From NCBI GenBank assembly GCA_947258875.1, contig CAMYKB010000026.1, positions 1 to 60,144 on the forward strand: a DNA stretch of 60,144 nucleotides. The letters run 5' to 3'. Under the pieces are notes generated by a model. That model was not told the DNA's origin and searched no databases. It saw nothing but the letters and a program-made list of their open reading frames with translations. Made by a program: the position numbers and the translations under genes. Positions 1-60,144 of this stretch are shown here, one piece after another; the stretch's first letter is position 1; every line of letters starts with the position of its first letter. The DNA comes from an uncultured Gammaproteobacteria bacterium (GTDB taxonomy: Bacteria; Pseudomonadota; Gammaproteobacteria; CAMYKB01).

Positions 1-222
1 GGGTTGGAGGTGACGTACCTGGCCAAGACGAATCGATAACAGTTCTGAGGCACGATAGGCCGTATTAATGCCCACGACGAATAACGCAAAATTCCGCGGG
101 TAGGGCGCGAGCATCGTTTTGATCTTGTTAACGGCATTAACCGTGCGAATCGGCTCGACTTTGATGGTGTCGCCCAAACGCGGGTGATTTGGGTTCCCGA
201 TGTCCGAATTGGACCCCGACAT
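1..222 (-). CDS. Tyrosine recombinase/integrase, N-terminal part (runs off left edge)
   Basis: An open frame reads from an ATG at 222 leftwards through base 1 without a stop (74 codons visible). It contains the stretch NHPRLGDTIKVEPI followed by LFVVGINTAYRASELLSI, which resembles the start of the catalytic domain of phage-type tyrosine recombinases: a helix with the Arg of the R-H-R-Y catalytic set in the TAYRASELL segment. The remaining catalytic residues would lie beyond the window. The start is uncertain because the frame stays open upstream of 222 and no strong Shine-Dalgarno is seen. A neighbouring toxin-antitoxin pair fits an integrated-element or island edge. Family assignment is by pattern recognition only. 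Confidence 0.7.
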   Translation of the reverse strand, partial: MSGSNSDIGNPNHPRLGDTIKVEPIRTVNAVNKIKTMLAPYPRNFALFVVGINTAYRASELLSIRLGQVRHLQP

Positions 223-340
223 GATATTGCCCAAGTTTTCGAGTGATTTGCTCAAAAGTTAAGATAAAGTATTTGGCATGGAAGGATGAATATACCCCAT
301 AATCGCCAGAAAAGCTATATATAACATAGAGTTAAAACTA

Positions 341-374
341 CCCAACTAATCCCAACTTTTATGTATTAGTTGGG
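341..374. repeat. 10-bp inverted repeat with internal direct repeat
   Basis: CCCAACTAAT at 341-350 is perfectly mirrored by ATTAGTTGGG at 365-374. The left arm is followed at once by a second CCCAACT (351-357), giving a direct repeat with a 3-base gap. It lies between the integrase start and the toxin-antitoxin promoter. It could be a recombinase arm-type or accessory binding site, or a weak terminator; no function is proven. Confidence 0.5.
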
Positions 375-431
375 GAGTGGAATAGGGCGAGGAGAGTGCA
401 TGTCGAGTAGGATGATCTGGTGTTACGGCCT

Positions 432-460
432 TTTACTTTCTGTTATATGTGACCGATAAT
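432..460 (+). promoter_or_regulatory. Probable sigma70 promoter of the DUF1778/GNAT operon
   Basis: TTTACT (432-437) and GATAAT (455-460) are separated by exactly 17 bases. They match the consensus hexamers at 4 of 6 and 5 of 6 positions. Transcription would start near 467, at the left edge of the palindromic operator at 468-486, an arrangement suited to autorepression. Confidence 0.55.
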
Positions 461-467
461 CCATTTA

Positions 468-486
468 TGGTGCCATTTTGGCACCA
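468..486. promoter_or_regulatory. Palindromic operator upstream of toxin-antitoxin genes
   Basis: TGGTGCCA (468-475), a 3-base TTT spacer, then TGGCACCA (479-486) form a perfect 8-bp dyad 29 bases before the antitoxin start. DUF1778 antitoxins of the TacA/AtaR type are known to repress their own promoter through such dyads, conditionally on toxin binding. The site covers the predicted transcription start, so the role is a strong inference. Confidence 0.65.
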
Positions 487-515
487 ATTTCCAACTGTAG
501 GTTGAGGTACATAGG

Positions 516-830
516 ATGGGCATTAGTGAATTCCTGGATGATTTGCCGGACGAGAAAAGCGAAGCACGTCTTTCAGCGCGTGTGCCTGTTCATGTTAAGG
601 AAACCATAAAGCTTGCTGCGGATCTATCGGGCGCAACAGAAACACAATTTATGGCACAGGCTGCCTATCGTGCAGCACGCCAGATCATTGAGCAGGAGCG
701 GGTTGTGCGCTTGAGCAAGTCAGACACAATAGCCTTTCTGGATATGCTGGACAATCCGCCAACGCCCAATAAAAAACTGCGATCTGCTATGGCTACATAC
801 AAAAAGTCCGGGCTAAATGTTAAGGGTTAA
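516..830 (+). CDS. DUF1778 (TacA/AtaR-type) ribbon-helix-helix antitoxin
   Basis: A 104-residue protein. Residues 15-60 (EARLSARVPVHVKETIKLAA onwards) match the DUF1778 ribbon-helix-helix DNA-binding fold, and the C-terminal tail (about 65-104) would wrap around the partner acetyltransferase. It is the antitoxin of a type II system: it neutralises the GNAT toxin encoded next and represses the operon through the dyad at 468-486. A GAGG Shine-Dalgarno lies 8 bases before the ATG. The gene overlaps the toxin start by 14 bases, implying translational coupling. The length is normal for the family. Confidence 0.85.
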   Translation: MGISEFLDDLPDEKSEARLSARVPVHVKETIKLAADLSGATETQFMAQAAYRAARQIIEQERVVRLSKSDTIAFLDMLDNPPTPNKKLRSAMATYKKSGLNVKG

Positions 831-1317
831 ACGACTTAATAAAAATCACGACCGGAAAGGGTTTGACTGTGGCGATAAGCATCTCAATGAATTTTTACAA
901 AAACATGCCCGACAACATGCGCAGCGCAATATATCGAGAACGTTTGTACTTATCGATGATGATGCTCCACAAGCAATAGTTGGCTACTACAGATTGACTG
1001 TGTGTGAGGTTGTTCCAGGCAATATCCCTGATCCGCGACTTCATAATTATCCAAATCCCTTACCAGCGAGCAAACTTGCTAGATTGGCGGTAAATATGCA
1101 GAAGCAAAGGCGTGGTTTTGGGGAATTACTTTTAATCGACGCCATGCAGCGTTCGATGAGTATTGCAGAGAACGCTGGATTAGTAGGGATGTTCGTTGAT
1201 GCAAAAGATGAGCGGGCGGCTGCCTATTACTCAAGATATGGATTGATTCCCCTCGAAAATAATCGTTTACAGCTATATTTGCCCATTTCAACAATTCGCC
1301 AAACATTTGAAATGTAA
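817..1317 (+). CDS. GNAT acetyltransferase toxin (TacT/AtaT-like)
   Basis: A 166-residue GNAT protein. It has the family start (RLNKNHDRKGFDCGDKHLNEFL), the GYYRLT beta strands, and the acetyl-CoA pyrophosphate loop QKQRRGFGELLL at about residues 90-101. The catalytic-tyrosine region AAYYSRYGLIPL lies near residues 132-143. Known relatives acetylate the amino group of aminoacyl-tRNAs and block translation. The gene overlaps its DUF1778 antitoxin, the standard order. It appears intact. The target tRNA cannot be read from sequence. Confidence 0.85.
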   Translation: MLRVKRLNKNHDRKGFDCGDKHLNEFLQKHARQHAQRNISRTFVLIDDDAPQAIVGYYRLTVCEVVPGNIPDPRLHNYPNPLPASKLARLAVNMQKQRRGFGELLLIDAMQRSMSIAENAGLVGMFVDAKDERAAAYYSRYGLIPLENNRLQLYLPISTIRQTFEM

Positions 1318-1875
1318 CCAATCAAGGGTGATCGTGCATATACAAGCGCAAAATCCCAAAAGCGGGCCTGATCAATTTTCTTCATATCCTTGAAAAATGT
1401 CATGTAATCCGTGGGTTAGGACCATAACATAAGGCAGTGCATTACAATAAAAACGACTGTTAAATATAAACTAACAACAGCGCATAATGTATATTATGTT
1501 AAATTATATTATTTCGTATGAGCACCCCGACTTTGAATTCGATCTTGTTACTTCGTACCACTAAATCATTATTTCTTCGGTCGCAATTCTCTAGTGAAGT
1601 CGCTAACATATTTACTGTAGTTATAGCTCTGGCACAGAAATACTAAATAAGATCAAATTAGTGCCATAAGTTATTGTTTTTATTAAACATGGACTGTTTT
1701 TTTGTGCAAATACCAAGCAGTGATCATTTAGCGGTACTGTTTAGTGCTAGCCTTTCCTGTACTCATTACATGCTGACAATTTCATGATCAGGCAATTAAC
1801 TTCGCACGTGCCGAGCTGCGTAAAGGTTATTCAATTACCTTGCGCGCTAATTTACACCATCGTTGAACCCACTCT
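1318..1875. other. AT-rich spacer, no gene recognised
   Basis: This 558-base stretch is clearly AT-richer than its flanks and holds no convincing reading frame. Visible elements are a small dyad CATAAT/ATTATG at 1483-1498, a TGGCAC (1630-1635) to GTGCCA (1661-1666) wide dyad, and a run of seven T near 1694. The low GC next to integrase and toxin-antitoxin genes is consistent with acquired DNA. The promoter of the cyclase gene at 1876 probably lies in its right part. Confidence 0.6.
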
Positions 1876-3555
1876 ATGAGCGCTTCGCATTCAAAAACCA
1901 TGCATAGATGGCTTGGCCGGCGCGCGCTAATACTAACCATGTTACTTGGCTTGTTGTTCCTTGAGGTCATTACGGTAACGGCCGTCGTGGTATCACAGCA
2001 AGTTAAAACTAATAAAGCCCTGGAAACCCATACCCGGCAATTGTTACAGGATGCTATCAATGTAACCCGTGAGAATGCCCGCGGGTTCTTAATTCCGGCA
2101 GAAAACACCGCTCTGCTAACACAAGGTCTTTTTAGCAGGCAGATTCTAAGCCTGGATCAGCCTCAAGAACTTGAGCATTATTTTCTGGAACAGCTCAAGA
2201 TTGTGCCGCAAATAGATGGCCTATTTTATGGTGATGCCCAAGGGCGGTTTCTCTTCACCAAGCACAGTCAGGGTAAAACGGGGGCGCAATATGTCACCAA
2301 AGTCATCTCACTCGTAAATGGCACTCGCCAGGTTTACCGCATATGGCGGGACGAAGAATATACTGAACTGGTACGAGAGTACGACTCAAACGACACGTTT
2401 GATCCAAGGCAACGGCCGTGGTACCAGCGAGCGGAAGCCCGCATGTCTCCTATATGGACAGATCCTTATGTCTTTTTTACCTCACAGCAACCAGGATTGA
2501 CTGTCGCAGCTCCGATAATTAAAGAAACAAATGGCTTGATTGGTGTTATCGGGGTCGATATCGAGCTGAGCGCCATGTCCCATTTTCTTGCCAAACAAAA
2601 AATAGCGTCTCTGGGTGGTGCGGTTATCGTACATCAGAACGGCGATACTCTCGCCTACCCCAATCCCGAAAAACTCTTAAAAGAGACAGAAGACAAACGC
2701 TTTCGTCTGGTTCATCTCGATGAGCTTGATGCGTTGACTACCAGCGCCACAAGGGAGCTGATGCGCAGACATCCCGATCTATCAACGCTGAATGAAGTTT
2801 ACTATGATAAATTCGATGCAGGAGGCGACGCCTACCTGTCTATTTTTATGCCATTCCTCGACCAGACAAAATGGCCCTGGATCATGGGGATTTATGCGCC
2901 TAAGAAACAATTTGCTGAATCGATTCGTGAAGGTCAACGTCAAAGCCTCATAATTGCCATTATTATAAGTATAGTGATTACCTTGGCTGCATTTATTCTT
3001 GGCCCACTGTTCATGCGGCCTTTAACCACATTACAGAAACAGGCAGAACAAGATTCACTCACAAAATTATTAAATCGACGAAGTTTCCTGGATCTCGCCT
3101 CCCGTTTACTGCGTGACGCCAACGACAAACACACATCGTTATCTGCGATTATGTTGGACATCGATAAATTCAAACCGATCAATGATACGCATGGCCATCA
3201 AGTAGGTGACGAAGTACTCACAGCCGTCGCCAGGCGCCTCAAGCGAGGGCTTTCAGATCATGATTTGCTAACCCGCTATGGTGGTGAGGAGTTTGCAATC
3301 TTATTGCCCGTGACTGAAATAACTCAAGCAAGTACTATTGCCGAAAGACTTCGTAAACTCATCGCAGATGAACCTTTTCTTACTGAGAATGGACCCATAC
3401 CTATCACTATCAGCCTTGGAGTTGCTGAATTCGACCCATCAATGGAACGAATTCAAGAATTACTGAATGCTGCTGATCAGCGTTTGTTAACGGCAAAACG
3501 TACTGGCCGAAATCGTGTTGTGGCGGCTGAGTCGAAAAACCGCGCCATCGAATAG
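1876..3555 (+). CDS. Membrane diguanylate cyclase with periplasmic Cache sensor
   Basis: A 559-residue protein. A transmembrane helix (about 18-40) is followed by a periplasmic double-Cache-like sensor (about 45-345) with the typical YxDxRxRPWYxxA-like stretch DPRQRPWYQRA. A second helix (about 355-377) precedes a GGDEF domain (about 390-550). The active-site motif is RYGGEEF near residue 468 and the metal/GTP region is MLDIDKFKPINDTHGH, so it should make c-di-GMP from GTP. The inhibitory I-site position before GGEEF reads SDHD, not RxxD, so product inhibition through that site is unlikely. No clear Shine-Dalgarno precedes the ATG. The gene converges on nifJ with a 69-base gap. The Cache ligand is unknown. 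Confidence 0.85.
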   Translation: MSASHSKTMHRWLGRRALILTMLLGLLFLEVITVTAVVVSQQVKTNKALETHTRQLLQDAINVTRENARGFLIPAENTALLTQGLFSRQILSLDQPQELEHYFLEQLKIVPQIDGLFYGDAQGRFLFTKHSQGKTGAQYVTKVISLVNGTRQVYRIWRDEEYTELVREYDSNDTFDPRQRPWYQRAEARMSPIWTDPYVFFTSQQPGLTVAAPIIKETNGLIGVIGVDIELSAMSHFLAKQKIASLGGAVIVHQNGDTLAYPNPEKLLKETEDKRFRLVHLDELDALTTSATRELMRRHPDLSTLNEVYYDKFDAGGDAYLSIFMPFLDQTKWPWIMGIYAPKKQFAESIREGQRQSLIIAIIISIVITLAAFILGPLFMRPLTTLQKQAEQDSLTKLLNRRSFLDLASRLLRDANDKHTSLSAIMLDIDKFKPINDTHGHQVGDEVLTAVARRLKRGLSDHDLLTRYGGEEFAILLPVTEITQASTIAERLRKLIADEPFLTENGPIPITISLGVAEFDPSMERIQELLNAADQRLLTAKRTGRNRVVAAESKNRAIE

Positions 3556-3624
3556 CCTAGCTATAGGAAACTATATCGGAAAAACCCGCTGTATCTATAT
3601 TCACTATTTGAACAATTATTCTTA

Positions 3625-6600
3625 TCAGGACTCCGGTGCTGTATCCGAGGCCAGACGTGCACCCGGGAAACCTTCACCACTGCGCTTCGCCATTTCCTCA
3701 TAGTCGTTCCATTTCTGGCGGATGTTGTGCTGGGCCAGCTCCAGTAATTCATCAGCCTCTTGCGGGTTGGTGCGCTTCAGCTGACTGTAGCGCAACTCGT
3801 GTTCGGCATATTCGCTAAAGCTGAGGCGTGGCCGTTGCGAATCCAGTACAAAGGGGTTCTCCTGGCTTTTACGCACTTCGGGATTGTAACGAATCAGAGG
3901 CCAGTGCCCACAGCTGACGGCGCGGCGTTGTTGTTGCAGGCCCTCCTCCATATTAATACCGTGGGCAATACAGTGGCTGTAGGCAAGGATCAGCGATGGC
4001 CCCTTATAGGCCTCGGCTTCGCGAAACGCCAGCAGTGTCTGCTGTGGATTGGCGCCCATGGCCACGCGCGCCACGTACACGTTACCGTAGGAGATTGCCT
4101 GCAGCGCCAGGTCCTTCTTGGCGACATGCTTGCCACTGTTGGCGAACTTGGCCACCGCACCCAGCGGTGTTGCCTTGGACATCTGACCGCCGGTGTTGGA
4201 ATATACCTCCGTGTCCAGTACCAGGATATTCACGTCGCTGCCACTACTCAATACGTGATCAAGACCCGCGGAGCCGATATCGTAGGCCCAACCGTCGCCA
4301 CCGACAATCCACACACTACGCCGCACCAGGTATTCAACCACCGAAAGCAGCGTGGTGGCGCGTTCATCTTTTAGTGTTTCTAATTCTTCCTTAAGACGAT
4401 CGACCCGGGTACGTTGTGCCCAAATTTGTGATTCGCGGATTTGCGGGGCTGACAAAAGCGCTTCGACCAGTTCCGCATCCACCACCTCGCGCAGACTAGA
4501 CAACAGCTCGCGGGCCAGTTTGGTGTGCTGGTCCGCCGTCAGGCGGAATCCGAAACCGAATTCCGCATTGTCCTCAAATAACGAATTGGACCAGGCCGGT
4601 CCGCGCCCCATGCTGTTCTTTGCCCAGGGTGTAGTCGGCAGATTGCCACCGTAGATGGACGAACAGCCGGTGGCGTTAGCGACCACCAGGCGATCGCCGA
4701 ACAGCTGCGATAACAACTTGATGTAAGGCGTCTCCCCACAGCCTGCACAGGCGCTAGGAAACTCGAATAACGGATGCAGGTATTGCACACCGCGCACCGT
4801 AGAAAAATCCACACGTGTGCGCTCAATGTAGGACTGGCTTTCAAAGAAAGCGATGTTTTCCCGTTCGCTTGCCAGCAACGGCAACTTGTCCTGCATGTTG
4901 ATGGCTTTGCGCGCCGGTTGTTCGGGATTGTTTACAGGGCAGACATCCACGCATAGTGCACAACCAGTGCAATCCTCAACATAGACTTGCAAGGTGTAGT
5001 GCGTATCCGGTAGCCCCCGCGCATCAATGGGCGCTGATTTGAACGAAGGCGGCGCCTGGTCGAGTACCGGCCGCTCATAAAACTTGGAGCGGATGACGCT
5101 GTGTGGGCAGACAAAACTACAATTACCACACTGGATACACAGCTCCGGTTCCCACACCGGCACGGTCAGGGACACGTTGCGTTTTTCCCAACGCGTAGTG
5201 GCGGTCGGGTAGGTACCATCGGCCGGCAGCATGCTGACGGGAATGTCATCGCCCTGCCCGGCCATCATCATCGCTGTGACCCGGCGTACGAATTCCGGCG
5301 CGTGCTCCGGCACCACCGGCGGCAACTCGCGATGGCTCGTTACCTTATCCGGCACCACCACACGGTGCAGGTTAGCAAGCGTCTGGTCCACGGCCTGGAA
5401 ATTCTTCGCAACAATATCCTCGCCCTTTTTTCCGTAAGTCTTGCGTATTGCGTCCTTGATACGCTCAATAGCATGCTGTTTCGGCAACACGCCGGAAATA
5501 GCAAAGAAACAAGTCTGCATAATCGTATTGATACGCCCGCCCATACCAGTATCGCGCGCCACCGCATAGGCGTCGATCACGTAGAACTCTAGCTGTTTGC
5601 TGATCATCTGTTCCTGTACGGACTGCGGCAGCTGACCCCATATTTCATCCGGCCCGAAGGATGCGTTCAACAGAAAGGTGGCGCCCTGCTCTGCTTGTCG
5701 CAGCACGTCAGCTTTTTCCAGGAAGTTGTACTGGTGACAGGCAACAAAATTCGCCGACTGGATCAGGTATGGCGCACGGATAGGATCAGGACCGAAACGC
5801 AGGTGTGATACCGTTTGCGAAGCGGACTTCTTGGAATCATAAACAAAATACGCCTGCGCAAAAATTGCCGGGTCCGCGCCGATGATCTTGATGCTGTTCT
5901 TGTTGGCGCCGACGGTACCGTCGGACCCCAGACCGAAGAACATGGCGCGCAACGAAGCACCCGAGGTAATGATAAAATCGGGATCGTAGGTCAGGCTGGT
6001 ATGACTGACGTCGTCGTTAATGCCAACGGTAAAGTGATTCTTCGCTTGCGGTTTTTCCAGTTCGTCGAACACCGCCTTGACCATCGCCGGCGTAAACTCT
6101 TTGGAAGACAGACCGTAGCGGCCGCCGATCACCCGCGGCAACTGCGGCTGCGGTAATTGTCCACCGGCCTGCGCTTCCATTAACGCGGAAACGATATCCA
6201 TGTACAGCGGTTCGCCGTTGGCGCCGGGCTCTTTGCAACGGTCCAGCACGGCGATGCCCTTCACCGTCGCCGGCAGCGCATGGATAAAGTGCGCAATCGA
6301 AAACGGCCGGAACAGGTGCACCGCCACCACACCCAATTTTTGCCCTTGCTTGTTCAGGAAGTCGACTGTTTCACGCACCGTCTCAGCACCCGAGCCCATC
6401 ATTACAATAACGCGCTCGGCGTCATCGGCACCGTGATAATCGAACAGGCGATAACGCCGGCCGCTGAGTTTTGCGAAGCGCTCCATAGCCGCTTCCACAA
6501 TACCTGGTGTATTGGCATAAAACGGGTTGACAGTTTCGCGCGCCTGGAAGTAGATATCCGGATTCTGCGCCGTGCCGCGCATACACGGTGTATTCGGATC

Positions 6601-7230
6601 CAGTCCGCGTTCGCGGTGCGCCAGTACCAGTTCCTCACGGATCATGGCGCGTATCAGTTCATCCGCAATCGGCGTCAGCCTGTTGATTTCGTGCGAAGTG
6701 CGAAAGCCATCGAAGAAATGTACAAACGGCACGCGCGCTTCCAACGTGGCGACCTGCGCGATCAGCGCCAGGTCGTGGGCCTGTTGAACGGAATTCGAGG
6801 CCAGTTGCGCAAAGCCGGTGGAACGTACCGCCATGACATCGGAATGATCGCCAAATATCGACAAACCCTGTGCCGCCAACGAACGTGCCGCGACGTGAAT
6901 CACTGCCGGGGTCAGTTCACCGGCAATCTTATACATGTTGGGGATCATGAGCATGAGCCCCTGTGAGGCGGTAAAGGTTGTGGCCAAGGCACCGGTCTGC
7001 AAGGCACCGTGAAAGGCACCCGCCACACCGCCTTCGCTCTGCATTTCCACCACCAGCGGCACTCCACCCCAGATATTGGTCTTACCTTCGGAGGCCCACT
7101 GGTCGGCCAGTTCGCCCATGGTGGACGACGGCGTAATCGGATAGATGGCACAGACTTCATTACATCTGAAAGCGATCGAGGCGGCCGCTTCATTGCCATC
7201 CATAATCGTGGTCTGCTGGGTATCGCTCAC
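3625..7230 (-). CDS. nifJ: Pyruvate:ferredoxin (flavodoxin) oxidoreductase
   Basis: A full-length single-chain PFOR of 1201 residues. It interconverts pyruvate plus CoA and acetyl-CoA plus CO2 using thiamine diphosphate and low-potential electrons. The N-terminal domain starts at MDGNEAAASIAFR with the YPITPSSTMGE motif. Two ferredoxin-type clusters are CIQCGNCSFVCP near residue 696 and CTGCALCVDVCP near 751. Further cluster and TPP regions include CAGCGETPYIKLL, ATGCSSIYGG and GGDGWAYDIG (about 975), then DTEVYSNTGGQMS. All expected cysteines are present. It overlaps the upstream NAD(P)H-binding Fe-S gene by 4 bases (ATGA), so the two are co-translated. That coupling suggests PFOR exchanges electrons with NADPH through its partner. 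Confidence 0.95.
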   Translation of the reverse strand: MSDTQQTTIMDGNEAAASIAFRCNEVCAIYPITPSSTMGELADQWASEGKTNIWGGVPLVVEMQSEGGVAGAFHGALQTGALATTFTASQGLMLMIPNMYKIAGELTPAVIHVAARSLAAQGLSIFGDHSDVMAVRSTGFAQLASNSVQQAHDLALIAQVATLEARVPFVHFFDGFRTSHEINRLTPIADELIRAMIREELVLAHRERGLDPNTPCMRGTAQNPDIYFQARETVNPFYANTPGIVEAAMERFAKLSGRRYRLFDYHGADDAERVIVMMGSGAETVRETVDFLNKQGQKLGVVAVHLFRPFSIAHFIHALPATVKGIAVLDRCKEPGANGEPLYMDIVSALMEAQAGGQLPQPQLPRVIGGRYGLSSKEFTPAMVKAVFDELEKPQAKNHFTVGINDDVSHTSLTYDPDFIITSGASLRAMFFGLGSDGTVGANKNSIKIIGADPAIFAQAYFVYDSKKSASQTVSHLRFGPDPIRAPYLIQSANFVACHQYNFLEKADVLRQAEQGATFLLNASFGPDEIWGQLPQSVQEQMISKQLEFYVIDAYAVARDTGMGGRINTIMQTCFFAISGVLPKQHAIERIKDAIRKTYGKKGEDIVAKNFQAVDQTLANLHRVVVPDKVTSHRELPPVVPEHAPEFVRRVTAMMMAGQGDDIPVSMLPADGTYPTATTRWEKRNVSLTVPVWEPELCIQCGNCSFVCPHSVIRSKFYERPVLDQAPPSFKSAPIDARGLPDTHYTLQVYVEDCTGCALCVDVCPVNNPEQPARKAINMQDKLPLLASERENIAFFESQSYIERTRVDFSTVRGVQYLHPLFEFPSACAGCGETPYIKLLSQLFGDRLVVANATGCSSIYGGNLPTTPWAKNSMGRGPAWSNSLFEDNAEFGFGFRLTADQHTKLARELLSSLREVVDAELVEALLSAPQIRESQIWAQRTRVDRLKEELETLKDERATTLLSVVEYLVRRSVWIVGGDGWAYDIGSAGLDHVLSSGSDVNILVLDTEVYSNTGGQMSKATPLGAVAKFANSGKHVAKKDLALQAISYGNVYVARVAMGANPQQTLLAFREAEAYKGPSLILAYSHCIAHGINMEEGLQQQRRAVSCGHWPLIRYNPEVRKSQENPFVLDSQRPRLSFSEYAEHELRYSQLKRTNPQEADELLELAQHNIRQKWNDYEEMAKRSGEGFPGARLASDTAPES

Positions 7231-8864
7231 GCGTCTGGCTCCGGAATCATTTCAATGGCGTGACAGGGGCACTGCTCATAGCAGACAGCGCAACCGGTAC
7301 AGAGATCGTAATTATAGCGGTAGCGCTTGCCTTTACCGAGTTTGATCACCGCTCCCTCCGGGCAGGCGCCGAAACAACCGTCGCATTCGAAACAGTTACC
7401 GCAAGACAGGCAACGCCGCGCCTCGAACAGCGCCTCCTTTTCCTGTAAACCTTTGACGACTTCCTCGAAACCGTTGGTGCGTAAATCATTTTGCAGATGC
7501 TCCTGGGGTCGTTGCGAGGCATCAGTAAAATACCAAAGATTCAGCTGCTCGAAATTCACCAATTCATGTTGCGGCGCTTTGATATATTTCTCACCGCGCA
7601 GCCAGGCGTCGATATACCACGCCGCCTTTTTGCCATGGCCCACGGCGATGGTCACCGTGCGTTCCGAAGGTACCATATCACCACCGGCGAAAATGCCCGG
7701 CCGTCCGGTCATCATGTGTTCGTCGACTATCACCGTACCGTCGGGTTTGAATTCGATGTCCGGCACACGCTGCATGAAACCGGTATCGACATTCTGGCCC
7801 AGCGCCAGGATCAGGGAATCGACTTCCAGGTTTTCGTATTGACCTGTTGGTTGCGGGCGCCCGTGTTCGTCGACTTCCATGACCTCCACCGTGAAGTGTG
7901 TCTGATCTATTTCGGTAATGGTGCGCAACCAGTGAATCTTGACACCCTCTTCCAGTGCCTCGTCGGCCTCAAATTCGTGCGCTGGCATGTGCTCGCGGTC
8001 ACGCCGGTAAATAATCAGCGCCTCATCTGCGCCTAAACGCTTGGCTACGCGCGCCGCATCCATAGCGGTATTGCCGCCGCCATATATTGCCACGCGGCGG
8101 CCCAGTTTCGGTGCACTGCCGGCACCCACGTCGCGCAGGAAACTCACCGCGTCGAGCATTTTGCCGGCGTCGCGGGCGGGGATGTCGATGCGCTTGCTGA
8201 GGTGCGCGCCGACGGCGACAAACACCGCGTCAAAGCCACCCTGCTGCTCTTCAGCCAGCAAGTCCTCGACCTTGTGGTTGAGGACTATGTTCACTCCCAT
8301 GTTTTCGATACGGCGGATGTCCGCTTCCAGGTCCTTGCGCGGCAGGCGGTAGGCGGGGATGCCGAAATGCATCATGCCACCTGCCAGCGGACCGGCATCG
8401 CGGATCTCCACGCTGTGGCCGAGCCGAGTGAGGTGCCAGGCAGCGGAAAGTCCGCTGGGGCCGGCACCGATCACCAGGATTTTTTTGCCACTGGGAGGCG
8501 TAGTGTTTTCCACTATCCAACCACGTTCGTTGGCGCGGTCGCCGAGGAACCGTTCTACAGCATGGATGCTCACCGTCTCGTCCAGCATGCCGCGGTTACA
8601 AGCAGTCTCGCAGGGATGGTAGCAGACCCGACCGTGCACCGCCGGCAAGGGATTGTCAGCGACCAGCGTCCGCCAAGCCAGTTCAAACTCACCCGCTTGG
8701 GCATGCGCTAGCCAGGCCTGGATGTTTTCACCCGCCGGGCAGACGTGGTTACAGGGAGGTAACATATCAACGTAGACAGGCCGTTGTACACGACGCTGTG
8801 GACCGATGCGCTTTCCATGCGTAAGGTCCAGAGAACGGGTCATATCACTGGGTTTTCTACTCAT
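7227..8864 (-). CDS. GltD-like FAD/NAD(P)H oxidoreductase with C-terminal 2x[4Fe-4S] ferredoxin domain
   Basis: A 545-residue protein of the glutamate synthase small-subunit superfamily. An N-terminal Fe-S region (Cys 38, 42, 81, 85, 89) is followed by an FAD Rossmann motif VIGAGPSGLSAAWHL (about 131-145). An NAD(P)H Rossmann motif YGGGNTAMDAARVAK lies at about 261-275, with IYRRDREHMPA just after. The C-terminal ferredoxin domain has two clusters, CLSCGNCFECDGCFGACP from about residue 485 and CTGCAVCYEQCP from about 522. No glutamate synthase large subunit is nearby; it is coupled by a 4-base overlap to nifJ. I infer that it shuttles electrons between NADPH and PFOR, either directly or through ferredoxin. 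Cofactor preference and direction are not visible. Confidence 0.85.
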   Translation of the reverse strand: MSRKPSDMTRSLDLTHGKRIGPQRRVQRPVYVDMLPPCNHVCPAGENIQAWLAHAQAGEFELAWRTLVADNPLPAVHGRVCYHPCETACNRGMLDETVSIHAVERFLGDRANERGWIVENTTPPSGKKILVIGAGPSGLSAAWHLTRLGHSVEIRDAGPLAGGMMHFGIPAYRLPRKDLEADIRRIENMGVNIVLNHKVEDLLAEEQQGGFDAVFVAVGAHLSKRIDIPARDAGKMLDAVSFLRDVGAGSAPKLGRRVAIYGGGNTAMDAARVAKRLGADEALIIYRRDREHMPAHEFEADEALEEGVKIHWLRTITEIDQTHFTVEVMEVDEHGRPQPTGQYENLEVDSLILALGQNVDTGFMQRVPDIEFKPDGTVIVDEHMMTGRPGIFAGGDMVPSERTVTIAVGHGKKAAWYIDAWLRGEKYIKAPQHELVNFEQLNLWYFTDASQRPQEHLQNDLRTNGFEEVVKGLQEKEALFEARRCLSCGNCFECDGCFGACPEGAVIKLGKGKRYRYNYDLCTGCAVCYEQCPCHAIEMIPEPDA

Positions 8865-9113
8865 ACATTTAACACCATAGCATCAGGTCACATTAAAATC
8901 GGGGCTGAAGTGTTCCAATGAAACCGGTCACCTCGATTAAGGATGTAAAATGCCATAACGAGGCGAAAGATGACAGCACACAAGAGAACACCATGAAGGC
9001 GGTTTCCACACTACATCTATGATCCACCAAAAACCATATCCTGTCGCCAACTGATTTACCCCCGGCATTTGACAAACACGTCGATCCGTTAATTTATTTC
9101 CGGGTGGAGCGGG

Positions 9114-12100
9114 TTAGGATGAGAAAGTCACCGGCCCTTTTTCCCTCCCAGGAAGCAAACGCCGTATATCCGCTCCCATAAGATAGAGGCAGGGCAGCAA
9201 CAATAACGTCAGAGGCGTTGCAAACAGCAGCCCCCACCCCAGTGCCAAGGCCATTGGTCCCATGTACGGATCGCTGCCACCGATGCCATAGGCCAATGGC
9301 AATAACCCGGCTACCGTCGAGACGGTCGTTAGCAACACAGCTCGCAGGCGGTCGGAGGTCCCTTCTGCAACGATCTCCCGTATCGGCCGTTGTGGGTGAC
9401 GTTTACGTAGTTCGTTGACATGGGCTACCAGCACCAGCGAATCATTTACCACTACCCCGGCCAAGCCGATAACACCTATCATACCCAGGAACCCAAGGGC
9501 TTGGTCGTGTATGGAAAATCCGATGATGACGCCCACCACCCCGAACGGAATCGCCATCATCACCATCAATGGTTGCCAGATGGAGTTGAACAACAGAATC
9601 AACAATAGATAGATACCAATGACGGCAACACCCATGATGACAATTAATTCATCGACCGACTTCTGGCTCTCTTCCGCCTCACCACCGATCACCAATGACA
9701 AGCCGGGATAGTCGCGTTCGATGTCGAAATGCTCCAGTACCGCTTGCGAAACCTTGAGTGGTGTAGTGACCTCCTTGTCGACGTCACCGCTAATAGTCAC
9801 TGTACGATCCCCTTTGTAGTGAGTGAAGTTAGCCGGGCCAGGAGCAGAGACAAAACGTGCTACTTCATTTAACGGTGTGAGGTAACCGTTGCGATTGGGC
9901 AGAGTCAACGCAGCCAGTGATGCGGGGCTCTTGCGCACCCTTTCTGAAAAGATGACGCGGAAGTCTACATCCTCATCTCCGTAACGCACACTGGTGACAA
10001 CTTCACCATCATAGGCAATACGTACGTTGCGAGCTACGTCGGCCACGGAGATACCCACCCGTGCCAACTTGTTATAGTCAAACTTGATCTCGACCTGCGC
10101 CTTGCCCGGCTTGTCATCACGATCAATATCTTTGGTGCCTTCTATGGTCTCAAGATAGGTGACGATTTCATCCACCAGCCGAGAGCGCATTTTGTCATCA
10201 ACACCCACCACCCGCATCGTTATAGGTCGTCCCACTGGTGGGCCGCCACTATCGATCACATAAAAGACCCGCTCAACACCCGCTAATTCATTGGTTTTCT
10301 CACGCAGGCTTTCGACAATTTCATCGGCGGTGCGCTCACGATCAGCAAAGGGGGTGAGGCTGACAAACACCGCGGCGTTGTCTTCCCGTTCACTGGAGCC
10401 GATGTCGCCAAGGGTGCCTATACGCGTTACAAATGAGTCCAGTTCATCATCACCTAAGGAAGAGACCAACGCCTCTACCTCGCGGGTCATATCAGACGTC
10501 GCCTGCAACGAGGTACCCACCGGCATTTCGATCAACACCATAAAGCGTTCGGCGTTAGAAGAAGGAAAGAGAATAAAGTCCATGTATTTAGCTGCATAAG
10601 TCAATGTACCACCTAACGCCACAATAAAGACAAACACCAGTGGATAACGCCAGGCAAGCATCCTCGTAAGCAGCCTTGTATAAGACTGACGTAGTTTATC
10701 GAAGGCACGCTGACGGAATGTTGATCCGCTACTCGGTTTTATGCCGGCGGCGAGATGAGCAGGCAAGGCCATGGTCGACTCCACCAGTGAGACCACCAAG
10801 GCCAGGGTAATGACCAACGGGATCACATAGACAAATTTACCCAACATACCAGGCATAAAAAACATCGGCACAAAGACCATGAAAGTGGTGAGTATCGTCG
10901 TGACCACCGGCTTGAAGACATCACTCACCCCCGCCACTGCCGCATCAACCGGCGCCATGCCTTTCTCATAACGCTGATAAATACTCTCGGCAATGATTAT
11001 GGCATCATCAACAATAATACCCAGCACCAGCACCATGGCAGTCATAGTGATACTATCAAGGAAGGTGCCAAACATTGGCAGCATGAAGATAGTACCGAGC
11101 AACGCCACCGGGATCCCTAGCGCCACCCAGAACGCCATACGCAAACTGAGAAAAATCGCCAACACAATCATCACAAGAGTAAGGCCAATGAGACCATTGT
11201 TAGCGACGATGGAGAGGCGGTCCTTGACATATTTGGACTCATCATTGGAGATCATGATCTCCACTTCAGCCGGCATGAATTGCTGTTCATGAGCCACCAT
11301 TTCACGGATAGCATCGACAGTACGTATGATGTCTGCATTATCAGCTTTAAATGCGACAAAGGAGATCGCCTCCTCGCCATTAACGCGTGAGAGCACCTTC
11401 TCTTCTTCAAACTCATCTTTTACCACCGCCAGGTCACTCACCTTGATCGAAGGACCGTCGAAGGTGGTGCGCACGATCACATTCCCTACTTCGTCGGGAT
11501 CGCGAAATTGCGCCAGGGTGACGATGTTCTGCTCGCTGGTATAGGACTCAAACGAACCGCCGGTGGCGCGGATGTTTCGGTGATCGATAGCTCGCACCAC
11601 TTCACCCAAAGAGATCTCATATTTATCCAGCTTATGAGGGTCAATTTTAATCTGAACCTCGCGGGCACGGTATCCATAACGCTCAACGCTGGCCACGCCA
11701 GTGACATTTTAGCTCCCCGGCCAGGCCCACCTCAATGACAGGGAAGCTCGATGTGCTTAATTCTGTCACCAAAGGCGATTCTGTTACCTCTTCAGGCAAA
11801 TTCGTTACCCGCGAAACTGCTTCACGGATTTCACGAATCACTTTGTCCTCATCTTCCACATCGGGATCGATCACGACATGGATACTGGAAACATTCTCCA
11901 TGGACCACGACATGAAACGCTTAATGCCGGTGACTTCTTTGATTTCTTTCTCGATCTCGTTTGTCACCATCAACTCCACGTCTTCTGGGGAAGCACCAGG
12001 GTAGACGGTAGTGACCAACAGCTCCCCAAATTCCACACTGGGAAAGGCATCGCGCTTAATGGTTAACAGGCTACTGATCCCTAACAGAATAATAAGCAGT

Positions 12101-12153
12101 GTAATGACATAGGCCAGCAGATGCCGCTCGGCAAAAAACCTGAAGAAACTCAT
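9114..12153 (-). pseudogene. RND efflux transporter permease, disrupted near residue 146
   Basis: Two reading frames together make one RND (AcrB/HAE1-like) pump. The first runs from 12153 with an intact start (MSFFRFFAERHLLAYVITLL) to FPVIEVGLAGE, then goes out of frame and stops at 11683. The second continues at about 11711 as NVTGVASVERYGYR and runs to 9114 with all expected regions (GLTLVMIVLAIFL, VLGIIVDDAIIIAESIY, FGVVGVIIGFSI). In the second frame a TAA lies directly before NVTG. Relatives usually have about 15-17 more residues between AGE and the GVASVE strand. A short out-of-frame deletion therefore fits better than a single-base error, but a sequencing error cannot be excluded. A GTG at 11696 could restart the larger part without the first helix, which would not give a normal pump. 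Confidence 0.8.
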
Positions 12154-12164
12154 GATGATCTATC

Positions 12165-13610
12165 CTATTCCTGCTCAGAGTTGGGCAATAACGTGTCCGT
12201 TAATGCCATATAGCGCAACCATAATTTATGATATTTTGCCGCATTCGCAGCGTAGGCCAGCTGTGCGTTCTGTTCGTTGTCACGGCTTTGAATAACGAAG
12301 CTCAACTCACTGCGGCCCTGGTTATGGCGATTCAATTCCCCTGCCGTTCTCATCCGTGCCACCTCGATCTGCTCCTGGTTCAGAGCCATCACTATCTCCA
12401 ATTCATTTAGCTGCACCAACAGGTTGCGTAGTTGTGCTTCCAGTTGCCAATTAAGGCTGTTGCGTGCCGCCTTAAACTGTTGCTGTTGCAGCCGCGCTTT
12501 GCTCACATCCGCCTTGGCGCTACGTTGCCCCAGGGGGTAACGAAAATTCACTCCTATCATGTACTGCGGTTGATCGAATCTGGTGGACCCGCTGAGGTGA
12601 TCGGACTCACTCTTTAGACCGCCACCCAGTACCAGGTCTAGCTCTGGATTAAGCTGATTATTGAGACCACTTTGCAGACGTTCCAATTGCGCCACTTGTA
12701 GGTCTATGGCCTGGAGTTGACGGGAATTTTGCGCCATATCAGACAACGCCTGCTCAATGCCTGGCATTTTTTTTAGAGCATAAAGTTCATACCTTGGCCT
12801 CATTTTATAGAGGCCAGGATTACCACTCTGGGTTGCCAGCTCCGCTTGCAGTGCACGCCACTGGGATTCTATGGCGCTGAGATTTTGCCGCGCATTGATC
12901 ACCGCATCCCGTGCCCCTAGTACATCCACCTCCGCCACCAGGCGGCTGCGGCGTTTTTTCTTGGTGCGGGTTAGCTCCTTATTCGCAAGGCTAAGGCGAT
13001 TTTCGGCAATATACCGCTGTTCGTTGACAAACACCCAGTCGAGAAACAGCAGTCCCAGTTGCTCCAAAAACTGTTCCTGACTCTCCGCACTGTTCACCGC
13101 GCTCAGATCGACATTGTAGGCCTGAAACTCATAATCGAGGCGGCTCAATTCCCCACCCTTGTTCTGCAACAAGGGCACTGTATAGGTGATACTTACTCCG
13201 TTGCCATGTTCATCGAATGAATTGACAGGTGCCGCGAAGCGCTGATCCAGATGAGAGTAATCATAATCAATGGAGATACGACTGCCATTGGACCAGAAGC
13301 TACGCTCCATTCCAGCATTTAGTACCAGACCGTCTTGTTCTTCCGCGACCAAGGCGCTGCCCGCACTGCGCTCCTCATGCTGATAGCTGGGCCTCGCCTT
13401 GAGCACCCAGTCTTCATCACCTAAATAGCGACGTTGCTGTTCCTGTTCGATCTCTCGGTTGAGCGCCTGTTGAGTAAAGAAGGGATGATTTGCCTGCACC
13501 TGCTGCAAATAATCGCCCAATCCTATGCCCTCGGCAAGCGCACTCAGAGGCAAGCAATTAAGGGCGAATATGATCATCGTCGTGAATCTTGTTACACACT
13601 TAGTATTCAT
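12165..13610 (-). CDS. TolC-family outer membrane efflux protein
   Basis: A 481-residue protein with a signal peptide (about 1-26, ending ALA). It has the long amphipathic helices of TolC/OMF proteins: repeated Q/E/A/L-rich segments such as LGARDAVINARQNLSAIE and VSKARLQQQQFKAARNSL, each followed by beta-strand insertions. It would form the outer-membrane exit channel of an efflux system. A GGGGAAG Shine-Dalgarno precedes the ATG. It is 11 bases upstream of the broken RND gene, in the same operon. No periplasmic adaptor gene lies in the cluster, which is unusual for a tripartite pump. Confidence 0.85.
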   Translation of the reverse strand: MNTKCVTRFTTMIIFALNCLPLSALAEGIGLGDYLQQVQANHPFFTQQALNREIEQEQQRRYLGDEDWVLKARPSYQHEERSAGSALVAEEQDGLVLNAGMERSFWSNGSRISIDYDYSHLDQRFAAPVNSFDEHGNGVSITYTVPLLQNKGGELSRLDYEFQAYNVDLSAVNSAESQEQFLEQLGLLFLDWVFVNEQRYIAENRLSLANKELTRTKKKRRSRLVAEVDVLGARDAVINARQNLSAIESQWRALQAELATQSGNPGLYKMRPRYELYALKKMPGIEQALSDMAQNSRQLQAIDLQVAQLERLQSGLNNQLNPELDLVLGGGLKSESDHLSGSTRFDQPQYMIGVNFRYPLGQRSAKADVSKARLQQQQFKAARNSLNWQLEAQLRNLLVQLNELEIVMALNQEQIEVARMRTAGELNRHNQGRSELSFVIQSRDNEQNAQLAYAANAAKYHKLWLRYMALTDTLLPNSEQE

Positions 13611-13817
13611 GCCACTTCCCCATGTCCTTAGAATTGATTATCGATGTGGAATTCCTGTTACAGACCTCATGACTGGCCTGGTAGTTATAGGAAGGGATAA
13701 GTCATGCCACGCTGAAGTAGCCATTCAGCATGCTGTCGAGGGAAAGGACATTTGAAATGAATCGCATTGTCTTGCTCCTTTGCTGGTTTAGCCGAAAGCA
13801 TGTATACGCGCTGTTTG

Positions 13818-13857
13818 ATGTTGACAATAGTAACATTGAAGTTTACAATGTCAACAT
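13818..13857 (+). promoter_or_regulatory. sigma70 promoter inside a 9-bp dyad: tetR promoter/operator
   Basis: TTGACA (13821-13826) and TACAAT (13844-13849) have a 17-base spacer, a near-consensus promoter. Both hexamers sit inside a perfect inverted repeat, ATGTTGACA (13818-13826) and TGTCAACAT (13849-13857), with a nested CATTG/CAATG dyad. A TetR dimer bound here would cover both hexamers, so autorepression is the likely mode. The divergent tolC operon may share the site. Confidence 0.75.
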
Positions 13858-13892
13858 TAATCTGGAATTTATTGATAACTGGAAGCAACGAA

Positions 13893-14510
13893 TTGATAAA
13901 CCGAGAACAAAATACATATCATCATAAAGACTTACGTAGCGCCCTCATCGAGGCTGCGATTGGATTGCTACCAGCCAGTGGCGCAAGCGGGCTTAGTCTG
14001 CGGGAAGTGGCCAAGGCAGCCGGCGTCAGTCACACCGCACCCTATCGGCATTTCAAGGACAAGTCAGCGCTACTTGCCGCCATTGCCCAAACTGGTTTTG
14101 AACGACTCAGCGATGCAATAACAACCGTGGTCGCAGCACACGACAATGATCCACAGCAACAATTGGTTGAGGCGGGATCAGCCTATGTGACTTTGGGGCT
14201 ACAAAACCCGGACATGATGCATTTGATGTTTGGTGGTGTGCTGGACCCGGACACACTCAGTGAAGAGTTTTGCAACACATCGATGAAATCATTTGCCGGT
14301 TTGGTACACATCATCGAAGCCGGTCAAAAAGCCGGCATATTCAAAGCCGACCCTCCAGAGAGCATCGCCATTACTGCCTGGTCCATGGTGCACGGTTTGA
14401 TGATGCTAATTGCCGCGGGCCATCTTCGTGATATGGCAACGCTGCCAGAGCAGGCAGAGCAACTTAGCCGCATAATAGGGCATAACCTGTTAACAGGGAT
14501 CTTAAAATAA
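13893..14510 (+). CDS. TetR/AcrR-family repressor (TTG start)
   Basis: From TTG at 13893 the product is 205 residues, normal for TetR. Its helix-turn-helix reads GASGLSLREVAKAAGVSHTA, followed by PYRHFKDKSALLAAIA, then a C-terminal ligand/dimer domain. The frame is open further upstream to an ATG at 13767, but that start and the ATG at 13848 lie before or inside the promoter at 13821-13849 and cannot be in the message. The TTG has a GGAAG Shine-Dalgarno 7 bases upstream. It is divergent from the tolC-RND operon, so it most likely represses that operon and itself. The inducer is unknown. Confidence 0.8.
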   Translation: MINREQNTYHHKDLRSALIEAAIGLLPASGASGLSLREVAKAAGVSHTAPYRHFKDKSALLAAIAQTGFERLSDAITTVVAAHDNDPQQQLVEAGSAYVTLGLQNPDMMHLMFGGVLDPDTLSEEFCNTSMKSFAGLVHIIEAGQKAGIFKADPPESIAITAWSMVHGLMMLIAAGHLRDMATLPEQAEQLSRIIGHNLLTGILK

Positions 14511-14678
14511 ACAGCGAGACATAATTTTTCGCATACGATACACCGTCGGCCTCTGCGCCTGGTCTAGCGTTTTATCATTATTATCCAGAATGCACCGCTA
14601 TCGATCACTAGACGCATAACAAATGCTATTTTTACGCGCTCAAGAGCTGCATAACCGAATTTTCAAGTAAATTAAGTT

Positions 14679-17207
14679 TTACTGCGCCAGCTTGGGTTGA
14701 TAATTTTCAAACCATTTCATGAAAGATGTTTGCGATAACGGCCTTGAGATGTGATAGCCTTGCGCAAAATCGCATTTCAATGCGCGCAAACGTAATAAAG
14801 TTTCGTGGTTTTCGACACCTTCCGCTACTACACTCAGCCCAAGATTGTGCGCCAACTCGATAGTGGAATGAACGATAATCGCATCGTTCTCATCTTCCAG
14901 CATATCTATCACAAACGACTTATCGATCTTCAAACAATCAACCGGCAGGAGTTTCAGATATCCTAGCGAGGAAAAACCTGTGCCGAAATCATCGATCGCG
15001 ATTTTGACACCCATGTCACTCAGCTGATTGAGGAGTTCCCGCGCATGCACGGGATCATTCATCATCGCACTTTCGGTAATTTCGAGTACAATCATTTCAG
15101 GAGCTACACCGTATTTGTCCAGTTTATCCTGAATCGTACCAGGCAGCTCCGGATCTTGCAGATTCCAGGCTGACAGGTTAATTGACAAAATAATTTGCTT
15201 GTATAGAGTTTGATCGCCAAGGCATTGCCCTATCGCCGTATCGATCAACCATTCAGTCAACATCGATATTTGCCCCGAATATTCAGCGATATTAATAATA
15301 TGCTCTGGGGAAATAACACCCAATTCCGGATGTTCCCATCGCAATAACGCCTCAACAGCGATAATTTCGCGATCTAACAAATTTATCTGCGGCTGATAAT
15401 AAACTTGCAGGCATTTATGATCTTTTAGTTCTCCATGCAACTCACCAACCAACGCCAGCTTATCTATACTATCTCTATCATGTGCTTCGTCATAAATGGT
15501 GTAACCAAAGTTATTGCGTTTTGCAACATACATAGCGATATCCGCATGTCTGATTAATGTGCTCACATCATCACCATGCTCTGGGAATAAAGCGACTCCG
15601 ATGCTCACACCTACATATAGATTTTGATTCTCAACATGGAATACATCATTAATAACGGATACTATTTTTTCTGCAACTTGTATTGCCTGATCAGAGCCTG
15701 CATTAGAAAGCACTATCGCAAATTCATCTCCACCAAGCCTGGCAACTGTGTCCGATCCCCTGAGAATCTTATCCAGGCGCTGCCCCACTAACTGTAGTAA
15801 CCGATCACCCACCTGATGACCAAGCGCATCATTGATTTCCTTAAACCGATCAAGATCAATCAACAATAATGCCATTGAGGTCTCATTGCGGCTCATAATA
15901 TTAATGCTTTGCTCAAGCCGATCCTGCAACAACATCCGATTAGGAAGGCCTGTCAAAGAATCATGCATAGCCTGATGTTCCAGTGCCATTTGTCGCTGGT
16001 GTATCTGCTTGCGCATGGTATTGAATGCTTCGGCGAGTTGACGTATTTCATGACTGTCCCCATCACTCAACCTATAGTCATCTAATTCATCCTGCCGTGA
16101 GATTGCATGTGAAATACGTTCGACGGGCTTTAGTACTGAACGATTTATCAACAAATAGACCAGGAACACAAAACCGATCGCAAGCCACGAAATCCCCCAG
16201 AGCTGATAACTCATTTGGGTTGCAGCTTTCTGGACAGTAGACACGTTCTTAGCTGACCATTCCAGGATGCCTAACTCGATCTCAGTCAAGGTATTAAAGA
16301 GCGTTTGTTGATCGGGGCGAATCACAGTCGACATATAATCAATGTCAACACGCCAGACACCCGAGGTACGCAATTCTTTTACATCCTCCCAGTTTTGCTG
16401 CCAGGCATTAAATGCTTCCCACATGCGTGACAGGGATTCTTCAGACTGGAAGCCCAGCTCTCCCCGAGTCTTAATCGCATCCAACGCTTTAAGTTTAGCT
16501 GTAATTAATTCATCCAATTCCGTTATATTGAGTTCCTGTGGAGTCGTTGACAAATCATTCAAACCTGCATAGCGAATCATTACGGCTCTAAAATTCAAAA
16601 TTTTACGCCGCCACAGGTCCCTGACCTCATCGAAATAACCATAATGTTCAGAGGCATAAGATCTACCATCAATTTCTGTAATTTCACGCAAGGCGAGATC
16701 AGCAACGGTCTCAAATTCCAGGTTAGGCTCTAATAGCTTTTCATCGATGTATGGCAAGATAGGATAGACCCAATTAGAATCGCCCCTTTTATTAATAAGC
16801 ATATCAACTTTTTTAACCAGCTCCGCAAGCTCAGTTTGCAGCTTTTGCACCGGTGCCGATAAGTTTGCAATATTAATGGATGGGTCTGCGGCTAACGTTT
16901 GGAGTTGCTTCGCAGCACTTTCGAGGTTATAAGTCACAATATCCTCATACCCAGGCTTGGGAGATATGAGCATTACATTCAAAGCGATATCCGCTCTCCA
17001 GATAGCATTTCGCACATCGCCGATGACAGCTGTTACCTTATCGCGCAGTTTAAGTGCTTCAGTATTATCTTTGGCAACGCTCTTGGTATACAAACTCGCG
17101 AGCAGCGCACTACCTACGAGCAACACTGATATTACTGCTGCTACTGCTATATACCGGCTTTTCAAGCTGGGGAGGCGTTTGGTAGTAGTGTTTATTGGAT
17201 TTCTCAT
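14679..17207 (-). CDS. Membrane GGDEF-EAL protein with HAMP domain
   Basis: An 842-residue protein. A transmembrane helix (about 18-41) is followed by a large periplasmic helical sensor (about 42-330), a second helix (about 333-355), HAMP (about 355-405), GGDEF (about 415-575) and EAL (about 590-835). The GGDEF motif RLGGDEF (near 489) is intact. An I-site RGSD lies five residues before it, so the cyclase should be product-inhibited. The EAL domain has EALLRWEHPE, LEITESAMM, DDFGTGFSSL and the downstream IDKSFV, so it may also hydrolyse c-di-GMP. Net activity cannot be told from sequence. The gene is single, with a 395-base leader region. Confidence 0.9.
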   Translation of the reverse strand: MRNPINTTTKRLPSLKSRYIAVAAVISVLLVGSALLASLYTKSVAKDNTEALKLRDKVTAVIGDVRNAIWRADIALNVMLISPKPGYEDIVTYNLESAAKQLQTLAADPSINIANLSAPVQKLQTELAELVKKVDMLINKRGDSNWVYPILPYIDEKLLEPNLEFETVADLALREITEIDGRSYASEHYGYFDEVRDLWRRKILNFRAVMIRYAGLNDLSTTPQELNITELDELITAKLKALDAIKTRGELGFQSEESLSRMWEAFNAWQQNWEDVKELRTSGVWRVDIDYMSTVIRPDQQTLFNTLTEIELGILEWSAKNVSTVQKAATQMSYQLWGISWLAIGFVFLVYLLINRSVLKPVERISHAISRQDELDDYRLSDGDSHEIRQLAEAFNTMRKQIHQRQMALEHQAMHDSLTGLPNRMLLQDRLEQSINIMSRNETSMALLLIDLDRFKEINDALGHQVGDRLLQLVGQRLDKILRGSDTVARLGGDEFAIVLSNAGSDQAIQVAEKIVSVINDVFHVENQNLYVGVSIGVALFPEHGDDVSTLIRHADIAMYVAKRNNFGYTIYDEAHDRDSIDKLALVGELHGELKDHKCLQVYYQPQINLLDREIIAVEALLRWEHPELGVISPEHIINIAEYSGQISMLTEWLIDTAIGQCLGDQTLYKQIILSINLSAWNLQDPELPGTIQDKLDKYGVAPEMIVLEITESAMMNDPVHARELLNQLSDMGVKIAIDDFGTGFSSLGYLKLLPVDCLKIDKSFVIDMLEDENDAIIVHSTIELAHNLGLSVVAEGVENHETLLRLRALKCDFAQGYHISRPLSQTSFMKWFENYQPKLAQ

Positions 17208-17602
17208 GTTTACTTCTTTACTTATTTCAGGTCAGCAGCAGAACTTCCTTTCTGAATAAGACAATAATAACAGCCCCGCACGTCTGTAATAAAACCCCTG
17301 AAGTTGCAGTTACCAATAAGCCCTTTGTGGCTGGAATATACCACTCCAGCCACAAAGAGCATAACCCATATCACATATATATCAATCAGTTATCAGAATT
17401 AACGCCGACCGTCAGGCCAAATACAACTAACAAGTAATTAGATAAACCGACATTAAAAGCGGTGCCTAAATAGCGATGACAGGACTTACCAGTCATGCAT
17501 TCTGCTCTTCGATCTTATTTATCGCTCTGCTGGCCGTGCCAATTCCTACTCAAACTCTGCATCCCTGTATACTGTAATTACACCCATGGACCCGCTAGCT
17601 GG
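17208..17602. other. Intergenic region with one strong hairpin, no gene
   Basis: This 395-base gap separates the RES toxin gene from the next gene downstream on the same strand, the GGDEF-EAL gene. It holds the 13-bp hairpin at 17323-17357 and should contain the GGDEF-EAL promoter. An imperfect dyad ATGAC/GTCAT occurs at 17475-17495. No reading frame looks real. Confidence 0.6.
17323..17357 (-). terminator. 13-bp perfect hairpin downstream of the RES/Xre operon
   Basis: CTTTGTGGCTGGA (17323-17335) and TCCAGCCACAAAG (17345-17357) are perfect complements with a 9-base loop. It lies about 245 bases past the RES stop codon and before the GGDEF-EAL start. No U-tract follows on either strand, so termination is plausible but an RNA-structure or protein-binding role is not excluded. 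Confidence 0.5.
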
Positions 17603-18358
17603 TTAAGCAGCTGCTTGTGGAAACTTCCCTTTTACCAAATAGGCATCAAGTCTGAACTGGTGTAGGTTGCCATCCGCCGAAGTATAGAAACTCACATAAT
17701 TGGCGTTGGTCTCACACAGCCATTGCTGTTGATAGAGGGGCTGTTGTCTGGATAATACCTGTGGAATAAATAGGGCTACATTAATCCCGTGTTCCCGGTC
17801 ACGCGCTGCCACATATTCAAACGCCTCAATTCCATTATCACGCATTGATGCACCCAGCGCCTGGGTGGCCGTGTAATGCTCAGGGTCTGTCAGTTGCGAC
17901 TCATATTTAGAAAACGGTACATCCTGTAGCTTCAGCCCTGATTGAGTTTTGTAGCTGGCAGCAAACACGGTATGCTGGGTTATAAATCTTCCAGAAGCTG
18001 GGGGTGAGCTCATACCAAACCAGAACAGAAAGCGGTAGTACCCGCTTTCGGCTAGCGCTGTTGCAAGGCTGTGTGATCCATAAAACAAGCTTGGTGAGAA
18101 CCTGGAACCAAAACGCGAACCGTGTATCAGTGGCGGGTAGCGAAATGGTGTCGCTAAAAGATAATGCAGACCTTCTGTGCCAGGCGGTCGGGGTGGTTTG
18201 GTTTGTTCGAGTAGTAACTCGAGGACACCCTGCTCTTCAAAGTTGTCGACAATCTGATTGGTAGCGACTTGTTCCTGGCTTTCAACGATTCGTAGCAATT
18301 CACCATTAAGCTTTGACGGTGTAATATGTGCCGCGCACGCCGCCCATATATCCGTCAT
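17603..18358 (-). CDS. RES-domain toxin
   Basis: A 251-residue protein. The RES core is at about residues 78-230: an Arg-containing segment HGSRFGSRFSPSLFYGS, the Glu in SLATALAESGYYRF, and later Ser/beta segments. Known RES toxins are ADP-ribosyltransferase-fold enzymes that degrade NAD+ by phosphorolysis or hydrolysis and stop growth. The start overlaps the end of the Xre antitoxin gene by 4 bases (ATGA), the usual antitoxin-first layout. The N-terminal 75 residues are an extension common in the longer RES subgroup. The gene appears intact. Confidence 0.85.
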   Translation of the reverse strand: MTDIWAACAAHITPSKLNGELLRIVESQEQVATNQIVDNFEEQGVLELLLEQTKPPRPPGTEGLHYLLATPFRYPPLIHGSRFGSRFSPSLFYGSHSLATALAESGYYRFLFWFGMSSPPASGRFITQHTVFAASYKTQSGLKLQDVPFSKYESQLTDPEHYTATQALGASMRDNGIEAFEYVAARDREHGINVALFIPQVLSRQQPLYQQQWLCETNANYVSFYTSADGNLHQFRLDAYLVKGKFPQAAA

Positions 18359-18735
18359 AGCTTGCCGCGAATGGCGTCCAGATAATCCACTACACGGTTA
18401 AGTCCCTGTACAACCTGTACCTGTTCGGCTGGAATACCGCCGGTATGGTGATTAGATGTGTGCATCCAATGGCGCATATCAGCAGCCTTGCCGCCGACCA
18501 TGACATAAAGGCTGCGGTAGCAGCGAATCAGCAATAATGCCAGTTCCCCGGCTTTACTGCCCGGATCAATCCCACGGCTTATAGATGTCCGGTCCTTGCC
18601 TATGACCTTGCCCAACTCAGCCTGGGACAGGCCCAACTCCTTGCCAGTGTTGAGCAGCGCCTTGGACAAGACCATTCGGTCATCGGTAACAGATGTCTGT
18701 AGATTTGCTATTGCTTGCTGCTTTCTTCGATGCAT
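18355..18735 (-). CDS. Xre/MbcA/ParS-family antitoxin of the RES toxin
   Basis: A 126-residue protein with an Xre-like helix-turn-helix (GLSQAELGKVIGKDRTSISR, about 34-53). A DUF2384-type toxin-binding domain follows (about 60-126, with LLLIRCYRSLYVMVGGKAAD and WMHTSNHH). This fold pairs with RES toxins, binds them as a complex and represses the operon. It starts at the ATG whose bases are inside the left arm of the dyad at 18731-18769. It is coupled to the toxin by ATGA overlap. Confidence 0.85.
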   Translation of the reverse strand: MHRRKQQAIANLQTSVTDDRMVLSKALLNTGKELGLSQAELGKVIGKDRTSISRGIDPGSKAGELALLLIRCYRSLYVMVGGKAADMRHWMHTSNHHTGGIPAEQVQVVQGLNRVVDYLDAIRGKL

Positions 18736-18769
18736 ATACGCATATTATTCCTTATGTGATGTATATGCA
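18731..18769. promoter_or_regulatory. Candidate operator of the Xre/RES operon
   Basis: TGCATATAC (18731-18739) and GTATATGCA (18761-18769) are perfect 9-bp complements whose arms repeat at 30-base spacing, about three helical turns. The site overlaps the antitoxin start codon. Two dimers on the same DNA face would fit. The region between is AT-rich and could hold the promoter. Confidence 0.55.
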
Positions 18770-19049
18770 ACAATATAAGCACGGCACCAGAATACTGGCA
18801 GTTACTCCTGAAAAACAGCATAAACCTATAAACAACATAAGTTAGTGCCTATATATTATTGATATAATTAATTAATAATATTTTATAATTACCGCTCCAT
18901 ATATGAAACCAACGACCTGTTTAACCCTGCCACAAACTATCCGCTCCACTTACAGGATGGATGTACAACATATTGGATCGTAGGGCATTTTCAGCTCTAT
19001 TAGATGTATATCAACTTGCCATTCCTAGCCAACGGTTACGCTTTGCGAC
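18736..19049. other. Divergent control region between Xre/RES and hydrogenase operons
   Basis: This 314-base region has no gene. The left end carries the toxin-antitoxin operator. The middle (18840-18900) is very AT-rich. The right end carries an FNR-like box and a minus-10 element for the hydrogenase operon. Confidence 0.65.
19001..19042 (+). promoter_or_regulatory. FNR-type promoter of the hydrogenase operon
   Basis: TAGAT-GTAT-ATCAA (19001-19014) matches the FNR/ANR consensus TTGAT-N4-ATCAA at 9 of 10 bases. A weak minus-10 TACGCT lies at 19037-19042. The box-to-minus-10 distance equals that at the hyp operon promoter (39793-39862). A class II start (box centred at minus 41.5) would fall at 19049, one base before the hydB ATG, implying a leaderless or nearly leaderless message. 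In agreement, no Shine-Dalgarno is seen there. Confidence 0.55.
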
Positions 19050-20162
19050 ATGACTCGCGGCACGCTTCTTAATCTGCCACATGCCGCCCTGGGTAGTCTA
19101 CTAGCTGTATTAAGACAACAGGGCTATAACTGCATTGGCCCTGTTGTTCGCGATGGCGCGATCGTTTATCGCAGAGTTCATCATGTGTCGGATCTGCCTT
19201 ATGGCTGGCATGATGAACAGATGCCGGGCACTTACCGGCTGGAGCGCAGCAACAGTCCACGCGCGTTTTCCTGGGCAGTTGGTCCAGAAGCCCTCAAGCC
19301 ACTCAACTTTGCGTCAGGCGAAACCTTATGGCGCGCCGAGCGAAATCATGAGGGACAGATCCAGTTCGAAGAAACCTTACCCGCAGCCCAACCGACAGCA
19401 GTTATCGGAGTACGCGCCTGTGACCTGGCGGCATTGCAGCTCCAGGATCAACATTTTCTTGACGGACCGTATCGTGACCCCTATTACGCCGCACGCCGTG
19501 AGCAATTGTTTCTGGTAGCAGTACACTGCACTCACCCGGCTGACACCTGCTTTTGCGCATCTACCGGTGATGGGCCTCAAGCCGAGTATGGTTTTGATAT
19601 TGAAATGTATGAATCGGAGGCGGGGTTCCTGGTGGCACCCGGCTCAGCCGCAGGCGAGGCCATTGTTGGTGAGCTACAGCTTAGTAAAAGTAACGATTCG
19701 CAACGTGCAATAGCTGAAGAGGAGGTTCGACAAGCAGCCAGGAAACAAACTCGCACCCTGCCCTCACAAAACCTTCGCGACAAACTGCTTGCAAGTCTGG
19801 ATCACCCCCATTGGCAGGAAGTGGCAAAGCGTTGTCTATCCTGTGGAAACTGTAGTTCGGTATGCCCAACCTGCTTCTGTCATACCGAGCATGACAACCC
19901 AGCGCTCGACGGGCGAACAACGGAACATGTCCGCGAATGGAGTTCCTGTTTTACGGCCGAGCATGGGGATATCAGTGGCAAGCCAATACGAGTGCAAACG
20001 CACTTACGATACCGCCAATGGCTGACTCACAAGTTGGGCAGTTGGCATGATCAATACGGTCGCAGTGGTTGTGTCGGCTGTGGGCGTTGTATCACCTGGT
20101 GCCCCGTAGGCATCGACATAACGAAAGAAGCGGCTGCAATCTACGAAGCGCAACTGTCATGA
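19050..20162 (+). CDS. hydB: Group 3b NiFe hydrogenase beta subunit (Fe-S)
   Basis: A 370-residue Fe-S protein of the HydB/AsrA type. The N-terminal region (about 1-250) includes RDGAIVYRRV and IGVRACDLAALQLQDQHFL, with a cysteine-containing HCTHPADTCFCAS segment. The C-terminal dicluster ferredoxin region has CLSCGNCSSVCPTCFC at about 263-278 and CVGCGRCITWCPVGID near 344-359. It relays electrons between the NiFe module and the flavin subunit HydG. It is the first gene of a tight operon hydB-G-D-A-protease. Its stop overlaps hydG by ATGA. Confidence 0.9.
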   Translation: MTRGTLLNLPHAALGSLLAVLRQQGYNCIGPVVRDGAIVYRRVHHVSDLPYGWHDEQMPGTYRLERSNSPRAFSWAVGPEALKPLNFASGETLWRAERNHEGQIQFEETLPAAQPTAVIGVRACDLAALQLQDQHFLDGPYRDPYYAARREQLFLVAVHCTHPADTCFCASTGDGPQAEYGFDIEMYESEAGFLVAPGSAAGEAIVGELQLSKSNDSQRAIAEEEVRQAARKQTRTLPSQNLRDKLLASLDHPHWQEVAKRCLSCGNCSSVCPTCFCHTEHDNPALDGRTTEHVREWSSCFTAEHGDISGKPIRVQTHLRYRQWLTHKLGSWHDQYGRSGCVGCGRCITWCPVGIDITKEAAAIYEAQLS

Positions 20163-20992
20163 ATAACCCATACTTGCCCTGGGAAGCTGAAGTTGTTGAA
20201 CGGGTTCAGGAATCCGCGTCGATTGTGACACTACGCATACGTTTTACCGATCCGGCAATACGTAGGCGCTACCGCTTTGATGTGGGCCAATTCAATATGG
20301 TCTATCTTTACGGTGTAGGCGAAATCCCAGTGTCTATTGTCTCCGATCCACAGGATGAACAACTGCTCGATCACATAGTACGCGCCATCGGCCGCGTGAC
20401 ACGCGCATTGGTAACACTAAAGCAAGGTGACCGACTGGGTATCCGTGGCCCCTATGGGCGCGGCTGGCCGTTGCATGAAGCCGTAGGTAAGGATGTGGTG
20501 TTAATAACAGGTGGACTGGGTTGTGCGCCCGTGATGTCGGTGATCAACTTCATCGTCAAGCGGCGTGAACATTTTGGCAAACTAACCATTCTGCAAGGTG
20601 TCAAGCATGCTAACGATCTCATCTGGCGAACACAGTATGAACGTTGGGCAATGTTACCAAACACACAGGTGCTCCTTGCCGCTGATGTGGCGGGACCACA
20701 ATGGCAATATCTTGTTGGCAAAGCCACCATATTACTTGATCGTGCAGTGCTTGATGCCACAAACAGCATCGCCATGATGTGCGGTCCGGAAATCATGATG
20801 CAGGCCTGCGTAACCGAATTACTGCAACGGGGTTTTAACCCCGAGAGCCTGTGGCTTAGTATGGAACGCAATATGCAGTGCGCCGTCAAGCACTGCGGTC
20901 ATTGCCAATACGGACCCCACTTCGTATGCCAAAACGGCCCGGTATTTCAGTATCCCGAGATCGATGAACTGTTTGGTCACAAGGGATTTTGA
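20159..20992 (+). CDS. hydG: Group 3b NiFe hydrogenase gamma subunit (FAD/NAD(P)-binding)
   Basis: A 277-residue ferredoxin-reductase-like subunit. The FAD domain has YRFDVGQFNMVYLYGVGEIPVS (in part) and GDRLGIRGPYGRGW. The NAD(P) domain begins at VVLITGGLGCAPVMSVINF. A C-terminal [2Fe-2S] site is built from the cysteines in NMQCAVKHCGHCQYGP and FVCQNG. It reduces NADP+ with electrons from H2, or the reverse. The ATG at 20159 overlaps the hydB stop; the frame is open upstream to 20069, but that part lies inside hydB and is not needed. The stop is two bases before the hydD ATG. Confidence 0.9.
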   Translation: MNNPYLPWEAEVVERVQESASIVTLRIRFTDPAIRRRYRFDVGQFNMVYLYGVGEIPVSIVSDPQDEQLLDHIVRAIGRVTRALVTLKQGDRLGIRGPYGRGWPLHEAVGKDVVLITGGLGCAPVMSVINFIVKRREHFGKLTILQGVKHANDLIWRTQYERWAMLPNTQVLLAADVAGPQWQYLVGKATILLDRAVLDATNSIAMMCGPEIMMQACVTELLQRGFNPESLWLSMERNMQCAVKHCGHCQYGPHFVCQNGPVFQYPEIDELFGHKGF

Positions 20993-20994
20993 GC

Positions 20995-21789
20995 ATGAAT
21001 ACTGAAATGGTCAAACCCCGGATTGCGGTACACAAATTCAGTTCCTGTGATGGCTGTCAGCTCGCCTTCCTGAATGCGGGTCCCGCGCTACTGGAGCTGG
21101 CAGAGCTGACTGATATCGTCTATTTCGCCGAAGCCGGATCACTGGAACGGGAGGTAGAGATCGATATTGCCTTTGTGGAAGGTAGCATTTCTACACCGCA
21201 AGACTTGACACGCATCAAAGCGATACGCGAGAACAGCGCATACCTGATCACAATCGGCGCCTGTGCCACTACGGGTGGACTGCAAGGACTGCGTAATCTA
21301 TATGCTTCCAATACCCGAGACTGGACCGGTGCAATCTATGCCCGACCGGAGTTTATCGAAACCCTGGATGAATCACAGCCGGTATCATCGCACGTAAAGG
21401 TTGATCTGGAACTCTGGGGTTGCCCTGTTAGCACACAGCAAATAATGACTGCGCTACGTGCCCTGTTATTTGGTGTGACACCCGGCGATGATCGAGACAA
21501 GATCTGCATGGAATGCAAACGCCGCCATAATGTGTGTGTATTGATTACCAAAGCTGCGCCCTGCATGGGCCCTGTCACACGCACCGGCTGCGGTGCTATC
21601 TGCCCGGCCTATGGCCGTGATTGTTACGCCTGTTACGGACCTGCTGAGAACATCAATGCCGAGGCATTGGCAACATGCTTCGAAGGCTTAGGCCTGCTGC
21701 CACAAGATATCGCACGCCGCTTCCATTTCATTAACTGTAACGCACCGAATTTTAAGCAAGCCGGCACCATCTGGCGGAATAAATCGTAG
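20995..21789 (+). CDS. hydD: Group 3b NiFe hydrogenase small (delta) subunit
   Basis: From ATG 20995 the product is 264 residues. The proximal-cluster motif SSCDGCQLAF has Cys 18 and 21. Further cluster ligands are seen in TIGACATTGGLQ, ELWGCPVS, ICMECKRRHNVCV and the C-rich CGAICPAYGRDCYACYGP. There is no Tat signal, as expected for a cytosolic group 3 enzyme. It carries electrons from the NiFe site to HydB/HydG. An earlier in-frame TTG at 20989 is less likely than the ATG. The gene lies between hydG and hydA in the family order. Confidence 0.9.
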   Translation: MNTEMVKPRIAVHKFSSCDGCQLAFLNAGPALLELAELTDIVYFAEAGSLEREVEIDIAFVEGSISTPQDLTRIKAIRENSAYLITIGACATTGGLQGLRNLYASNTRDWTGAIYARPEFIETLDESQPVSSHVKVDLELWGCPVSTQQIMTALRALLFGVTPGDDRDKICMECKRRHNVCVLITKAAPCMGPVTRTGCGAICPAYGRDCYACYGPAENINAEALATCFEGLGLLPQDIARRFHFINCNAPNFKQAGTIWRNKS

Positions 21790-21797
21790 ATATTGAT

Positions 21798-23093
21798 ATG
21801 CAAGAGAAACGTAACATCCATATCAAGGTTCCGGTCATGACCCGCGTGGAGGGGGAAGGCGCTCTAGAGATCACCGCCAGTGATGGTCATATACAAGACC
21901 TGCAATTACGTATTTTCGAGCCTCCGCGTTACTTTGAAAAATTCCTCGAAGGCCGCAGTTATCACGAAATACCCGATATTGTGGCACGCATCTGTGGTAT
22001 TTGTCCCGTGGCATATCAAGTGACCGCGGTGCAAGCTATTGAGAGCGCCTTCGGGTGTGACACCGGACCTTGGGTAAGAGAACTGCGACGGCTAATGTAT
22101 TGCGGCGAATGGATTCAGAGCCATGCTCTTCATATCCATTTGCTTGCGATGCCCGACTTTCTCGGCTATCCCAATGCCATCGCGATGGCGGCTGACTACC
22201 CGGAGGAGATTCGCAGGGGGCTGCATCTGCAAGCACTCGGTAACGATGTTATTAGTCTTTTAGGTGGTCGTTCGGTACACCCGGTAGGTGTTCGCCCTGG
22301 TGGTTTTCACTACGCGCCAGAATATGGTGAGACGGATGCGTTGCTGAAAAAATTGCGGGCAGCGGTATCAGATGCCGAAACCCTGGTGCGATGGACAGCA
22401 TCGTTGGACTTTCCCGATAGTGATCAAAATTTTGTTAGTGCTGCCTTGCAGCATCCCACTGAGTATCCTGTTCACGAAGGTCGTATTTGCTCGGATTCAG
22501 GCATTGATATTAACGTTACGGAATACGAACAATATTTCGTCGAGCATCAGGAGCCCCATTCTACTGCACTATATTCGTTACTCGACGGAAAACCCTATCT
22601 GCTAGGCCCACTTGCACGCATCAATCTTAATCATGCTCAACTCGATCAAACTCTTGACGTAGTGGCCGGTATCGCTGTGAACTTTCCAAGCCGCAATATG
22701 TTTCATAGCATTATCGCTCGTGCGATCGAGTTACACTACGCCCTCCATGAAGCGATAAAACTGCTGGAATCATACAGCTATCCTGATCAGCCCTACGTTG
22801 AAATCACGCCCTGTGAAAGTATAGGGATCGGTGCAACCGAGGCACCACGAGGCTTACTGTGGCATCGTTACGAGTTTGATGACAGTGGATGCATTGTTCA
22901 AGCGCGTATCGTCCCTCCCACCTCGCAGAATCAGGCACGCATCGAAGAAGATCTACATGATGCGATTGAAGCTTTTGGCTTTCATCATTCTGATGAAGCC
23001 ATTCGTTTACATGGTGAGATGGTGATCCGCAATTATGACCCCTGCATCTCATGCGCAACACATTTCCTCAACATCAAGATCAACCGAGAATGA
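21798..23093 (+). CDS. hydA: Group 3b NiFe hydrogenase large (alpha) subunit
   Basis: A 431-residue catalytic subunit. The N-terminal nickel ligands are in ARICGICPVAY (Cys 66, 69) and the C-terminal pair in DPCISCATHFL (Cys 416, 419). His 422 marks the expected processing site, leaving a 9-residue extension (FLNIKINRE) removed by the maturation protease. The start reads IKVPVMTRVEGEGALEI, typical of cytosolic group 3 enzymes. It should oxidise or evolve H2 with NADP(H); relatives also reduce sulfur. The stop overlaps the protease gene by ATGA. Confidence 0.95.
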   Translation: MQEKRNIHIKVPVMTRVEGEGALEITASDGHIQDLQLRIFEPPRYFEKFLEGRSYHEIPDIVARICGICPVAYQVTAVQAIESAFGCDTGPWVRELRRLMYCGEWIQSHALHIHLLAMPDFLGYPNAIAMAADYPEEIRRGLHLQALGNDVISLLGGRSVHPVGVRPGGFHYAPEYGETDALLKKLRAAVSDAETLVRWTASLDFPDSDQNFVSAALQHPTEYPVHEGRICSDSGIDINVTEYEQYFVEHQEPHSTALYSLLDGKPYLLGPLARINLNHAQLDQTLDVVAGIAVNFPSRNMFHSIIARAIELHYALHEAIKLLESYSYPDQPYVEITPCESIGIGATEAPRGLLWHRYEFDDSGCIVQARIVPPTSQNQARIEEDLHDAIEAFGFHHSDEAIRLHGEMVIRNYDPCISCATHFLNIKINRE

Positions 23094-23566
23094 GTGTGAT
23101 ACGTATCCTGGGTGTGGGATCACCTTATGGGGAGGATAGCCTTGGCTGGCGGGCTACACGGGCACTCGAAAATACGCAACTGGCAGAAATGCTTGCGCCA
23201 GACACTGTTGAGTATCGCTATCTGGATCGTCCCGGACCTACTCTGCTCAATGAACTTGAGGGCGCTATCCAGGTTGTGATAATTGATGCTATGCGCTCAG
23301 GAAATCCTCCTGGAACAGTACGGAAGCTCGAGCTGAGTGAGATTGAAACAGTGCTTGCACCCGTCTCCACACATGGTTATGACCTTGCCACCAGCATCGC
23401 GCTTGCCCGTTCGCTCGATCATATCCTCTGTGAATCTATCATTATAGGGATTGAGATGGGTTCATCACCAGACGATATCCCGGGAAACACAATGAAGCGA
23501 ATTCAGAGCGAGTTATTCCAGTTCATCGCGCGGGAAGTTCGAGAAACCAGGTCAGCCATAGGCTGA
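23090..23566 (+). CDS. Hydrogenase maturation protease (HycI/HyaD family)
   Basis: A 158-residue protein. It has the family start IRILGVGSPYGEDSLGWRA, with the first metal-ligand acid in the GEDSLG segment, the VVIIDAMRSGNPPGTV segment with the second acid, and STHGYDLATSIALA with the conserved His. It should cleave the C-terminal extension of HydA after nickel insertion. The ATG at 23090 overlaps the hydA stop by 4 bases. The stop codon is inside the terminator stem at 23545-23573. Confidence 0.9.
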   Translation: MSVIRILGVGSPYGEDSLGWRATRALENTQLAEMLAPDTVEYRYLDRPGPTLLNELEGAIQVVIIDAMRSGNPPGTVRKLELSEIETVLAPVSTHGYDLATSIALARSLDHILCESIIIGIEMGSSPDDIPGNTMKRIQSELFQFIAREVRETRSAIG

Positions 23567-23573
23567 CCTGGTT
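23545..23573. terminator. Bidirectional terminator hairpin between the protease gene and fba
   Basis: AACCAGGTCAGCC (23545-23557) and GGCTGACCTGGTT (23561-23573) are perfect 13-bp complements with a 3-base loop. The hairpin overlaps the last codons and stop of the protease gene and lies 19 bases from the end of the convergent aldolase gene. No long T-run follows. Confidence 0.7.
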
Positions 23574-23591
23574 ATGCACATAAATAAGGTA

Positions 23592-24614
23592 TTAATCTTC
23601 CTGTTCCATAGCCGTTGTATATTCACCCTTGACCGCCGCCGCATTCAATTTGCTGCGTCGATATAAGGCATCCTGGGTCGCTTGTTTGTTTTCCGGCTTA
23701 CCCTTCCATGCATGTAATGCCGATTGTTGCAGAGCCCTTCCGTATGAAAAACTCAATAGCCAGGGCGCATTAGTAAACCGCTTATTGATTGCATTCAGAT
23801 TGACTGTTGCCTCTTCATCTGTCTGTCCACCGGAAAGAAAATTGATACTTGGTACTGCTGCGGGTACGGTGCGCCGCAGTACACGCAATGTATGCTCGGC
23901 AACCTGCTCGGGATTTGCTATCCCCTGTTCTTTTCCCGATACAATCATATTAGGTTTAAGCAATATGTATTCGAGTTGCACGCCATGTTTATAGAGCGCC
24001 TGGAATACCGAGTGTTGTACCGCTTCAGTTACTTCAGCACAGCGTTCAATCGAATGATCGCCATCCATTAACACTTCCGGCTCAACAATTGGCACGATGC
24101 CCTGGTCCTGACAAATAGCTGCATAGCGAGCCAAGACCTCTGCATTGGCATGTATAGCCAGGTCACTCGGGTTATCAGATGAGATCATGTAGACCTCTCT
24201 CCACTTGGCAAAGCGAGCACCCAGTTTTTTATACTGCGTGAGACGTTCGGCAAGGCCGTCGAGCCCCTGGGTAATTTTATCGCCCGGCGAATTGGCTAGT
24301 GGCGCAGTGCCCTTGTCTACCTTAATACCCGCAACGATGCCCTGCTGACTGGCAGCAACAGGTAGTGCAATATCGTCATCCGTTCTCTGGGTCAGGGTTT
24401 CTTCGAAGAGAATCACCCCACTGATGAATTTTCCCAGGCCCGGTGTTGTCAGTAATGTACTGCGATAGACGCGACGGCGCTCCTCGGTTGATTCAACATT
24501 GATTGCCTGAAAACGTTTGGCGATAGTTGGCGCACTTTCATCAGCGGCAAGAATTCCCTTACCAGATATAACCATATCGTTGATAGTTGCCTGAAGTTCA
24601 TCATGCTGGTCCAT
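23592..24614 (-). CDS. Class I fructose-bisphosphate aldolase
   Basis: A 340-residue Schiff-base aldolase of the eukaryote-like class I family. Visible motifs are GKGILAADESAPTIAKRF, GVILFEETL, GIKVDKGTAPL, FAKWREVYMI, the catalytic-Lys segment YILLKPNMI and SGGQTDEEATVNLNAIN. It cleaves or forms fructose-1,6-bisphosphate in glycolysis and gluconeogenesis. An AAGGAG Shine-Dalgarno 6 bases upstream selects the ATG at 24614, not the TTG at 24617. The gene stands alone and converges on the hydrogenase operon. Confidence 0.93.
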   Translation of the reverse strand: MDQHDELQATINDMVISGKGILAADESAPTIAKRFQAINVESTEERRRVYRSTLLTTPGLGKFISGVILFEETLTQRTDDDIALPVAASQQGIVAGIKVDKGTAPLANSPGDKITQGLDGLAERLTQYKKLGARFAKWREVYMISSDNPSDLAIHANAEVLARYAAICQDQGIVPIVEPEVLMDGDHSIERCAEVTEAVQHSVFQALYKHGVQLEYILLKPNMIVSGKEQGIANPEQVAEHTLRVLRRTVPAAVPSINFLSGGQTDEEATVNLNAINKRFTNAPWLLSFSYGRALQQSALHAWKGKPENKQATQDALYRRSKLNAAAVKGEYTTAMEQED

Positions 24615-24747
24615 CAAAATCTCCTTGAGGTCGCCTGATCAGGCTCGTTCACAAATCAAGTTACACGGGTATATCTTTATATAGCAGACATTAGTCATGC
24701 ATGTGTTATGTAATATCACCGATACCCAATCCTTCTGGGGCACAACC

Positions 24748-24764
24748 CGGGAAACAGTTTCCCG
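24748..24764 (-). terminator. Small palindrome past the patatin gene
   Basis: CGGGAAAC-A-GTTTCCCG is an 8-bp dyad about 40 bases beyond the patatin stop codon and upstream of the aldolase gene. The one-base centre makes a stable RNA hairpin unlikely without fraying. It may be a weak terminator or a protein-binding site. Confidence 0.3.
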
Positions 24765-24803
24765 CCTCGGCAAAAATTTAATTCAGGCTACTGGGCTACT
24801 CTG

Positions 24804-25775
24804 TTACCCGGCATAACGCTCAACAGAGACTTGTTCGAGTTGCTTACGGGTCGCCTCGTAGCCAATTGCAATGATTTCCTCTGCGCGATTATATTCAAGA
24901 AAGCGTATATTCCCCAAGGACGGCTGAATCAACAGGTCCGGTGGTTCGATCTGCAAACGGCTACGGGTAATCTGGGTCGCCATGATATTAAGGGAACCTA
25001 GCAGGACGTCAAATATATTGGGAAGTGGCTCTTCCGCCAGCCATTCACGAAGCTGGCTCCAGGCGGGGTTCTTATCAAGCGAACGCAGGCCCTGCTCAAT
25101 GCGTGCCATCGCAGTGCGGTAACGCACTCCTCCCAGACGTGAGACCTTTTGAAATACCTCGTTATCGGTGCGCATCTTTGTTTGAACAGGCGGCGCCTTG
25201 GCTACAACAACGTCATGGTTGAGGTCCACGGCAATGACGGTTTTCGCGCCCATCTTACGAACCACACTCACCGGTACGGGGTTCACAATGCCGCCATCGA
25301 TTAAAATACGCTCGCCCATACGTACCGGTGTAAACATACCCGGTACAGAAAAGCTGGCGCGCACCGCTTCGATAACGTCGCCAGTAGCCAACACCACCTC
25401 TTCACCCGTATTTAAGTCTGTTGCCACAGCAGAGAATGCCATCGACAACTCTTCGAAGCGCTCAGTATCTACATACTCACGCACAAAATCCGCCAGCTTC
25501 CTGCCATCAATAATGCCGGATTTGGGAAACACAATATCGAAAAAATAGGCGATTTTCTTCCAGTCCATAGCCAGGTAAGCGTCTTGCAGGCTATCGAGTT
25601 TTCCTGACGCATAAACGGCACCTATCACAGCACCGATACTGGTGCCGGCGACACAATCCACATGAATTCCCGCCTCTTCCAGGGCCCTGATTACACCAAT
25701 ATGTGCAAGCCCGCGGGCCGACCCGCTACCGAGAGCCAGCCCGACTCCGTGTTGGAGGATCCATTGCTGCTTCAT
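24804..25775 (-). CDS. Patatin-like phospholipase (RssA-like)
   Basis: A 323-residue protein with the three patatin signatures: oxyanion loop GSGSARGLAHIG (about 16-27), nucleophile elbow GTSIG with Ser 46, and catalytic Asp in DGG at 160-162. It is predicted to be an acyl hydrolase with a Ser-Asp dyad acting on phospholipids or acyl esters. There is no signal peptide. The C-terminal 110 residues are the usual bacterial extension. A GAGG Shine-Dalgarno lies shortly before the ATG. Substrate is not inferable. Confidence 0.88.
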   Translation of the reverse strand: MKQQWILQHGVGLALGSGSARGLAHIGVIRALEEAGIHVDCVAGTSIGAVIGAVYASGKLDSLQDAYLAMDWKKIAYFFDIVFPKSGIIDGRKLADFVREYVDTERFEELSMAFSAVATDLNTGEEVVLATGDVIEAVRASFSVPGMFTPVRMGERILIDGGIVNPVPVSVVRKMGAKTVIAVDLNHDVVVAKAPPVQTKMRTDNEVFQKVSRLGGVRYRTAMARIEQGLRSLDKNPAWSQLREWLAEEPLPNIFDVLLGSLNIMATQITRSRLQIEPPDLLIQPSLGNIRFLEYNRAEEIIAIGYEATRKQLEQVSVERYAG

Positions 25776-25873
25776 GCATGCCTCGTAATGACTATGCTCT
25801 TATTAATAGCATATAGGTTATTTCAATTAGATGAGATGGATCAAGCACACCGCAATACGATCGCTTCATACAT

Positions 25874-26389
25874 CTAGAATAGCGTTTGCATAAACAGTAA
25901 TTCAATGAAAAACCTGTGTTTACCACGCATTCGCTTGAACTGTTCGAGTTGTGCGCGCTGCTCATCAGTAAGTACAGCCAGTATTTCGCTCATCATACGG
26001 GTACGCAGCATGATTTTGCTTTTCACGTTTGCAGCCTGCTCATCGGCCAATGCCGATATCGCCACTTCGTCATAGTTTCCGGAGTGAACCAGCTCACGAA
26101 TCTGCTTGCGTGTCTCTTGCTTCTTCTCACGAACAGCCTGTAATTGCGGACGTGTATTATCGACGATAGTCTCGACCTGCGTGCGCTGATCTTCATTCAC
26201 GTCCAGGTGCTCCATCATGCGTTCAATACGCGAGCCGTCACCGAAGCGATGTCCATGGCCATGCTGCATCGCATGCCCTTGTTTCCAGCAACCACCCATG
26301 TCGCTGCGTTCGGCAAGCGCAGGTACCGTCAGGCCCAGGCCCCCGGCCAACAACGTACCGGTAAGTAGAGTTATAGTCAGCTTTTTCAT
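25874..26389 (-). CDS. Spy/CpxP-family periplasmic chaperone
   Basis: A 171-residue protein from ATG 26389, chosen because a GAGGTGAAG Shine-Dalgarno sits just before it and a signal peptide follows (MKKLTITLLTGTLLAGGLGL, ending ALA). The mature part begins with a His/Gly-rich segment (HAMQHGHGHRFGDG) that may bind metal. Its LTXXQ-type elements are degenerate: DVNEDQRTQVETI and LTDEQRAQLEQF. CpxP and Spy are envelope-stress chaperones; CpxP also restrains CpxA. It is divergent from cpxR, with three GTAAA repeats between, so Cpx control is very likely. Confidence 0.85.
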   Translation of the reverse strand: MKKLTITLLTGTLLAGGLGLTVPALAERSDMGGCWKQGHAMQHGHGHRFGDGSRIERMMEHLDVNEDQRTQVETIVDNTRPQLQAVREKKQETRKQIRELVHSGNYDEVAISALADEQAANVKSKIMLRTRMMSEILAVLTDEQRAQLEQFKRMRGKHRFFIELLFMQTLF

Positions 26390-26471
26390 GGTCTTCACCT
26401 CTGATATATAGTTGTCTTGATAGCGTGTAAAGAGCATAGTCCCGTGGGCTGTCAAGATGGGTATAACGGGC

Positions 26472-26496
26472 GTAAAGTTTTGTAAAGACAGGTAAA
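26472..26496. promoter_or_regulatory. Triple CpxR box
   Basis: GTAAA occurs at 26472-26476, 26482-26486 and 26492-26496, each pair separated by exactly 5 bases. This matches the CpxR recognition pattern GTAAA-N5-GTAAA twice in overlap. A fourth GTAAA is at 26427-26431. The array lies between the Spy/CpxP-like gene and cpxR, so phosphorylated CpxR should control both directions. Confidence 0.85.
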
Positions 26497-26578
26497 GATA
26501 GCTCATGAATGCAGACTTCATCACAATGTTTATGGCACTATCTTGAGAGTCATATATTAAGGAACCTCTGATTAAGTC

Positions 26579-27274
26579 ATGAATCACCTCCTGCTCGCAG
26601 ATGATGACGCCGAACTCACGGCTATGCTTACAGAGTATCTACAAGCCGAGGGTTTTACCCTGGAAATCGCCAACGACGGGGACACCGCTCTGCAGTTAGC
26701 GCTTGCAAACAACTATGACCTGATCATCCTGGATGTCATGATGCCTGAAATGAATGGTTTTGATGTGCTACGTGAACTGCGTGCGCAGAGTCTTACCCCA
26801 GTCCTGATGCTGACGGCGCGAGGCGAGGATATTGATAGTATTATCGGGCTGGAACTTGGCGCTGACGATTACCTACCCAAACCTTGCAACCCGCGCGTGT
26901 TGGTAGCACGCATACGAGCCATATTACGGCGAGCGGATCATACAGGTGCTGCGGCTGCTACGCAGCCCGAAACCGTAAAACTCGGTGATGTTGAAATACA
27001 TCCCGGCTCCCGCAATGTATTCTGCAATGGCCAATCGATAAAAATGACCAGCACTGAGTACACTGTACTGGCAATTTTGCTGAACAACGCCGGAAATATC
27101 GTTTCCAAGGCAGAGTTATCACAACACGCACTGGACAGAAAGTTAACGCCACATGACCGCAGTCTTGACATGCATATCAGCAGCCTGCGCAAGAAACTGG
27201 GACCACTGCCTGATGGTGATGAACGTATAAAAACCGTGCGTGGCGTCGGATACCAATACATTCGCCGGGACTGA
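26579..27274 (+). CDS. cpxR: CpxR-like OmpR-family response regulator
   Basis: A 231-residue protein. The receiver domain (1-115) has the acidic triad DDD at 8-10, phospho-acceptor Asp 52 in ILDVMMPEMNG and Lys 101 in YLPKPCNPR. The C-terminal winged helix (about 135-229) has MTSTEYTVLAILLNNAG and RSLDMHISSLRKKLG, ending KTVRGVGYQY. It is encoded 6 bases before its kinase. The triple GTAAA box upstream and the divergent Spy/CpxP-like gene support the CpxR name over other OmpR-family members. Confidence 0.88.
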   Translation: MNHLLLADDDAELTAMLTEYLQAEGFTLEIANDGDTALQLALANNYDLIILDVMMPEMNGFDVLRELRAQSLTPVLMLTARGEDIDSIIGLELGADDYLPKPCNPRVLVARIRAILRRADHTGAAAATQPETVKLGDVEIHPGSRNVFCNGQSIKMTSTEYTVLAILLNNAGNIVSKAELSQHALDRKLTPHDRSLDMHISSLRKKLGPLPDGDERIKTVRGVGYQYIRRD

Positions 27275-27280
27275 TAAGCC

Positions 27281-28663
27281 ATGCATCGCCTCTTCTGGAA
27301 AATATTCGTATCATTCTGGGCCGCTTTATTGCTTTTTGTATTCGTAACTGTCGCAACCATAGCGCATTATCTGGATAAAACACGTACCCATGAACACGCC
27401 GTAAATCCAATGACGCGTATTCATCAGCATGTCGGAGAAGCACGGGCAATTGCCCACAATCAAGGTATTCCAGCACTGCAGGACTGGCTGCGAGCGCTCG
27501 ACCGACGCGAGGTAATACCGGTGTACATTCTGGATGCCGAAGGCCGTGACCTGCTGGAAAGGCCTGTACCAGAACACATCACAACACGTTTTAATCGCAG
27601 ACGATTATCTGATGCGAGGACTGATCATCATGTTTGGCAAGGTCGACGCAGGGGTGCAATCGTGCAGTTGGCCGATGGTACACGCTATCGAATGATGCCA
27701 GACTTTCAGAGTGTCACCCTGGGCAGGGTCTTGCGCCGCCCACGCGTTATTGCAATACCCATCATTATTGCCAGCATCATTAGCGGCCTCGTGTGCCTGC
27801 TGCTGGCTCGCTATCTGACAGCACCGATCAGTTCATTACGTGCTGCAACCAGACAGGTCGCAGCAGGCGACCTTGAACAGAGCGTTGGCGCAACCATGGG
27901 TTCCCGCAAGGATGAAATCGCCGACCTCGCTCATGACTTCGACCACATGACAGAACGTCTGCGGATATTACTGGGATCGCAAAAACAACTGCTGCGCGAT
28001 GTGTCGCACGAACTTCGTTCACCACTGACGCGCTTGCAGGTGGCACTTGGGCTGGCGAGACAACGCTCAACAGGTGAAAATAATGCTGAACTTGACCGTA
28101 TCGAACGCGAAACGGAACGCCTCAATGAACTGATTGGCCAACTCTTGTCGTTGTCACGGCTGGAATCAGGTACACAAACCATTCACATGGAGCCTCTTGA
28201 CCTCGAAAAATTGTTATCATCCGTCGTTGATGATGCGTCTTATGAGGCTGAATCAAAAAACCGTAGCGTAAAAATTGTTAATTCAATACCTGTAACTATC
28301 AATGCAAATGAATCACTGCTGCATAGTGCGATCGAAAATGTTGTGCGTAACGCCATCAAATACACAGCGGCAGGAAGCACGGTAGAACTCACACTCGATA
28401 AAGACCCGCAACGCGAGGGATATACCATCGAGGTGCGAGACAAAGGACCAGGCGTACCCGAGGCAATGTTGGCTAAACTGTTCGAGCCCTTTGCGCGTGT
28501 CGGCGATGCCCGTGACAGGGCCAGCGGTGGCTATGGGCTGGGTTTGGCAATTGCAGAACGCGCGGTGAGACTGCACGGCGGCAAAATGTCGGCCAGCAAC
28601 CTACCTGATAATGGACTAAATATTACAATCTACCTGCCACAATACCTACGGCTTAGCGTGTGA
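27281..28663 (+). CDS. cpxA: CpxA-like sensor histidine kinase
   Basis: A 460-residue membrane kinase. Helix 1 (about 8-30) is followed by a short periplasmic sensor (about 31-160), helix 2 (about 162-184) and HAMP (about 185-235). HisKA contains DVSHELRSPLTRLQVALG with the phospho-acceptor His near 243. The ATPase domain has the N-box ENVVRNAIKYT, G1 VRDKGPGVPEAML and G2 GGYGLGLAIAERAVRLHGG. It should phosphorylate the adjacent CpxR in response to envelope stress. The pair forms an operon. Confidence 0.88.
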   Translation: MHRLFWKIFVSFWAALLLFVFVTVATIAHYLDKTRTHEHAVNPMTRIHQHVGEARAIAHNQGIPALQDWLRALDRREVIPVYILDAEGRDLLERPVPEHITTRFNRRRLSDARTDHHVWQGRRRGAIVQLADGTRYRMMPDFQSVTLGRVLRRPRVIAIPIIIASIISGLVCLLLARYLTAPISSLRAATRQVAAGDLEQSVGATMGSRKDEIADLAHDFDHMTERLRILLGSQKQLLRDVSHELRSPLTRLQVALGLARQRSTGENNAELDRIERETERLNELIGQLLSLSRLESGTQTIHMEPLDLEKLLSSVVDDASYEAESKNRSVKIVNSIPVTINANESLLHSAIENVVRNAIKYTAAGSTVELTLDKDPQREGYTIEVRDKGPGVPEAMLAKLFEPFARVGDARDRASGGYGLGLAIAERAVRLHGGKMSASNLPDNGLNITIYLPQYLRLSV

Positions 28664-28774
28664 CACATGTGGGAGATTGCAGAAAAATGATAGATTTCAG
28701 TAATAATACTGTGTGGTGCTAACACATAATTATGTCTAAACTTGAATCTGTCCAGACTCAGGAGATAGCAAAGT

Positions 28775-29575
28775 ATGAAGCTTGATCAAAAAATACTGAA
28801 TATTTCTGTTACAGCGGGACTCATCTCGTTACTGGCTGCGTGCGCCACGGTACCGGAAACAGGTCGATCACAATTCCTGTTGATTAGCCCTGCACAAGAG
28901 ACACAACTTGGATTAACCGAGTTCCAAAAGCTTAAATCGACGGCAAAAATATCTACTGATGCAGCAGCCTCTTCCCGCTTGCGCCAGGTTGGGCAAAGAA
29001 TCTCTGCCATAGCGCCGCTCCCCAATGCGCAATGGGAGTTTGTGCTATTTGAAAATACAAAAACACCCAATGCCTTCTGTTTGCCTGGCGGCAAGGTCGG
29101 CGTTTTTAGTGCCATTCTTCCCATTACTCAAAATGACGCCGGATTGGCAACAGTTATTGGCCATGAGGTCGCGCATGCCGTAGCCCGCCACGGTGCCGAA
29201 CGCATGTCGCAGGGCCTTGCGGTACAAATGGGTGGCCAGATTCTGGGCAGCGTGCTGCAAAGTGGCAGCAACATACCTAGCAGCACTGTGATGCAGGCCT
29301 ATGGCATCGGCAGCAGCCTTGCGGTAACCCTGCCTCATTCACGCAAGCAGGAACTTGAAGCGGATTATCTGGGGCTACTCTATATGGCGCGTGCCGGTTA
29401 CGATCCGCGCGAGGCAATCGGATTCTGGCAACGCTTCAGTGATTACAGCAAACGACATGGCGGTGAGGCACCGGCATTTCTCAGCACACACCCACTGGAC
29501 GCAACGCGTATTAATCAACTTCATGCCAAGATGCCGAAGGCATTAGCGGAATACCGAAAAGCAAGAAGACGATAA
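28775..29575 (+). CDS. M48-family metalloprotease lipoprotein
   Basis: A 266-residue protein. A lipoprotein signal ends LLAAC (Cys 23). The zinc site is HEVAH at 130-134, with a third ligand in the downstream QELEADYLG segment. Relatives (LoiP/YcaL type) are periplasmic outer-membrane-anchored proteases that remove misfolded envelope proteins. It lies directly after cpxRA, which suggests an envelope quality-control role, but no GTAAA-N5-GTAAA box is seen in its own 111-base upstream gap. Confidence 0.85.
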   Translation: MKLDQKILNISVTAGLISLLAACATVPETGRSQFLLISPAQETQLGLTEFQKLKSTAKISTDAAASSRLRQVGQRISAIAPLPNAQWEFVLFENTKTPNAFCLPGGKVGVFSAILPITQNDAGLATVIGHEVAHAVARHGAERMSQGLAVQMGGQILGSVLQSGSNIPSSTVMQAYGIGSSLAVTLPHSRKQELEADYLGLLYMARAGYDPREAIGFWQRFSDYSKRHGGEAPAFLSTHPLDATRINQLHAKMPKALAEYRKARRR

Positions 29576-29703
29576 TCTGCAGATGATGTGAGTCGCTGAG
29601 ATCAAGTGAATAAGCATTATTTTTTCAGATATCAAAAAGTACCTTACGTCACAGCAGCTTGATATTCCATCCGTTTTTATCCAACTTCGATATGTTTATT
29701 AGC

Positions 29704-30356
29704 TCAATAGTCGGTTGCCCACAACCCGCCGCTTTGCTCCAGCCAGTCAGCAATACGGTCTGTGGCACCAGCGATGTCATTATTCGATATGTCGATTTCC
29801 AGTGTTGGCAATATCGATTCCTGTACTAATCTGCGCATTAATATCTGTTCCTCAATGAATACCTGTAAGTCTTCATATTGTCCCGGATTCCCGGACACCT
29901 TCAGGCGTTCCTGTCGGGCGGCTTCAAATGATTCCGGGTTGCGAGTGCAGAGAATCGTCGGAAGCCAACCGCCTGCATGCGTGCCTCCAGCCACCGGAAG
30001 TCATAATCCTGAATATAATGTTTCAACTGGTAAGCACGCGTGGAAATATGAAAGCGGTCTATGATCCAGGAATAGTATTGCTGTAACTCAAACAACCGGG
30101 CCCAGGTGCGATAGGTTTCCATGGCGAGTGATTCTTCCTGCGGCTCGAAATTGATCAACCCACGTGCCCATGGAAAGTTAGTAAAGGCACACCACTCTGC
30201 TGATATGATCGGCGAATGATAACGGTATTTTCGCGGCCCCACGATGCCGGGATGTTCATTCAGCCTGAATGCAATTTCAGTCTTGAAGGTCATGCGAGTA
30301 CCCTCAAGAATGATTTTAGGGCAAAGTTTGGATGATCTGCTCACGTTTAGTTGCAA
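29704..30356 (-). pseudogene. P-loop nucleotide kinase-like gene with internal frameshift
   Basis: The first frame starts near 30356 (TTG; start uncertain) and reads KIILEGTRMTFKTEIAFRL, a degenerate Walker A, later WIIDRFHISTRAYQLKHY. The latter is like the DR(Y/F)xxSxxAYQ segment of thymidylate kinase-type enzymes. Around 29955-29975 the coherent sequence moves to another frame (LPTILCTRNPESFEAARQER) and ends at 29704. Joined, it gives about 215 residues. A one-base insertion or deletion near VGF/LPTIL explains it. It may be a real mutation or a sequencing error. It is the last gene after the TAXI-TRAP permease. Function is not established. Confidence 0.6.
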
Positions 30357-30376
30357 AGCACATAACGGGCGACTCT

Positions 30377-32491
30377 TTAAGTCAGTTTAGTATTCATTTG
30401 CTTATTCATGAGCCAAATAACGCCAAATACTATCGCGCCGGCGATATGAACAGGCAGTACAGTAGGCCAGAGCATAGCAGCACCTGCCAGCATTATTGTG
30501 ATGCGCATAGGCCAGGAGAGTCGGTTTATAAGATACCCCTGAATTGCAGCGCTCAGTGCATACAGCCCAACTATTGCAAAACAAAATATCTCCATGACCT
30601 GTAGCCAGGTGCCACCAATAAAAGGCGTATAGGCGAACAACAACGGTACGAAGTAGAGTGCCTTGGCCATTTTCCAGGATTGCAGACCGGTCTCCATCGG
30701 CTTGGATTTGGCGATGGCGGCTGCAGTAAATGCGGTCAGGCAAACCGGTGGTGTGACGTTACTGTCTTGCGAAAGCCAGAAGATAATCATATGTGCAGAT
30801 AGCAACGCAATGGTTAGTGTTTCCGGAGGTAGCATCTGATCGCGCAACAAATACTTTAATTCAGAAGGGATAGCATCCAGGAGTAACTGGGCTTGCTCAA
30901 TAGTCATCGCTGCGCCAATCAACTCCAGTTTGTCTGGCATAGCTAACATAAGCACCGCCTTAGCTTCTTCAGTCACCTGCCCTGACGCAATCAGTGTCAC
31001 AAGCTGGCTATCCGTAATCAGCGCATACAAGGCAGGCGCCGATAAAGTACCCAGAATGATGTACGCCGCGGTCACCGGCAATCCCATGCCAAGCACCAGC
31101 GATGCCAGGCCAACGAGTATCAATGCGATCAGCAAACTGCTGCCGGCCCAGTCGGTGATCATCAATGAAAAGGTATTACCTATACCTGCTGTAGCAATCA
31201 CATTGACAATGAGTCCTACCGCACACAGGAGAATTGCTGTCATGATCATGTTCCGCGAGCCCAGCGCCAGCGCATCCAGAATCGCGACAGGCCCCATTTT
31301 ATGGGGACCAAACCATGACGAAACAATCACGGCAACTATACTGATCACGGCAGCATAGGTTGGCGTCAGACCCATAACCAGCAATGTAATCAGGACCGCA
31401 ATGGGAATAAGAAATGCCGGGCCACCTTCACGCAGGACGCTGGCTAGGGATTCCGGTTGATCACTGAACGCCTTAATATTTAAACGTCTGGCCTCTATTC
31501 TCACAAAAAAGCCAATTGTGAAAAAGTACAAGATAGCAGGCAATATGCTGACCGCTACTATAGTGGTATATGGGATTTGCGTATAACTTGCCATCACAAA
31601 TGCGCCTGCACCCATTATGGGTGGCATAAGCTGTCCACCCGTCGAAGCAGCAGCTTCAACACCTGCCGAAAATTTAGGTGTAAATCCGGCCTTTTTCATC
31701 AAGGGAATGGTAATTACGCCGGTTGAGGCCGTATTGGCAATCGCCGAACCTGAAATTGTCCCGGTCAATCCCGAAGCAATCACCGCGATAATACCGGGCC
31801 CGCCAGTGATGCGCTGGGCAAGACAACGCGCAAAATCGACGATGAAATCCCCTGCGCCGGAACGCAATAAAAATGCACCGAAGAGAATAAACATGAATAC
31901 GAACGTCGATGAGATGCGGGCGATATTACCGAACAAGCCATCATCACCATAAATACTACGGAACAACAGTGTTTCCAGACTAAGTCCGGTGAATTTAAAG
32001 ACTCCTTCGATTAATCCGCCCCACCAGGCTACATAACTCAATGAGATTATGATCAGTGCGGGAATGATCCAGCCCGTAGTACGACGAGTAAATTCAAGAG
32101 CTGACACGATCAGGAAACAACCACATATCCAGTCAAGGGTTGTGAGCCTGACACCACGCGCATAAATATAGTCTTCTGCTGCAACCATATATATCGCGCA
32201 GATCGCAGTAATGATACCGAAAAGCAGGTTAAGGCTGCTGAGCGTAATTGACTGCCGTGATTTCGAAAGAGGATAGACCAATACACAAAGACAGGCAAAG
32301 GCAGCGTAGTGTATGGCGTTCTGCCAGAGATTGGAGAGCGAGGGCGCAAGATTAAAATACATATGCGCCAGGGCGATAATAACGCCAAGGATAAATATTG
32401 CACGCCCCGCAGCACTCCTGTCGGCATGCAAATCAAATTGCTGCGCAGCTTTTTGATAACTCACTGCAGTTTGTTGTGGCTGACTCGCCAT
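30377..32491 (-). CDS. TRAP transporter fused permease (4TM plus 12TM), TAXI type
   Basis: A 704-residue, highly hydrophobic protein. The N-terminal third carries the small DctQ-like helices, and the rest is DctM-like with the signatures GLTGTISGSAIANTASTG, MPPIMGAGAFVMASYTQI and GMGLPVTAAYIILG. Fused permeases of this kind work with TAXI-type solute-binding proteins, and one is encoded just upstream in the same direction. Ion-driven uptake of a carboxylate or amino acid is expected; the substrate is unknown. Confidence 0.9.
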   Translation of the reverse strand: MASQPQQTAVSYQKAAQQFDLHADRSAAGRAIFILGVIIALAHMYFNLAPSLSNLWQNAIHYAAFACLCVLVYPLSKSRQSITLSSLNLLFGIITAICAIYMVAAEDYIYARGVRLTTLDWICGCFLIVSALEFTRRTTGWIIPALIIISLSYVAWWGGLIEGVFKFTGLSLETLLFRSIYGDDGLFGNIARISSTFVFMFILFGAFLLRSGAGDFIVDFARCLAQRITGGPGIIAVIASGLTGTISGSAIANTASTGVITIPLMKKAGFTPKFSAGVEAAASTGGQLMPPIMGAGAFVMASYTQIPYTTIVAVSILPAILYFFTIGFFVRIEARRLNIKAFSDQPESLASVLREGGPAFLIPIAVLITLLVMGLTPTYAAVISIVAVIVSSWFGPHKMGPVAILDALALGSRNMIMTAILLCAVGLIVNVIATAGIGNTFSLMITDWAGSSLLIALILVGLASLVLGMGLPVTAAYIILGTLSAPALYALITDSQLVTLIASGQVTEEAKAVLMLAMPDKLELIGAAMTIEQAQLLLDAIPSELKYLLRDQMLPPETLTIALLSAHMIIFWLSQDSNVTPPVCLTAFTAAAIAKSKPMETGLQSWKMAKALYFVPLLFAYTPFIGGTWLQVMEIFCFAIVGLYALSAAIQGYLINRLSWPMRITIMLAGAAMLWPTVLPVHIAGAIVFGVIWLMNKQMNTKLT

Positions 32492-32522
32492 ACCAGATGA
32501 CTAAAAAGTGTATGCCAAAATA

Positions 32523-32557
32523 AGCCCTGCAGAGCCTATACAGGGCACCGCAGGGCT
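32523..32557 (-). terminator. Hairpin between TAXI binding protein and permease genes
   Basis: AGCCCTGC (32523-32530) and GCAGGGCT (32550-32557) are perfect 8-bp complements with a 19-base loop. It lies in the 92-base gap between the two genes. It probably lowers permease expression relative to the abundant binding protein, by partial termination or mRNA stabilisation. Confidence 0.5.
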
Positions 32558-32583
32558 ACAAGCAATAACAATATCAGCCGGAT

Positions 32584-33615
32584 CTATTTCGCAATCAACG
32601 AATCAGGAACATTGATACCTGCTTCCTTATAGTAACGTACTGCGCCGGGATGTAACGGCACGGGAAGCCCGGCAAGCGCACGTTCCAGACTCATGGCCTT
32701 GGTTGCTTTATGGATACCATTTAGAAATGCAAGATTCTCGTAAATTGTCTTGGTTATCTTATAGACAGCCTCTTCATCAACATCAGCGCGTACTGCAAGA
32801 AAATTAGGTTGTGCAATGGTGTTGATATCTTTTGTCTGTCCAGGATAAGTACCTTTCTCAATAACAAAGCGGGTCCACAGTCCCAACCCATTGTCAGCCT
32901 GCTTTATTTGTTCATCCGTGAACTCGAGCATCTGGATTTTATCCCCGGCAGATGCCATGACTCGTGTCATTGCGCCGGTGGGTACACCCGCAGGTGTACT
33001 AATGGCATCGACCTGACCATTCTGTAGTGCCTCGGCACTCGGTCCATAACCCATGTAGGCAAGATTAAAGTCCGTATCAATATCGATGCCCATATTCTTC
33101 ATCAGCACGCGATTTGAACCAATGGTGCCGGAATTTTTCTTGCCTAGCGCCGCTTTTTTCCCCTTAAGATTCGCCATATCCGAGATTGTGCCTGTCTTGA
33201 CAAAATCCTTATCCAGCGTGAATTGTTCGACGTTCTGCCACAGCATGCTGACAGAACGCAGCTGCGTTTGCGGGCCATCCTTTTCTACCGGCCCTTTGCC
33301 GTTCCAGGCGTAGTAGCCAAACAATCCCTGTAAGATCGCGAACTGGGTTTCATTTTCGCGTAACAATTTTACATTTTCACCCGAACCTGCCGAATTTATT
33401 GCCGACATTCCGATTTTTTGCTTGGGTTGCAACTTGATTTTAACCAGCGTAGCAATGGCAACCCCCACTGGGTAATAAGTACCTCCAGTACTCGCTGTTG
33501 CTAACAAGTAGTTGCGTTCTTCAGCGCTTGCCGCTGTTTGCGGCAGGATAAGACTTATTGCGATGAATAATGCTGTAAGTATCTTATGCGGGTGAGTAAT
33601 TTTAATATACTTCAT
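32584..33615 (-). CDS. TAXI-family TRAP solute-binding protein
   Basis: A 343-residue periplasmic protein with a signal peptide (about 1-31, ending ASA). The TAXI signature region reads LLATASTGGTYYPVGVAIAT. Further conserved parts are SGENVKLLREN, FAILQG and DAISTPAGVPTGA. It binds the ligand for the fused permease encoded downstream. Related proteins bind glutamate-like compounds or other carboxylates; this ligand is unknown. It lies 150 bases beyond the end of hypE in the same direction, probably as a separate transcription unit. Confidence 0.9.
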   Translation of the reverse strand: MKYIKITHPHKILTALFIAISLILPQTAASAEERNYLLATASTGGTYYPVGVAIATLVKIKLQPKQKIGMSAINSAGSGENVKLLRENETQFAILQGLFGYYAWNGKGPVEKDGPQTQLRSVSMLWQNVEQFTLDKDFVKTGTISDMANLKGKKAALGKKNSGTIGSNRVLMKNMGIDIDTDFNLAYMGYGPSAEALQNGQVDAISTPAGVPTGAMTRVMASAGDKIQMLEFTDEQIKQADNGLGLWTRFVIEKGTYPGQTKDINTIAQPNFLAVRADVDEEAVYKITKTIYENLAFLNGIHKATKAMSLERALAGLPVPLHPGAVRYYKEAGINVPDSLIAK

Positions 33616-33765
33616 AACAGACTAACGCCTCCTCGGGTAGTTGTTCCAGTGGCTTTTGATGCCACTTCACACCCTCTGGAGTCTAGCCCATGTCAAATAG
33701 CTTTGCGAGAGGCCCAGGCGATAGCCGAGGCTATTACGCTTTCGTTAGGTGGAAATGAAAGCGCC

Positions 33766-34809
33766 TCAGCAGATTCGTGGTAAGGGGTCATCTTCCAGTT
33801 CGTCCAAGAAGCGTTCCCCTCCAAGATCGGTTTCGAGCACGACATGACAGCCTTCGTCTCTCTCAACTTTACCGATAATGGAAGCATCACTACCCTCAGG
33901 TAAGTCACGCCAGATAGCGAGCGCTTGATCAGCCTGTATGCTGTCAACAACTGCCACGACTCGCCCCTCACAGGCCAGATAATAAGGATCGTAGCCCAGC
34001 ATCTCACATACAGAGCGCACTTCGTCACGCACAGGAATAAGGGGTTCGAACAAACGCAGCACATGCTGCGCCGCATGTGCACATTCATGAGCCACAGTCG
34101 CCAAGCCACCACGCGTGGGATCACGCATGAACCGCAGTCCCGGCAGCTCACGCAATGCTCGAGTCAACGGCAAGACACTCGCAGCATCGGATTTCAGCTC
34201 ACCACGCAAGCCGAATTGCTCTCGCGCCAGCATTACAGCAATGCCATGATCACCCACAGTCCCGCTCACCAGAATACTGTCCCCAGGCCGGATCTGATCA
34301 AGACCAAGTTTTACGCCCTTAGGTTTGATACCAACACCCGTGGTTGCAAGGTAAATTCCGCCACCCTCACCACGCCGTAGTACCTTGGTATCACCTGCAG
34401 CAACCTGCACACCAACCTCATGTGCGGCGGCGGCAAGGGATGTGATGATACGTTCGAGTTGAGCAACCTCCATACCTTCTTCAATAAAAGCGTTAAGGCT
34501 CAGATAAAGTGGATCGGCGCCGGAGACGGCAAGATCATTAGTTGTACCATGTACGGCCAAGGAACCAATATTGCCACCCGGAAACTCCATAGGTTGCACG
34601 GTAAAACCGTCGGTCGTAAACATCAATTCAGTTTGACCCACTTGTAATGCGACTGCATCGGCCTGAACATCAAGCGCTGGACTTGCCAGCAGCGGCGCGA
34701 ACAGATCCTCGATCAATTCACGCATGTAACGCCCGCCATTACCGTGTGCCAGCGATATATGTGTGTCTTGTAGTAATCGCCTGGACTGCTTTGCGCTTGT
34801 GACGGACAT
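33766..34809 (-). CDS. hypE: Hydrogenase maturation factor HypE
   Basis: A 347-residue PurM-like ATPase that dehydrates the thiocarboxamide on its own C-terminal Cys to thiocyanate, the source of the NiFe cyanide ligands. The ATP-binding segments ISLAHGNGGRYMRELI and GGNIGSLAVHGTTNDLAVSGA are present, as is RDPTRGGLATVAHE. It ends PRIC, the required terminal Cys. It is last in the hypCABDFE operon, 22 bases after hypF. Confidence 0.95.
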   Translation of the reverse strand: MSVTSAKQSRRLLQDTHISLAHGNGGRYMRELIEDLFAPLLASPALDVQADAVALQVGQTELMFTTDGFTVQPMEFPGGNIGSLAVHGTTNDLAVSGADPLYLSLNAFIEEGMEVAQLERIITSLAAAAHEVGVQVAAGDTKVLRRGEGGGIYLATTGVGIKPKGVKLGLDQIRPGDSILVSGTVGDHGIAVMLAREQFGLRGELKSDAASVLPLTRALRELPGLRFMRDPTRGGLATVAHECAHAAQHVLRLFEPLIPVRDEVRSVCEMLGYDPYYLACEGRVVAVVDSIQADQALAIWRDLPEGSDASIIGKVERDEGCHVVLETDLGGERFLDELEDDPLPRIC

Positions 34810-34831
34810 CTTCTAACCTTTATCCCCAGTG

Positions 34832-37120
34832 TTATCGTTGAACGGCATATTCGACAACCTGCCCAAAGCTGATACCGCCGTCATTGTTGGGAATTTGCTC
34901 TGCGAGCTTGACCACGAAACCTTCCAGTGACAGTAGAGCGGCCGCCTGTTCGGTTAATAACCTGTTCTGGAATACTCCTCCCGTGAGACCAACCTGATTA
35001 ACACCGTGTTCCCTGCGCAGGTATTTCGCCTGTTCCACCAGCGCCTGTGCAAGGCTGGAGTGGAGGGTCGCTGCACGCATATCGGGGTAAATGCGTTCAT
35101 TCGCCAACCAGGCAACCAGTGGAGACCAGTCTGTGCGCAGCACACCACTGCCATCTTCTTGCAAGGGCAGCCTGACAACATCGCCCTGTTGTTCGTCAGC
35201 CAGGGCTTCGAGTTGCATCGGTCCCTGCCCTTCATAACTCGTGCTATGTTTGTGCATGATCAATGCTGTTGCTGCATCAAACAGGCGTCCTACCGCGGAG
35301 CTTTGCGGCGAATTGATGCGTTTTTCCCAGGCTTGTTTTATCAGGGTACTCTCTACAGGCGCCTCCCAGGGGTAATCAATCTCCCAACACAATGCGGCTG
35401 CACTACGCCAGGGTTCGCGGCCCGCCTTGTCTCCACCGGGCAAGTGAAACGGGCGTATGCTACCCACACGCTCCCATAACCCAGGCCGGCCCAGCAGGGT
35501 CTCACCACCCCAGAGTGTGCCATCCCTGCCATACCCGACACCGTCCCAGGCAAACACCAGCCAGTCAAATTCATTAACCGAAGCAGCATCGATATGTTCG
35601 CCGACCAGTGCCGATGCATGTGCCTCATGGTGGAAAACCTGACACATGCCCAGACCGCAGGACTTCGCCCAGGCGGTGGTGCGATAGCCCGGGTGCGCAT
35701 CGCAAACCACCCTTTCAGCTTTCACATCATAAAGGCGCTGTAAATCATCGAGCACTTGTTCAAATACCTTAAGGCTACGCGGTGCATCCATATCACCAAT
35801 GTGAGGTGAAATCACGACACGGTCATCCCAGGCCAGTGCGATGGTATTTTTTAAATGCCCCCCCACTGCAAGCACCGGTCGCTCGAGCGTTACCGGTAAA
35901 TTGAGTTCAACAGGCGCATTACCGCGTCCCAGTCGAATTGGCCGCAGCCGTCTGTTAATAGTGCGAAATACCGGGTCATCTGCAGGGCGTTCAATCACTC
36001 TGCTGTGATGCAGGCGTAGCCGTGTGACATGCGCAAGCCGTGTATCGACATCCTGATTATCAGTGAGTACCGGCTCTCCACTGATATTGGCAGAGGTCGC
36101 GACTAAAGGACCTGCGAAATCTGACAGCAATAAATGGTGCAGTGGACTATATGGCAGCATCACACCTACTTCTTCAAGCCCCGGCGCAATCAGCACTGAC
36201 AGGCTACAATTGGGTGCTTTGCGCGCCAGTACGATAGGCCGTAGAGGACTGGTAAGCAGGCGGACTTCATCAGGCTTTAGCAAAGCCTGGCTGGCAACGG
36301 CAGCAAGGCCATCTTCGCCAGCTAACGGAAACATCACTGCCAAAGGTTTGTCGGGACGTGGTTTAGTAGCTCGCAGTCGTGCAATCGCAACATCATTATG
36401 CGCATCACACATCAGGTGATAACCACCGATACCTTTAACGGCGACGATTTCACCTTTACGCAAGGCTATTATGCAGGCTGACAATGCCTTATTAGTCTGC
36501 GTGATATTCACACCATCAGACATCACAAAAGTGAGTTGTGGTCCACACTCAGGACAGGCAATCGGTTCAGCGTGGAAGCGGCGGTTCAGCGGGTTTTCAT
36601 ACTCACGCGTGCAATTGCTGCACAGGGGAAAACCCGCCATCGTGGTATTAGGCCGGTCATAGGGTAATGATTTGATTAATGTGTAGCGCGGCCCGCATTG
36701 CGTGCAATTGATAAAGGGATACCGATAACGCCTGTCGTCAGGATGCATTAATTCTTCGAGGCACTGATCACACAGAGCATAATCTGGGGGCACCTCAATA
36801 TGGGATTGCTGTCCGCTGCAACTGGACTCAATGATAAATTCACTCAAACCCTTGCTATCGACCGTGACACAGTTATCGATAACCGGTTTGGCGATTTGCG
36901 GCGCATCATGAATCAGCGCCGTGCCAAATGCGTCAAGTGTAGCGGGCTTGCCTTCTGCAGAGACCTCCACCCTGCCGAGTTGATTCTGCACCGATCCTGA
37001 AACACCATATTGACACGCCAGGCGGTAAACAAATGGCCGAAAACCAACGCCTTGAACATGACCGGAGATCAACCAGCGGCGAGCCTCTATCGTCTGCCTT
37101 ATATTTGAAGACGGGTTCAT
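34832..37120 (-). CDS. hypF: Carbamoyltransferase HypF
   Basis: A 762-residue protein from ATG 37120 (an upstream open extension lies within hypD and is rejected). Domains in order are acylphosphatase (WLISGHVQGVGFRPFVYRLA), two zinc fingers of CxxC-N18-CxxC type (CDQC, CTQC, CSNC, CPEC), YrdC-like (KGEIVAVKGIGGYHLMCDA) and Kae1-like carbamoyltransferase (VVCDAHPGYRTT, VGLTGGVFQN). It activates carbamoyl phosphate and loads HypE. Length is normal. It starts 4 bases after the hypD stop. Confidence 0.95.
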   Translation of the reverse strand: MNPSSNIRQTIEARRWLISGHVQGVGFRPFVYRLACQYGVSGSVQNQLGRVEVSAEGKPATLDAFGTALIHDAPQIAKPVIDNCVTVDSKGLSEFIIESSCSGQQSHIEVPPDYALCDQCLEELMHPDDRRYRYPFINCTQCGPRYTLIKSLPYDRPNTTMAGFPLCSNCTREYENPLNRRFHAEPIACPECGPQLTFVMSDGVNITQTNKALSACIIALRKGEIVAVKGIGGYHLMCDAHNDVAIARLRATKPRPDKPLAVMFPLAGEDGLAAVASQALLKPDEVRLLTSPLRPIVLARKAPNCSLSVLIAPGLEEVGVMLPYSPLHHLLLSDFAGPLVATSANISGEPVLTDNQDVDTRLAHVTRLRLHHSRVIERPADDPVFRTINRRLRPIRLGRGNAPVELNLPVTLERPVLAVGGHLKNTIALAWDDRVVISPHIGDMDAPRSLKVFEQVLDDLQRLYDVKAERVVCDAHPGYRTTAWAKSCGLGMCQVFHHEAHASALVGEHIDAASVNEFDWLVFAWDGVGYGRDGTLWGGETLLGRPGLWERVGSIRPFHLPGGDKAGREPWRSAAALCWEIDYPWEAPVESTLIKQAWEKRINSPQSSAVGRLFDAATALIMHKHSTSYEGQGPMQLEALADEQQGDVVRLPLQEDGSGVLRTDWSPLVAWLANERIYPDMRAATLHSSLAQALVEQAKYLRREHGVNQVGLTGGVFQNRLLTEQAAALLSLEGFVVKLAEQIPNNDGGISFGQVVEYAVQR

Positions 37121-37124
37121 CAAC

Positions 37125-38240
37125 TTACCATTCTGCCACCTGTGACACAGCACGTTCGCGCACTCCTCCAGCCCACCATATCCTGCAAGCGCCTTCATCC
37201 GAAACCATGCACGGCCCTATAGGGTTACGCGGTGTGCAGGCGTTACCATAAATACGGCACTCGTTAGGATAAACCTTGCCGAGCACTACACGTGCACAAT
37301 CACACCCTTGCGGCATTTGTCCTACCCGCTTACGATCAGCATCAGCATAACTCGGTAATTGCTTACGGGCATCATGGGCAGCCAGCGAGTCCTTCAAGGC
37401 ATAACCGGAGGCAGGAATAATACCGACACCTCGCCAGTTGGCATCGACAACGTTCATGGTTTCCTTGAGCTGTGCCTGCGCCGTTTTATTACCACCGGGT
37501 TTAACCACTTCTGAATAACAATTATTGAGGAAGCGCAGTCCGTCCAGTAGTTGCCGCAACGTGGAGTACATGGCGGCAAGTAATGATTCGGGAGTGAAGC
37601 CGGCAACCGCAGCCGGCATCTGGTGTTTATCGATAACAAATTGCCACTCCTCAGGACCCATGACCGTAGACACATGGCCTGGTGCAATAAGGGCATCGAA
37701 ACCAGCCGTCTCGGATTCCAACAACATGGCGACAGCCGGCCATGTGAGGCGCCCTGAGAGCAGGATTAACAAATTGTCCGGTACACCCTCGACCAGCATG
37801 GCAGCAACAGGTGCCGTAGTGGTTTCAAAACCGGCCGCGAAAAACACTACCGTGCGGTCAGGGTTAGCATCAGCTATGCGTATCGCCTCTGTAGGCGATG
37901 CGATTGGCCTGATATCGGCACCGGCTGCCTTGGCCTGTTGCAGGGAACGGATTTCGCGATGAGGCAAATTAACGGGAACCCGCAGCATGTCGCCGAAGGC
38001 CACCAGGATGACGTCTTCCTTTAGCGCCAGCTGCATGGCTTCATACACATCTTCTTCAGGGCAGATACACACGGGACAACCGGGGCCCGGAATCAATTCG
38101 ATTTGTAGTGGTAAGGCGCCACGTAAACCAGCCATAGTGATCGAACGTTCATGCCCGCCGCAGACATTCATGATACGAACCTTTTCCGGTAACTCCAGGT
38201 CCCGTATCTTCTGCAACCATTGTCTGGCGCTAAGCGGCAT
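37125..38240 (-). CDS. hypD: Hydrogenase formation protein HypD
   Basis: A 371-residue [4Fe-4S] scaffold protein. Conserved motifs are MNVCGGHERSI, PGPGCPVCICPE, FAAGFETTTAP and APGHVSTVMGPEEW. A C-terminal cysteine set is in GQMPQGCDCARVV and NECRIYGNACTPRNP. With HypC it assembles the Fe(CN)2CO unit of the NiFe site. It begins 13 bases after the hypB stop. Confidence 0.95.
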   Translation of the reverse strand: MPLSARQWLQKIRDLELPEKVRIMNVCGGHERSITMAGLRGALPLQIELIPGPGCPVCICPEEDVYEAMQLALKEDVILVAFGDMLRVPVNLPHREIRSLQQAKAAGADIRPIASPTEAIRIADANPDRTVVFFAAGFETTTAPVAAMLVEGVPDNLLILLSGRLTWPAVAMLLESETAGFDALIAPGHVSTVMGPEEWQFVIDKHQMPAAVAGFTPESLLAAMYSTLRQLLDGLRFLNNCYSEVVKPGGNKTAQAQLKETMNVVDANWRGVGIIPASGYALKDSLAAHDARKQLPSYADADRKRVGQMPQGCDCARVVLGKVYPNECRIYGNACTPRNPIGPCMVSDEGACRIWWAGGVRERAVSQVAEW

Positions 38241-38253
38241 GACGAGTTACCTG

Positions 38254-39102
38254 TCAGCCGTGAGAATGTTTAACATGTTGATGTGAATGCGAAACATGGA
38301 GCCGCGCGTCCTCGGGTTGTATCGTGGGCCGTTGTGTTTCACCAGCAGTGACCCGCTGACGTTGCTTTTCAATTTCGATATCCAGCCAAGCCAACCAGGT
38401 ATCCAGTCCATCTGCAGTAGTGGACGACACTGAACACAGTGGCGCATCACTGGCCAGGTGGCGCAGATAACCTTCAGCACGCTGCGGGTCGAAGCCTTGT
38501 AAATAAGGCAGCAGGTCGGTCTTGGTAATCATTACCAGATCCGCCGCACGAAATATGACGGGATATTTGGCAGGTTTGTCATCACCTTCCGGTACGGAAA
38601 GTAACGTGACATTAAGGTGCTGCCCCAGATCGAAACTGGCCGGGCACACCAGATTACCAACGTTCTCTATGAATAGGATATCAAGGCCATCAAGGCTCAT
38701 ATGATGCAGCGTGTTGTGCACCATGTGTGCATCCAGGTGACAGGCGCTGCCGGTGGTTATCTGTACTGCTTCTATACCTTTGGCGCGGATACGCTCGGCA
38801 TCGTTCTCAGTTTCGAGATCACCCTCTATTACTGCAATGGAATATTGATCGTGTAGGGCGTCAACTGTGGCCTCAAGCAACGCTGTTTTACCTGCACCGG
38901 GCGAAGACATGAGGTTAATTGCCAGGACGCCATGTGTATCAAAATGACTGCGATTGTGTGCGGCCTGATGATCGTTCTCACTCAGCAGATTTTGCAAAAC
39001 CTCGACACTTTCACGCCCGCTGCGGGTATAGGCATGCTTGCCTTCAGCAGTGACCAGATGTGCATTGCCAGGAGTTATATTACAGCCACAAGTGTCACAC
39101 AT
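38254..39102 (-). CDS. hypB: Nickel-inserting GTPase HypB with C-terminal His-rich tail
   Basis: From ATG 39102 (AGGAG Shine-Dalgarno, 282 residues). It begins MCDTCGCN, the high-affinity CxxCGC nickel site. The G-domain has P-loop NLMSSPGAGKTALLE, metal-site residues in the ACHLDAHMV segment, and NKxD-like TKTD. The protein ends with a His-rich tail, RLHVSHSHQHVKHSHG (six His). Many HypB proteins carry a His stretch near the N-terminus; here it is at the C-terminus. It delivers nickel with HypA, encoded 46 bases upstream. Confidence 0.93.
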   Translation of the reverse strand: MCDTCGCNITPGNAHLVTAEGKHAYTRSGRESVEVLQNLLSENDHQAAHNRSHFDTHGVLAINLMSSPGAGKTALLEATVDALHDQYSIAVIEGDLETENDAERIRAKGIEAVQITTGSACHLDAHMVHNTLHHMSLDGLDILFIENVGNLVCPASFDLGQHLNVTLLSVPEGDDKPAKYPVIFRAADLVMITKTDLLPYLQGFDPQRAEGYLRHLASDAPLCSVSSTTADGLDTWLAWLDIEIEKQRQRVTAGETQRPTIQPEDARLHVSHSHQHVKHSHG

Positions 39103-39148
39103 GTTCTTTCTCCTGAACCTTGTAGACAACTAACCAAGGAAGCTCTGA

Positions 39149-39493
39149 TTAATGTATCAACTCGAGACTTGCCAGCAGCAACTCGTCACCACTGATGAGT
39201 TGCGCATGCCAGTCACCACATTTCCCGCAGACCAGCCTGTTCGCAGCTGCCTCGGTCTCAGCACCACATCGCTTACAGCGCACGCGTATCGGCAGCTCTT
39301 CAATCACCAGTTCTGCGCCATCAGCCAGCGTGCCGAGGCTAGCCACCGTATAGGCCTGCCGCAGTAACTGGCTCTCGACGCCGGACAAAGCTCCGATTTG
39401 CAAATATACTTTTTCGATACCACAGGCTTGATACTCGGTGGCCACATTTTCGATCTGTGAGATCAACGCATGACATATCGAAAGCTCGTGCAT
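39149..39493 (-). CDS. hypA: Hydrogenase nickel chaperone HypA
   Basis: A 114-residue protein. It starts MHELSICHALI (nickel-binding MHE). The zinc site uses two CxxC pairs, in RVRCKRCGAET and RLVCGKCGDWH. It passes nickel to the hydrogenase large subunit with HypB. It lies 9 bases after the hypC stop. The extra CGDWH feature is normal for the family. Confidence 0.95.
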   Translation of the reverse strand: MHELSICHALISQIENVATEYQACGIEKVYLQIGALSGVESQLLRQAYTVASLGTLADGAELVIEELPIRVRCKRCGAETEAAANRLVCGKCGDWHAQLISGDELLLASLELIH

Positions 39494-39502
39494 TAGTGTT
39501 TC

Positions 39503-39745
39503 TCAGATGGCTGCTACGGCGGCATCAGCAGCCAGCATCTCGTCATAAATTTCCCATGCGCTGCTGGCTTCTTGCGGGGTAACCTTCTGGATGGCATAAC
39601 CGACATGCACCATCACATAATCACCGGCTTCAACAGGGTCATCCTGCAACATAAACAAACTCACATCCCGCTCGATGCCCTTGGCCACACATCGGGCATT
39701 GAATCCATCGATGGCTGTAATCTGCATGGGGATAGCCAGGCACAT
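39503..39745 (-). CDS. hypC: Hydrogenase assembly chaperone HypC
   Basis: An 80-residue protein from ATG 39745. It begins MCLAIPMQI; removal of Met exposes Cys 2, which holds the iron unit with HypD. The signature GDYVMVHVGYAIQKV is present. The frame is open upstream to 39811, but that extension would bury Cys 2 and is rejected. It is the first gene of hypCABDFE, about 41 bases after the predicted transcription start at 39786. Confidence 0.95.
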   Translation of the reverse strand: MCLAIPMQITAIDGFNARCVAKGIERDVSLFMLQDDPVEAGDYVMVHVGYAIQKVTPQEASSAWEIYDEMLAADAAVAAI

Positions 39746-39792
39746 AAGATTTCGTTTCACACCTTTCAATAATCGCCTTGATGACGGCACCC

Positions 39793-39862
39793 ATTTAAGT
39801 ACATGATCCATAATGAATAATTGACTTGGATCAAGGGTTATTGCGTCAAAATGGTCTTAAAT
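39793..39862. promoter_or_regulatory. Symmetric divergent FNR promoter (hyp operon and small membrane protein)
   Basis: The box TTGAC-TTGG-ATCAA (39821-39834) matches the FNR consensus at 9 of 10 bases. A minus-10 TTAAAT is found at 39857-39862 on the plus strand, and an identical TTAAAT at 39798-39793 on the minus strand. Each lies the same distance from the box. Class II starts (box centre at minus 41.5) would fall at 39869 and 39786. Both flanking transcription units should be induced when oxygen is low. Confidence 0.75.
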
Positions 39863-39916
39863 TCGGCCCATGACAGTGAAAGCATGTTAAATCACCACCG
39901 GACTGGAGGAATCAAG

Positions 39917-40120
39917 GTGAAGATGAAATTATTCGCACTATTTACGCTAATTGTGGCGCATGTAGCGTTCGGTGCCGCCGCACAGGCACATGGCCTGGGG
40001 CATTCAAGCTCTTTCAGTGGCGTGATGCATTTCTCCCATCATGGCGTTGAGCTGATTATGTTTATCATGACCGTGGTGATGGGTATCCTGCTTATGCAGC
40101 TCCGCAGAAAAAAACCATAG
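39917..40120 (+). CDS. Small His-rich membrane protein divergent from hyp operon
   Basis: I do not recognise this as a named family. From GTG 39917 (GGAGG Shine-Dalgarno 7 bases upstream) it is 67 residues; ATG 39923 is an alternative start. A signal-like helix (LFALFTLIVAHVAFGAAAQA) is followed by a His-containing stretch (HGLGHSS, MHFSHHGVE), one transmembrane helix (LIMFIMTVVMGILLMQL) and a basic tail RRKKP. The His-X-His layout before a helix faintly recalls the first part of HupE/UreJ nickel/cobalt permeases, but only one such helix is present. The shared FNR promoter suggests a role in hydrogenase metal supply or assembly. Confidence 0.7.
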   Translation: MKMKLFALFTLIVAHVAFGAAAQAHGLGHSSSFSGVMHFSHHGVELIMFIMTVVMGILLMQLRRKKP

Positions 40121-40129
40121 AGGGTCTCT

Positions 40130-40165
40130 ACCAGGCACCCTACCCGACGGGTACAGGGTCCTGGT
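40130..40165. terminator. Bidirectional terminator hairpin overlapping fieF end
   Basis: ACCAGG-C-ACCCT (40130-40141) pairs with AGGGT-CCTGGT (40155-40165), with an inner CCCG/CGGG stem. It lies between the convergent small membrane protein gene and the exporter gene and includes the exporter stop codon. An A-run just before it supplies a U-tract for minus-strand transcripts. Confidence 0.65.
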
Positions 40166-41027
40166 GAATTATGACATCGGCCGTAGGATAAATTTCTTTG
40201 ATAGCCGCTTCGACTTCATCGCTAATGACATGGGCATTATGTAATGCCGTGTTCTCATCAATTTCCAAATGCAACTGAATAAACTGTGTTTGACCCGACT
40301 GTCGCGTACGTAGCTCATGGATGCCATGAACCTCCTTGTGTGAGCAGGCAATATCGCAAATATTTTTCTCTATCTCCGGCGCCAATTGCCGATCCAACAG
40401 CATTTGGACCGCTTCGTGCCCGATATGCCAGGCGTGATAGAGGATATAAACAGCAATGCACATACCGAATACCGGGTCAAACCCGTGTTTGCCAAATGCG
40501 GCAAGCAATAGCGCAATAATGATACTGATATTAACCAACACGTCCGTTGTGTAATGTAATGAATCAGCCTTGATAGCAAGCGAACCCGTACGCTTGATGA
40601 CATGCCGTTGAATCAATAACAAGCCCAGTGTCATGATGGTGGAGAACACCATGACAACTATACTGACAGTAATCCCATGCAATGGCGTTGGATGTAACAA
40701 GCGCTCGACGGCATGCAGCATTAGAAAAATGGCTGAACCTGCGATGAAAGTGGATTGCCCAAGCCCCGCCAGCGATTCAGCCTTGCCATGGCCGAAACGA
40801 TGCTCCTCGTCGGCCGGCATCAGAGAATAGCGCACCGCCAAAAGGTTGATGACAGAGGCCACCACATCCATAAGCGAGTCGACAAACGATGCAAGCACAC
40901 TTACTGAACCACTCAATAACCAGGCGAAAAGTTTGAATGCGATCAGCAGGCTCGCTGTTGCCACAGAGGCAAAAGTCGCCAAGCGTAACAGTTTGGCAGT
41001 TTCGGTCTCGCTGACTACGGGTTTCAT
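40140..41027 (-). CDS. Cation diffusion facilitator exporter (FieF/YiiP-like)
   Basis: A 295-residue CDF protein. Six transmembrane helices fill about 15-205, with the metal-site pattern DSLMD (helix 2) and HYTTD (helix 5, from DSLHYTTDVLVN). The motif RFGHGKAESLAGLGQS marks the loop after helix 2. The cytoplasmic C-terminal domain (about 210-290) has HGIHELRTRQSG and HLEIDEN. It exports divalent metals such as Zn or Fe by proton antiport; specificity is not certain. It faces the hyp region. Confidence 0.85.
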   Translation of the reverse strand: MKPVVSETETAKLLRLATFASVATASLLIAFKLFAWLLSGSVSVLASFVDSLMDVVASVINLLAVRYSLMPADEEHRFGHGKAESLAGLGQSTFIAGSAIFLMLHAVERLLHPTPLHGITVSIVVMVFSTIMTLGLLLIQRHVIKRTGSLAIKADSLHYTTDVLVNISIIIALLLAAFGKHGFDPVFGMCIAVYILYHAWHIGHEAVQMLLDRQLAPEIEKNICDIACSHKEVHGIHELRTRQSGQTQFIQLHLEIDENTALHNAHVISDEVEAAIKEIYPTADVIIHQDPVPVG

Positions 41028-41234
41028 ATAGGTTGATGTGTGATGCCTGAGTCCAGCTATGGTATCAAACCCAGCTCAACAATCATTACTGCGGGTCATA
41101 GCGATTCGCAACAAATGTTGTATAATTATTAGCAATGCAATATTTGATATAGCATTAATACTATTAATACAAGAACCATGAAATGATAATACACACGCAA
41201 TTACCCCTTACTAGAGCCACTGGTTAGCCAATCA

Positions 41235-42323
41235 ATGCCTGAAAACTCGCCAGAGATTATGTCAACAACAGTCGACAGCGCCGCGATTGAACTTGATGCA
41301 TCACAAATGGTAGCTGCACAGTCTCTACAACAACTCGCCGGCAGGTTGGAACAGCAACAAAGCATGCTTCAACGCCTAGGTACACTGCTGACGAACCGGG
41401 AGAACACACCGAGCCAAGGCGTGTATCTCTGGGGCGGTGTCGGCCGCGGCAAGACACTGCTCATGGACCGTTTTTATAATGAATTGTCCGTTGGAAAAAA
41501 GATACGCACCCACTTTCACCGCTTGATGCATGCCGTGCACAATGAGCTCAAGAGCTTCAAACATGAGAAAAATCCGTTACAGGCCGTTGCAAAACAATTT
41601 GCTACCCGCTACCGGATCATCTGCCTGGATGAATTTCATGCACTGGATATTGGCGACGCAATGATACTATCGGGCCTGCTAAATAGCCTGTTCGCCGAGG
41701 GCACTGCACTGGTTACGACCTCGAACAGACACCCTGATGATCTCTATAAAAACGGCTTGCAACGCGCCCGCTTCCTGCCTGCGATCGATTTGATAAAACA
41801 ATCGATGCAAGTCGTTGAAGTCGATGCTGGCATTGACTACCGCTTGCGTGCATTGAGTACAACACAGGTTTATAACACGCCCCTAGGCGACGCAAGCGAA
41901 GCCGTTCTGCAGACGGCATTCGATCGCCTCGTGGGTGCTGCCGGCAGCACACAGCAAGGCATTAAGATTCAGGGGCGTATTATCGATACCCGGCAACATG
42001 CAGATGAAGTGGTATGGTTTGAGTTTGCGGATATCTGTGGCGGGCCACGCAGCACCAACGACTACATTGAGGTTGCGCGGTGTTACAATACCGTGCTGAT
42101 TTCAAACATTCCGGTAATGGAAAACCGTGATGACGAGGCGCGCCGCTTTATCAATCTCATCGATGAGCTCTATGATCGCCGCGTCAAACTATTCGTCTCG
42201 GCAGCAGCGCCTATGGATACGCTCTACCGCGGCAAGCGACTGGTGTTTCAGTTTAATCGCACCACCAGCCGACTGCATGAAATGCAAACACGGGAGTATC
42301 TGGCGGAAGAACACCGCCCCTGA
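41235..42323 (+). CDS. zapE: AFG1-family cell-division ATPase ZapE
   Basis: A 362-residue AAA-like ATPase. Walker A is [15 protein letters not shown] (about 64-78), Walker B is [16 protein letters not shown] (about 127-142), and sensor-1 is [12 protein letters not shown]. The C-terminal part has [18 protein letters not shown] and [16 protein letters not shown]. In E. coli, ZapE acts on the Z ring under low oxygen or stress. No strong Shine-Dalgarno precedes ATG 41235, so ATG 41259 remains a possible start. mdh follows 65 bases later. Confidence 0.9.
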
Positions 42324-42388
42324 ATGGCGACTCAACGACAATAGCGAGCCATCCATCTATTAATCAATTATCAAACCTGGAGTTCGAC

Positions 42389-43366
42389 ATGAAACAAGCT
42401 CTACGGGTCACGATTACCGGCGCTGCGGGCAATATTGGTTATGCCCTCGCCTTTCGCATTGCTGCTGGCGATATGTTGGGACCAGATCAACCAGTCATCC
42501 TGCAACTTCTCGAGATTGAACCGGCGCTTGCAGCGCTTGAAGGTGTTGTTATGGAACTTAATGATTGCGCCTTTCCCTTGCTGACTGACATCGTTGCAAC
42601 AACTGACCTTACGACTGGTTTCAAGGATACTGACTATGCATTGCTGGTCGGCTCCCGCCCCCGCGGGCCAGGTATGGAGCGCAAGGACCTGCTGAGTGCC
42701 AACGGCGCGATCTTCGCACCGCAAGGTAAAGCGATTAATGACCATGCCTCAAAAGATATCAAGGTACTGATTGTCGGCAACCCAGCTAACACCAATGCCC
42801 TGATCGCAGCCGAAAATGCACCGGATCTGGATTCGCGTCAATTCACCTCCATGATGCGGCTCGATCATAATCGCGCCATCAGTCAGATCGCCGAAGAAAC
42901 CGGCGCTCACGTCAACGACGTGAAAAAGATGATCGTGTGGGGAAACCATTCATCCACCCAGTACCCGGATATCAGCCAGTGTGTCGTTAGAGGTAAGCCC
43001 GCGGCAGAATTAGTTGAACAGAAGTGGTATCGGAATGACTTCATTCCCACCGTACAGCAACGTGGCGCTGCAATTATCAAGGCACGCGGCGCCTCTTCGG
43101 CTGCTTCAGCAGCTTCAGCAGCCATTGACCATATGCGCAGCTGGGCGCTGGGAACAGCCAAAGGCGACTGGGCCAGTATGGGCATCCCCTCTGACGGGAG
43201 TTATGGCATCGCCGAAGGCATCATGTATTCCTACCCCGTGACCTGCAAAAACGGCAAGTACGAAATCGTGCAAGACCTGGAGATCGACGAGTTCAGCCGC
43301 GAACGCATGCAAGCCACCGAACAGGAGTTACGCGAAGAACGTGCCGCGGTAGAAGATTTATTGTAA
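42389..43366 (+). CDS. mdh: Malate dehydrogenase
   Basis: A 325-residue cytosolic-type malate dehydrogenase. The NAD loop is [17 protein letters not shown] (about 9-25). Substrate-binding Arg residues lie in [13 protein letters not shown], and the active-site segment [14 protein letters not shown] and catalytic His in [11 protein letters not shown] are present. It interconverts malate and oxaloacetate with NAD(H) in the TCA cycle. A GGAG Shine-Dalgarno precedes the ATG. Confidence 0.95.
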
Positions 43367-43407
43367 CCGCAGTATGGGCTACACATTTCTATCCGAACGC
43401 TATCATC

Positions 43408-43510
43408 GTTCCCGCGTATACCTACTTGAAAGCAAACCGTAGGCGACGCTTTCCTATAGGGATATAGGCGCAGGAGCAGTTACCGAGGAAGCTAAAGCTG
43501 AGACGGGAAC
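43408..43510. repeat. 103-base unit with terminal inverted repeats
   Basis: GTTCCCG (43408-43414) and CGGGAAC (43504-43510) bound the unit. Inside is a CCTATA-GGGA-TATAGG hairpin (43453-43468). It could be a small non-autonomous element or a folded RNA 3-prime end of mdh. No second copy is seen in the window. Confidence 0.35.
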
Positions 43511-43533
43511 CCTGTAATATATAGTGCTTTTCT

Positions 43534-43564
43534 CTGTATCCCCCCGCCTGCGCGGGGATGACAG
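43534..43564 (-). repeat. Extragenic palindrome, copy A (reverse orientation)
   Basis: Read on the minus strand it gives CTGTCATCCCCGCGCAGGCG and continues into GGGGGATACAG. It is the same GTCAT-CCCGCG-AGGCGGG design as copies at 43718-43737 and 50840-50859. Together with copy B it forms a head-to-head pair about 155 bases apart. Confidence 0.65.
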
Positions 43565-43717
43565 ATAAGATACGCCATCCTCATTACTCTACAGAAGAGT
43601 GAGAACCAGAATATCTTCATAAGATGGGCAGCGTAGCGTAACCCATCGTGACTTGATCAAATGTAAGCTGGCGAACAGCCAGCTATCGCCAAACCCACTC
43701 TCCTAGTTCTCGCCGTC

Positions 43718-43737
43718 ATACCCGCGCAGGCGGGTAT
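43718..43737 (+). repeat. Extragenic palindrome, copy B
   Basis: ATACCCGC-GCAG-GCGGGTAT is a perfect 8-bp hairpin with a 4-base loop, preceded by GTC and followed by CCAGT. The arm changes (ATACCCGC here, ATTCCCGC at 50840) are matched on both sides, so pairing is conserved. The design is widespread in gammaproteobacterial genomes. Confidence 0.7.
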
Positions 43738-43896
43738 CCAGTCAAAAAAATGTTTCCTTACTCTCTGAATCTCCGTTTACCACAGGGCTGACGACCTTCG
43801 TAGGGGGTAAAGCGCAGAAACCCGGCATGACATTATCAAACATGGGCTGCTGGGCCACGGGTGAACTCCTAAGCTACCCTGTTAATGTCTCCCCAT

Positions 43897-45417
43897 CTAC
43901 CATTCCACTTGCATCTGAAACTGCTCCCGCAATACATTCTTCTGCACTTTTCCCATGCTGTTACGCGGCAATTCATCAACAATAAACACGCGCTTGGCAA
44001 CTTTATAGTTCGCCAATGACTGTTTTAGTGAACCAATAATATCCTGCTCGGCCAATTCAGCTGAATTTTCAAGCACAACAATGGCAACCACCGCTTCACC
44101 AAAGTCAGGATGTGGTAGACCAATTACCGCAGACTCATTCACTCCATCGAGATCATCAATGCACGACTCCACTTCTTTAGGATAAACGTTATAACCGCCG
44201 CATATCACCATATCTTTCGAGCGTCCAACGATGGAAATGTAACCGTTATCGGGATTACATTTGGCAATATCGCCGGTCTTGAAAAAACCATCATCGGTAA
44301 AATCTTCGGCAGTTTTTTCCGGCATTTGCCAATAGCCTTTAAAAACGTTTTTTCCTTTAACCTGTAACTGCCCCACGCTACCGTCAGTTATCTGTTCACC
44401 ATGTTCATCAATAATGCGCGCTTCGACACCGGGTAACGGCAAACCCACTGTACCCGGCAAGCGTTCTCCATTAAGCGGATTTGAAGTATTCATGCCGGTT
44501 TCCGTCATGCCATAGCGTTCCAGGATGGTATGGCCGGTACGTTCATTAAATTCCTCGAAGGTCTGTTCGAGTAGCGGCGCCGAACCGGAAATAAACAAAC
44601 GCATATTGCGGCAGCTAACTTTGTTGAAACCGGGATCGGCCAGCAACCGTGTATAGAAAGTCGGCACACCCATGAAGACTGTAGATTCAGGTAATAAGCG
44701 AATCACATCAGCGCTATTAAATGTTGGCAGGAAAAACATCTTGCTGCCGTTCAACAAGGCACAATGACAGGCCACAAACAGCCCATGCACATGAAAAATC
44801 GGCAAGGCATGCAGTAACACATCACCCTCCCGCCAACCCCAGTAGGCATGCAGCGCTAGTGCGTTTTCAGCCAGATTCTCGTGTGTGAGCATGGCGCCCT
44901 TGGGCAGGCCTGTGGTACCAGAGGTATAAAGAATTGCGGCAACATCATGAGGAGCGCATTTCTCTGTTTTGAAATTCGGCTCTGTACCCTCTATTGCATC
45001 GACAAAACTGCCGCTGCCATCGGCCTTCAGAGTGTAGAGTTTATCGATACCTGATTTCCTAGAAAGTTCTTTTAAGACTTTGTAATTACTTGAATTACAT
45101 ATGACAGCAGCCGGCTCAGCATTATCCAGGAAATATGCCAGCTCGCGCGCCTGATAAGCAGTGTTTAGCGGCAAATAGATGAATCCCGCACGCAGACAGG
45201 CCAGGTATAAAAATAGTGCCTGTGGTGATTTATCAACCTGTACTACAACACGGTCGCCTTTGCAGATACCGACACCGGTTAAAAAACGAGCATAACGTGC
45301 TGATTCTTGCCCCACTTCCTTGAAGCTGTAACGCCGTGCCGCAAACGTTTCGATACAACATTGACTGTCATCTTGAGAAAAGCGTTTCTCAAATAGCGTA
45401 TAAAGATTGGCGTTCAT
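43897..45417 (-). CDS. matB: Malonyl-CoA synthetase (acyl-CoA ligase)
   Basis: A 506-residue ANL-superfamily ligase from ATG 45417. It has the P-loop ILYTSGTTGLPKGAMLTHEN, HALPIFHVHGL, ERYGMTETGMN, TGDIAK and the catalytic Lys in PRNSMGKVQKN. It converts malonate, ATP and CoA to malonyl-CoA. Assignment to malonate rests on overall likeness to MatB and on neighbours: a divergent FCD-GntR regulator, a C4-type TRAP system and malonyl-CoA decarboxylase. The frame is open 14 codons further upstream. Confidence 0.88.
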   Translation of the reverse strand: MNANLYTLFEKRFSQDDSQCCIETFAARRYSFKEVGQESARYARFLTGVGICKGDRVVVQVDKSPQALFLYLACLRAGFIYLPLNTAYQARELAYFLDNAEPAAVICNSSNYKVLKELSRKSGIDKLYTLKADGSGSFVDAIEGTEPNFKTEKCAPHDVAAILYTSGTTGLPKGAMLTHENLAENALALHAYWGWREGDVLLHALPIFHVHGLFVACHCALLNGSKMFFLPTFNSADVIRLLPESTVFMGVPTFYTRLLADPGFNKVSCRNMRLFISGSAPLLEQTFEEFNERTGHTILERYGMTETGMNTSNPLNGERLPGTVGLPLPGVEARIIDEHGEQITDGSVGQLQVKGKNVFKGYWQMPEKTAEDFTDDGFFKTGDIAKCNPDNGYISIVGRSKDMVICGGYNVYPKEVESCIDDLDGVNESAVIGLPHPDFGEAVVAIVVLENSAELAEQDIIGSLKQSLANYKVAKRVFIVDELPRNSMGKVQKNVLREQFQMQVEW

Positions 45418-45485
45418 TAGATTTCTATTAAATAAGCGTGATCTTATGCAGCTTGACAAAGTTCTGGGCCGTTACTATAACCGAT

Positions 45486-45503
45486 AATTCATAATTATAA
45501 ATT
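45486..45503. promoter_or_regulatory. Candidate MatR operator
   Basis: AATTCATAATTATAAATT is an 18-base palindrome with a single mismatched pair. It lies between matB and matR, about 68 bases from each start, an expected place for a GntR-family dimer. It is AT-rich and might overlap minus-10 elements of one or both promoters. Confidence 0.45.
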
Positions 45504-45554
45504 CAAAATTACAAGGCTGAATGTGTATAGCAGCTAAACAGGATTTTTCCAGGC

Positions 45555-46250
45555 ATGCCTAGCAAAAAAATCGTCCACATCGCTTTATATGAACAAGTAG
45601 CAGACCGTTTACGTCTACGGATTTACGATGGCTCACTGAAACCGGATGAATGGATCGATGAAAAGGCGGTTGCTGATGAATTCGGTATTAGCCGCACGCC
45701 ACTGCGAGAAGCCCTCAAGGTCCTACACTCCGAGGGACTCGTCGAACTCATACCCAGGCGAGGTTGTTGTGTTAAAAGCCTGGATTTCGATGAGCTTGAT
45801 GAAATATTTCCGGTGATGGCGGTATTAGAAGGTCTTTGCGCGCGTGAATCAGTCCGTAATTGCACGCCGGATGATATGAGTAATCTTGAAAAAATCCATG
45901 CTGAACTTGAACATCATGCACATAACAACGACATCGATGCCTACTACGAACAGAATTTTCTGTTTCATACAGCGGTACAAAACCTCTCAGCCAACCGATG
46001 GCTACAACGCATTACAACGGACTTACGTAAAATCATGCGCCTCGCACGTCACCACCAACTCACCGTGCCGGGCCGTTTGCAATCATCAATCAACGAGCAT
46101 GAACGTATTATGGACGCGTTCCGCAACAAGGATGGAGAACTTGCGGATAAATTAATGCAAGACCACCTGCTAAACCAACAACAGGCACTGAAAAAATTCA
46201 GTGAAGAATCAGGTAATGGGACTGCAACTACAAAACAGATAAACAGATAA
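45555..46250 (+). CDS. matR: FCD-type GntR-family regulator MatR
   Basis: A 231-residue regulator. The winged helix (about 8-75) reads LYEQVADRLRLRIYDGSL, DEKAVADEFGISRTPLREAL and LIPRRGCCVKSL. The FCD ligand domain (about 85-215) has the metal-type His pattern across NFLFHTAVQNLS and NEHERIMDAF. In known mat clusters it represses the genes until malonate binds. It is divergent from matB and 11 bases upstream of the TRAP binding-protein gene. Confidence 0.85.
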   Translation: MPSKKIVHIALYEQVADRLRLRIYDGSLKPDEWIDEKAVADEFGISRTPLREALKVLHSEGLVELIPRRGCCVKSLDFDELDEIFPVMAVLEGLCARESVRNCTPDDMSNLEKIHAELEHHAHNNDIDAYYEQNFLFHTAVQNLSANRWLQRITTDLRKIMRLARHHQLTVPGRLQSSINEHERIMDAFRNKDGELADKLMQDHLLNQQQALKKFSEESGNGTATTKQINR

Positions 46251-46261
46251 GGAGGAGTACG

Positions 46262-47269
46262 ATGTTTAGATGTATGAATATATTGTTTCCGTTGGGTCTG
46301 GCTGTAGCCTGCCTGACCACAAGTTTTGCTGTGCAAGCTGCCGATATGGAGATGCGTGCCTCGCATCAATGGCCAGGAGGCAAAGGTGATATTCGTGATG
46401 AAATGGTGCAAATCATTGCACGGGATATGCAGAATGCTAATCTGGGTGTATCTGTTAAAGTCTATCCAGGAAAGTCATTGTTTAAGCCCAAAGAGCAATG
46501 GGCCGCAATGGTTGATGGGAACCTCGATATAACAGCATTCCCCCTGGCGTATGCCGGCGGCCGCCATCCCGAGTTCAACCTCACATTGATGCCGGGCCTG
46601 GTGAAGAATCATGATCATGCGTCCCGCCTGAACAACTCAGAATTCATGCGACGTGTTAAGAAGATCATGAATGACGCCGGCGTCATGGTACTGGCCGATA
46701 CCTGGCTGGCAGGTGGTTTTGTCTCCACCAAGGACTGCATCCTGGAGCCGGATGATGTCAAAGGCATGCAGTTTCGTGCTGCCGGCAAGGCCTTCAATCA
46801 AATGTTGGCTGGCGCGGGTGCATCTATTGCCTCCATGCCCAGCTCCGAGATCTATTCGGCACTGCAAACCGGCGTTCTCGATGGTGCTAACACCAGCTCC
46901 GCCAGCCTGGTTTCGTATCGCATCTATGAGCAGGTGAAATGCCTGACCGCACCGGGTGACCATGCCCTATGGGTCATGTACGAGCCGATCCTGATGGCCA
47001 AGAAGAGCTTTGACAAGCTCAGCATGGATCAAAAACTGGCTCTGATGAAGGCGGCGGGCAAAGCCGAGCAGTATGCCTATGCAAAAGCCAAGGTCACCGA
47101 CGATGTACTGGTCGAAACCTACAAGAAAAACGGCGTCAAGGTCGTAACCATGACGGCTGAGCAAGCCGCAAAATGGCGCGCTATCGCCGACACGACGTCA
47201 TACAAGTCGTTTGCTGAAAAAGTCAAAGGCGGTAAAGAACTGCTTGATCTTGCACTGAGCGTTGAATAA
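46262..47269 (+). CDS. DctP-type TRAP solute-binding protein (malonate uptake)
   Basis: A 335-residue periplasmic protein with a signal peptide (about 1-26, ending VQA). It has the DctP-like parts SLFKPKEQWAAMVDGNLDIT, GMQFRAAGKAFNQML and MPSSEIYSALQTGVLDGAN; the binding-pocket Arg is probably in KGMQFRA. A strong AAGGAGG Shine-Dalgarno precedes it. Its place between matR and the DctQ/DctM genes points to malonate as ligand. Confidence 0.88.
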   Translation: MFRCMNILFPLGLAVACLTTSFAVQAADMEMRASHQWPGGKGDIRDEMVQIIARDMQNANLGVSVKVYPGKSLFKPKEQWAAMVDGNLDITAFPLAYAGGRHPEFNLTLMPGLVKNHDHASRLNNSEFMRRVKKIMNDAGVMVLADTWLAGGFVSTKDCILEPDDVKGMQFRAAGKAFNQMLAGAGASIASMPSSEIYSALQTGVLDGANTSSASLVSYRIYEQVKCLTAPGDHALWVMYEPILMAKKSFDKLSMDQKLALMKAAGKAEQYAYAKAKVTDDVLVETYKKNGVKVVTMTAEQAAKWRAIADTTSYKSFAEKVKGGKELLDLALSVE

Positions 47270-47289
47270 ACAGCTAGCGAGTCATAACT

Positions 47290-47319
47290 GTCCCCTCTCC
47301 CAGCTTGGGAGAAGGGGAC
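47290..47319 (+). terminator. Hairpin (attenuator) after the TRAP binding-protein gene
   Basis: GTCCCCTCTCCCA (47290-47302) pairs with TGGGAG-A-AGGGGAC (47306-47319), leaving a 3-base loop and one bulge. It lies about 20 bases past the binding-protein stop. It probably reduces read-through into the membrane-subunit genes, which need fewer copies. Confidence 0.65.
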
Positions 47320-47392
47320 TTCATGAGTAACATCATTCTTGAAATCAATATCTAAGGATTTGTGTTATTCCTGTCTACTTAATAATTACCAG

Positions 47393-47418
47393 CGTTCTCA
47401 CGCTTCGCCGTGGGAACG
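47393..47418. repeat. Extragenic hairpin of the CGTTCCCACG-type
   Basis: CGTTCTCACG (47393-47402) and CGTGGGAACG (47409-47418) pair with one G-T, leaving a 6-base loop. Such units are common between genes in this bacterial class. It may also act on the dctP-dctQ message. Confidence 0.5.
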
Positions 47419-47483
47419 GGAATGCCGTATAACTCTCCATCATCCCCGGGTGACAAGAACAGGGACGCAGAAGATAAGAGGAA

Positions 47484-48071
47484 ATGAAGAAATCAGTTGA
47501 CAACGACTGCTTGGATGCAAGTGATAGAGCATCGCGCTGTGATGAGCTGAAGGCGAACATTTTCATCCGTACGGTATGCATGCTCTCGAAACTATGCGGG
47601 ATTGTTGCAGCACTGATGTTATTGATTTCAGTGGTGGTCGTTTGTCACATGGTAATAGTGCGTTATGTACTTCAGGAGTCCTCTTACTGGCAGACCGAAT
47701 TTGTCACCTATATGTTGATTGCGGCGACCTTCATCGGCAGCCCCTATGTATTATTGACACGCGGTCATGTGAATGTCGATCTGTTACCCATGTACCTCGG
47801 TCCGCGTGCCCGTTTCTACCTCGCCCTATTCGCCTACCTGGTTTCATTTATCTTTTGCCTGACTGTCGCCTGGTTTGGTGCCCTGCAGTGGTACAAGAGC
47901 TGGGACAACCGCTGGTATTCCGACACCATCTGGGAAGTGCGCCTGTGGATTCCCTACATGGCAATGCCGATCGGTTTTACAGTGCTGTCATTGCAGTATG
48001 TCGTTGACATCATCAGCTTATTGACCGGACGCGAAGCACCTTTCAACATCCACGCGGAAGAAGGAGATTGA
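47484..48071 (+). CDS. TRAP transporter small permease (DctQ type)
   Basis: A 195-residue protein with four predicted helices (about 36-60, 72-95, 108-130, 150-172). It has the family segment RYVLQESSYWQTEFVTYML and LLTRGHVNVDLLP. A hydrophilic N-terminus of about 30 residues precedes the first helix. It binds the large subunit DctM, encoded 6 bases downstream. Confidence 0.88.
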   Translation: MKKSVDNDCLDASDRASRCDELKANIFIRTVCMLSKLCGIVAALMLLISVVVVCHMVIVRYVLQESSYWQTEFVTYMLIAATFIGSPYVLLTRGHVNVDLLPMYLGPRARFYLALFAYLVSFIFCLTVAWFGALQWYKSWDNRWYSDTIWEVRLWIPYMAMPIGFTVLSLQYVVDIISLLTGREAPFNIHAEEGD

Positions 48072-48077
48072 CAGCAC

Positions 48078-49394
48078 ATGTCACCGTTAGTTGAAGGCAT
48101 TATCGTCGCAATCGTGCTCATCCTGATGCTGCTCTCCGGTGCACCGGTAGCCTTCGCGCTGGGCTCGGTTGCCCTGTTCTTTTTGCTGATTCACAGCGGA
48201 CCTCATGGCTTGACCGTGGTTGCCGATACCCTGTTCGGCGGTCTGGATGAATTCGCACTGCTTTCGATCCCGATGTTTATCCTCATGGGTGCTGCCGTGG
48301 CGGCGTCGCGCGCCGGTAGCGACCTGTACGAAGCCCTGGAACGTTGGTTTTACCGGGTACCCGGTGGTCTGTTGATTTCCAATATCGGCGCCTGCGGCAT
48401 CTTTGCAGCGCTAACAGGTTCATCACCGGCCACCTGTGCTGCCATCGGCAAGATGGGTATACCGGAGATGCAGAAGCGTGGCTATCCCGATAGCCTGGCC
48501 ACTGGAGCCATTGCAGCCGGTGGCACACTCGGGATATTGATCCCGCCCAGTATCACCATGATTGTTTACGGCATTGCCACTGAGACCTCAATTGGCCGTT
48601 TGTTCATCGCCGGCCTGTTACCTGGTGTAATGCTGGTCGCCTTATTTATGGCCTGGTCATTATTCTATGCCAGCAAAAAAGGCTATCGTTTTGTTGACCC
48701 GGATACCTATTATTCACTGGCGGATAAACTCAGGATATTGCCTAAGATCATCCCCTTCCTGGTCATCATCGCGCTGGTGTTGTGGGCCTTGTATGGCGGC
48801 GTCGCCACACCATCCGAAGCGGCCGGTGTCGGCGCGATGTTCTGCATCCTGCTGGTGGTGATGATTTACAAGGTCTGGCGACCCAAAGCGCTGTGGGAAA
48901 TCCTGCGCACCGCAACTCGCGAATCGGTGATGATCATGATGATCATCGGTACCTCGGCTTTGTTCAGTTACATGATGTCGACCCTGTACATCACCCAGTC
49001 CATTGCCGAGTGGATCGCAATGCTGGATGTCAACCGCTGGGTACTCCTGCTATGTATCAACCTGTTCCTGCTGGTTGCCGGATTTTTCCTGCCACCCGTG
49101 GCTGTGATCATTATGACGGCACCCATTATCGTACCCATCATTATCGCAGCAGGATTCGATCCGATCTGGTTCGGCGTCGTGTTGACTATCAATATGGAGA
49201 TCGGCTTGATCACACCGCCGGTAGGACTCAATCTTTATGTCATCAACGGCATCGTGCCTGATGTCAAATTGCCAACCATCCTATGGGGCGCTCTGCCCTT
49301 TATGCTGTGCATGGTATTTGGCATCATACTGCTGTGCCTGTTTCCTGAAATCGCAACCTGGTTACCCGAGCATTTGATGGGAAGACAACGTTAG
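48078..49394 (+). CDS. TRAP transporter large permease (DctM type)
   Basis: A 438-residue, twelve-helix-class membrane protein. Motifs are FALLSIPMFILMGAAVA, GACGIFAALTGSSPATCAAI, GALAAGGTLGIL-like GAIAAGGTLGILIPPSI and EIGLITPPVGLNLYVING. It is the sodium-driven translocation subunit for the DctP ligand, presumably malonate. The stop codon abuts the matA start. Confidence 0.92.
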   Translation: MSPLVEGIIVAIVLILMLLSGAPVAFALGSVALFFLLIHSGPHGLTVVADTLFGGLDEFALLSIPMFILMGAAVAASRAGSDLYEALERWFYRVPGGLLISNIGACGIFAALTGSSPATCAAIGKMGIPEMQKRGYPDSLATGAIAAGGTLGILIPPSITMIVYGIATETSIGRLFIAGLLPGVMLVALFMAWSLFYASKKGYRFVDPDTYYSLADKLRILPKIIPFLVIIALVLWALYGGVATPSEAAGVGAMFCILLVVMIYKVWRPKALWEILRTATRESVMIMMIIGTSALFSYMMSTLYITQSIAEWIAMLDVNRWVLLLCINLFLLVAGFFLPPVAVIIMTAPIIVPIIIAAGFDPIWFGVVLTINMEIGLITPPVGLNLYVINGIVPDVKLPTILWGALPFMLCMVFGIILLCLFPEIATWLPEHLMGRQR

Positions 49395-50801
49395 ATGGAA
49401 GCACACTGGCTGGAACGTTTTCTGGAGTCTGTTGCCGAGAAAGGTCGCGAACTTCTGCACCTGGGAACGGATAGCGGAGGTGAACCGGCAATCGTCGAGC
49501 TTTGTCGTGCATTACTATCCAGCCGTGGTGAAGCCTCGGGTACAGCCTTGTCGAGCGAGGTGTTGCGACGTTATCAGGCCATGAGTGCAGCAGAAAGGCA
49601 GAATTTCTTCGAAATGCTTGTCGACGAATTCAGCCCTGATCCGGAAAGTATTCGTGCAGCGGCGGATGATTATCTTGCTTCGGGTGACATGCAGGCATTC
49701 CTTAAACTCAATACCGTGGTCGAGCCACCCCGGCAAGAGCTATTTCGCCGCATGAACATGGCGCCGGGAGCAACCGCTACACTGGTCGCGATGCGCGCAG
49801 AACTCAAACCTCTGGTGAGACAACAACCTCGGCTGGCCGCGGTGGAAGCCGACCTCAAGCACCTGTTGTCGTCGTGGTTTAACCGTGGCTTTCTGGAACT
49901 GAAAAGAATCGATTGGCACAGCCCGGCGCAAATTCTGGAGAAAATCATTCATAGCGACACCGTGCAGGAAATCCGCGGCTGGGATGATTTGCGACGCAGA
50001 CTGGCACCGGACCGGCGCTGTTTTGCCTTTTTTCACCCCGCCATGCCCAATGAGCCACTCGTCTTCCTCGAAGTGGCATTGGTAAAAGGTATAGCCAGTC
50101 AGGCTCAGCCATTGCTCGACATCAATTCCCCTGTTCTTGATCCACGTGAAGCCGATACCGCAATGTTCTACTCCATCAATAACACGCAACCGGGTCTACT
50201 GGGATTGTCATTTGGTAATTTCCTGATCAAACAGGTACAGGAGGACCTGATCAGCGAACTACCCAACCTGAATATTTTCTCCACCCTGTCTCCCGTCCCT
50301 GGTTTTGCCAAAACCCTGCAAACAGCGGCGCACAATAAACACAACGAATTTACAAAAGCGCGCCTGGAAGGCCTGCTGCAGGATTACCAGGAAGGACTCG
50401 TCAAGGCAACGGGTATTGACGATCCATGCCAGGCATTACTCAACCTCCTGGAAGTACCGGCCCTGTCGAAAGAATCTGAAATGCTTAACGATATCCTTGC
50501 GCGCCTGGTATTGGCCTATCTCACATTACTGCCCTGTGACAGCAAGACCTTCAACCGGGTGGCCGCGTTTCATCTTGCCAATGGCGCACGGCTGGAACGT
50601 ATCAATGTATTTGCCGATCTGTCAGCACAACGGCTACAGGATTCCTATGGTGTTATGGTCAACTACCGCTATGATCCGGATGAGATCATTGCCAACCATG
50701 AACACTTTGTCGAAAGAAACGAGATACAGTTATCAGCTTTGCTATCCAAGCAGTATCAGAAAATTGCGGCTCTGTGGCGCAATTTTTCAACAGCTGCATG
50801 A
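49395..50801 (+). CDS. matA: Malonyl-CoA decarboxylase
   Basis: A 468-residue MCD-family protein. A helical N-terminal domain (about 1-175) is followed by a GNAT-like catalytic domain (about 176-460). Conserved parts are CFAFFHPAMPNEPLVFLEVAL, FYSINNTQPGLLGLSFGNFL, LSPVPGFAKTL, VAAFHLANGARLERIN and the His-containing VMVNYRYDP segment. It converts malonyl-CoA to acetyl-CoA and CO2, closing the pathway begun by MatB. The ATG follows the dctM stop without a gap. Confidence 0.93.
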   Translation: MEAHWLERFLESVAEKGRELLHLGTDSGGEPAIVELCRALLSSRGEASGTALSSEVLRRYQAMSAAERQNFFEMLVDEFSPDPESIRAAADDYLASGDMQAFLKLNTVVEPPRQELFRRMNMAPGATATLVAMRAELKPLVRQQPRLAAVEADLKHLLSSWFNRGFLELKRIDWHSPAQILEKIIHSDTVQEIRGWDDLRRRLAPDRRCFAFFHPAMPNEPLVFLEVALVKGIASQAQPLLDINSPVLDPREADTAMFYSINNTQPGLLGLSFGNFLIKQVQEDLISELPNLNIFSTLSPVPGFAKTLQTAAHNKHNEFTKARLEGLLQDYQEGLVKATGIDDPCQALLNLLEVPALSKESEMLNDILARLVLAYLTLLPCDSKTFNRVAAFHLANGARLERINVFADLSAQRLQDSYGVMVNYRYDPDEIIANHEHFVERNEIQLSALLSKQYQKIAALWRNFSTAA

Positions 50802-50839
50802 AGCTGTTTTAATTTAATCCAGTTATCACTATAACTGTC

Positions 50840-50859
50840 ATTCCCGCGTAGGCGGGAAT
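50840..50859 (+). repeat. Extragenic palindrome, copy C
   Basis: ATTCCCGC-GTAG-GCGGGAAT is a perfect 8-bp hairpin with a 4-base loop, preceded by CTGTC and followed by CTAG. It shares its design with the units at 43534-43564 and 43718-43737. It sits between matA and the TauE-like gene, 23 bases before the latter's apparent start, and may terminate the mat operon. Confidence 0.7.
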
Positions 50860-50882
50860 CTAGTTTTACAAGGACAGCCCTT

Positions 50883-51668
50883 CTGGACATAACCCTTCTT
50901 ATCCTGGCAGGCGCACTTGCCGGTACCGCAGCCGGACTGTTAGGCATCGGCGGCGGCGTAATCATCGTCCCTGTATTGGTATTCATTTTCCAACGACAAG
51001 GCGTATCCTCTGATGTCATCATACACGTCGCCATCGGCACTTCGCTGGCGACCATCATCTTTACTTCAATATCTTCGATGCGCGCACACCACAGACGTGG
51101 CGCGATCAGGTGGCCGTTGTTTATACGAATTGCAATTGGACTTCTTATTGGCGGCCCGCTTGGGGCTTTGATTGCAGACTTTCTACCGGGTGACCAATTG
51201 CGGGTGCTGTTTGCCCTGTTCGTGTTATTCGTGGCAGCACAAATGGCGACACGTCGCAGCACCAAGGCGCACCGCACATTGCCCGGTGCTGCAGGTTTGA
51301 TGACGGCCGGAACCTTCATCGGCATGGTTTCAAGCCTGTTCGGTGTCGGTGGCGGCGCAATGACGGTCCCCTACCTAACCTGGTGCAGCGTCAAGGTACA
51401 CGAAGCCGTCGCAACCGCCGCAGCCGGCGGCCTGCCCATCGCACTCACAGGAACCATCACCTACATCATCACTGGCTTAACTAAATCCGGCCTACCACCC
51501 CTGAGCCTGGGTTATATCAACCTGCCCGCATTTGCGGGCATCGTCGTGGCAAGCACCCTGTTCGCTCCACTGGGTGCAAAGATTGCACATAAACTTCCCG
51601 AGAAAACCTTACGCCGCGTGTTTGCGGTGTTTTTGCTTGTTGTAGGGGTGAGGATGCTGATTGTGTAA
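50883..51668 (+). CDS. TauE/SafE-family sulfite/anion exporter (apparent CTG start)
   Basis: A 261-residue membrane protein of the TauE/SafE family. The first repeat reads LAGALAGTAAGLLGIGGGVI and the second GTFIGMVSSLFGVGGGAMTV, the paired half-transporter motifs. The first in-frame ATG/GTG/TTG is the TTG at 50976, which would delete the first conserved helix. The frame is open back to a stop at 50832 and offers CTG at 50883 (LDITLLILAGA) with AGGA 8 bases before it. I infer translation from this CTG. The substrate is unknown; it may be sulfonate- or carboxylate-related. Confidence 0.75.
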   Translation: MDITLLILAGALAGTAAGLLGIGGGVIIVPVLVFIFQRQGVSSDVIIHVAIGTSLATIIFTSISSMRAHHRRGAIRWPLFIRIAIGLLIGGPLGALIADFLPGDQLRVLFALFVLFVAAQMATRRSTKAHRTLPGAAGLMTAGTFIGMVSSLFGVGGGAMTVPYLTWCSVKVHEAVATAAAGGLPIALTGTITYIITGLTKSGLPPLSLGYINLPAFAGIVVASTLFAPLGAKIAHKLPEKTLRRVFAVFLLVVGVRMLIV

Positions 51669-51881
51669 AACACATAATTAATATGTCCATGTCAGTCCCC
51701 TTTCATACAGCGCGTTGATGGCTCAGCCATCTCGACACATCTCGACCTCGGTTAATCGTTGCTATAAGGCCATTTCCTCGCCTCAATGTGCTGAAAATCA
51801 GCCAGATATCCTCAAGTTCGATGCTAACCAGTCGATACCTTTAAGTAGACACGTGTTCATTAAAGATTCGAGGTGAGAATT

Positions 51882-52706
51882 ATGGCTTCTGTATGGATGA
51901 GGGCCTGTTGGCTGCTGGTTCTGTCAAACATTTTAGTAACAGCAAACGCCAAGGAGGTACTGATTGGTGGTTCGGGTACTGATATTGCCACCATGCGTAT
52001 CATGGCTCAGAGTTTTACCGCACACTACCCGGATATCGAGATCAAAGTGCTACCCAGCCTCGGCAGTGGTGGGGGCATCAAGGCCGTGGCCAGGGGTAGC
52101 CTGCACATAGGCATATCCTCAAGAGCACTTAAGCCGAAAGAACACAAATACCCGGTGAGCGGCCATCTCTATGCGCGTACCGCCCTGGTATTCGCGACCC
52201 AACAGAGCAATAGCGCCGACGCTATCCGTTCCGACATAATATTTGACGTCATGTCGGGCAAAAAACACTACTGGCCGGGAGGAGAACTCATCCGACTGGT
52301 GCTCAGGCCTCCAACCGATTCGGACACACTACTGCTAAAACAGAATTATGTTCAGTTGGATCAGGCGCTGGCAAAGGCCTATCAAACACGTGGCATCCCG
52401 GTGGCTCGAACCGATCAGGATGCCGCCAAGGCCCTTGAGACAATCAAGGGTAGCCTGGGAACGTCCACATTAGCCCTTATTATGGGAGAGGGTCGCGCCC
52501 TCAAAGCCCTGACCCTGGATGATGTGGCGCCAACAACCGAGAACCTGGCCAATGGCAGCTATGCCATGAGTAAGGAACTTTATCTGGTGCTTCCAGAGAA
52601 ACCGGATGCGGACGCCCTAAAATTTGTCCACTTTGTTAACTCGGCTCAGGGAGCTCAGATATTAAAGGAAACAGGTCATCTACCACTTCCATTCACACTG
52701 TACTGA
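51882..52706 (+). CDS. PstS-like periplasmic substrate-binding protein paired with GGDEF-EAL gene
   Basis: From ATG 51882 (GAGGTGAG Shine-Dalgarno) the product is 274 residues with a signal peptide (about 1-24, ending ANA). The fold is that of phosphate/oxyanion-type binding proteins: EVLIGGSGTDIATMRIMAQS, LPSLGSGGGIKAVARGSLHI and GISSRALKPKE. No ABC permease genes follow. Instead a GGDEF-EAL gene begins 3 bases after the stop. It may present an oxyanion signal to that membrane protein. Ligand unknown. Confidence 0.8.
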   Translation: MASVWMRACWLLVLSNILVTANAKEVLIGGSGTDIATMRIMAQSFTAHYPDIEIKVLPSLGSGGGIKAVARGSLHIGISSRALKPKEHKYPVSGHLYARTALVFATQQSNSADAIRSDIIFDVMSGKKHYWPGGELIRLVLRPPTDSDTLLLKQNYVQLDQALAKAYQTRGIPVARTDQDAAKALETIKGSLGTSTLALIMGEGRALKALTLDDVAPTTENLANGSYAMSKELYLVLPEKPDADALKFVHFVNSAQGAQILKETGHLPLPFTLY

Positions 52707-52709
52707 TTT

Positions 52710-54623
52710 ATGTTGGAGCAATCCAGTCAGCGTCTTGAGCGTATCGCCAACCTGACCTCGTTGGCGGTCGCTGCGCTATTTGCTGTGACCATCCCGCTAG
52801 GATATTTCGTTGTTGACTATAGCCACACACATCAATTGTTACAGGAACAGGCCGATGTCGCCGCAGATACCATCTCGGAGATGATCTATCAGCAACCGGA
52901 ATTCTGGGCCTATCAAGAGCACCGCTTAATCGATGCCCTGTCTATATCGAACTGGCTACGCACATCGAGAAATTATACAGTGCTCGACACACAGCTAGAA
53001 GCGATAGTAGAGGTCGGGCAGACAATTTCAACACCCCGTATGACAGCGAGTGCAGAGTTGACCGACGGTGAGAATATCGTCGGCTCTATTCGAGTCACCA
53101 CAAGTATGAAAACCATGTTGCGCACCACTGCGCTAGTCAGCCTTGCGGGTGTTCTTGCAGCCTGGCTAATACACTATTTGTTGAAGGTCTTACCCTTCGC
53201 CACCTTGAAAAAGGTAATAAATTCGCTCGATCAGTCTAAGCAGAGTTTACACTCGGAGATCGAAGCAAAACAAAGCGCTTTAGAGGAAGCAACAGTTCTG
53301 AGTAAGCGCCTGCGTCACCAGGCGACGCACGACTCCCTCACCAACCTCCCTAATCGTGCATATTTTTACCAACGCGCTACAGCGGCTATTGAAAATGCCA
53401 GGGCAGGTGATAAATTTGCTGTACTGTTACTCGATCTAAATCGCTTCAAGGAAATCAATGACAGCCTAGGCCATCAAGCCGGAGATGCGGCGTTGATAGA
53501 GGTGGCATTAAGAATACACCAGGCATTGGATGAGGACGCCTTTTTAGCCAGATTAGGTGGTGATGAGTTTGCCATTCTGCTGACAATGCATGACAGCACA
53601 TACGTCAGGTGCGTCTGCGAGAAGATCAATAGTAAATTACAACACCATATGGTTTTAGACGGCTATCACATCGCGGCACAAGCCAGCATTGGCGTGGCGT
53701 GCTATCCACAACATGCTGATACCCTCAGTGGACTGATGCGCCGTGCTGATATAGCCATGTACCAGGCCAAGGCCAGCGGTGGGTTGTTCTGCTTTTATGA
53801 AGAATCATTTGATGTCAACAGTCCCAGTCGCCTGACACTGACTGCAGACCTTCGACAGGCGCTTGATAAAGGCGAATTGTATCTTCAGTATCAGCCGAAG
53901 GTGGTCCTGGATTCCGATAAGTTAGTAGGTGTGGAAGCGTTACTACGCTGGAAGCATTACAAACATGGTTTCATCGCACCAGACGTATTTATTCCACTGG
54001 CTGAAGCGAGTGGCATGATCAATGACCTGAGCAATATGGTACTGCGAATGGCCGCACAGCAATTGTCAGCATGGAAGAATCAAGGCATTGATATCAATGT
54101 TGCCGTAAATATCTCAGCGCGTAATCTACAAGATGACAACCTGGTACCTTACATAAAGACACTGGCCGGCGAATATGGTGTCGCCCCTTCTGAACTGACA
54201 CTGGAGATCACCGAAAGCAATATTATGATTGACCCAGACAAGGCCCAGCAACAAATTCTTTCCCTGTCCAAATGGGGAGTGAGAATTGCTGTGGATGATT
54301 ACGGTACCGGCTATTCCTCACTGGCTTATCTTAAGCGATTAGCAGTAAATGAGCTGAAGATTGACAAGTCCTTTGTCTTGAATATGTTAGATAATGCGGA
54401 AGACCGTGTGATTGTCCGTTCAACCATCGAACTTGCGCATAACCTGGGCATGTCCGTAGTGGCAGAAGGTATAGAGAATCAGGGCGCGGCCAATCTGTTG
54501 CGCGAGTTTGGCTGTGAGCTGGGACAAGGCTACCACTATTACCGCCCAATGAATGCGGACAAACTAACAACATACCTGCTAGAGGAAACCTGTACGCCGG
54601 ATGTCTCTTTGAACTGCGGGTAA
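52710..54623 (+). CDS. Membrane GGDEF-EAL protein with short periplasmic domain
   Basis: A 637-residue protein. Helix 1 (about 16-38), a periplasmic domain (about 39-137), helix 2 (about 138-160) and a coiled-coil linker (about 170-205) precede GGDEF (about 210-370; RLGGDEF near 281) and EAL (about 385-630; EALLRWKHYKHG near 407). No RxxD I-site precedes GGDEF. The EAL domain keeps EITESNIM, DDYGTGYSSL and KIDKSFV, so both activities could be present. It is probably controlled by the binding protein encoded just upstream. Confidence 0.88.
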   Translation: MLEQSSQRLERIANLTSLAVAALFAVTIPLGYFVVDYSHTHQLLQEQADVAADTISEMIYQQPEFWAYQEHRLIDALSISNWLRTSRNYTVLDTQLEAIVEVGQTISTPRMTASAELTDGENIVGSIRVTTSMKTMLRTTALVSLAGVLAAWLIHYLLKVLPFATLKKVINSLDQSKQSLHSEIEAKQSALEEATVLSKRLRHQATHDSLTNLPNRAYFYQRATAAIENARAGDKFAVLLLDLNRFKEINDSLGHQAGDAALIEVALRIHQALDEDAFLARLGGDEFAILLTMHDSTYVRCVCEKINSKLQHHMVLDGYHIAAQASIGVACYPQHADTLSGLMRRADIAMYQAKASGGLFCFYEESFDVNSPSRLTLTADLRQALDKGELYLQYQPKVVLDSDKLVGVEALLRWKHYKHGFIAPDVFIPLAEASGMINDLSNMVLRMAAQQLSAWKNQGIDINVAVNISARNLQDDNLVPYIKTLAGEYGVAPSELTLEITESNIMIDPDKAQQQILSLSKWGVRIAVDDYGTGYSSLAYLKRLAVNELKIDKSFVLNMLDNAEDRVIVRSTIELAHNLGMSVVAEGIENQGAANLLREFGCELGQGYHYYRPMNADKLTTYLLEETCTPDVSLNCG

Positions 54624-54743
54624 TGGATTACAACTAAGCTTACACTGCATGCACAACATTTAGAAAAAGTCCCGCAATACTTTAAGTTCTCGCAACTTCC
54701 ACAACCGGGAACCACCCCATCACATTCTCGGAGGCCATAGAGC

Positions 54744-55733
54744 TCAGCTGGCACGCGCCTCAACTTGCAGCTCAGTAATCCGCTTAGCAGCTTCTTCAAT
54801 CACCTCGATACCGGCCCCTTCCTTATAGGCGTGTTCACTGATATAACGCCGCCAGGCTTTGGCACCGGGCAGGCCCTGGAACAGGCCTATCATGTGGCGG
54901 GTGATGTGTTTTAGGTAGATGCCTTCACTAAGTTGAGTTTCGATATACGGCAGGTAGTTTTGCAGTATGTCAAAGCGTGTTGGGATGTCGTGCTCGTCGT
55001 TGTAGATGAGACGGTCGACTTCGGCTAACAGGTAGGGGTTACTGTAGGCTTCGCGGCCGAGCATGACACCGTCAACGTGTTGCAGGTGTTGTTGTGTTTC
55101 GTGCAGGGTTTTGATACCGCCGTTGATGATGATCTTCAGGTGCGGGAAATCGCGTTTTAACTGGTAGACCACATCGTAACGTAATGGTGGCACGTCGCGG
55201 TTTTCCCTGGGGCTGAGTCCTTTCAACCAGGCCTTGCGCGCGTGGATGATGAAGGTGTTGCACCCAGCGGCTTCTACCTTGTTGACGAATTCAAGCAATT
55301 CCCCGTAAGAGTCTTGTGCATCGATGCCGATGCGTGACTTGACGGTGACGGGGATGGTAACCGCTGCATTCATGCGTGCGACACATTCGGCAACCAGATC
55401 AGGGTTAGCCATGAGGCAGGCGCCGAATTGTCCGGATTGCACGCGGTCGCTGGGGCAACCGACATTGATATTCACTTCATCATAACCGGCATCTTGCGCG
55501 AATTTGGCGCAGGTGCCCATGTCACGGGGTTCTGAGCCGCCTATCTGCAAGGCAACCGGGTGTTCGCTTTGGTTGTATTTCAGGAAACGTTCGCGGTCAC
55601 CGTGGATCAACGCGCCGGTGGTGATCATTTCGGTATACAGCACGCTCTGGCGCGTGATCAGGCGCAGCAGATGACGGAAATGCCTGTCGGTGCAGTCCAT
55701 CATCGGAGCGATTGTAAAACGGCGATCAATCAT
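54744..55733 (-). CDS. dusA: tRNA-dihydrouridine(20/20a) synthase DusA
   Basis: A 329-residue flavin enzyme that reduces uridine 20/20a in the tRNA D-loop. It starts RRFTIAPMMDCTDRHFR. The active-site segment NINVGCPSDRVQSGQFGACL has Asn 90 and Cys 93, and FIIHARKAWLKGLSP and IINGGIKT follow. The C-terminal helical domain binds tRNA. It starts 17 bases after the M17 peptidase gene, so the two probably form an operon. Confidence 0.93.
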   Translation of the reverse strand: MIDRRFTIAPMMDCTDRHFRHLLRLITRQSVLYTEMITTGALIHGDRERFLKYNQSEHPVALQIGGSEPRDMGTCAKFAQDAGYDEVNINVGCPSDRVQSGQFGACLMANPDLVAECVARMNAAVTIPVTVKSRIGIDAQDSYGELLEFVNKVEAAGCNTFIIHARKAWLKGLSPRENRDVPPLRYDVVYQLKRDFPHLKIIINGGIKTLHETQQHLQHVDGVMLGREAYSNPYLLAEVDRLIYNDEHDIPTRFDILQNYLPYIETQLSEGIYLKHITRHMIGLFQGLPGAKAWRRYISEHAYKEGAGIEVIEEAAKRITELQVEARAS

Positions 55734-55750
55734 AAGAATTACACGATGAC

Positions 55751-57133
55751 TTAATGGGCGTAACGTTTACTCAGGTAATCGAACATCGCACTCACGCCCA
55801 TCGCCTCGCCACCTTTGGGGCGCCCTGCCCGGTTGCGGGCATTCCAGGCCATGACGTCGATATGCACCCACTCGATATCGGCGGGTACAAATTCCTGCAG
55901 GAAGAGTGCTGCAGTAATCGAGCCACCAAAGGGATCCGTGGCCGCGTTCTTGATATCCGCGATTTGGCTGTTAAGCATGTAACAGTAGGGTTTATGCAGT
56001 GGCATGCGCCACAATGGGTCATATACATGCTCGGCGGACTCAATAATGCCTCGGGATACGGTGTCTGAATTACAGAACAATGCAGGCACTTCGGTGCCCA
56101 GCGCGACACGCGCGGCACCGGTCAGGGTGGCGAAATCTATAATCAGTTCGGGCTTTTTATCGGCGGCTTCGGTCAAGGCATCACAGAGCACCAGCCGGCC
56201 TTCGGCATCGGTATTATCAATTTCGATACTGGTGCCCTTGCGTGAGGTGACAATATCGCCCGGACGGAAGGCATCTCCGGAGATGGCATTATCAACGGCC
56301 GGGATCAACACGCGCAGGTTCACGGGTAATTGCTGCGCCATGATCATCCGTGCCAACCCTAGCACATGTGCCGCACCGCCCATGTCTTTTTTCATGTAGC
56401 GCATGCCAACGGCGGGTTTAATATCCAGGCCGCCGGTGTCAAAGCACACACCCTTGCCGACCAGGGTGATTCTGGGATGCCCGGCATCCCCCCATTGCAC
56501 ATCGATGAGTTGCGGCGCATGATCACTGGCGCGGCCGACGGCATGGATTACCGGATAATTATCCAGCAACAGTTGCTCACCCGCCGTGAGCGTGCAGGTC
56601 GCCGCGTATTTCTCCGCCAATTGCTGCGCAGCCTCGGCGAGATGCTGGGGCATCATGTCTGCTGCCGGGGTATTGATGAGATCACGGACCTGCGAGATAG
56701 CCTCCACCTGGTAAGCAATCGCTCCAGCATCGAGGCTAGGATCCATCACCAGCTTGCCTACTGCCCGGTCATTATTAGCCTTGTAACGATCGAAGCGGTA
56801 ACACCCCAACCCCCAAGCCTGGGTGGCAAGCCCAAGTTGCGCGGCACTCCAGTCCGTCTGTAGTGTGTAATTTCCCGCAGGCAGTTTTGTCGGCAATGCA
56901 CCAACCACCCACGGATCGAATGGATTATCAACGCCCAGCAGCACCATCGCGATGTCGCCCTCCGGATCGGGCACCAGGCATGTCGTCTCAACCTTGGCAG
57001 TAAATTTGTTCGTTGTAACCCATTTCTTAACATACGGACTTTGCCCCTGCACCCAGGGTTTCAGTTCGTCCGCTGTCAAGGGTATGACGGGAGTCGCGTC
57101 AGCATCAGCCGACTCGATGAAACACTCAAGCAT
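55751..57133 (-). CDS. M17 leucyl aminopeptidase family protein
   Basis: A 460-residue cytosolic metallo-aminopeptidase. The C-terminal catalytic domain has GKGVCFDTGGLDIKPAVGM with metal ligands, MKKDMGGAAHVLGLA and the signature NTDAEGRLVLCDAL. It ends with the family's PFGGSITAALFLQEF and HIDVMAW segments. It hydrolyses N-terminal amino acids from peptides with two divalent metals. A GGAGAG Shine-Dalgarno precedes the ATG. It resembles the shorter PepB-like group. Confidence 0.9.
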   Translation of the reverse strand: MLECFIESADADATPVIPLTADELKPWVQGQSPYVKKWVTTNKFTAKVETTCLVPDPEGDIAMVLLGVDNPFDPWVVGALPTKLPAGNYTLQTDWSAAQLGLATQAWGLGCYRFDRYKANNDRAVGKLVMDPSLDAGAIAYQVEAISQVRDLINTPAADMMPQHLAEAAQQLAEKYAATCTLTAGEQLLLDNYPVIHAVGRASDHAPQLIDVQWGDAGHPRITLVGKGVCFDTGGLDIKPAVGMRYMKKDMGGAAHVLGLARMIMAQQLPVNLRVLIPAVDNAISGDAFRPGDIVTSRKGTSIEIDNTDAEGRLVLCDALTEAADKKPELIIDFATLTGAARVALGTEVPALFCNSDTVSRGIIESAEHVYDPLWRMPLHKPYCYMLNSQIADIKNAATDPFGGSITAALFLQEFVPADIEWVHIDVMAWNARNRAGRPKGGEAMGVSAMFDYLSKRYAH

Positions 57134-57281
57134 AATCTCTCCAAACCCCCTTACTATTTAGGGGCGTATGTTACTGTATTCAAGGCATGAAGTGTGAAAT
57201 GGGATGCATACCCTGTGCTAGAATGCACCATTCAATTCATCTGAAAACCTTACCCGTATTACTGCTAACACATTGCACCTT

Positions 57282-58220
57282 ATGACCGCTGCGCTTTCTA
57301 TCCAAAATCTAAGTAAAACCTACAAAAACGGCTTTACCGCTCTCAAGGGCATCGATCTTGAAGTACAACAAGGCGATTTCTTTGCGCTGCTGGGGCCTAA
57401 TGGCGCGGGCAAATCAACCACCATCGGCATTATCAGCTCTCTGATTAACAAGACCACAGGTAAAGTAGCTATCTTTGGGCATGATACCGATACCGAATTC
57501 TCCACCGCCAAGACCTATTTAGGACTGGTACCACAGGAATTCAACTTCAACGTGTTCGAGCCGGTCGGCGAGATCGTAATCAATCAAGCCGGGTATTATG
57601 GTATCGACCGCCACACGGCACGCAAATCGGCAGAATACTACCTCAAGCAACTCGGTTTATGGGACAAGCGCCATGATCAGGCGCGTAATCTTTCCGGTGG
57701 CATGAAACGTCGCCTGATGATTGCACGTTCACTGGTGCACCACCCAAAATTATTGATCCTCGATGAGCCGACGGCGGGTGTTGATATCGAGATCCGCCGC
57801 TCGATGTGGGATTTCCTGCGCAAGATCAATGCCGATGGTACGACCATCATTCTAACGACGCATTATCTTGAAGAGGCTGAGAGCCTGTGCCGCAACATCG
57901 CCATTATCGATAGAGGAAATCTGATTGAAAACACCAGTATGCGCGAACTGCTTGCCCGGTTAAATGTTGAAACGTTCATTTTGTATCTCAAGAATCCCGT
58001 GCGAGAGTTGCCTTCACTACACTGCAAAAATGTGCATCAAGTTGATGAAACCACTCTTGAGGTCTCGGTTTCCAAGGAAAAAAACCTCAATGAATTGTTC
58101 AATGACTTCACAAAATGCGGCATCGAAATATTGAGCATGAAAAACAAGACCAACCGCCTGGAAGAACTGTTCATGCAAATGGTTGAAAACGGCGATGCCG
58201 TGGCAGGTGATCTGGCATGA
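57282..58220 (+). CDS. ABC exporter ATP-binding protein (YadG-like)
   Basis: From ATG 57282 the product is 312 residues. Walker A is LLGPNGAGKSTTIG (about 39-52), signature ARNLSGGMKRRLMIARSL, Walker B LLILDEPTAGVD, and the H-loop is in LTTHYLEE. The C-terminal 90 residues match the YadG-type extension. It powers the permease encoded next, which it overlaps by 4 bases. A TTG at 57273 is a less likely start. Confidence 0.88.
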   Translation: MTAALSIQNLSKTYKNGFTALKGIDLEVQQGDFFALLGPNGAGKSTTIGIISSLINKTTGKVAIFGHDTDTEFSTAKTYLGLVPQEFNFNVFEPVGEIVINQAGYYGIDRHTARKSAEYYLKQLGLWDKRHDQARNLSGGMKRRLMIARSLVHHPKLLILDEPTAGVDIEIRRSMWDFLRKINADGTTIILTTHYLEEAESLCRNIAIIDRGNLIENTSMRELLARLNVETFILYLKNPVRELPSLHCKNVHQVDETTLEVSVSKEKNLNELFNDFTKCGIEILSMKNKTNRLEELFMQMVENGDAVAGDLA

Positions 58221-58990
58221 CCCTGCAGCAGCAATACACCGCTTTCAAGACCATAATGATCAGGGAGTTCCTGAGGTTTATAAGAATCTGGGTACAGACG
58301 GTACTGCCACCTGCGATCATCACGGCGCTTTATTTCATCATTTTCGGTAAGCTGATTGGCTCACAGATAGGGCCGATTGATGGCTACAGTTATATGGAAT
58401 ACATAGTACCTGGATTGATCATGCTGTCCATCATTACCAATTCCTACGCCAATGTCGTGTCCTCGTTTTACGGTTCAAAATTCCAGCACAATATCGAAGA
58501 AATGCTGGTTTCACCGGTGCCCAACTATATTATCATTTTGGGATTCACTAGCGGTGGCGTGGCACGCGGACTATTGGTTGGTTGTATTGTGTTTCTGGTG
58601 TCACTACTTTTTACAGACCTGCATATACATAATCTATTCGTAACCGCCAGCGTCATACTGCTGACATCAATCCTGTTTTCACTTTCGGGGTTAATCAATG
58701 GCGTGTTCGCCAGGAGTTTTGATGATATCTCGATTATTCCGACCTTCGTACTGACACCGCTGACCTATCTTGGCGGCGTGTTTTATTCGATCAAAATGTT
58801 GTCTGATTTCTGGCAGGACATTTCATTAATCAATCCGATTCTCTATATGGTGAATGCCTTCAGGTACGGGATATTGGGGATAACGGATATTAACCTGGCT
58901 GTATCGTTCAGCATTATTCTGGGTTTTATCATCATACTTTTCAGCGTGTGTCTCTATCTATTAAATAGGGGTGTAGGTATTCGCACTTAG
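58217..58990 (+). CDS. ABC-2 type permease (YadH-like)
   Basis: A 257-residue membrane protein with about six helices. It has the ABC-2 signature GGVFYSIKMLSDFWQDISLI, the amphipathic N-terminal segment, and YMEYIVPGLIMLSIITNSYA. It overlaps the ATPase gene by ATGA. Together they form an exporter of unknown substrate. It converges on the AAA-FHA gene with a 16-base gap. Confidence 0.88.
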   Translation: MTLQQQYTAFKTIMIREFLRFIRIWVQTVLPPAIITALYFIIFGKLIGSQIGPIDGYSYMEYIVPGLIMLSIITNSYANVVSSFYGSKFQHNIEEMLVSPVPNYIIILGFTSGGVARGLLVGCIVFLVSLLFTDLHIHNLFVTASVILLTSILFSLSGLINGVFARSFDDISIIPTFVLTPLTYLGGVFYSIKMLSDFWQDISLINPILYMVNAFRYGILGITDINLAVSFSIILGFIIILFSVCLYLLNRGVGIRT

Positions 58991-59006
58991 ATATACGGAT
59001 CGCGCA

Positions 59007-60144
59007 CTATGAGTTCTTAGTATGTAAGTTGGTAATCTTTCCGTTTTCTATCGAAACAGTATCATTCAGCAACTTAGCGGCATCACTTTGGTTGAGCATC
59101 TCTCCCCCATTCTCGCAAAATTGCAATTTACAACGCCCAATTTTAATGACATCACCATCTCTAAGTTGGTGTTTCCTGCTTATGCGTTCGCTATTTACAA
59201 TAGTCCCATTTGTGCTATTTATATCTTCGATATAGACATTAGCTTGTTCTATCATAACTTTTGCGTGGTGCCCACTAACTGAGATATCATCAAGCATGAT
59301 GTCATTGCCAGGCATACGACCTATGTTAGTTTGATCTCCTAATATCGAGTGTGATTTCAAATCGTTACCAGCTCGCACATGGATTAGTTTAGGAGCATTC
59401 TGGTTTTTCTTATCTGCTTGCCTTCTCCTTGGTGCACCGCTGGATGAATTATGAGCGCGTTCGCTATAAGGCAACCAACCGAGCTCAGAGATAGCTTCTT
59501 CAATAATGCCTGGAGTAATGATTTTCGAATCATCTACAAATGCTGAGATAAGTGCAGTATCACACAAAGCGTTTATTAGCCGAGGAATACCTCCGGAATA
59601 ACGGTAGATCAATTCTATTGATGCATTTGAAAATGGGCTGCGTTTTTTACGCCCAGCAATTGTTAATCTGTGTTTTATGTAGGTGCGTGTCTCAATTTCA
59701 GACAATGGCTCGAGATGAAACCTGAATCGTATCCGCTGAGCAAGCTGATCCATACTCGGAGAATCAAGTGTTTCTTTTAGCTCGGGTTGTCCTGCTAGGA
59801 TAAGATTAAGTATTTTTTCTTTCTTTATCTCAAGGCCTGTCAGTAAACGTATCTCTTCGAGTACACGGGGGCTCAAATTTTGCGCTTCATCGATGATTAA
59901 CAGAATTTGGTTGCCTTTCTCGTGATTCTCCAGCAGAAAATGATTCAGTATATTCAGTAATTCGACTTTATTTGTACTATAGGTTTCCACACCAAACTCG
60001 GACAACACTGCCTGTAGGAATTCGACCTCGTTGAGTTGAGTTTGGTGTAGCTTAGCGACTATTACGTTATCGTCGAGCTGACTAATCAGGGCTTCAATCA
60101 GAGTGCTCTTACCAGAGCCTACTCCGCCAGTGATAACCGCGAAA
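59007..60144 (-). CDS. GspA/ExeA-type AAA ATPase with C-terminal FHA domain (runs off right edge)
   Basis: The frame is open from the stop at 59007 through base 60144; about 378 codons are visible and the start is missing. Walker A reads TGGVGSGKSTLIEAL just inside the right edge. Walker B is QILLIIDEAQNLSP, followed by LEEIRLLTGLE and LAGQPELKETL. After the helical lid a linker (GAPRRRQADKKNQNA) leads to an FHA domain in the last third (NIGRMPGNDIMLDD, SVSGHHAKV, DINSTNGTIVN). FHA domains bind phosphothreonine. GspA-type ATPases work with secretion or cell-wall machinery. The combination suggests phospho-dependent recruitment; the partner genes lie outside the window. Confidence 0.85.
   Translation of the reverse strand, partial: FAVITGGVGSGKSTLIEALISQLDDNVIVAKLHQTQLNEVEFLQAVLSEFGVETYSTNKVELLNILNHFLLENHEKGNQILLIIDEAQNLSPRVLEEIRLLTGLEIKKEKILNLILAGQPELKETLDSPSMDQLAQRIRFRFHLEPLSEIETRTYIKHRLTIAGRKKRSPFSNASIELIYRYSGGIPRLINALCDTALISAFVDDSKIITPGIIEEAISELGWLPYSERAHNSSSGAPRRRQADKKNQNAPKLIHVRAGNDLKSHSILGDQTNIGRMPGNDIMLDDISVSGHHAKVMIEQANVYIEDINSTNGTIVNSERISRKHQLRDGDVIKIGRCKLQFCENGGEMLNQSDAAKLLNDTVSIENGKITNLHTKNS

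Follow-up and report, generated by a model that had tools for sequence, protein, structure and literature searches.

The gap at 39745-39917 in the window, as we call the whole stretch of 60,144 nucleotides analysed here, is probably an inherited bidirectional class II FNR promoter, judging from its sequence and from that of related loci, and its divergent half would now drive the gene of a small His-rich protein. A single palindromic box lies in this gap between two copies of the hexamer TTAAAT on opposite strands, with the hydrogenase maturation operon hypCABDFE on one side and a 67-aa orphan gene on the other (Table 1). Relatives seem to keep this two-way design, usually with an uptake-hydrogenase operon opposite hyp. 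FNR-type control of hyp is already known, and what is new is the mirrored, partner-swapped arrangement.

Table 1. Features of the hyp locus and of the facing small-protein gene (positions in the window)
Feature	Position	Strand	Basis or remark
hypE	33766-34809	-	AIRS domains; operon position
hypF	34832-37198	-	profile match
hypD	37125-38240	-	PF01924, E 2.9e-123
hypB	38254-39129	-	PF02492; likely start 39102, MCDTCGCN
hypA	39149-39493	-	PF01155
hypC, first gene of hypCABDFE	39503-39745	-	PF01455, E 7.9e-24
Predicted transcription start toward hypC	39786	-	from the -41.5 class II rule; leader about 41 nt
TTAAAT, -10-like hexamer for hyp operon	39793-39798	-	ATTTAA on +; centre 39795.5, -32.0 from box
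Predicted FNR box, TTGAC-TTGG-ATCAA (TTGACTTGGATCAA)	39821-39834	.	exact palindromic match; centre 39827.5
TTAAAT, -10-like hexamer for small-protein gene	39857-39862	+	centre 39859.5, +32.0 from box
Predicted transcription start toward small protein	39869	+	from the -41.5 class II rule; leader about 48 nt
67-aa orphan protein gene	39917-40120	+	GTG start, GGAGG 7 nt upstream
Strong hairpin between small gene and convergent fieF	40130-40165	.	-23.9 kcal/mol, z -2.5

The -10 hexamer of a promoter spans positions -12 to -7 and is centred at -9.5, so that a -10 centre lying 32 bp from the box places the box centre 41.5-42 bp from the transcription start, which is class II spacing. The first-pass annotation had claimed that TTAAAT occurs on both strands at the same distance from the box and that this gives class II geometry in both directions; both claims hold, since the distance is exactly 32.0 bp, centre to centre, each way. 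The box matches the FNR consensus palindrome expected of a class II FNR-dependent promoter, and its placement agrees with -41.5 on both sides. The two -10 elements are separated by 64 bp and the predicted starts by 83 bp, and a bidirectional promoter of the type in which both directions share one -10 was rejected on account of the former distance. TTAAAT is a mediocre -10 that lacks the A at position 2, and on the + strand an alternative register one base on (TAAATT at 39858-39863) scores above it. A search of the gap for a σ70 consensus promoter returned none, as expected because the promoter would be activator-dependent, and no Rfam element was found. The hypC start at 39811 proposed by the ORF caller was rejected in favour of the ATG at 39745 (MCLAIPMQI). 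Within the operon, HypB has a C-terminal His-rich tail (LHVSHSHQHVKHSHG) in place of the N-terminal one that is usual.

The genome (3.01 Mb, 98.5% complete) contains 61 sites of the pattern TTGAYNNNNRTCAA versus 7 for the reversed control pattern, an approximately ninefold enrichment which indicates that such boxes are mostly functional. Clusters of these boxes adjoin multihaem cytochrome-like genes (C18, L126-L127) as well as CBS-domain and other genes (C5, L111-L114), which likely form the core of the regulon. Around the 50 of the 61 boxes that were taken into the -10 analysis, hexamers scoring >3 bits are most frequent at 31-33 bp from the centre of the box (13, 9 and 7 sides, with a background near 4 per distance). 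The window box ranks first among these 50; no other exceeds 3 bits on both sides, the runner-up having 2.0 and 2.6 bits. Shuffled flanks reach an equal two-sided -10 score in 0.4% of trials, and TTAAAT at 32 bp on both sides was obtained in 0 of 20,000 shuffles. Across 369 genomes of the class, a box followed by N22 and TTAAAT was found at 11 other places, and on both strands only in the window.

Conservation of this layout in relatives turns what could be a mirrored coincidence into a probable design. A scan with HypD yielded 80 loci, of which 72 had a visible hypC, and in 17 of these 72 an exact TTGAN6TCAA box lies 60-120 nt upstream of hypC. The promoter analysis comprised these 17 loci and two more with one mismatch in the box (19 in all). 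Box-bearing relatives include the Solemya velum symbiont (L071), and both halves are conserved in loci of the L079 and L044 types. At +32, toward hypC, four relatives carry TTAAAT and six more a close variant of it (TTTAAT, TTATAT, TTAGAT or TTACAT), and on the divergent side the sequence at -32 reads TAAAAA, TACAAA, CATAAT or CATACT, or the same with a one-base shift. When the best hexamer at 31-33 bp was required to score above 2 bits, a threshold and offset window picked after the alignment had been seen, the hypC side passed in 15 of the 19 loci, the divergent side in 16 and both together in 14; both-side passes in the controls averaged 1.36 with a maximum of 7 (shuffles) or numbered 0-4 (other distances). 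Among 17 non-redundant loci (<62% identity), information outside the box peaks mostly at -10 positions, namely at three positions toward hypC (+29.5, +30.5 and +34.5) and at one in the divergent direction (-32.5), over a flank mean of 0.27 bits, the hypC-side -10 being the better conserved of the two. This hypC-side element is often TTNNAT-like in relatives L014-L079, with T at position 2, unlike TATAAT, and is often contained within GTTAAATG. The three closest HypD relatives (L010-L012) have no box, carry hypA before hypC and continue the operon upstream, and they are uninformative for the arrangement because of this different gene order. Whether the box and both hexamers recur in related genomes, which the first-pass annotation had posed as a question, can thus be answered in part: the box and the hypC-side -10 are kept at the same base positions, whereas the divergent -10 is less conserved.

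The identity of the gene facing hyp in these relatives is an additional line of evidence. A hydrogenase maturation protease (in L079, TIGR00072, E 3.5e-36) is encoded opposite hyp in 16 of the 17 loci with an exact box; where the contig extends far enough, its gene is followed in nearly all of them by that of the hydrogenase small subunit (HupS). Assuming a start 41.5 bp from the box, the predicted leader of the protease gene measures 18-27 nt in 11 of the 16, an independent regularity that speaks for a functional divergent start. Together, the facing protease and its regular leader point to the mirrored box as a shared hydrogenase/hyp promoter. The arrangement is not universal: of the 40 relatives in which hydrogenase and hyp operons face each other, 24 lack the exact box. 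Only two NiFe large subunits were found in the window genome. One belongs to an operon in the window itself (19050-23566) for a group 3b-like NAD(P)-linked [NiFe] sulfhydrogenase, with HydB, HydG, HydD and HydA homologues and a protease-like gene, which is preceded only by a one-mismatch FNR-like box (19001-19014). The other is part of a Hyb-type uptake hydrogenase operon on contig C27 (L149 5923-12643) that includes a HupE-like protein and has a separate FNR box near L149 12860, ~220 nt upstream of the small subunit gene. Since both NiFe hydrogenases lie elsewhere, the hyp promoter described here has a different divergent partner.

This partner, the 67-aa ORF, is very likely a real coding gene to judge from its composition. 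Its codon usage scores 0.20 per codon, within the range of 67-codon pieces of real genes (0.10-0.38) and above the 95th percentile of wrong frames (0.03), which argues that the ORF is coding; the proposal that a small His-rich protein is the divergent gene gains from this, and no family for the protein was found in Pfam or NCBIfam. From sequence and hydropathy, the product appears to consist of a signal peptide, a stretch rich in His (HGLGH...MHFSHHG), a single helix and a basic tail (RRKKP). No homologues were detected in 56 relatives, 369 genomes of the class, 398 genomes of the phylum, the 80 hyp loci, plasmids or viral contigs, the matches obtained being weak, local and nearly all inside much longer reading frames. 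Two of these matches were rejected as homologues, one in L094 that adjoins an unrelated regulator and one in G399 that yields no small homologous ORF. Identity with the HupE/UreJ nickel permeases was also rejected, as neither Pfam nor a HupE-type NCBIfam model matched; BLASTP against the HupE-like protein of the genome (L149 6448-6993) aligned 11 residues only (E 0.11). The protein is perhaps a metal-handling accessory. Convergent with its gene lies a cation efflux gene of the FieF type, and the hairpin between the two has no T-run on the + strand; no canonical terminator was found there.

In the model that we propose for this promoter, a [4Fe-4S] FNR dimer would bind the single palindrome at low oxygen and recruit RNA polymerase either toward hypCABDFE (-) or toward the small protein gene (+), recruitment being possible either way because the site is symmetric and has a -10 at 32 bp on each side. 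The ancestral layout would have been a box with two -10s between hyp and a protease-headed uptake-hydrogenase operon, thereby placing enzyme and maturation genes under a common oxygen switch, as it may still do in relatives. In the window genome this facing hydrogenase operon is absent and the divergent half would drive a lineage-specific His-rich membrane protein. With relatives of the same class as the basis of comparison, the operon may have been lost and replaced, or it may never have stood at this site. FNR binding, the start sites, the oxygen response, the direction of the partner swap and the role of the small protein are what we infer in this model. The full sequence of events, in which a two-way class II FNR promoter lost its hydrogenase half in this lineage and was re-used for a young His-rich membrane protein gene, is put forward tentatively, as one possible history.

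How the two directions would share the activator deserves consideration. One FNR dimer probably serves one polymerase at a time, because a polymerase engaged one way would place its alpha C-terminal domain upstream of FNR and be expected to overlap the other promoter. The first-pass annotation had predicted co-induction of hyp and the small protein gene at low oxygen, and this prediction stands in part: the FNR gene, the non-random box and the two-sided geometry favour it, but simple simultaneous firing is doubtful, since a single FNR dimer would have to be shared by two competing polymerases, in keeping with polymerase competition in E. coli (PMC12825309). Across a population of cells both genes are expected to be induced, the two directions firing in alternation and in a ratio set by -10 strength. 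By this reasoning, alternating or mutually limiting firing would be as likely as unmodified co-induction. In a variant compatible with the two-way model, FNR would activate one direction and repress the other by polymerase occlusion, thus working as a switch or ratio-setter. At bidirectional promoters of E. coli, polymerases compete, so that activating transcription one way tends to repress it the other way, and where CRP is placed at -40.5 for one of the two transcripts, the second is lost to polymerase interference (PMC12825309). However, the E. coli case involves a shared core promoter and an asymmetric activator, whereas here the -10s are 64 bp apart around a central, symmetric activator and the relatives need both operons together, which makes this variant a rather unlikely one.

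It is also conceivable that hyp alone is served by the box, TTAAAT on the + strand being a chance hexamer or a remnant of the ancestral divergent hydrogenase operon and the small gene being weak or driven from elsewhere. This would fit the better conservation of the hypC-side -10, the common occurrence of -10-like hexamers in AT-rich flanks and the lack of conservation of the small gene. However, it would leave unexplained why shuffled flanks match both sides in just 0.4% of trials, why the window box stands alone among 50 genome boxes in having two good -10s, and why a Shine-Dalgarno sequence precedes the small ORF, whose codon usage resembles that of the genome and whose leader is ordinary in length. 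Service to hyp alone is thus considered unlikely.

The regulator required by the two-way model is encoded in the genome (L005 1339-2169). The protein scores 254.8 bits with the FNR family PRK11161 versus a curated cut-off of 228 and has the C-x2-C-x5-C motif (CNGCNYKKIC), a later Cys (TTICEMP) and the recognition helix ETVSR (AMETVSR), thus combining the curated family score, Cys cluster and E-x2-S-R type helix that identify an FNR regulator. There are three Crp/Fnr-type proteins besides it, including a 247-aa FNR-like regulator (L153 988-1731, contig C35) with a CxxC near the N-terminus as its only such motif, a protein that may recognise the box in addition to FNR. That another member of this family, e.g., the L153 regulator with its FNR-like recognition helix (TAESVSR), reads the box, perhaps with nitrogen oxides and not oxygen as the cue, is highly improbable, since FNR itself is present and scores far above that regulator, boxes adjoin FNR-type targets (a HemN-like gene, a CcoI-like gene and the hyb hydrogenase operon), and hyp is under FNR-type control in other species (PMC3149613, PMC3534401).

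The promoter resembles the class II FNR promoters of E. coli (dmsA, narG, nirB, nrfA) in having a palindromic box near -41.5, the position, within plus or minus 4, of 19 of the 23 FNR-activated promoters with a known start in that bacterium; those promoters are described one direction at a time, whereas here one box fits both (PMC3688515). In Sphingopyxis granuli, one Fnr box at -41.5 lies between ccoN and ompW and the authors suggest that the divergent gene is served too; the genes are others, divergent activation is only suggested and, in the accessible part of that paper, a mirrored -10 geometry is not described (PMC7713065). Pseudo-symmetric promoters of E. coli have in common with the present one that DNA symmetry leads to divergent transcription, but in them the -10 or core promoter is shared, while here the symmetric element is the activator site (PMC12825309, PMC10268837). 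As for hyp itself, the operon is under FNR control in E. coli (PMC3149613) and under an FnrN-type promoter in Rhizobium leguminosarum (PMC3534401), and is thus alike in its FNR-type oxygen regulator, but the portions of these reports that are available describe no divergent partner on the box. No description of a mirrored class II FNR box between hup and hyp was found in the literature covered, which included few subscription papers.

In all, the promoter suggests a simple cis rule by which joint oxygen control of facing operons can be predicted from their sequence: a single symmetric activator site flanked by a -10 at 32 bp in either direction. How one activator dimer splits its work between two polymerases could be studied on this natural example, and the 67-aa protein becomes a candidate new accessory of hydrogenase maturation. 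If the proposed history is true, a young gene would have inherited ready-made oxygen control together with a functional link to nickel-iron maturation. More broadly, the conserved two-way promoter, if true, would couple the structural and maturation operons of [NiFe]-hydrogenases across Gammaproteobacteria.

Follow-up and report, generated by a model that had tools for sequence, protein, structure and literature searches.

The open reading frame at positions 39917-40120 of the window (the whole stretch of 60,144 nucleotides that was analysed) is a real gene, with an intact frame, a Shine-Dalgarno sequence and coding statistics to match. Its 67-residue product probably belongs to a family of small exported proteins, here called minis, that resemble the first part of HupE nickel permeases. 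As a diverged mini, the protein is somewhat more likely than not a membrane-anchored periplasmic accessory for nickel capture, a single-helix offshoot of the HupE module.

The gene, its product and its surroundings

The gene starts with GTG at 39917, has an in-frame ATG at 39923, and its stop codon ends at 40120; the first-pass annotation had placed the frame correctly. Its codon usage scores 0.265 bits per codon (trained on 20 long window genes), which is about the median of 480 windows taken from the same 20 training genes, and 0.7% of the false-frame windows (n = 2,400) reach this score. The features of the gene and of its neighbours are collected in Table 1.

Table 1. Features of the window gene and its surroundings
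Feature	Position	Strand	Basis
Mini-HupE-like gene, 67 aa	39917..40120	+	Top match of the 21-member family profile among 895 window ORFs
Shine-Dalgarno sequence GGAGG	39905..39909	+	Sequence; 7 nt 5' of GTG
Signal peptide (predicted), codons 1-24, ending in AQA	39917..39988	+	Sequence pattern
Mature N-terminal segment HGLGHSSSFSGVMHFSHH with His1, His5 and short helix	39989..40042	+	Family alignments; AlphaFold helix 32-41
Single membrane helix, codons 43-64, into basic tail	40043..40108	+	AlphaFold model
FNR-type box TTGACTTGGATCAA, between hypC and the mini gene	39821..39834	.	9/10 match to TTGAYN4ATCAA
hypC, divergent neighbour	39503..39745	-	Pfam PF01455 match at 39548-39745; MCLAIP start
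hypA, hypB, hypD, hypF, hypE	33766..39493	-	Named from sequence
CDF cation exporter gene, convergent neighbour	40140..41027	-	Pfam PF01545 and PF16916
[NiFe] hydrogenase genes and protease	19050..23566	+	Large subunit by Pfam

The protein runs from a signal helix ending in AQA through HGLGH...H..HH and one hydrophobic helix to LRRKKP, and five of its six histidines lie beyond the predicted cleavage site AQA^H. AlphaFold2 (mean pLDDT 75, pTM 0.39) gave helices at residues 2-24, 32-41 and 43-64, so that the structure prediction of the protein alone, which had been proposed at first pass, yielded one long helix (43-64) after the signal peptide. The layout described there (signal-like helix, His-containing stretch, one membrane helix, basic tail) is seen in the sequence and holds at the level of the family.

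The hyp genes follow the order hypCABDFE on the minus strand, and the hydrogenase encoded at 19050-23566 is presumably of group 3b type, its subgroup and its genes other than that of the large subunit having been assigned from sequence and gene order. A gap of 19 bp separates the end of the CDF gene from the end of the window gene. The start of hypC (39745) and that of the window gene share an intergenic region of 171 bp. Sites of the TTGAYN4ATCAA type occur twice in the window versus 0.42 expected, and two or more were found in 12 of 100 shuffles; a box matching at 9 or more of 10 positions lies 5' of hypC in 9 of 38 regions (the window included), compared with 17 of 1,520 random segments from the same loci. 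A scan of 39400-40400 returned neither a sigma-70-like site nor a terminator, and Rfam at the gathering threshold had no match in 30000-46000. Since no sigma-70-like site was found, the promoter that had been taken to be shared with hypC is restated here as an intergenic region that both genes share and that holds a likely FNR-type site.

A family of small HupE-like proteins

Direct searches found no close homologue of the window protein. At E <= 10 no Pfam family matched it, and NCBIfam gave two weak matches, to KefB (16.2 bits versus a cut-off of 804) and to the N-terminal part of CzcI (NF045614; 10.7 bits, E 0.63, below the curated cut-off of 100 bits). No relative of the 67-residue protein was found in a collection of genome contigs, and in 56 plus 369 related genomes nothing besides the protein itself fell below E 0.001, most matches being in long frames. 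Within the genome of the window (G000), both PF04955 (E <= 1) and a 25-member profile of the minis found the full HupE and not the window gene; the result with the profile covers 16 of 31 first-look candidates. Because these searches gave no family, relatives were sought by gene position near hypC.

hypC was present in 108 of 274 genomes of the class (138 matches), and in 100 surrounding regions small ORFs were sought that encode two hydrophobic segments separated by a stretch with histidines. One region (L080, genome G043), a hydrogenase-hyp cluster like that of the window, held a 67-residue ORF on the divergent side of hypC; the sequence of this ORF is that of a HupE start. A phmmer search with this ORF returned four more minis (G222, G136, G101 and G124) together with full HupE genes, and the resulting five-member profile added ten from 369 genomes, five of them directly 3' of a [NiFe] large-subunit gene (G218, G318, G074, G300 and G272) and five by Ni-SOD (L234, L235 and L240) or urease genes (L236 and L242). 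A regular-expression scan of the loci was rejected, most of its matches being false, and a 75-residue ORF after hynL in Methylovirgula was judged not to be a mini.

Judged from their sequences, the minis are a fast-evolving family of 52-91 residues with one common layout. The first residue of the mature protein is His in 44 of the 44 collected minis, a count that is partly a product of the selection criteria, and a second His follows within eight residues in 43 of 44. The histidine conservation by which the earlier proposal was to be judged is thus present at these two positions, but the motif HX5DH is missing from some members and from the window protein.

Against a profile of 21 minis that left the window protein out, the latter had an E-value of 4.9e-6, the next window ORF reaching 1.9. 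A score of 32.5 bits for the window protein was equalled by 4 of 3,000 strict shuffles, in which signal peptide, His1, tail and segment composition were kept, and by 18 of 3,000 shuffles when the mature parts only were compared; hhalign of the window protein with the mini family gave a probability of 83 and E 9e-6. An earlier ten-member model had given it 21.8 bits, versus 13.4-55.6 for true members left out singly, and shuffles of increasing freedom reached that score in 26, 2 and 0 of 2,000 cases. With a broader model of 44 members it was still ranked first (E 8e-5) and 354 of 5,000 strict shuffles reached its score, so that membership is not proven beyond the layout. The window protein also has the AQA^HGLGH pattern (cleavage predicted), with -3/-1 residues similar to those of family members and His at +1 as in these, and its gene lies 171 bp from hypC. 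Its assignment follows from the match to the minis and not from its own weak match to HupE.

That relationship to HupE is clearest for the family as a whole: hhalign aligned the minis (20 members) with HupE (13 members) at a probability of 97 and E 3.6e-11, over 45 columns (4-48 on 6-50, signal peptides included), whereas the window protein versus HupE gave a weak probability of 18. The likeness to the first part of HupE/UreJ that had been pointed out at first pass is accordingly upheld for the family and weak for the protein itself. Pfam HupE_UreJ (PF04955) matched 7 of 25 minis at E <= 0.01, and two minis were seen over its cut-off, in L231 (profile positions 2-53 of 179) and in G043 (2-44). 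HupE/UreJ proteins and minis alike have a signal peptide, a mature N-terminal His and a short helix before the first transmembrane helix (TM1), and both occupy the same slot after hynL; HupE frames, however, comprise about 176-204 residues with several helices, whereas minis end after TM1. In a modelled HupE (pLDDT 87.5; helices 45-61, 65-86, 93-109, 116-136 and 144-170) a short helix at 34-43 carries His40 and the next begins at Asp46-His47, and the spacing of 34-43 then 45-61 corresponds in the predicted models to 32-41 then 43-64 in the window protein.

HX5DH at the mouth of TM1, which we take to be a HupE motif, is conserved in the HupE alignment examined. The window protein keeps His1, His5 and His38, reads HFSHHGVEL where HupE has HP..G.DHLL, and is without the DH of HX5DH and any later HupE motif. 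By eye, urease-linked minis read H[NS]HSGIEYF at the position of the HupE DH, so that the DH-less variant in the window is not unique. With no significant PF04955 match, no full set of permease helices and no HX5DH, the window protein is not a member of HupE; it is a single-helix variant of the HupE N-terminal module.

Other systems invite comparison. CbiN, NikL and CbtB are small membrane accessories in nickel/cobalt uptake and presumably differ from the minis in topology and in the placement of histidines. DUF6732 (PF20506, function unknown), with a model of 72 positions, matched 4 of 25 minis at E <= 0.01 (best 6.6e-6), and 4 of ten minis scanned singly, all below the cut-off; it did not match the window protein at Pfam E <= 10, and it is not named in the open-licence literature searched. 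The accessible part of one article describes N-terminal-His 'anglerase' domains on HupE/UreJ-2 that are proposed to fish for metal (PMC12537917). Like the minis they have a mature N-terminal His, which in their case lies next to a HupE-type permease; unlike them, they comprise about 175-180 residues and are fused to PF13795 permeases. That part of the article describes a copper-bound anglerase protein and holds no nickel result.

Positions beside genes for nickel enzymes

The 25-member profile was run against 369 genomes of the class (frames of up to 120 residues, E <= 0.01) and gave 26 small-frame matches, 24 of which adjoin nickel genes: 12 lie by [NiFe] hydrogenase or hyp genes, 9 by urease or urease accessory genes and 3 by Ni-SOD genes. 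Five of these 24 had first been found near hyp genes and 19 came from the profile. Of the other two matches, that in G157 is interrupted by stops and has no nickel genes nearby, and that in G076, near a contig end, was left out of the neighbour check. Most neighbours were named from sequence motifs; Pfam confirmed two Ni-SODs (Sod_Ni, in L234 and L240, the third in L235 being named by motif) and two ureases (Urease_alpha, in L236 and L242). Several urease-linked minis stand in the order urtE-mini-ureD; for those of G304 and G239, which are linked to urease accessory genes, the structural urease genes lie on a separate contig.

A sample of 378 genomes of the phylum (E <= 0.001) added 16 small-frame matches, of which 15 were examined (that of G699 was left out). 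Eight of the 15 were beside nickel genes, six no farther than about 3.5 kb from urease genes (G525 contributing two of these) and two at the ends of hyp operons; the remainder comprise five from one genus that follow tatC, a single one near a CbiX-like gene and another without any metal gene nearby.

Three of these arrangements may be recorded separately. In five genomes of genus g346 (L431-L435, near 6870-7290) the mini is directly 3' of tatC (named by motif); a match to the NiFe large subunit occurs elsewhere in all five of these genomes, and a urease match in none. Locus L442 of G525 has its two minis at 6558-6740 and 9882-10088, about 3 kb apart, one directly beside ureG and the other parted from it by other genes. 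The mini at L443:5688-5897 adjoins a gene that, from its start motif, is presumably CbiX-like (cobalt chelatase), which suggests cobalt as well as nickel.

Among 18 mini-bearing genomes checked, a NiFe large subunit was absent from six (G138, G044, G304, G662, G453 and G674). Five of the six carry urease, and G138, the one genome of the 18 with neither a large-subunit nor a urease match, has Ni-SOD beside its mini. The tie to NiFe maturation supposed in the first-pass annotation is therefore too narrow as it stood, and it survives as a tie to nickel enzymes generally; the profile and neighbour check it had suggested does find minis often near hydrogenase or hyp genes, and near urease and Ni-SOD genes too. 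In G184, which carries urease and has a urease-linked mini, the large-subunit match is a fragment: a 92-residue frame (C1:1069845-1070063) that covers the NiFe model at positions 436-508 and nowhere else.

Loci with hynL were collected by searching with six aligned HynL proteins, and the best 80 of at least 577 matching stretches were used; from their isp1-isp2 order we take them to be group-1e-like. In these best 80 loci the slot after hynL is filled 16 times by a full HupE, 12 times by a mini and twice by a NicO permease, and in the other 50 no HupE, mini or NicO was present in the slot among the matches listed; some loci, e.g. L324 and L344, keep fewer than 200 bases past hynL. The two NicO-family nickel permeases lie at L334:3209-4012 and L336:11089-11991. 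A scan of the slot that dropped the His criterion returned nine small signal-plus-membrane ORFs, all of them minis with His after the signal peptide, and missed 3 of the 12 minis.

Mini carriers among the hynL loci include Thiohalophilus thiocyanatoxydans (L340), Thiothrix lacustris (L302) and the Solemya velum symbiont (L278). Minis of 71 residues also lie between hynL and hypC on a plasmid of Alteromonas macleodii EZ55 (WP_012516859.1, annotated as hypothetical) and on a Glaciecola plasmid (AEE25409, annotated as 'MmpL4 protein'). The EZ55 ORF, with its AHPGHQGDH start, is like the window protein in layout and has the slot after hynL in common with other minis; unlike the window gene, it is part of an operon of structural genes. 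In the accessible part of PMC3102683, the genes listed for the Alteromonas expression operon include no such ORF; the list is for strain AltDE, whereas the ORF itself was seen in EZ55, a different strain. The Alteromonas Orf2, which is reported to be required if HynSL is to reach maximal activity in E. coli (PMC3102683), was rejected as the mini, as it sits before hynD in that list.

Proposed role and alternatives

Hydrogenase, urease and presumably Ni-SOD need nickel to be moved across the inner membrane. In the proposed role, removal of the signal peptide would leave one His as the first residue and another as the fifth, and the single membrane helix would anchor the mature protein with its basic end in the cytoplasm. 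The exposed His1 and His5, together with the histidines at the mouth of the helix, may then capture Ni(II), perhaps also Co(II), on the periplasmic side and could pass it to a permease (full HupE, NicO or another), from which nickel would reach cytoplasmic HypA/HypB or, elsewhere, urease accessory proteins. As one helix alone forms no channel and the exported His-first segment resembles part of a permease, the protein is best read as an accessory for capture or loading. With PF04955, G043 and G222 yielded the mini alone and G101 no match at all; since none of the three shows a full HupE by this model, no fixed partner can be named. The notion of a metal-binding accessory, voiced at first pass, is favoured at family level by the likeness to the HupE module and by the positions near nickel genes; the match of the window protein itself to HupE is weak. 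Against the proposed role count the lack of a close homologue, the broad-model shuffles, the missing DH pair and the phylum minis that lie by tatC, by the CbiX-like gene or by no metal gene. More tentatively, the stand-alone HupE 'fishing' module could be a general nickel-capture subunit in hydrogenase, urease and Ni-SOD operons, working with any permease, with the window copy serving the hyp machinery.

A historical explanation is possible if rather doubtful: a group-1e-like operon was lost up to hynL, leaving the mini beside hypC, where it is decaying or has been kept for general nickel supply. An ancestral-type order, with hypC divergent from protease-hupH-hynS-isp1-isp2-hynL-mini, is seen in G136 (L146), and hypC is on the opposite strand upstream in 35 of the best 80 hynL loci, many of which are without upstream sequence. 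In G043 (L080:6641-7441) a HycI-type protease, a hupH-like fragment and the mini remain beside hypC, and in its congener G183 (L131:7000-7500) all three are gone, an apparent stepwise loss of the operon. Given how common this order is, and the losses in G043 and G183, the pair in the window could be a remnant of such a loss. G000 fits this in that no group-1e-like operon was found in it, its only other large subunit belonging to a HybOABC-like set on contig C27 that has its own full HupE, and in that the window copy is without DH. However, the intact frame, normal codon usage, Shine-Dalgarno sequence and FNR-type box all remain, and the intact frame and signals suggest that the gene may still be in use; in G222, G679 and G566 a mini immediately follows hyp genes without an adjoining large subunit, and G000 is an assembly of 67 contigs with 98.5% completeness.

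It is unlikely that the likeness to the minis is convergent and the protein a small secreted membrane protein, rich in His and of unrelated origin, that lies next to hypC by chance: the shuffles that reach its score under the broad 44-member model, the lack of any Pfam family at E <= 10 and the weak match to HupE would allow this, but the statistics of the narrow model (E 4.9e-6; 4 of 3,000 shuffles), the HupE-like helix spacing and the position beside hypC argue against it. A helper of the CDF exporter in metal efflux, which the adjacent end of the CDF gene and the weak CzcI match (E 0.63) might evoke, is very improbable, as the two genes are convergent and not co-transcribed and in L080 a KefB-like exchanger, not a CDF protein, is encoded beyond the mini.

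In the open-licence literature searched, judged by titles and the first lines of abstracts, no paper surfaced on such a small protein with HupE, hydrogenase, urease or Ni-SOD. The path of nickel from the periplasm to HypA/HypB or to the urease accessory proteins, and its separation from other metals, are only partly understood. Minis beside hydrogenase, urease and Ni-SOD genes point to an overlooked part in bacterial nickel handling, and the proteins are easily overlooked, as their labels in the two plasmid records illustrate. If the proposed role is true, a small exported His-first protein encoded next to nickel enzymes of three unrelated kinds would supply a missing accessory and a short, testable metal site, and the mini may matter for the heterologous production of hydrogenase.
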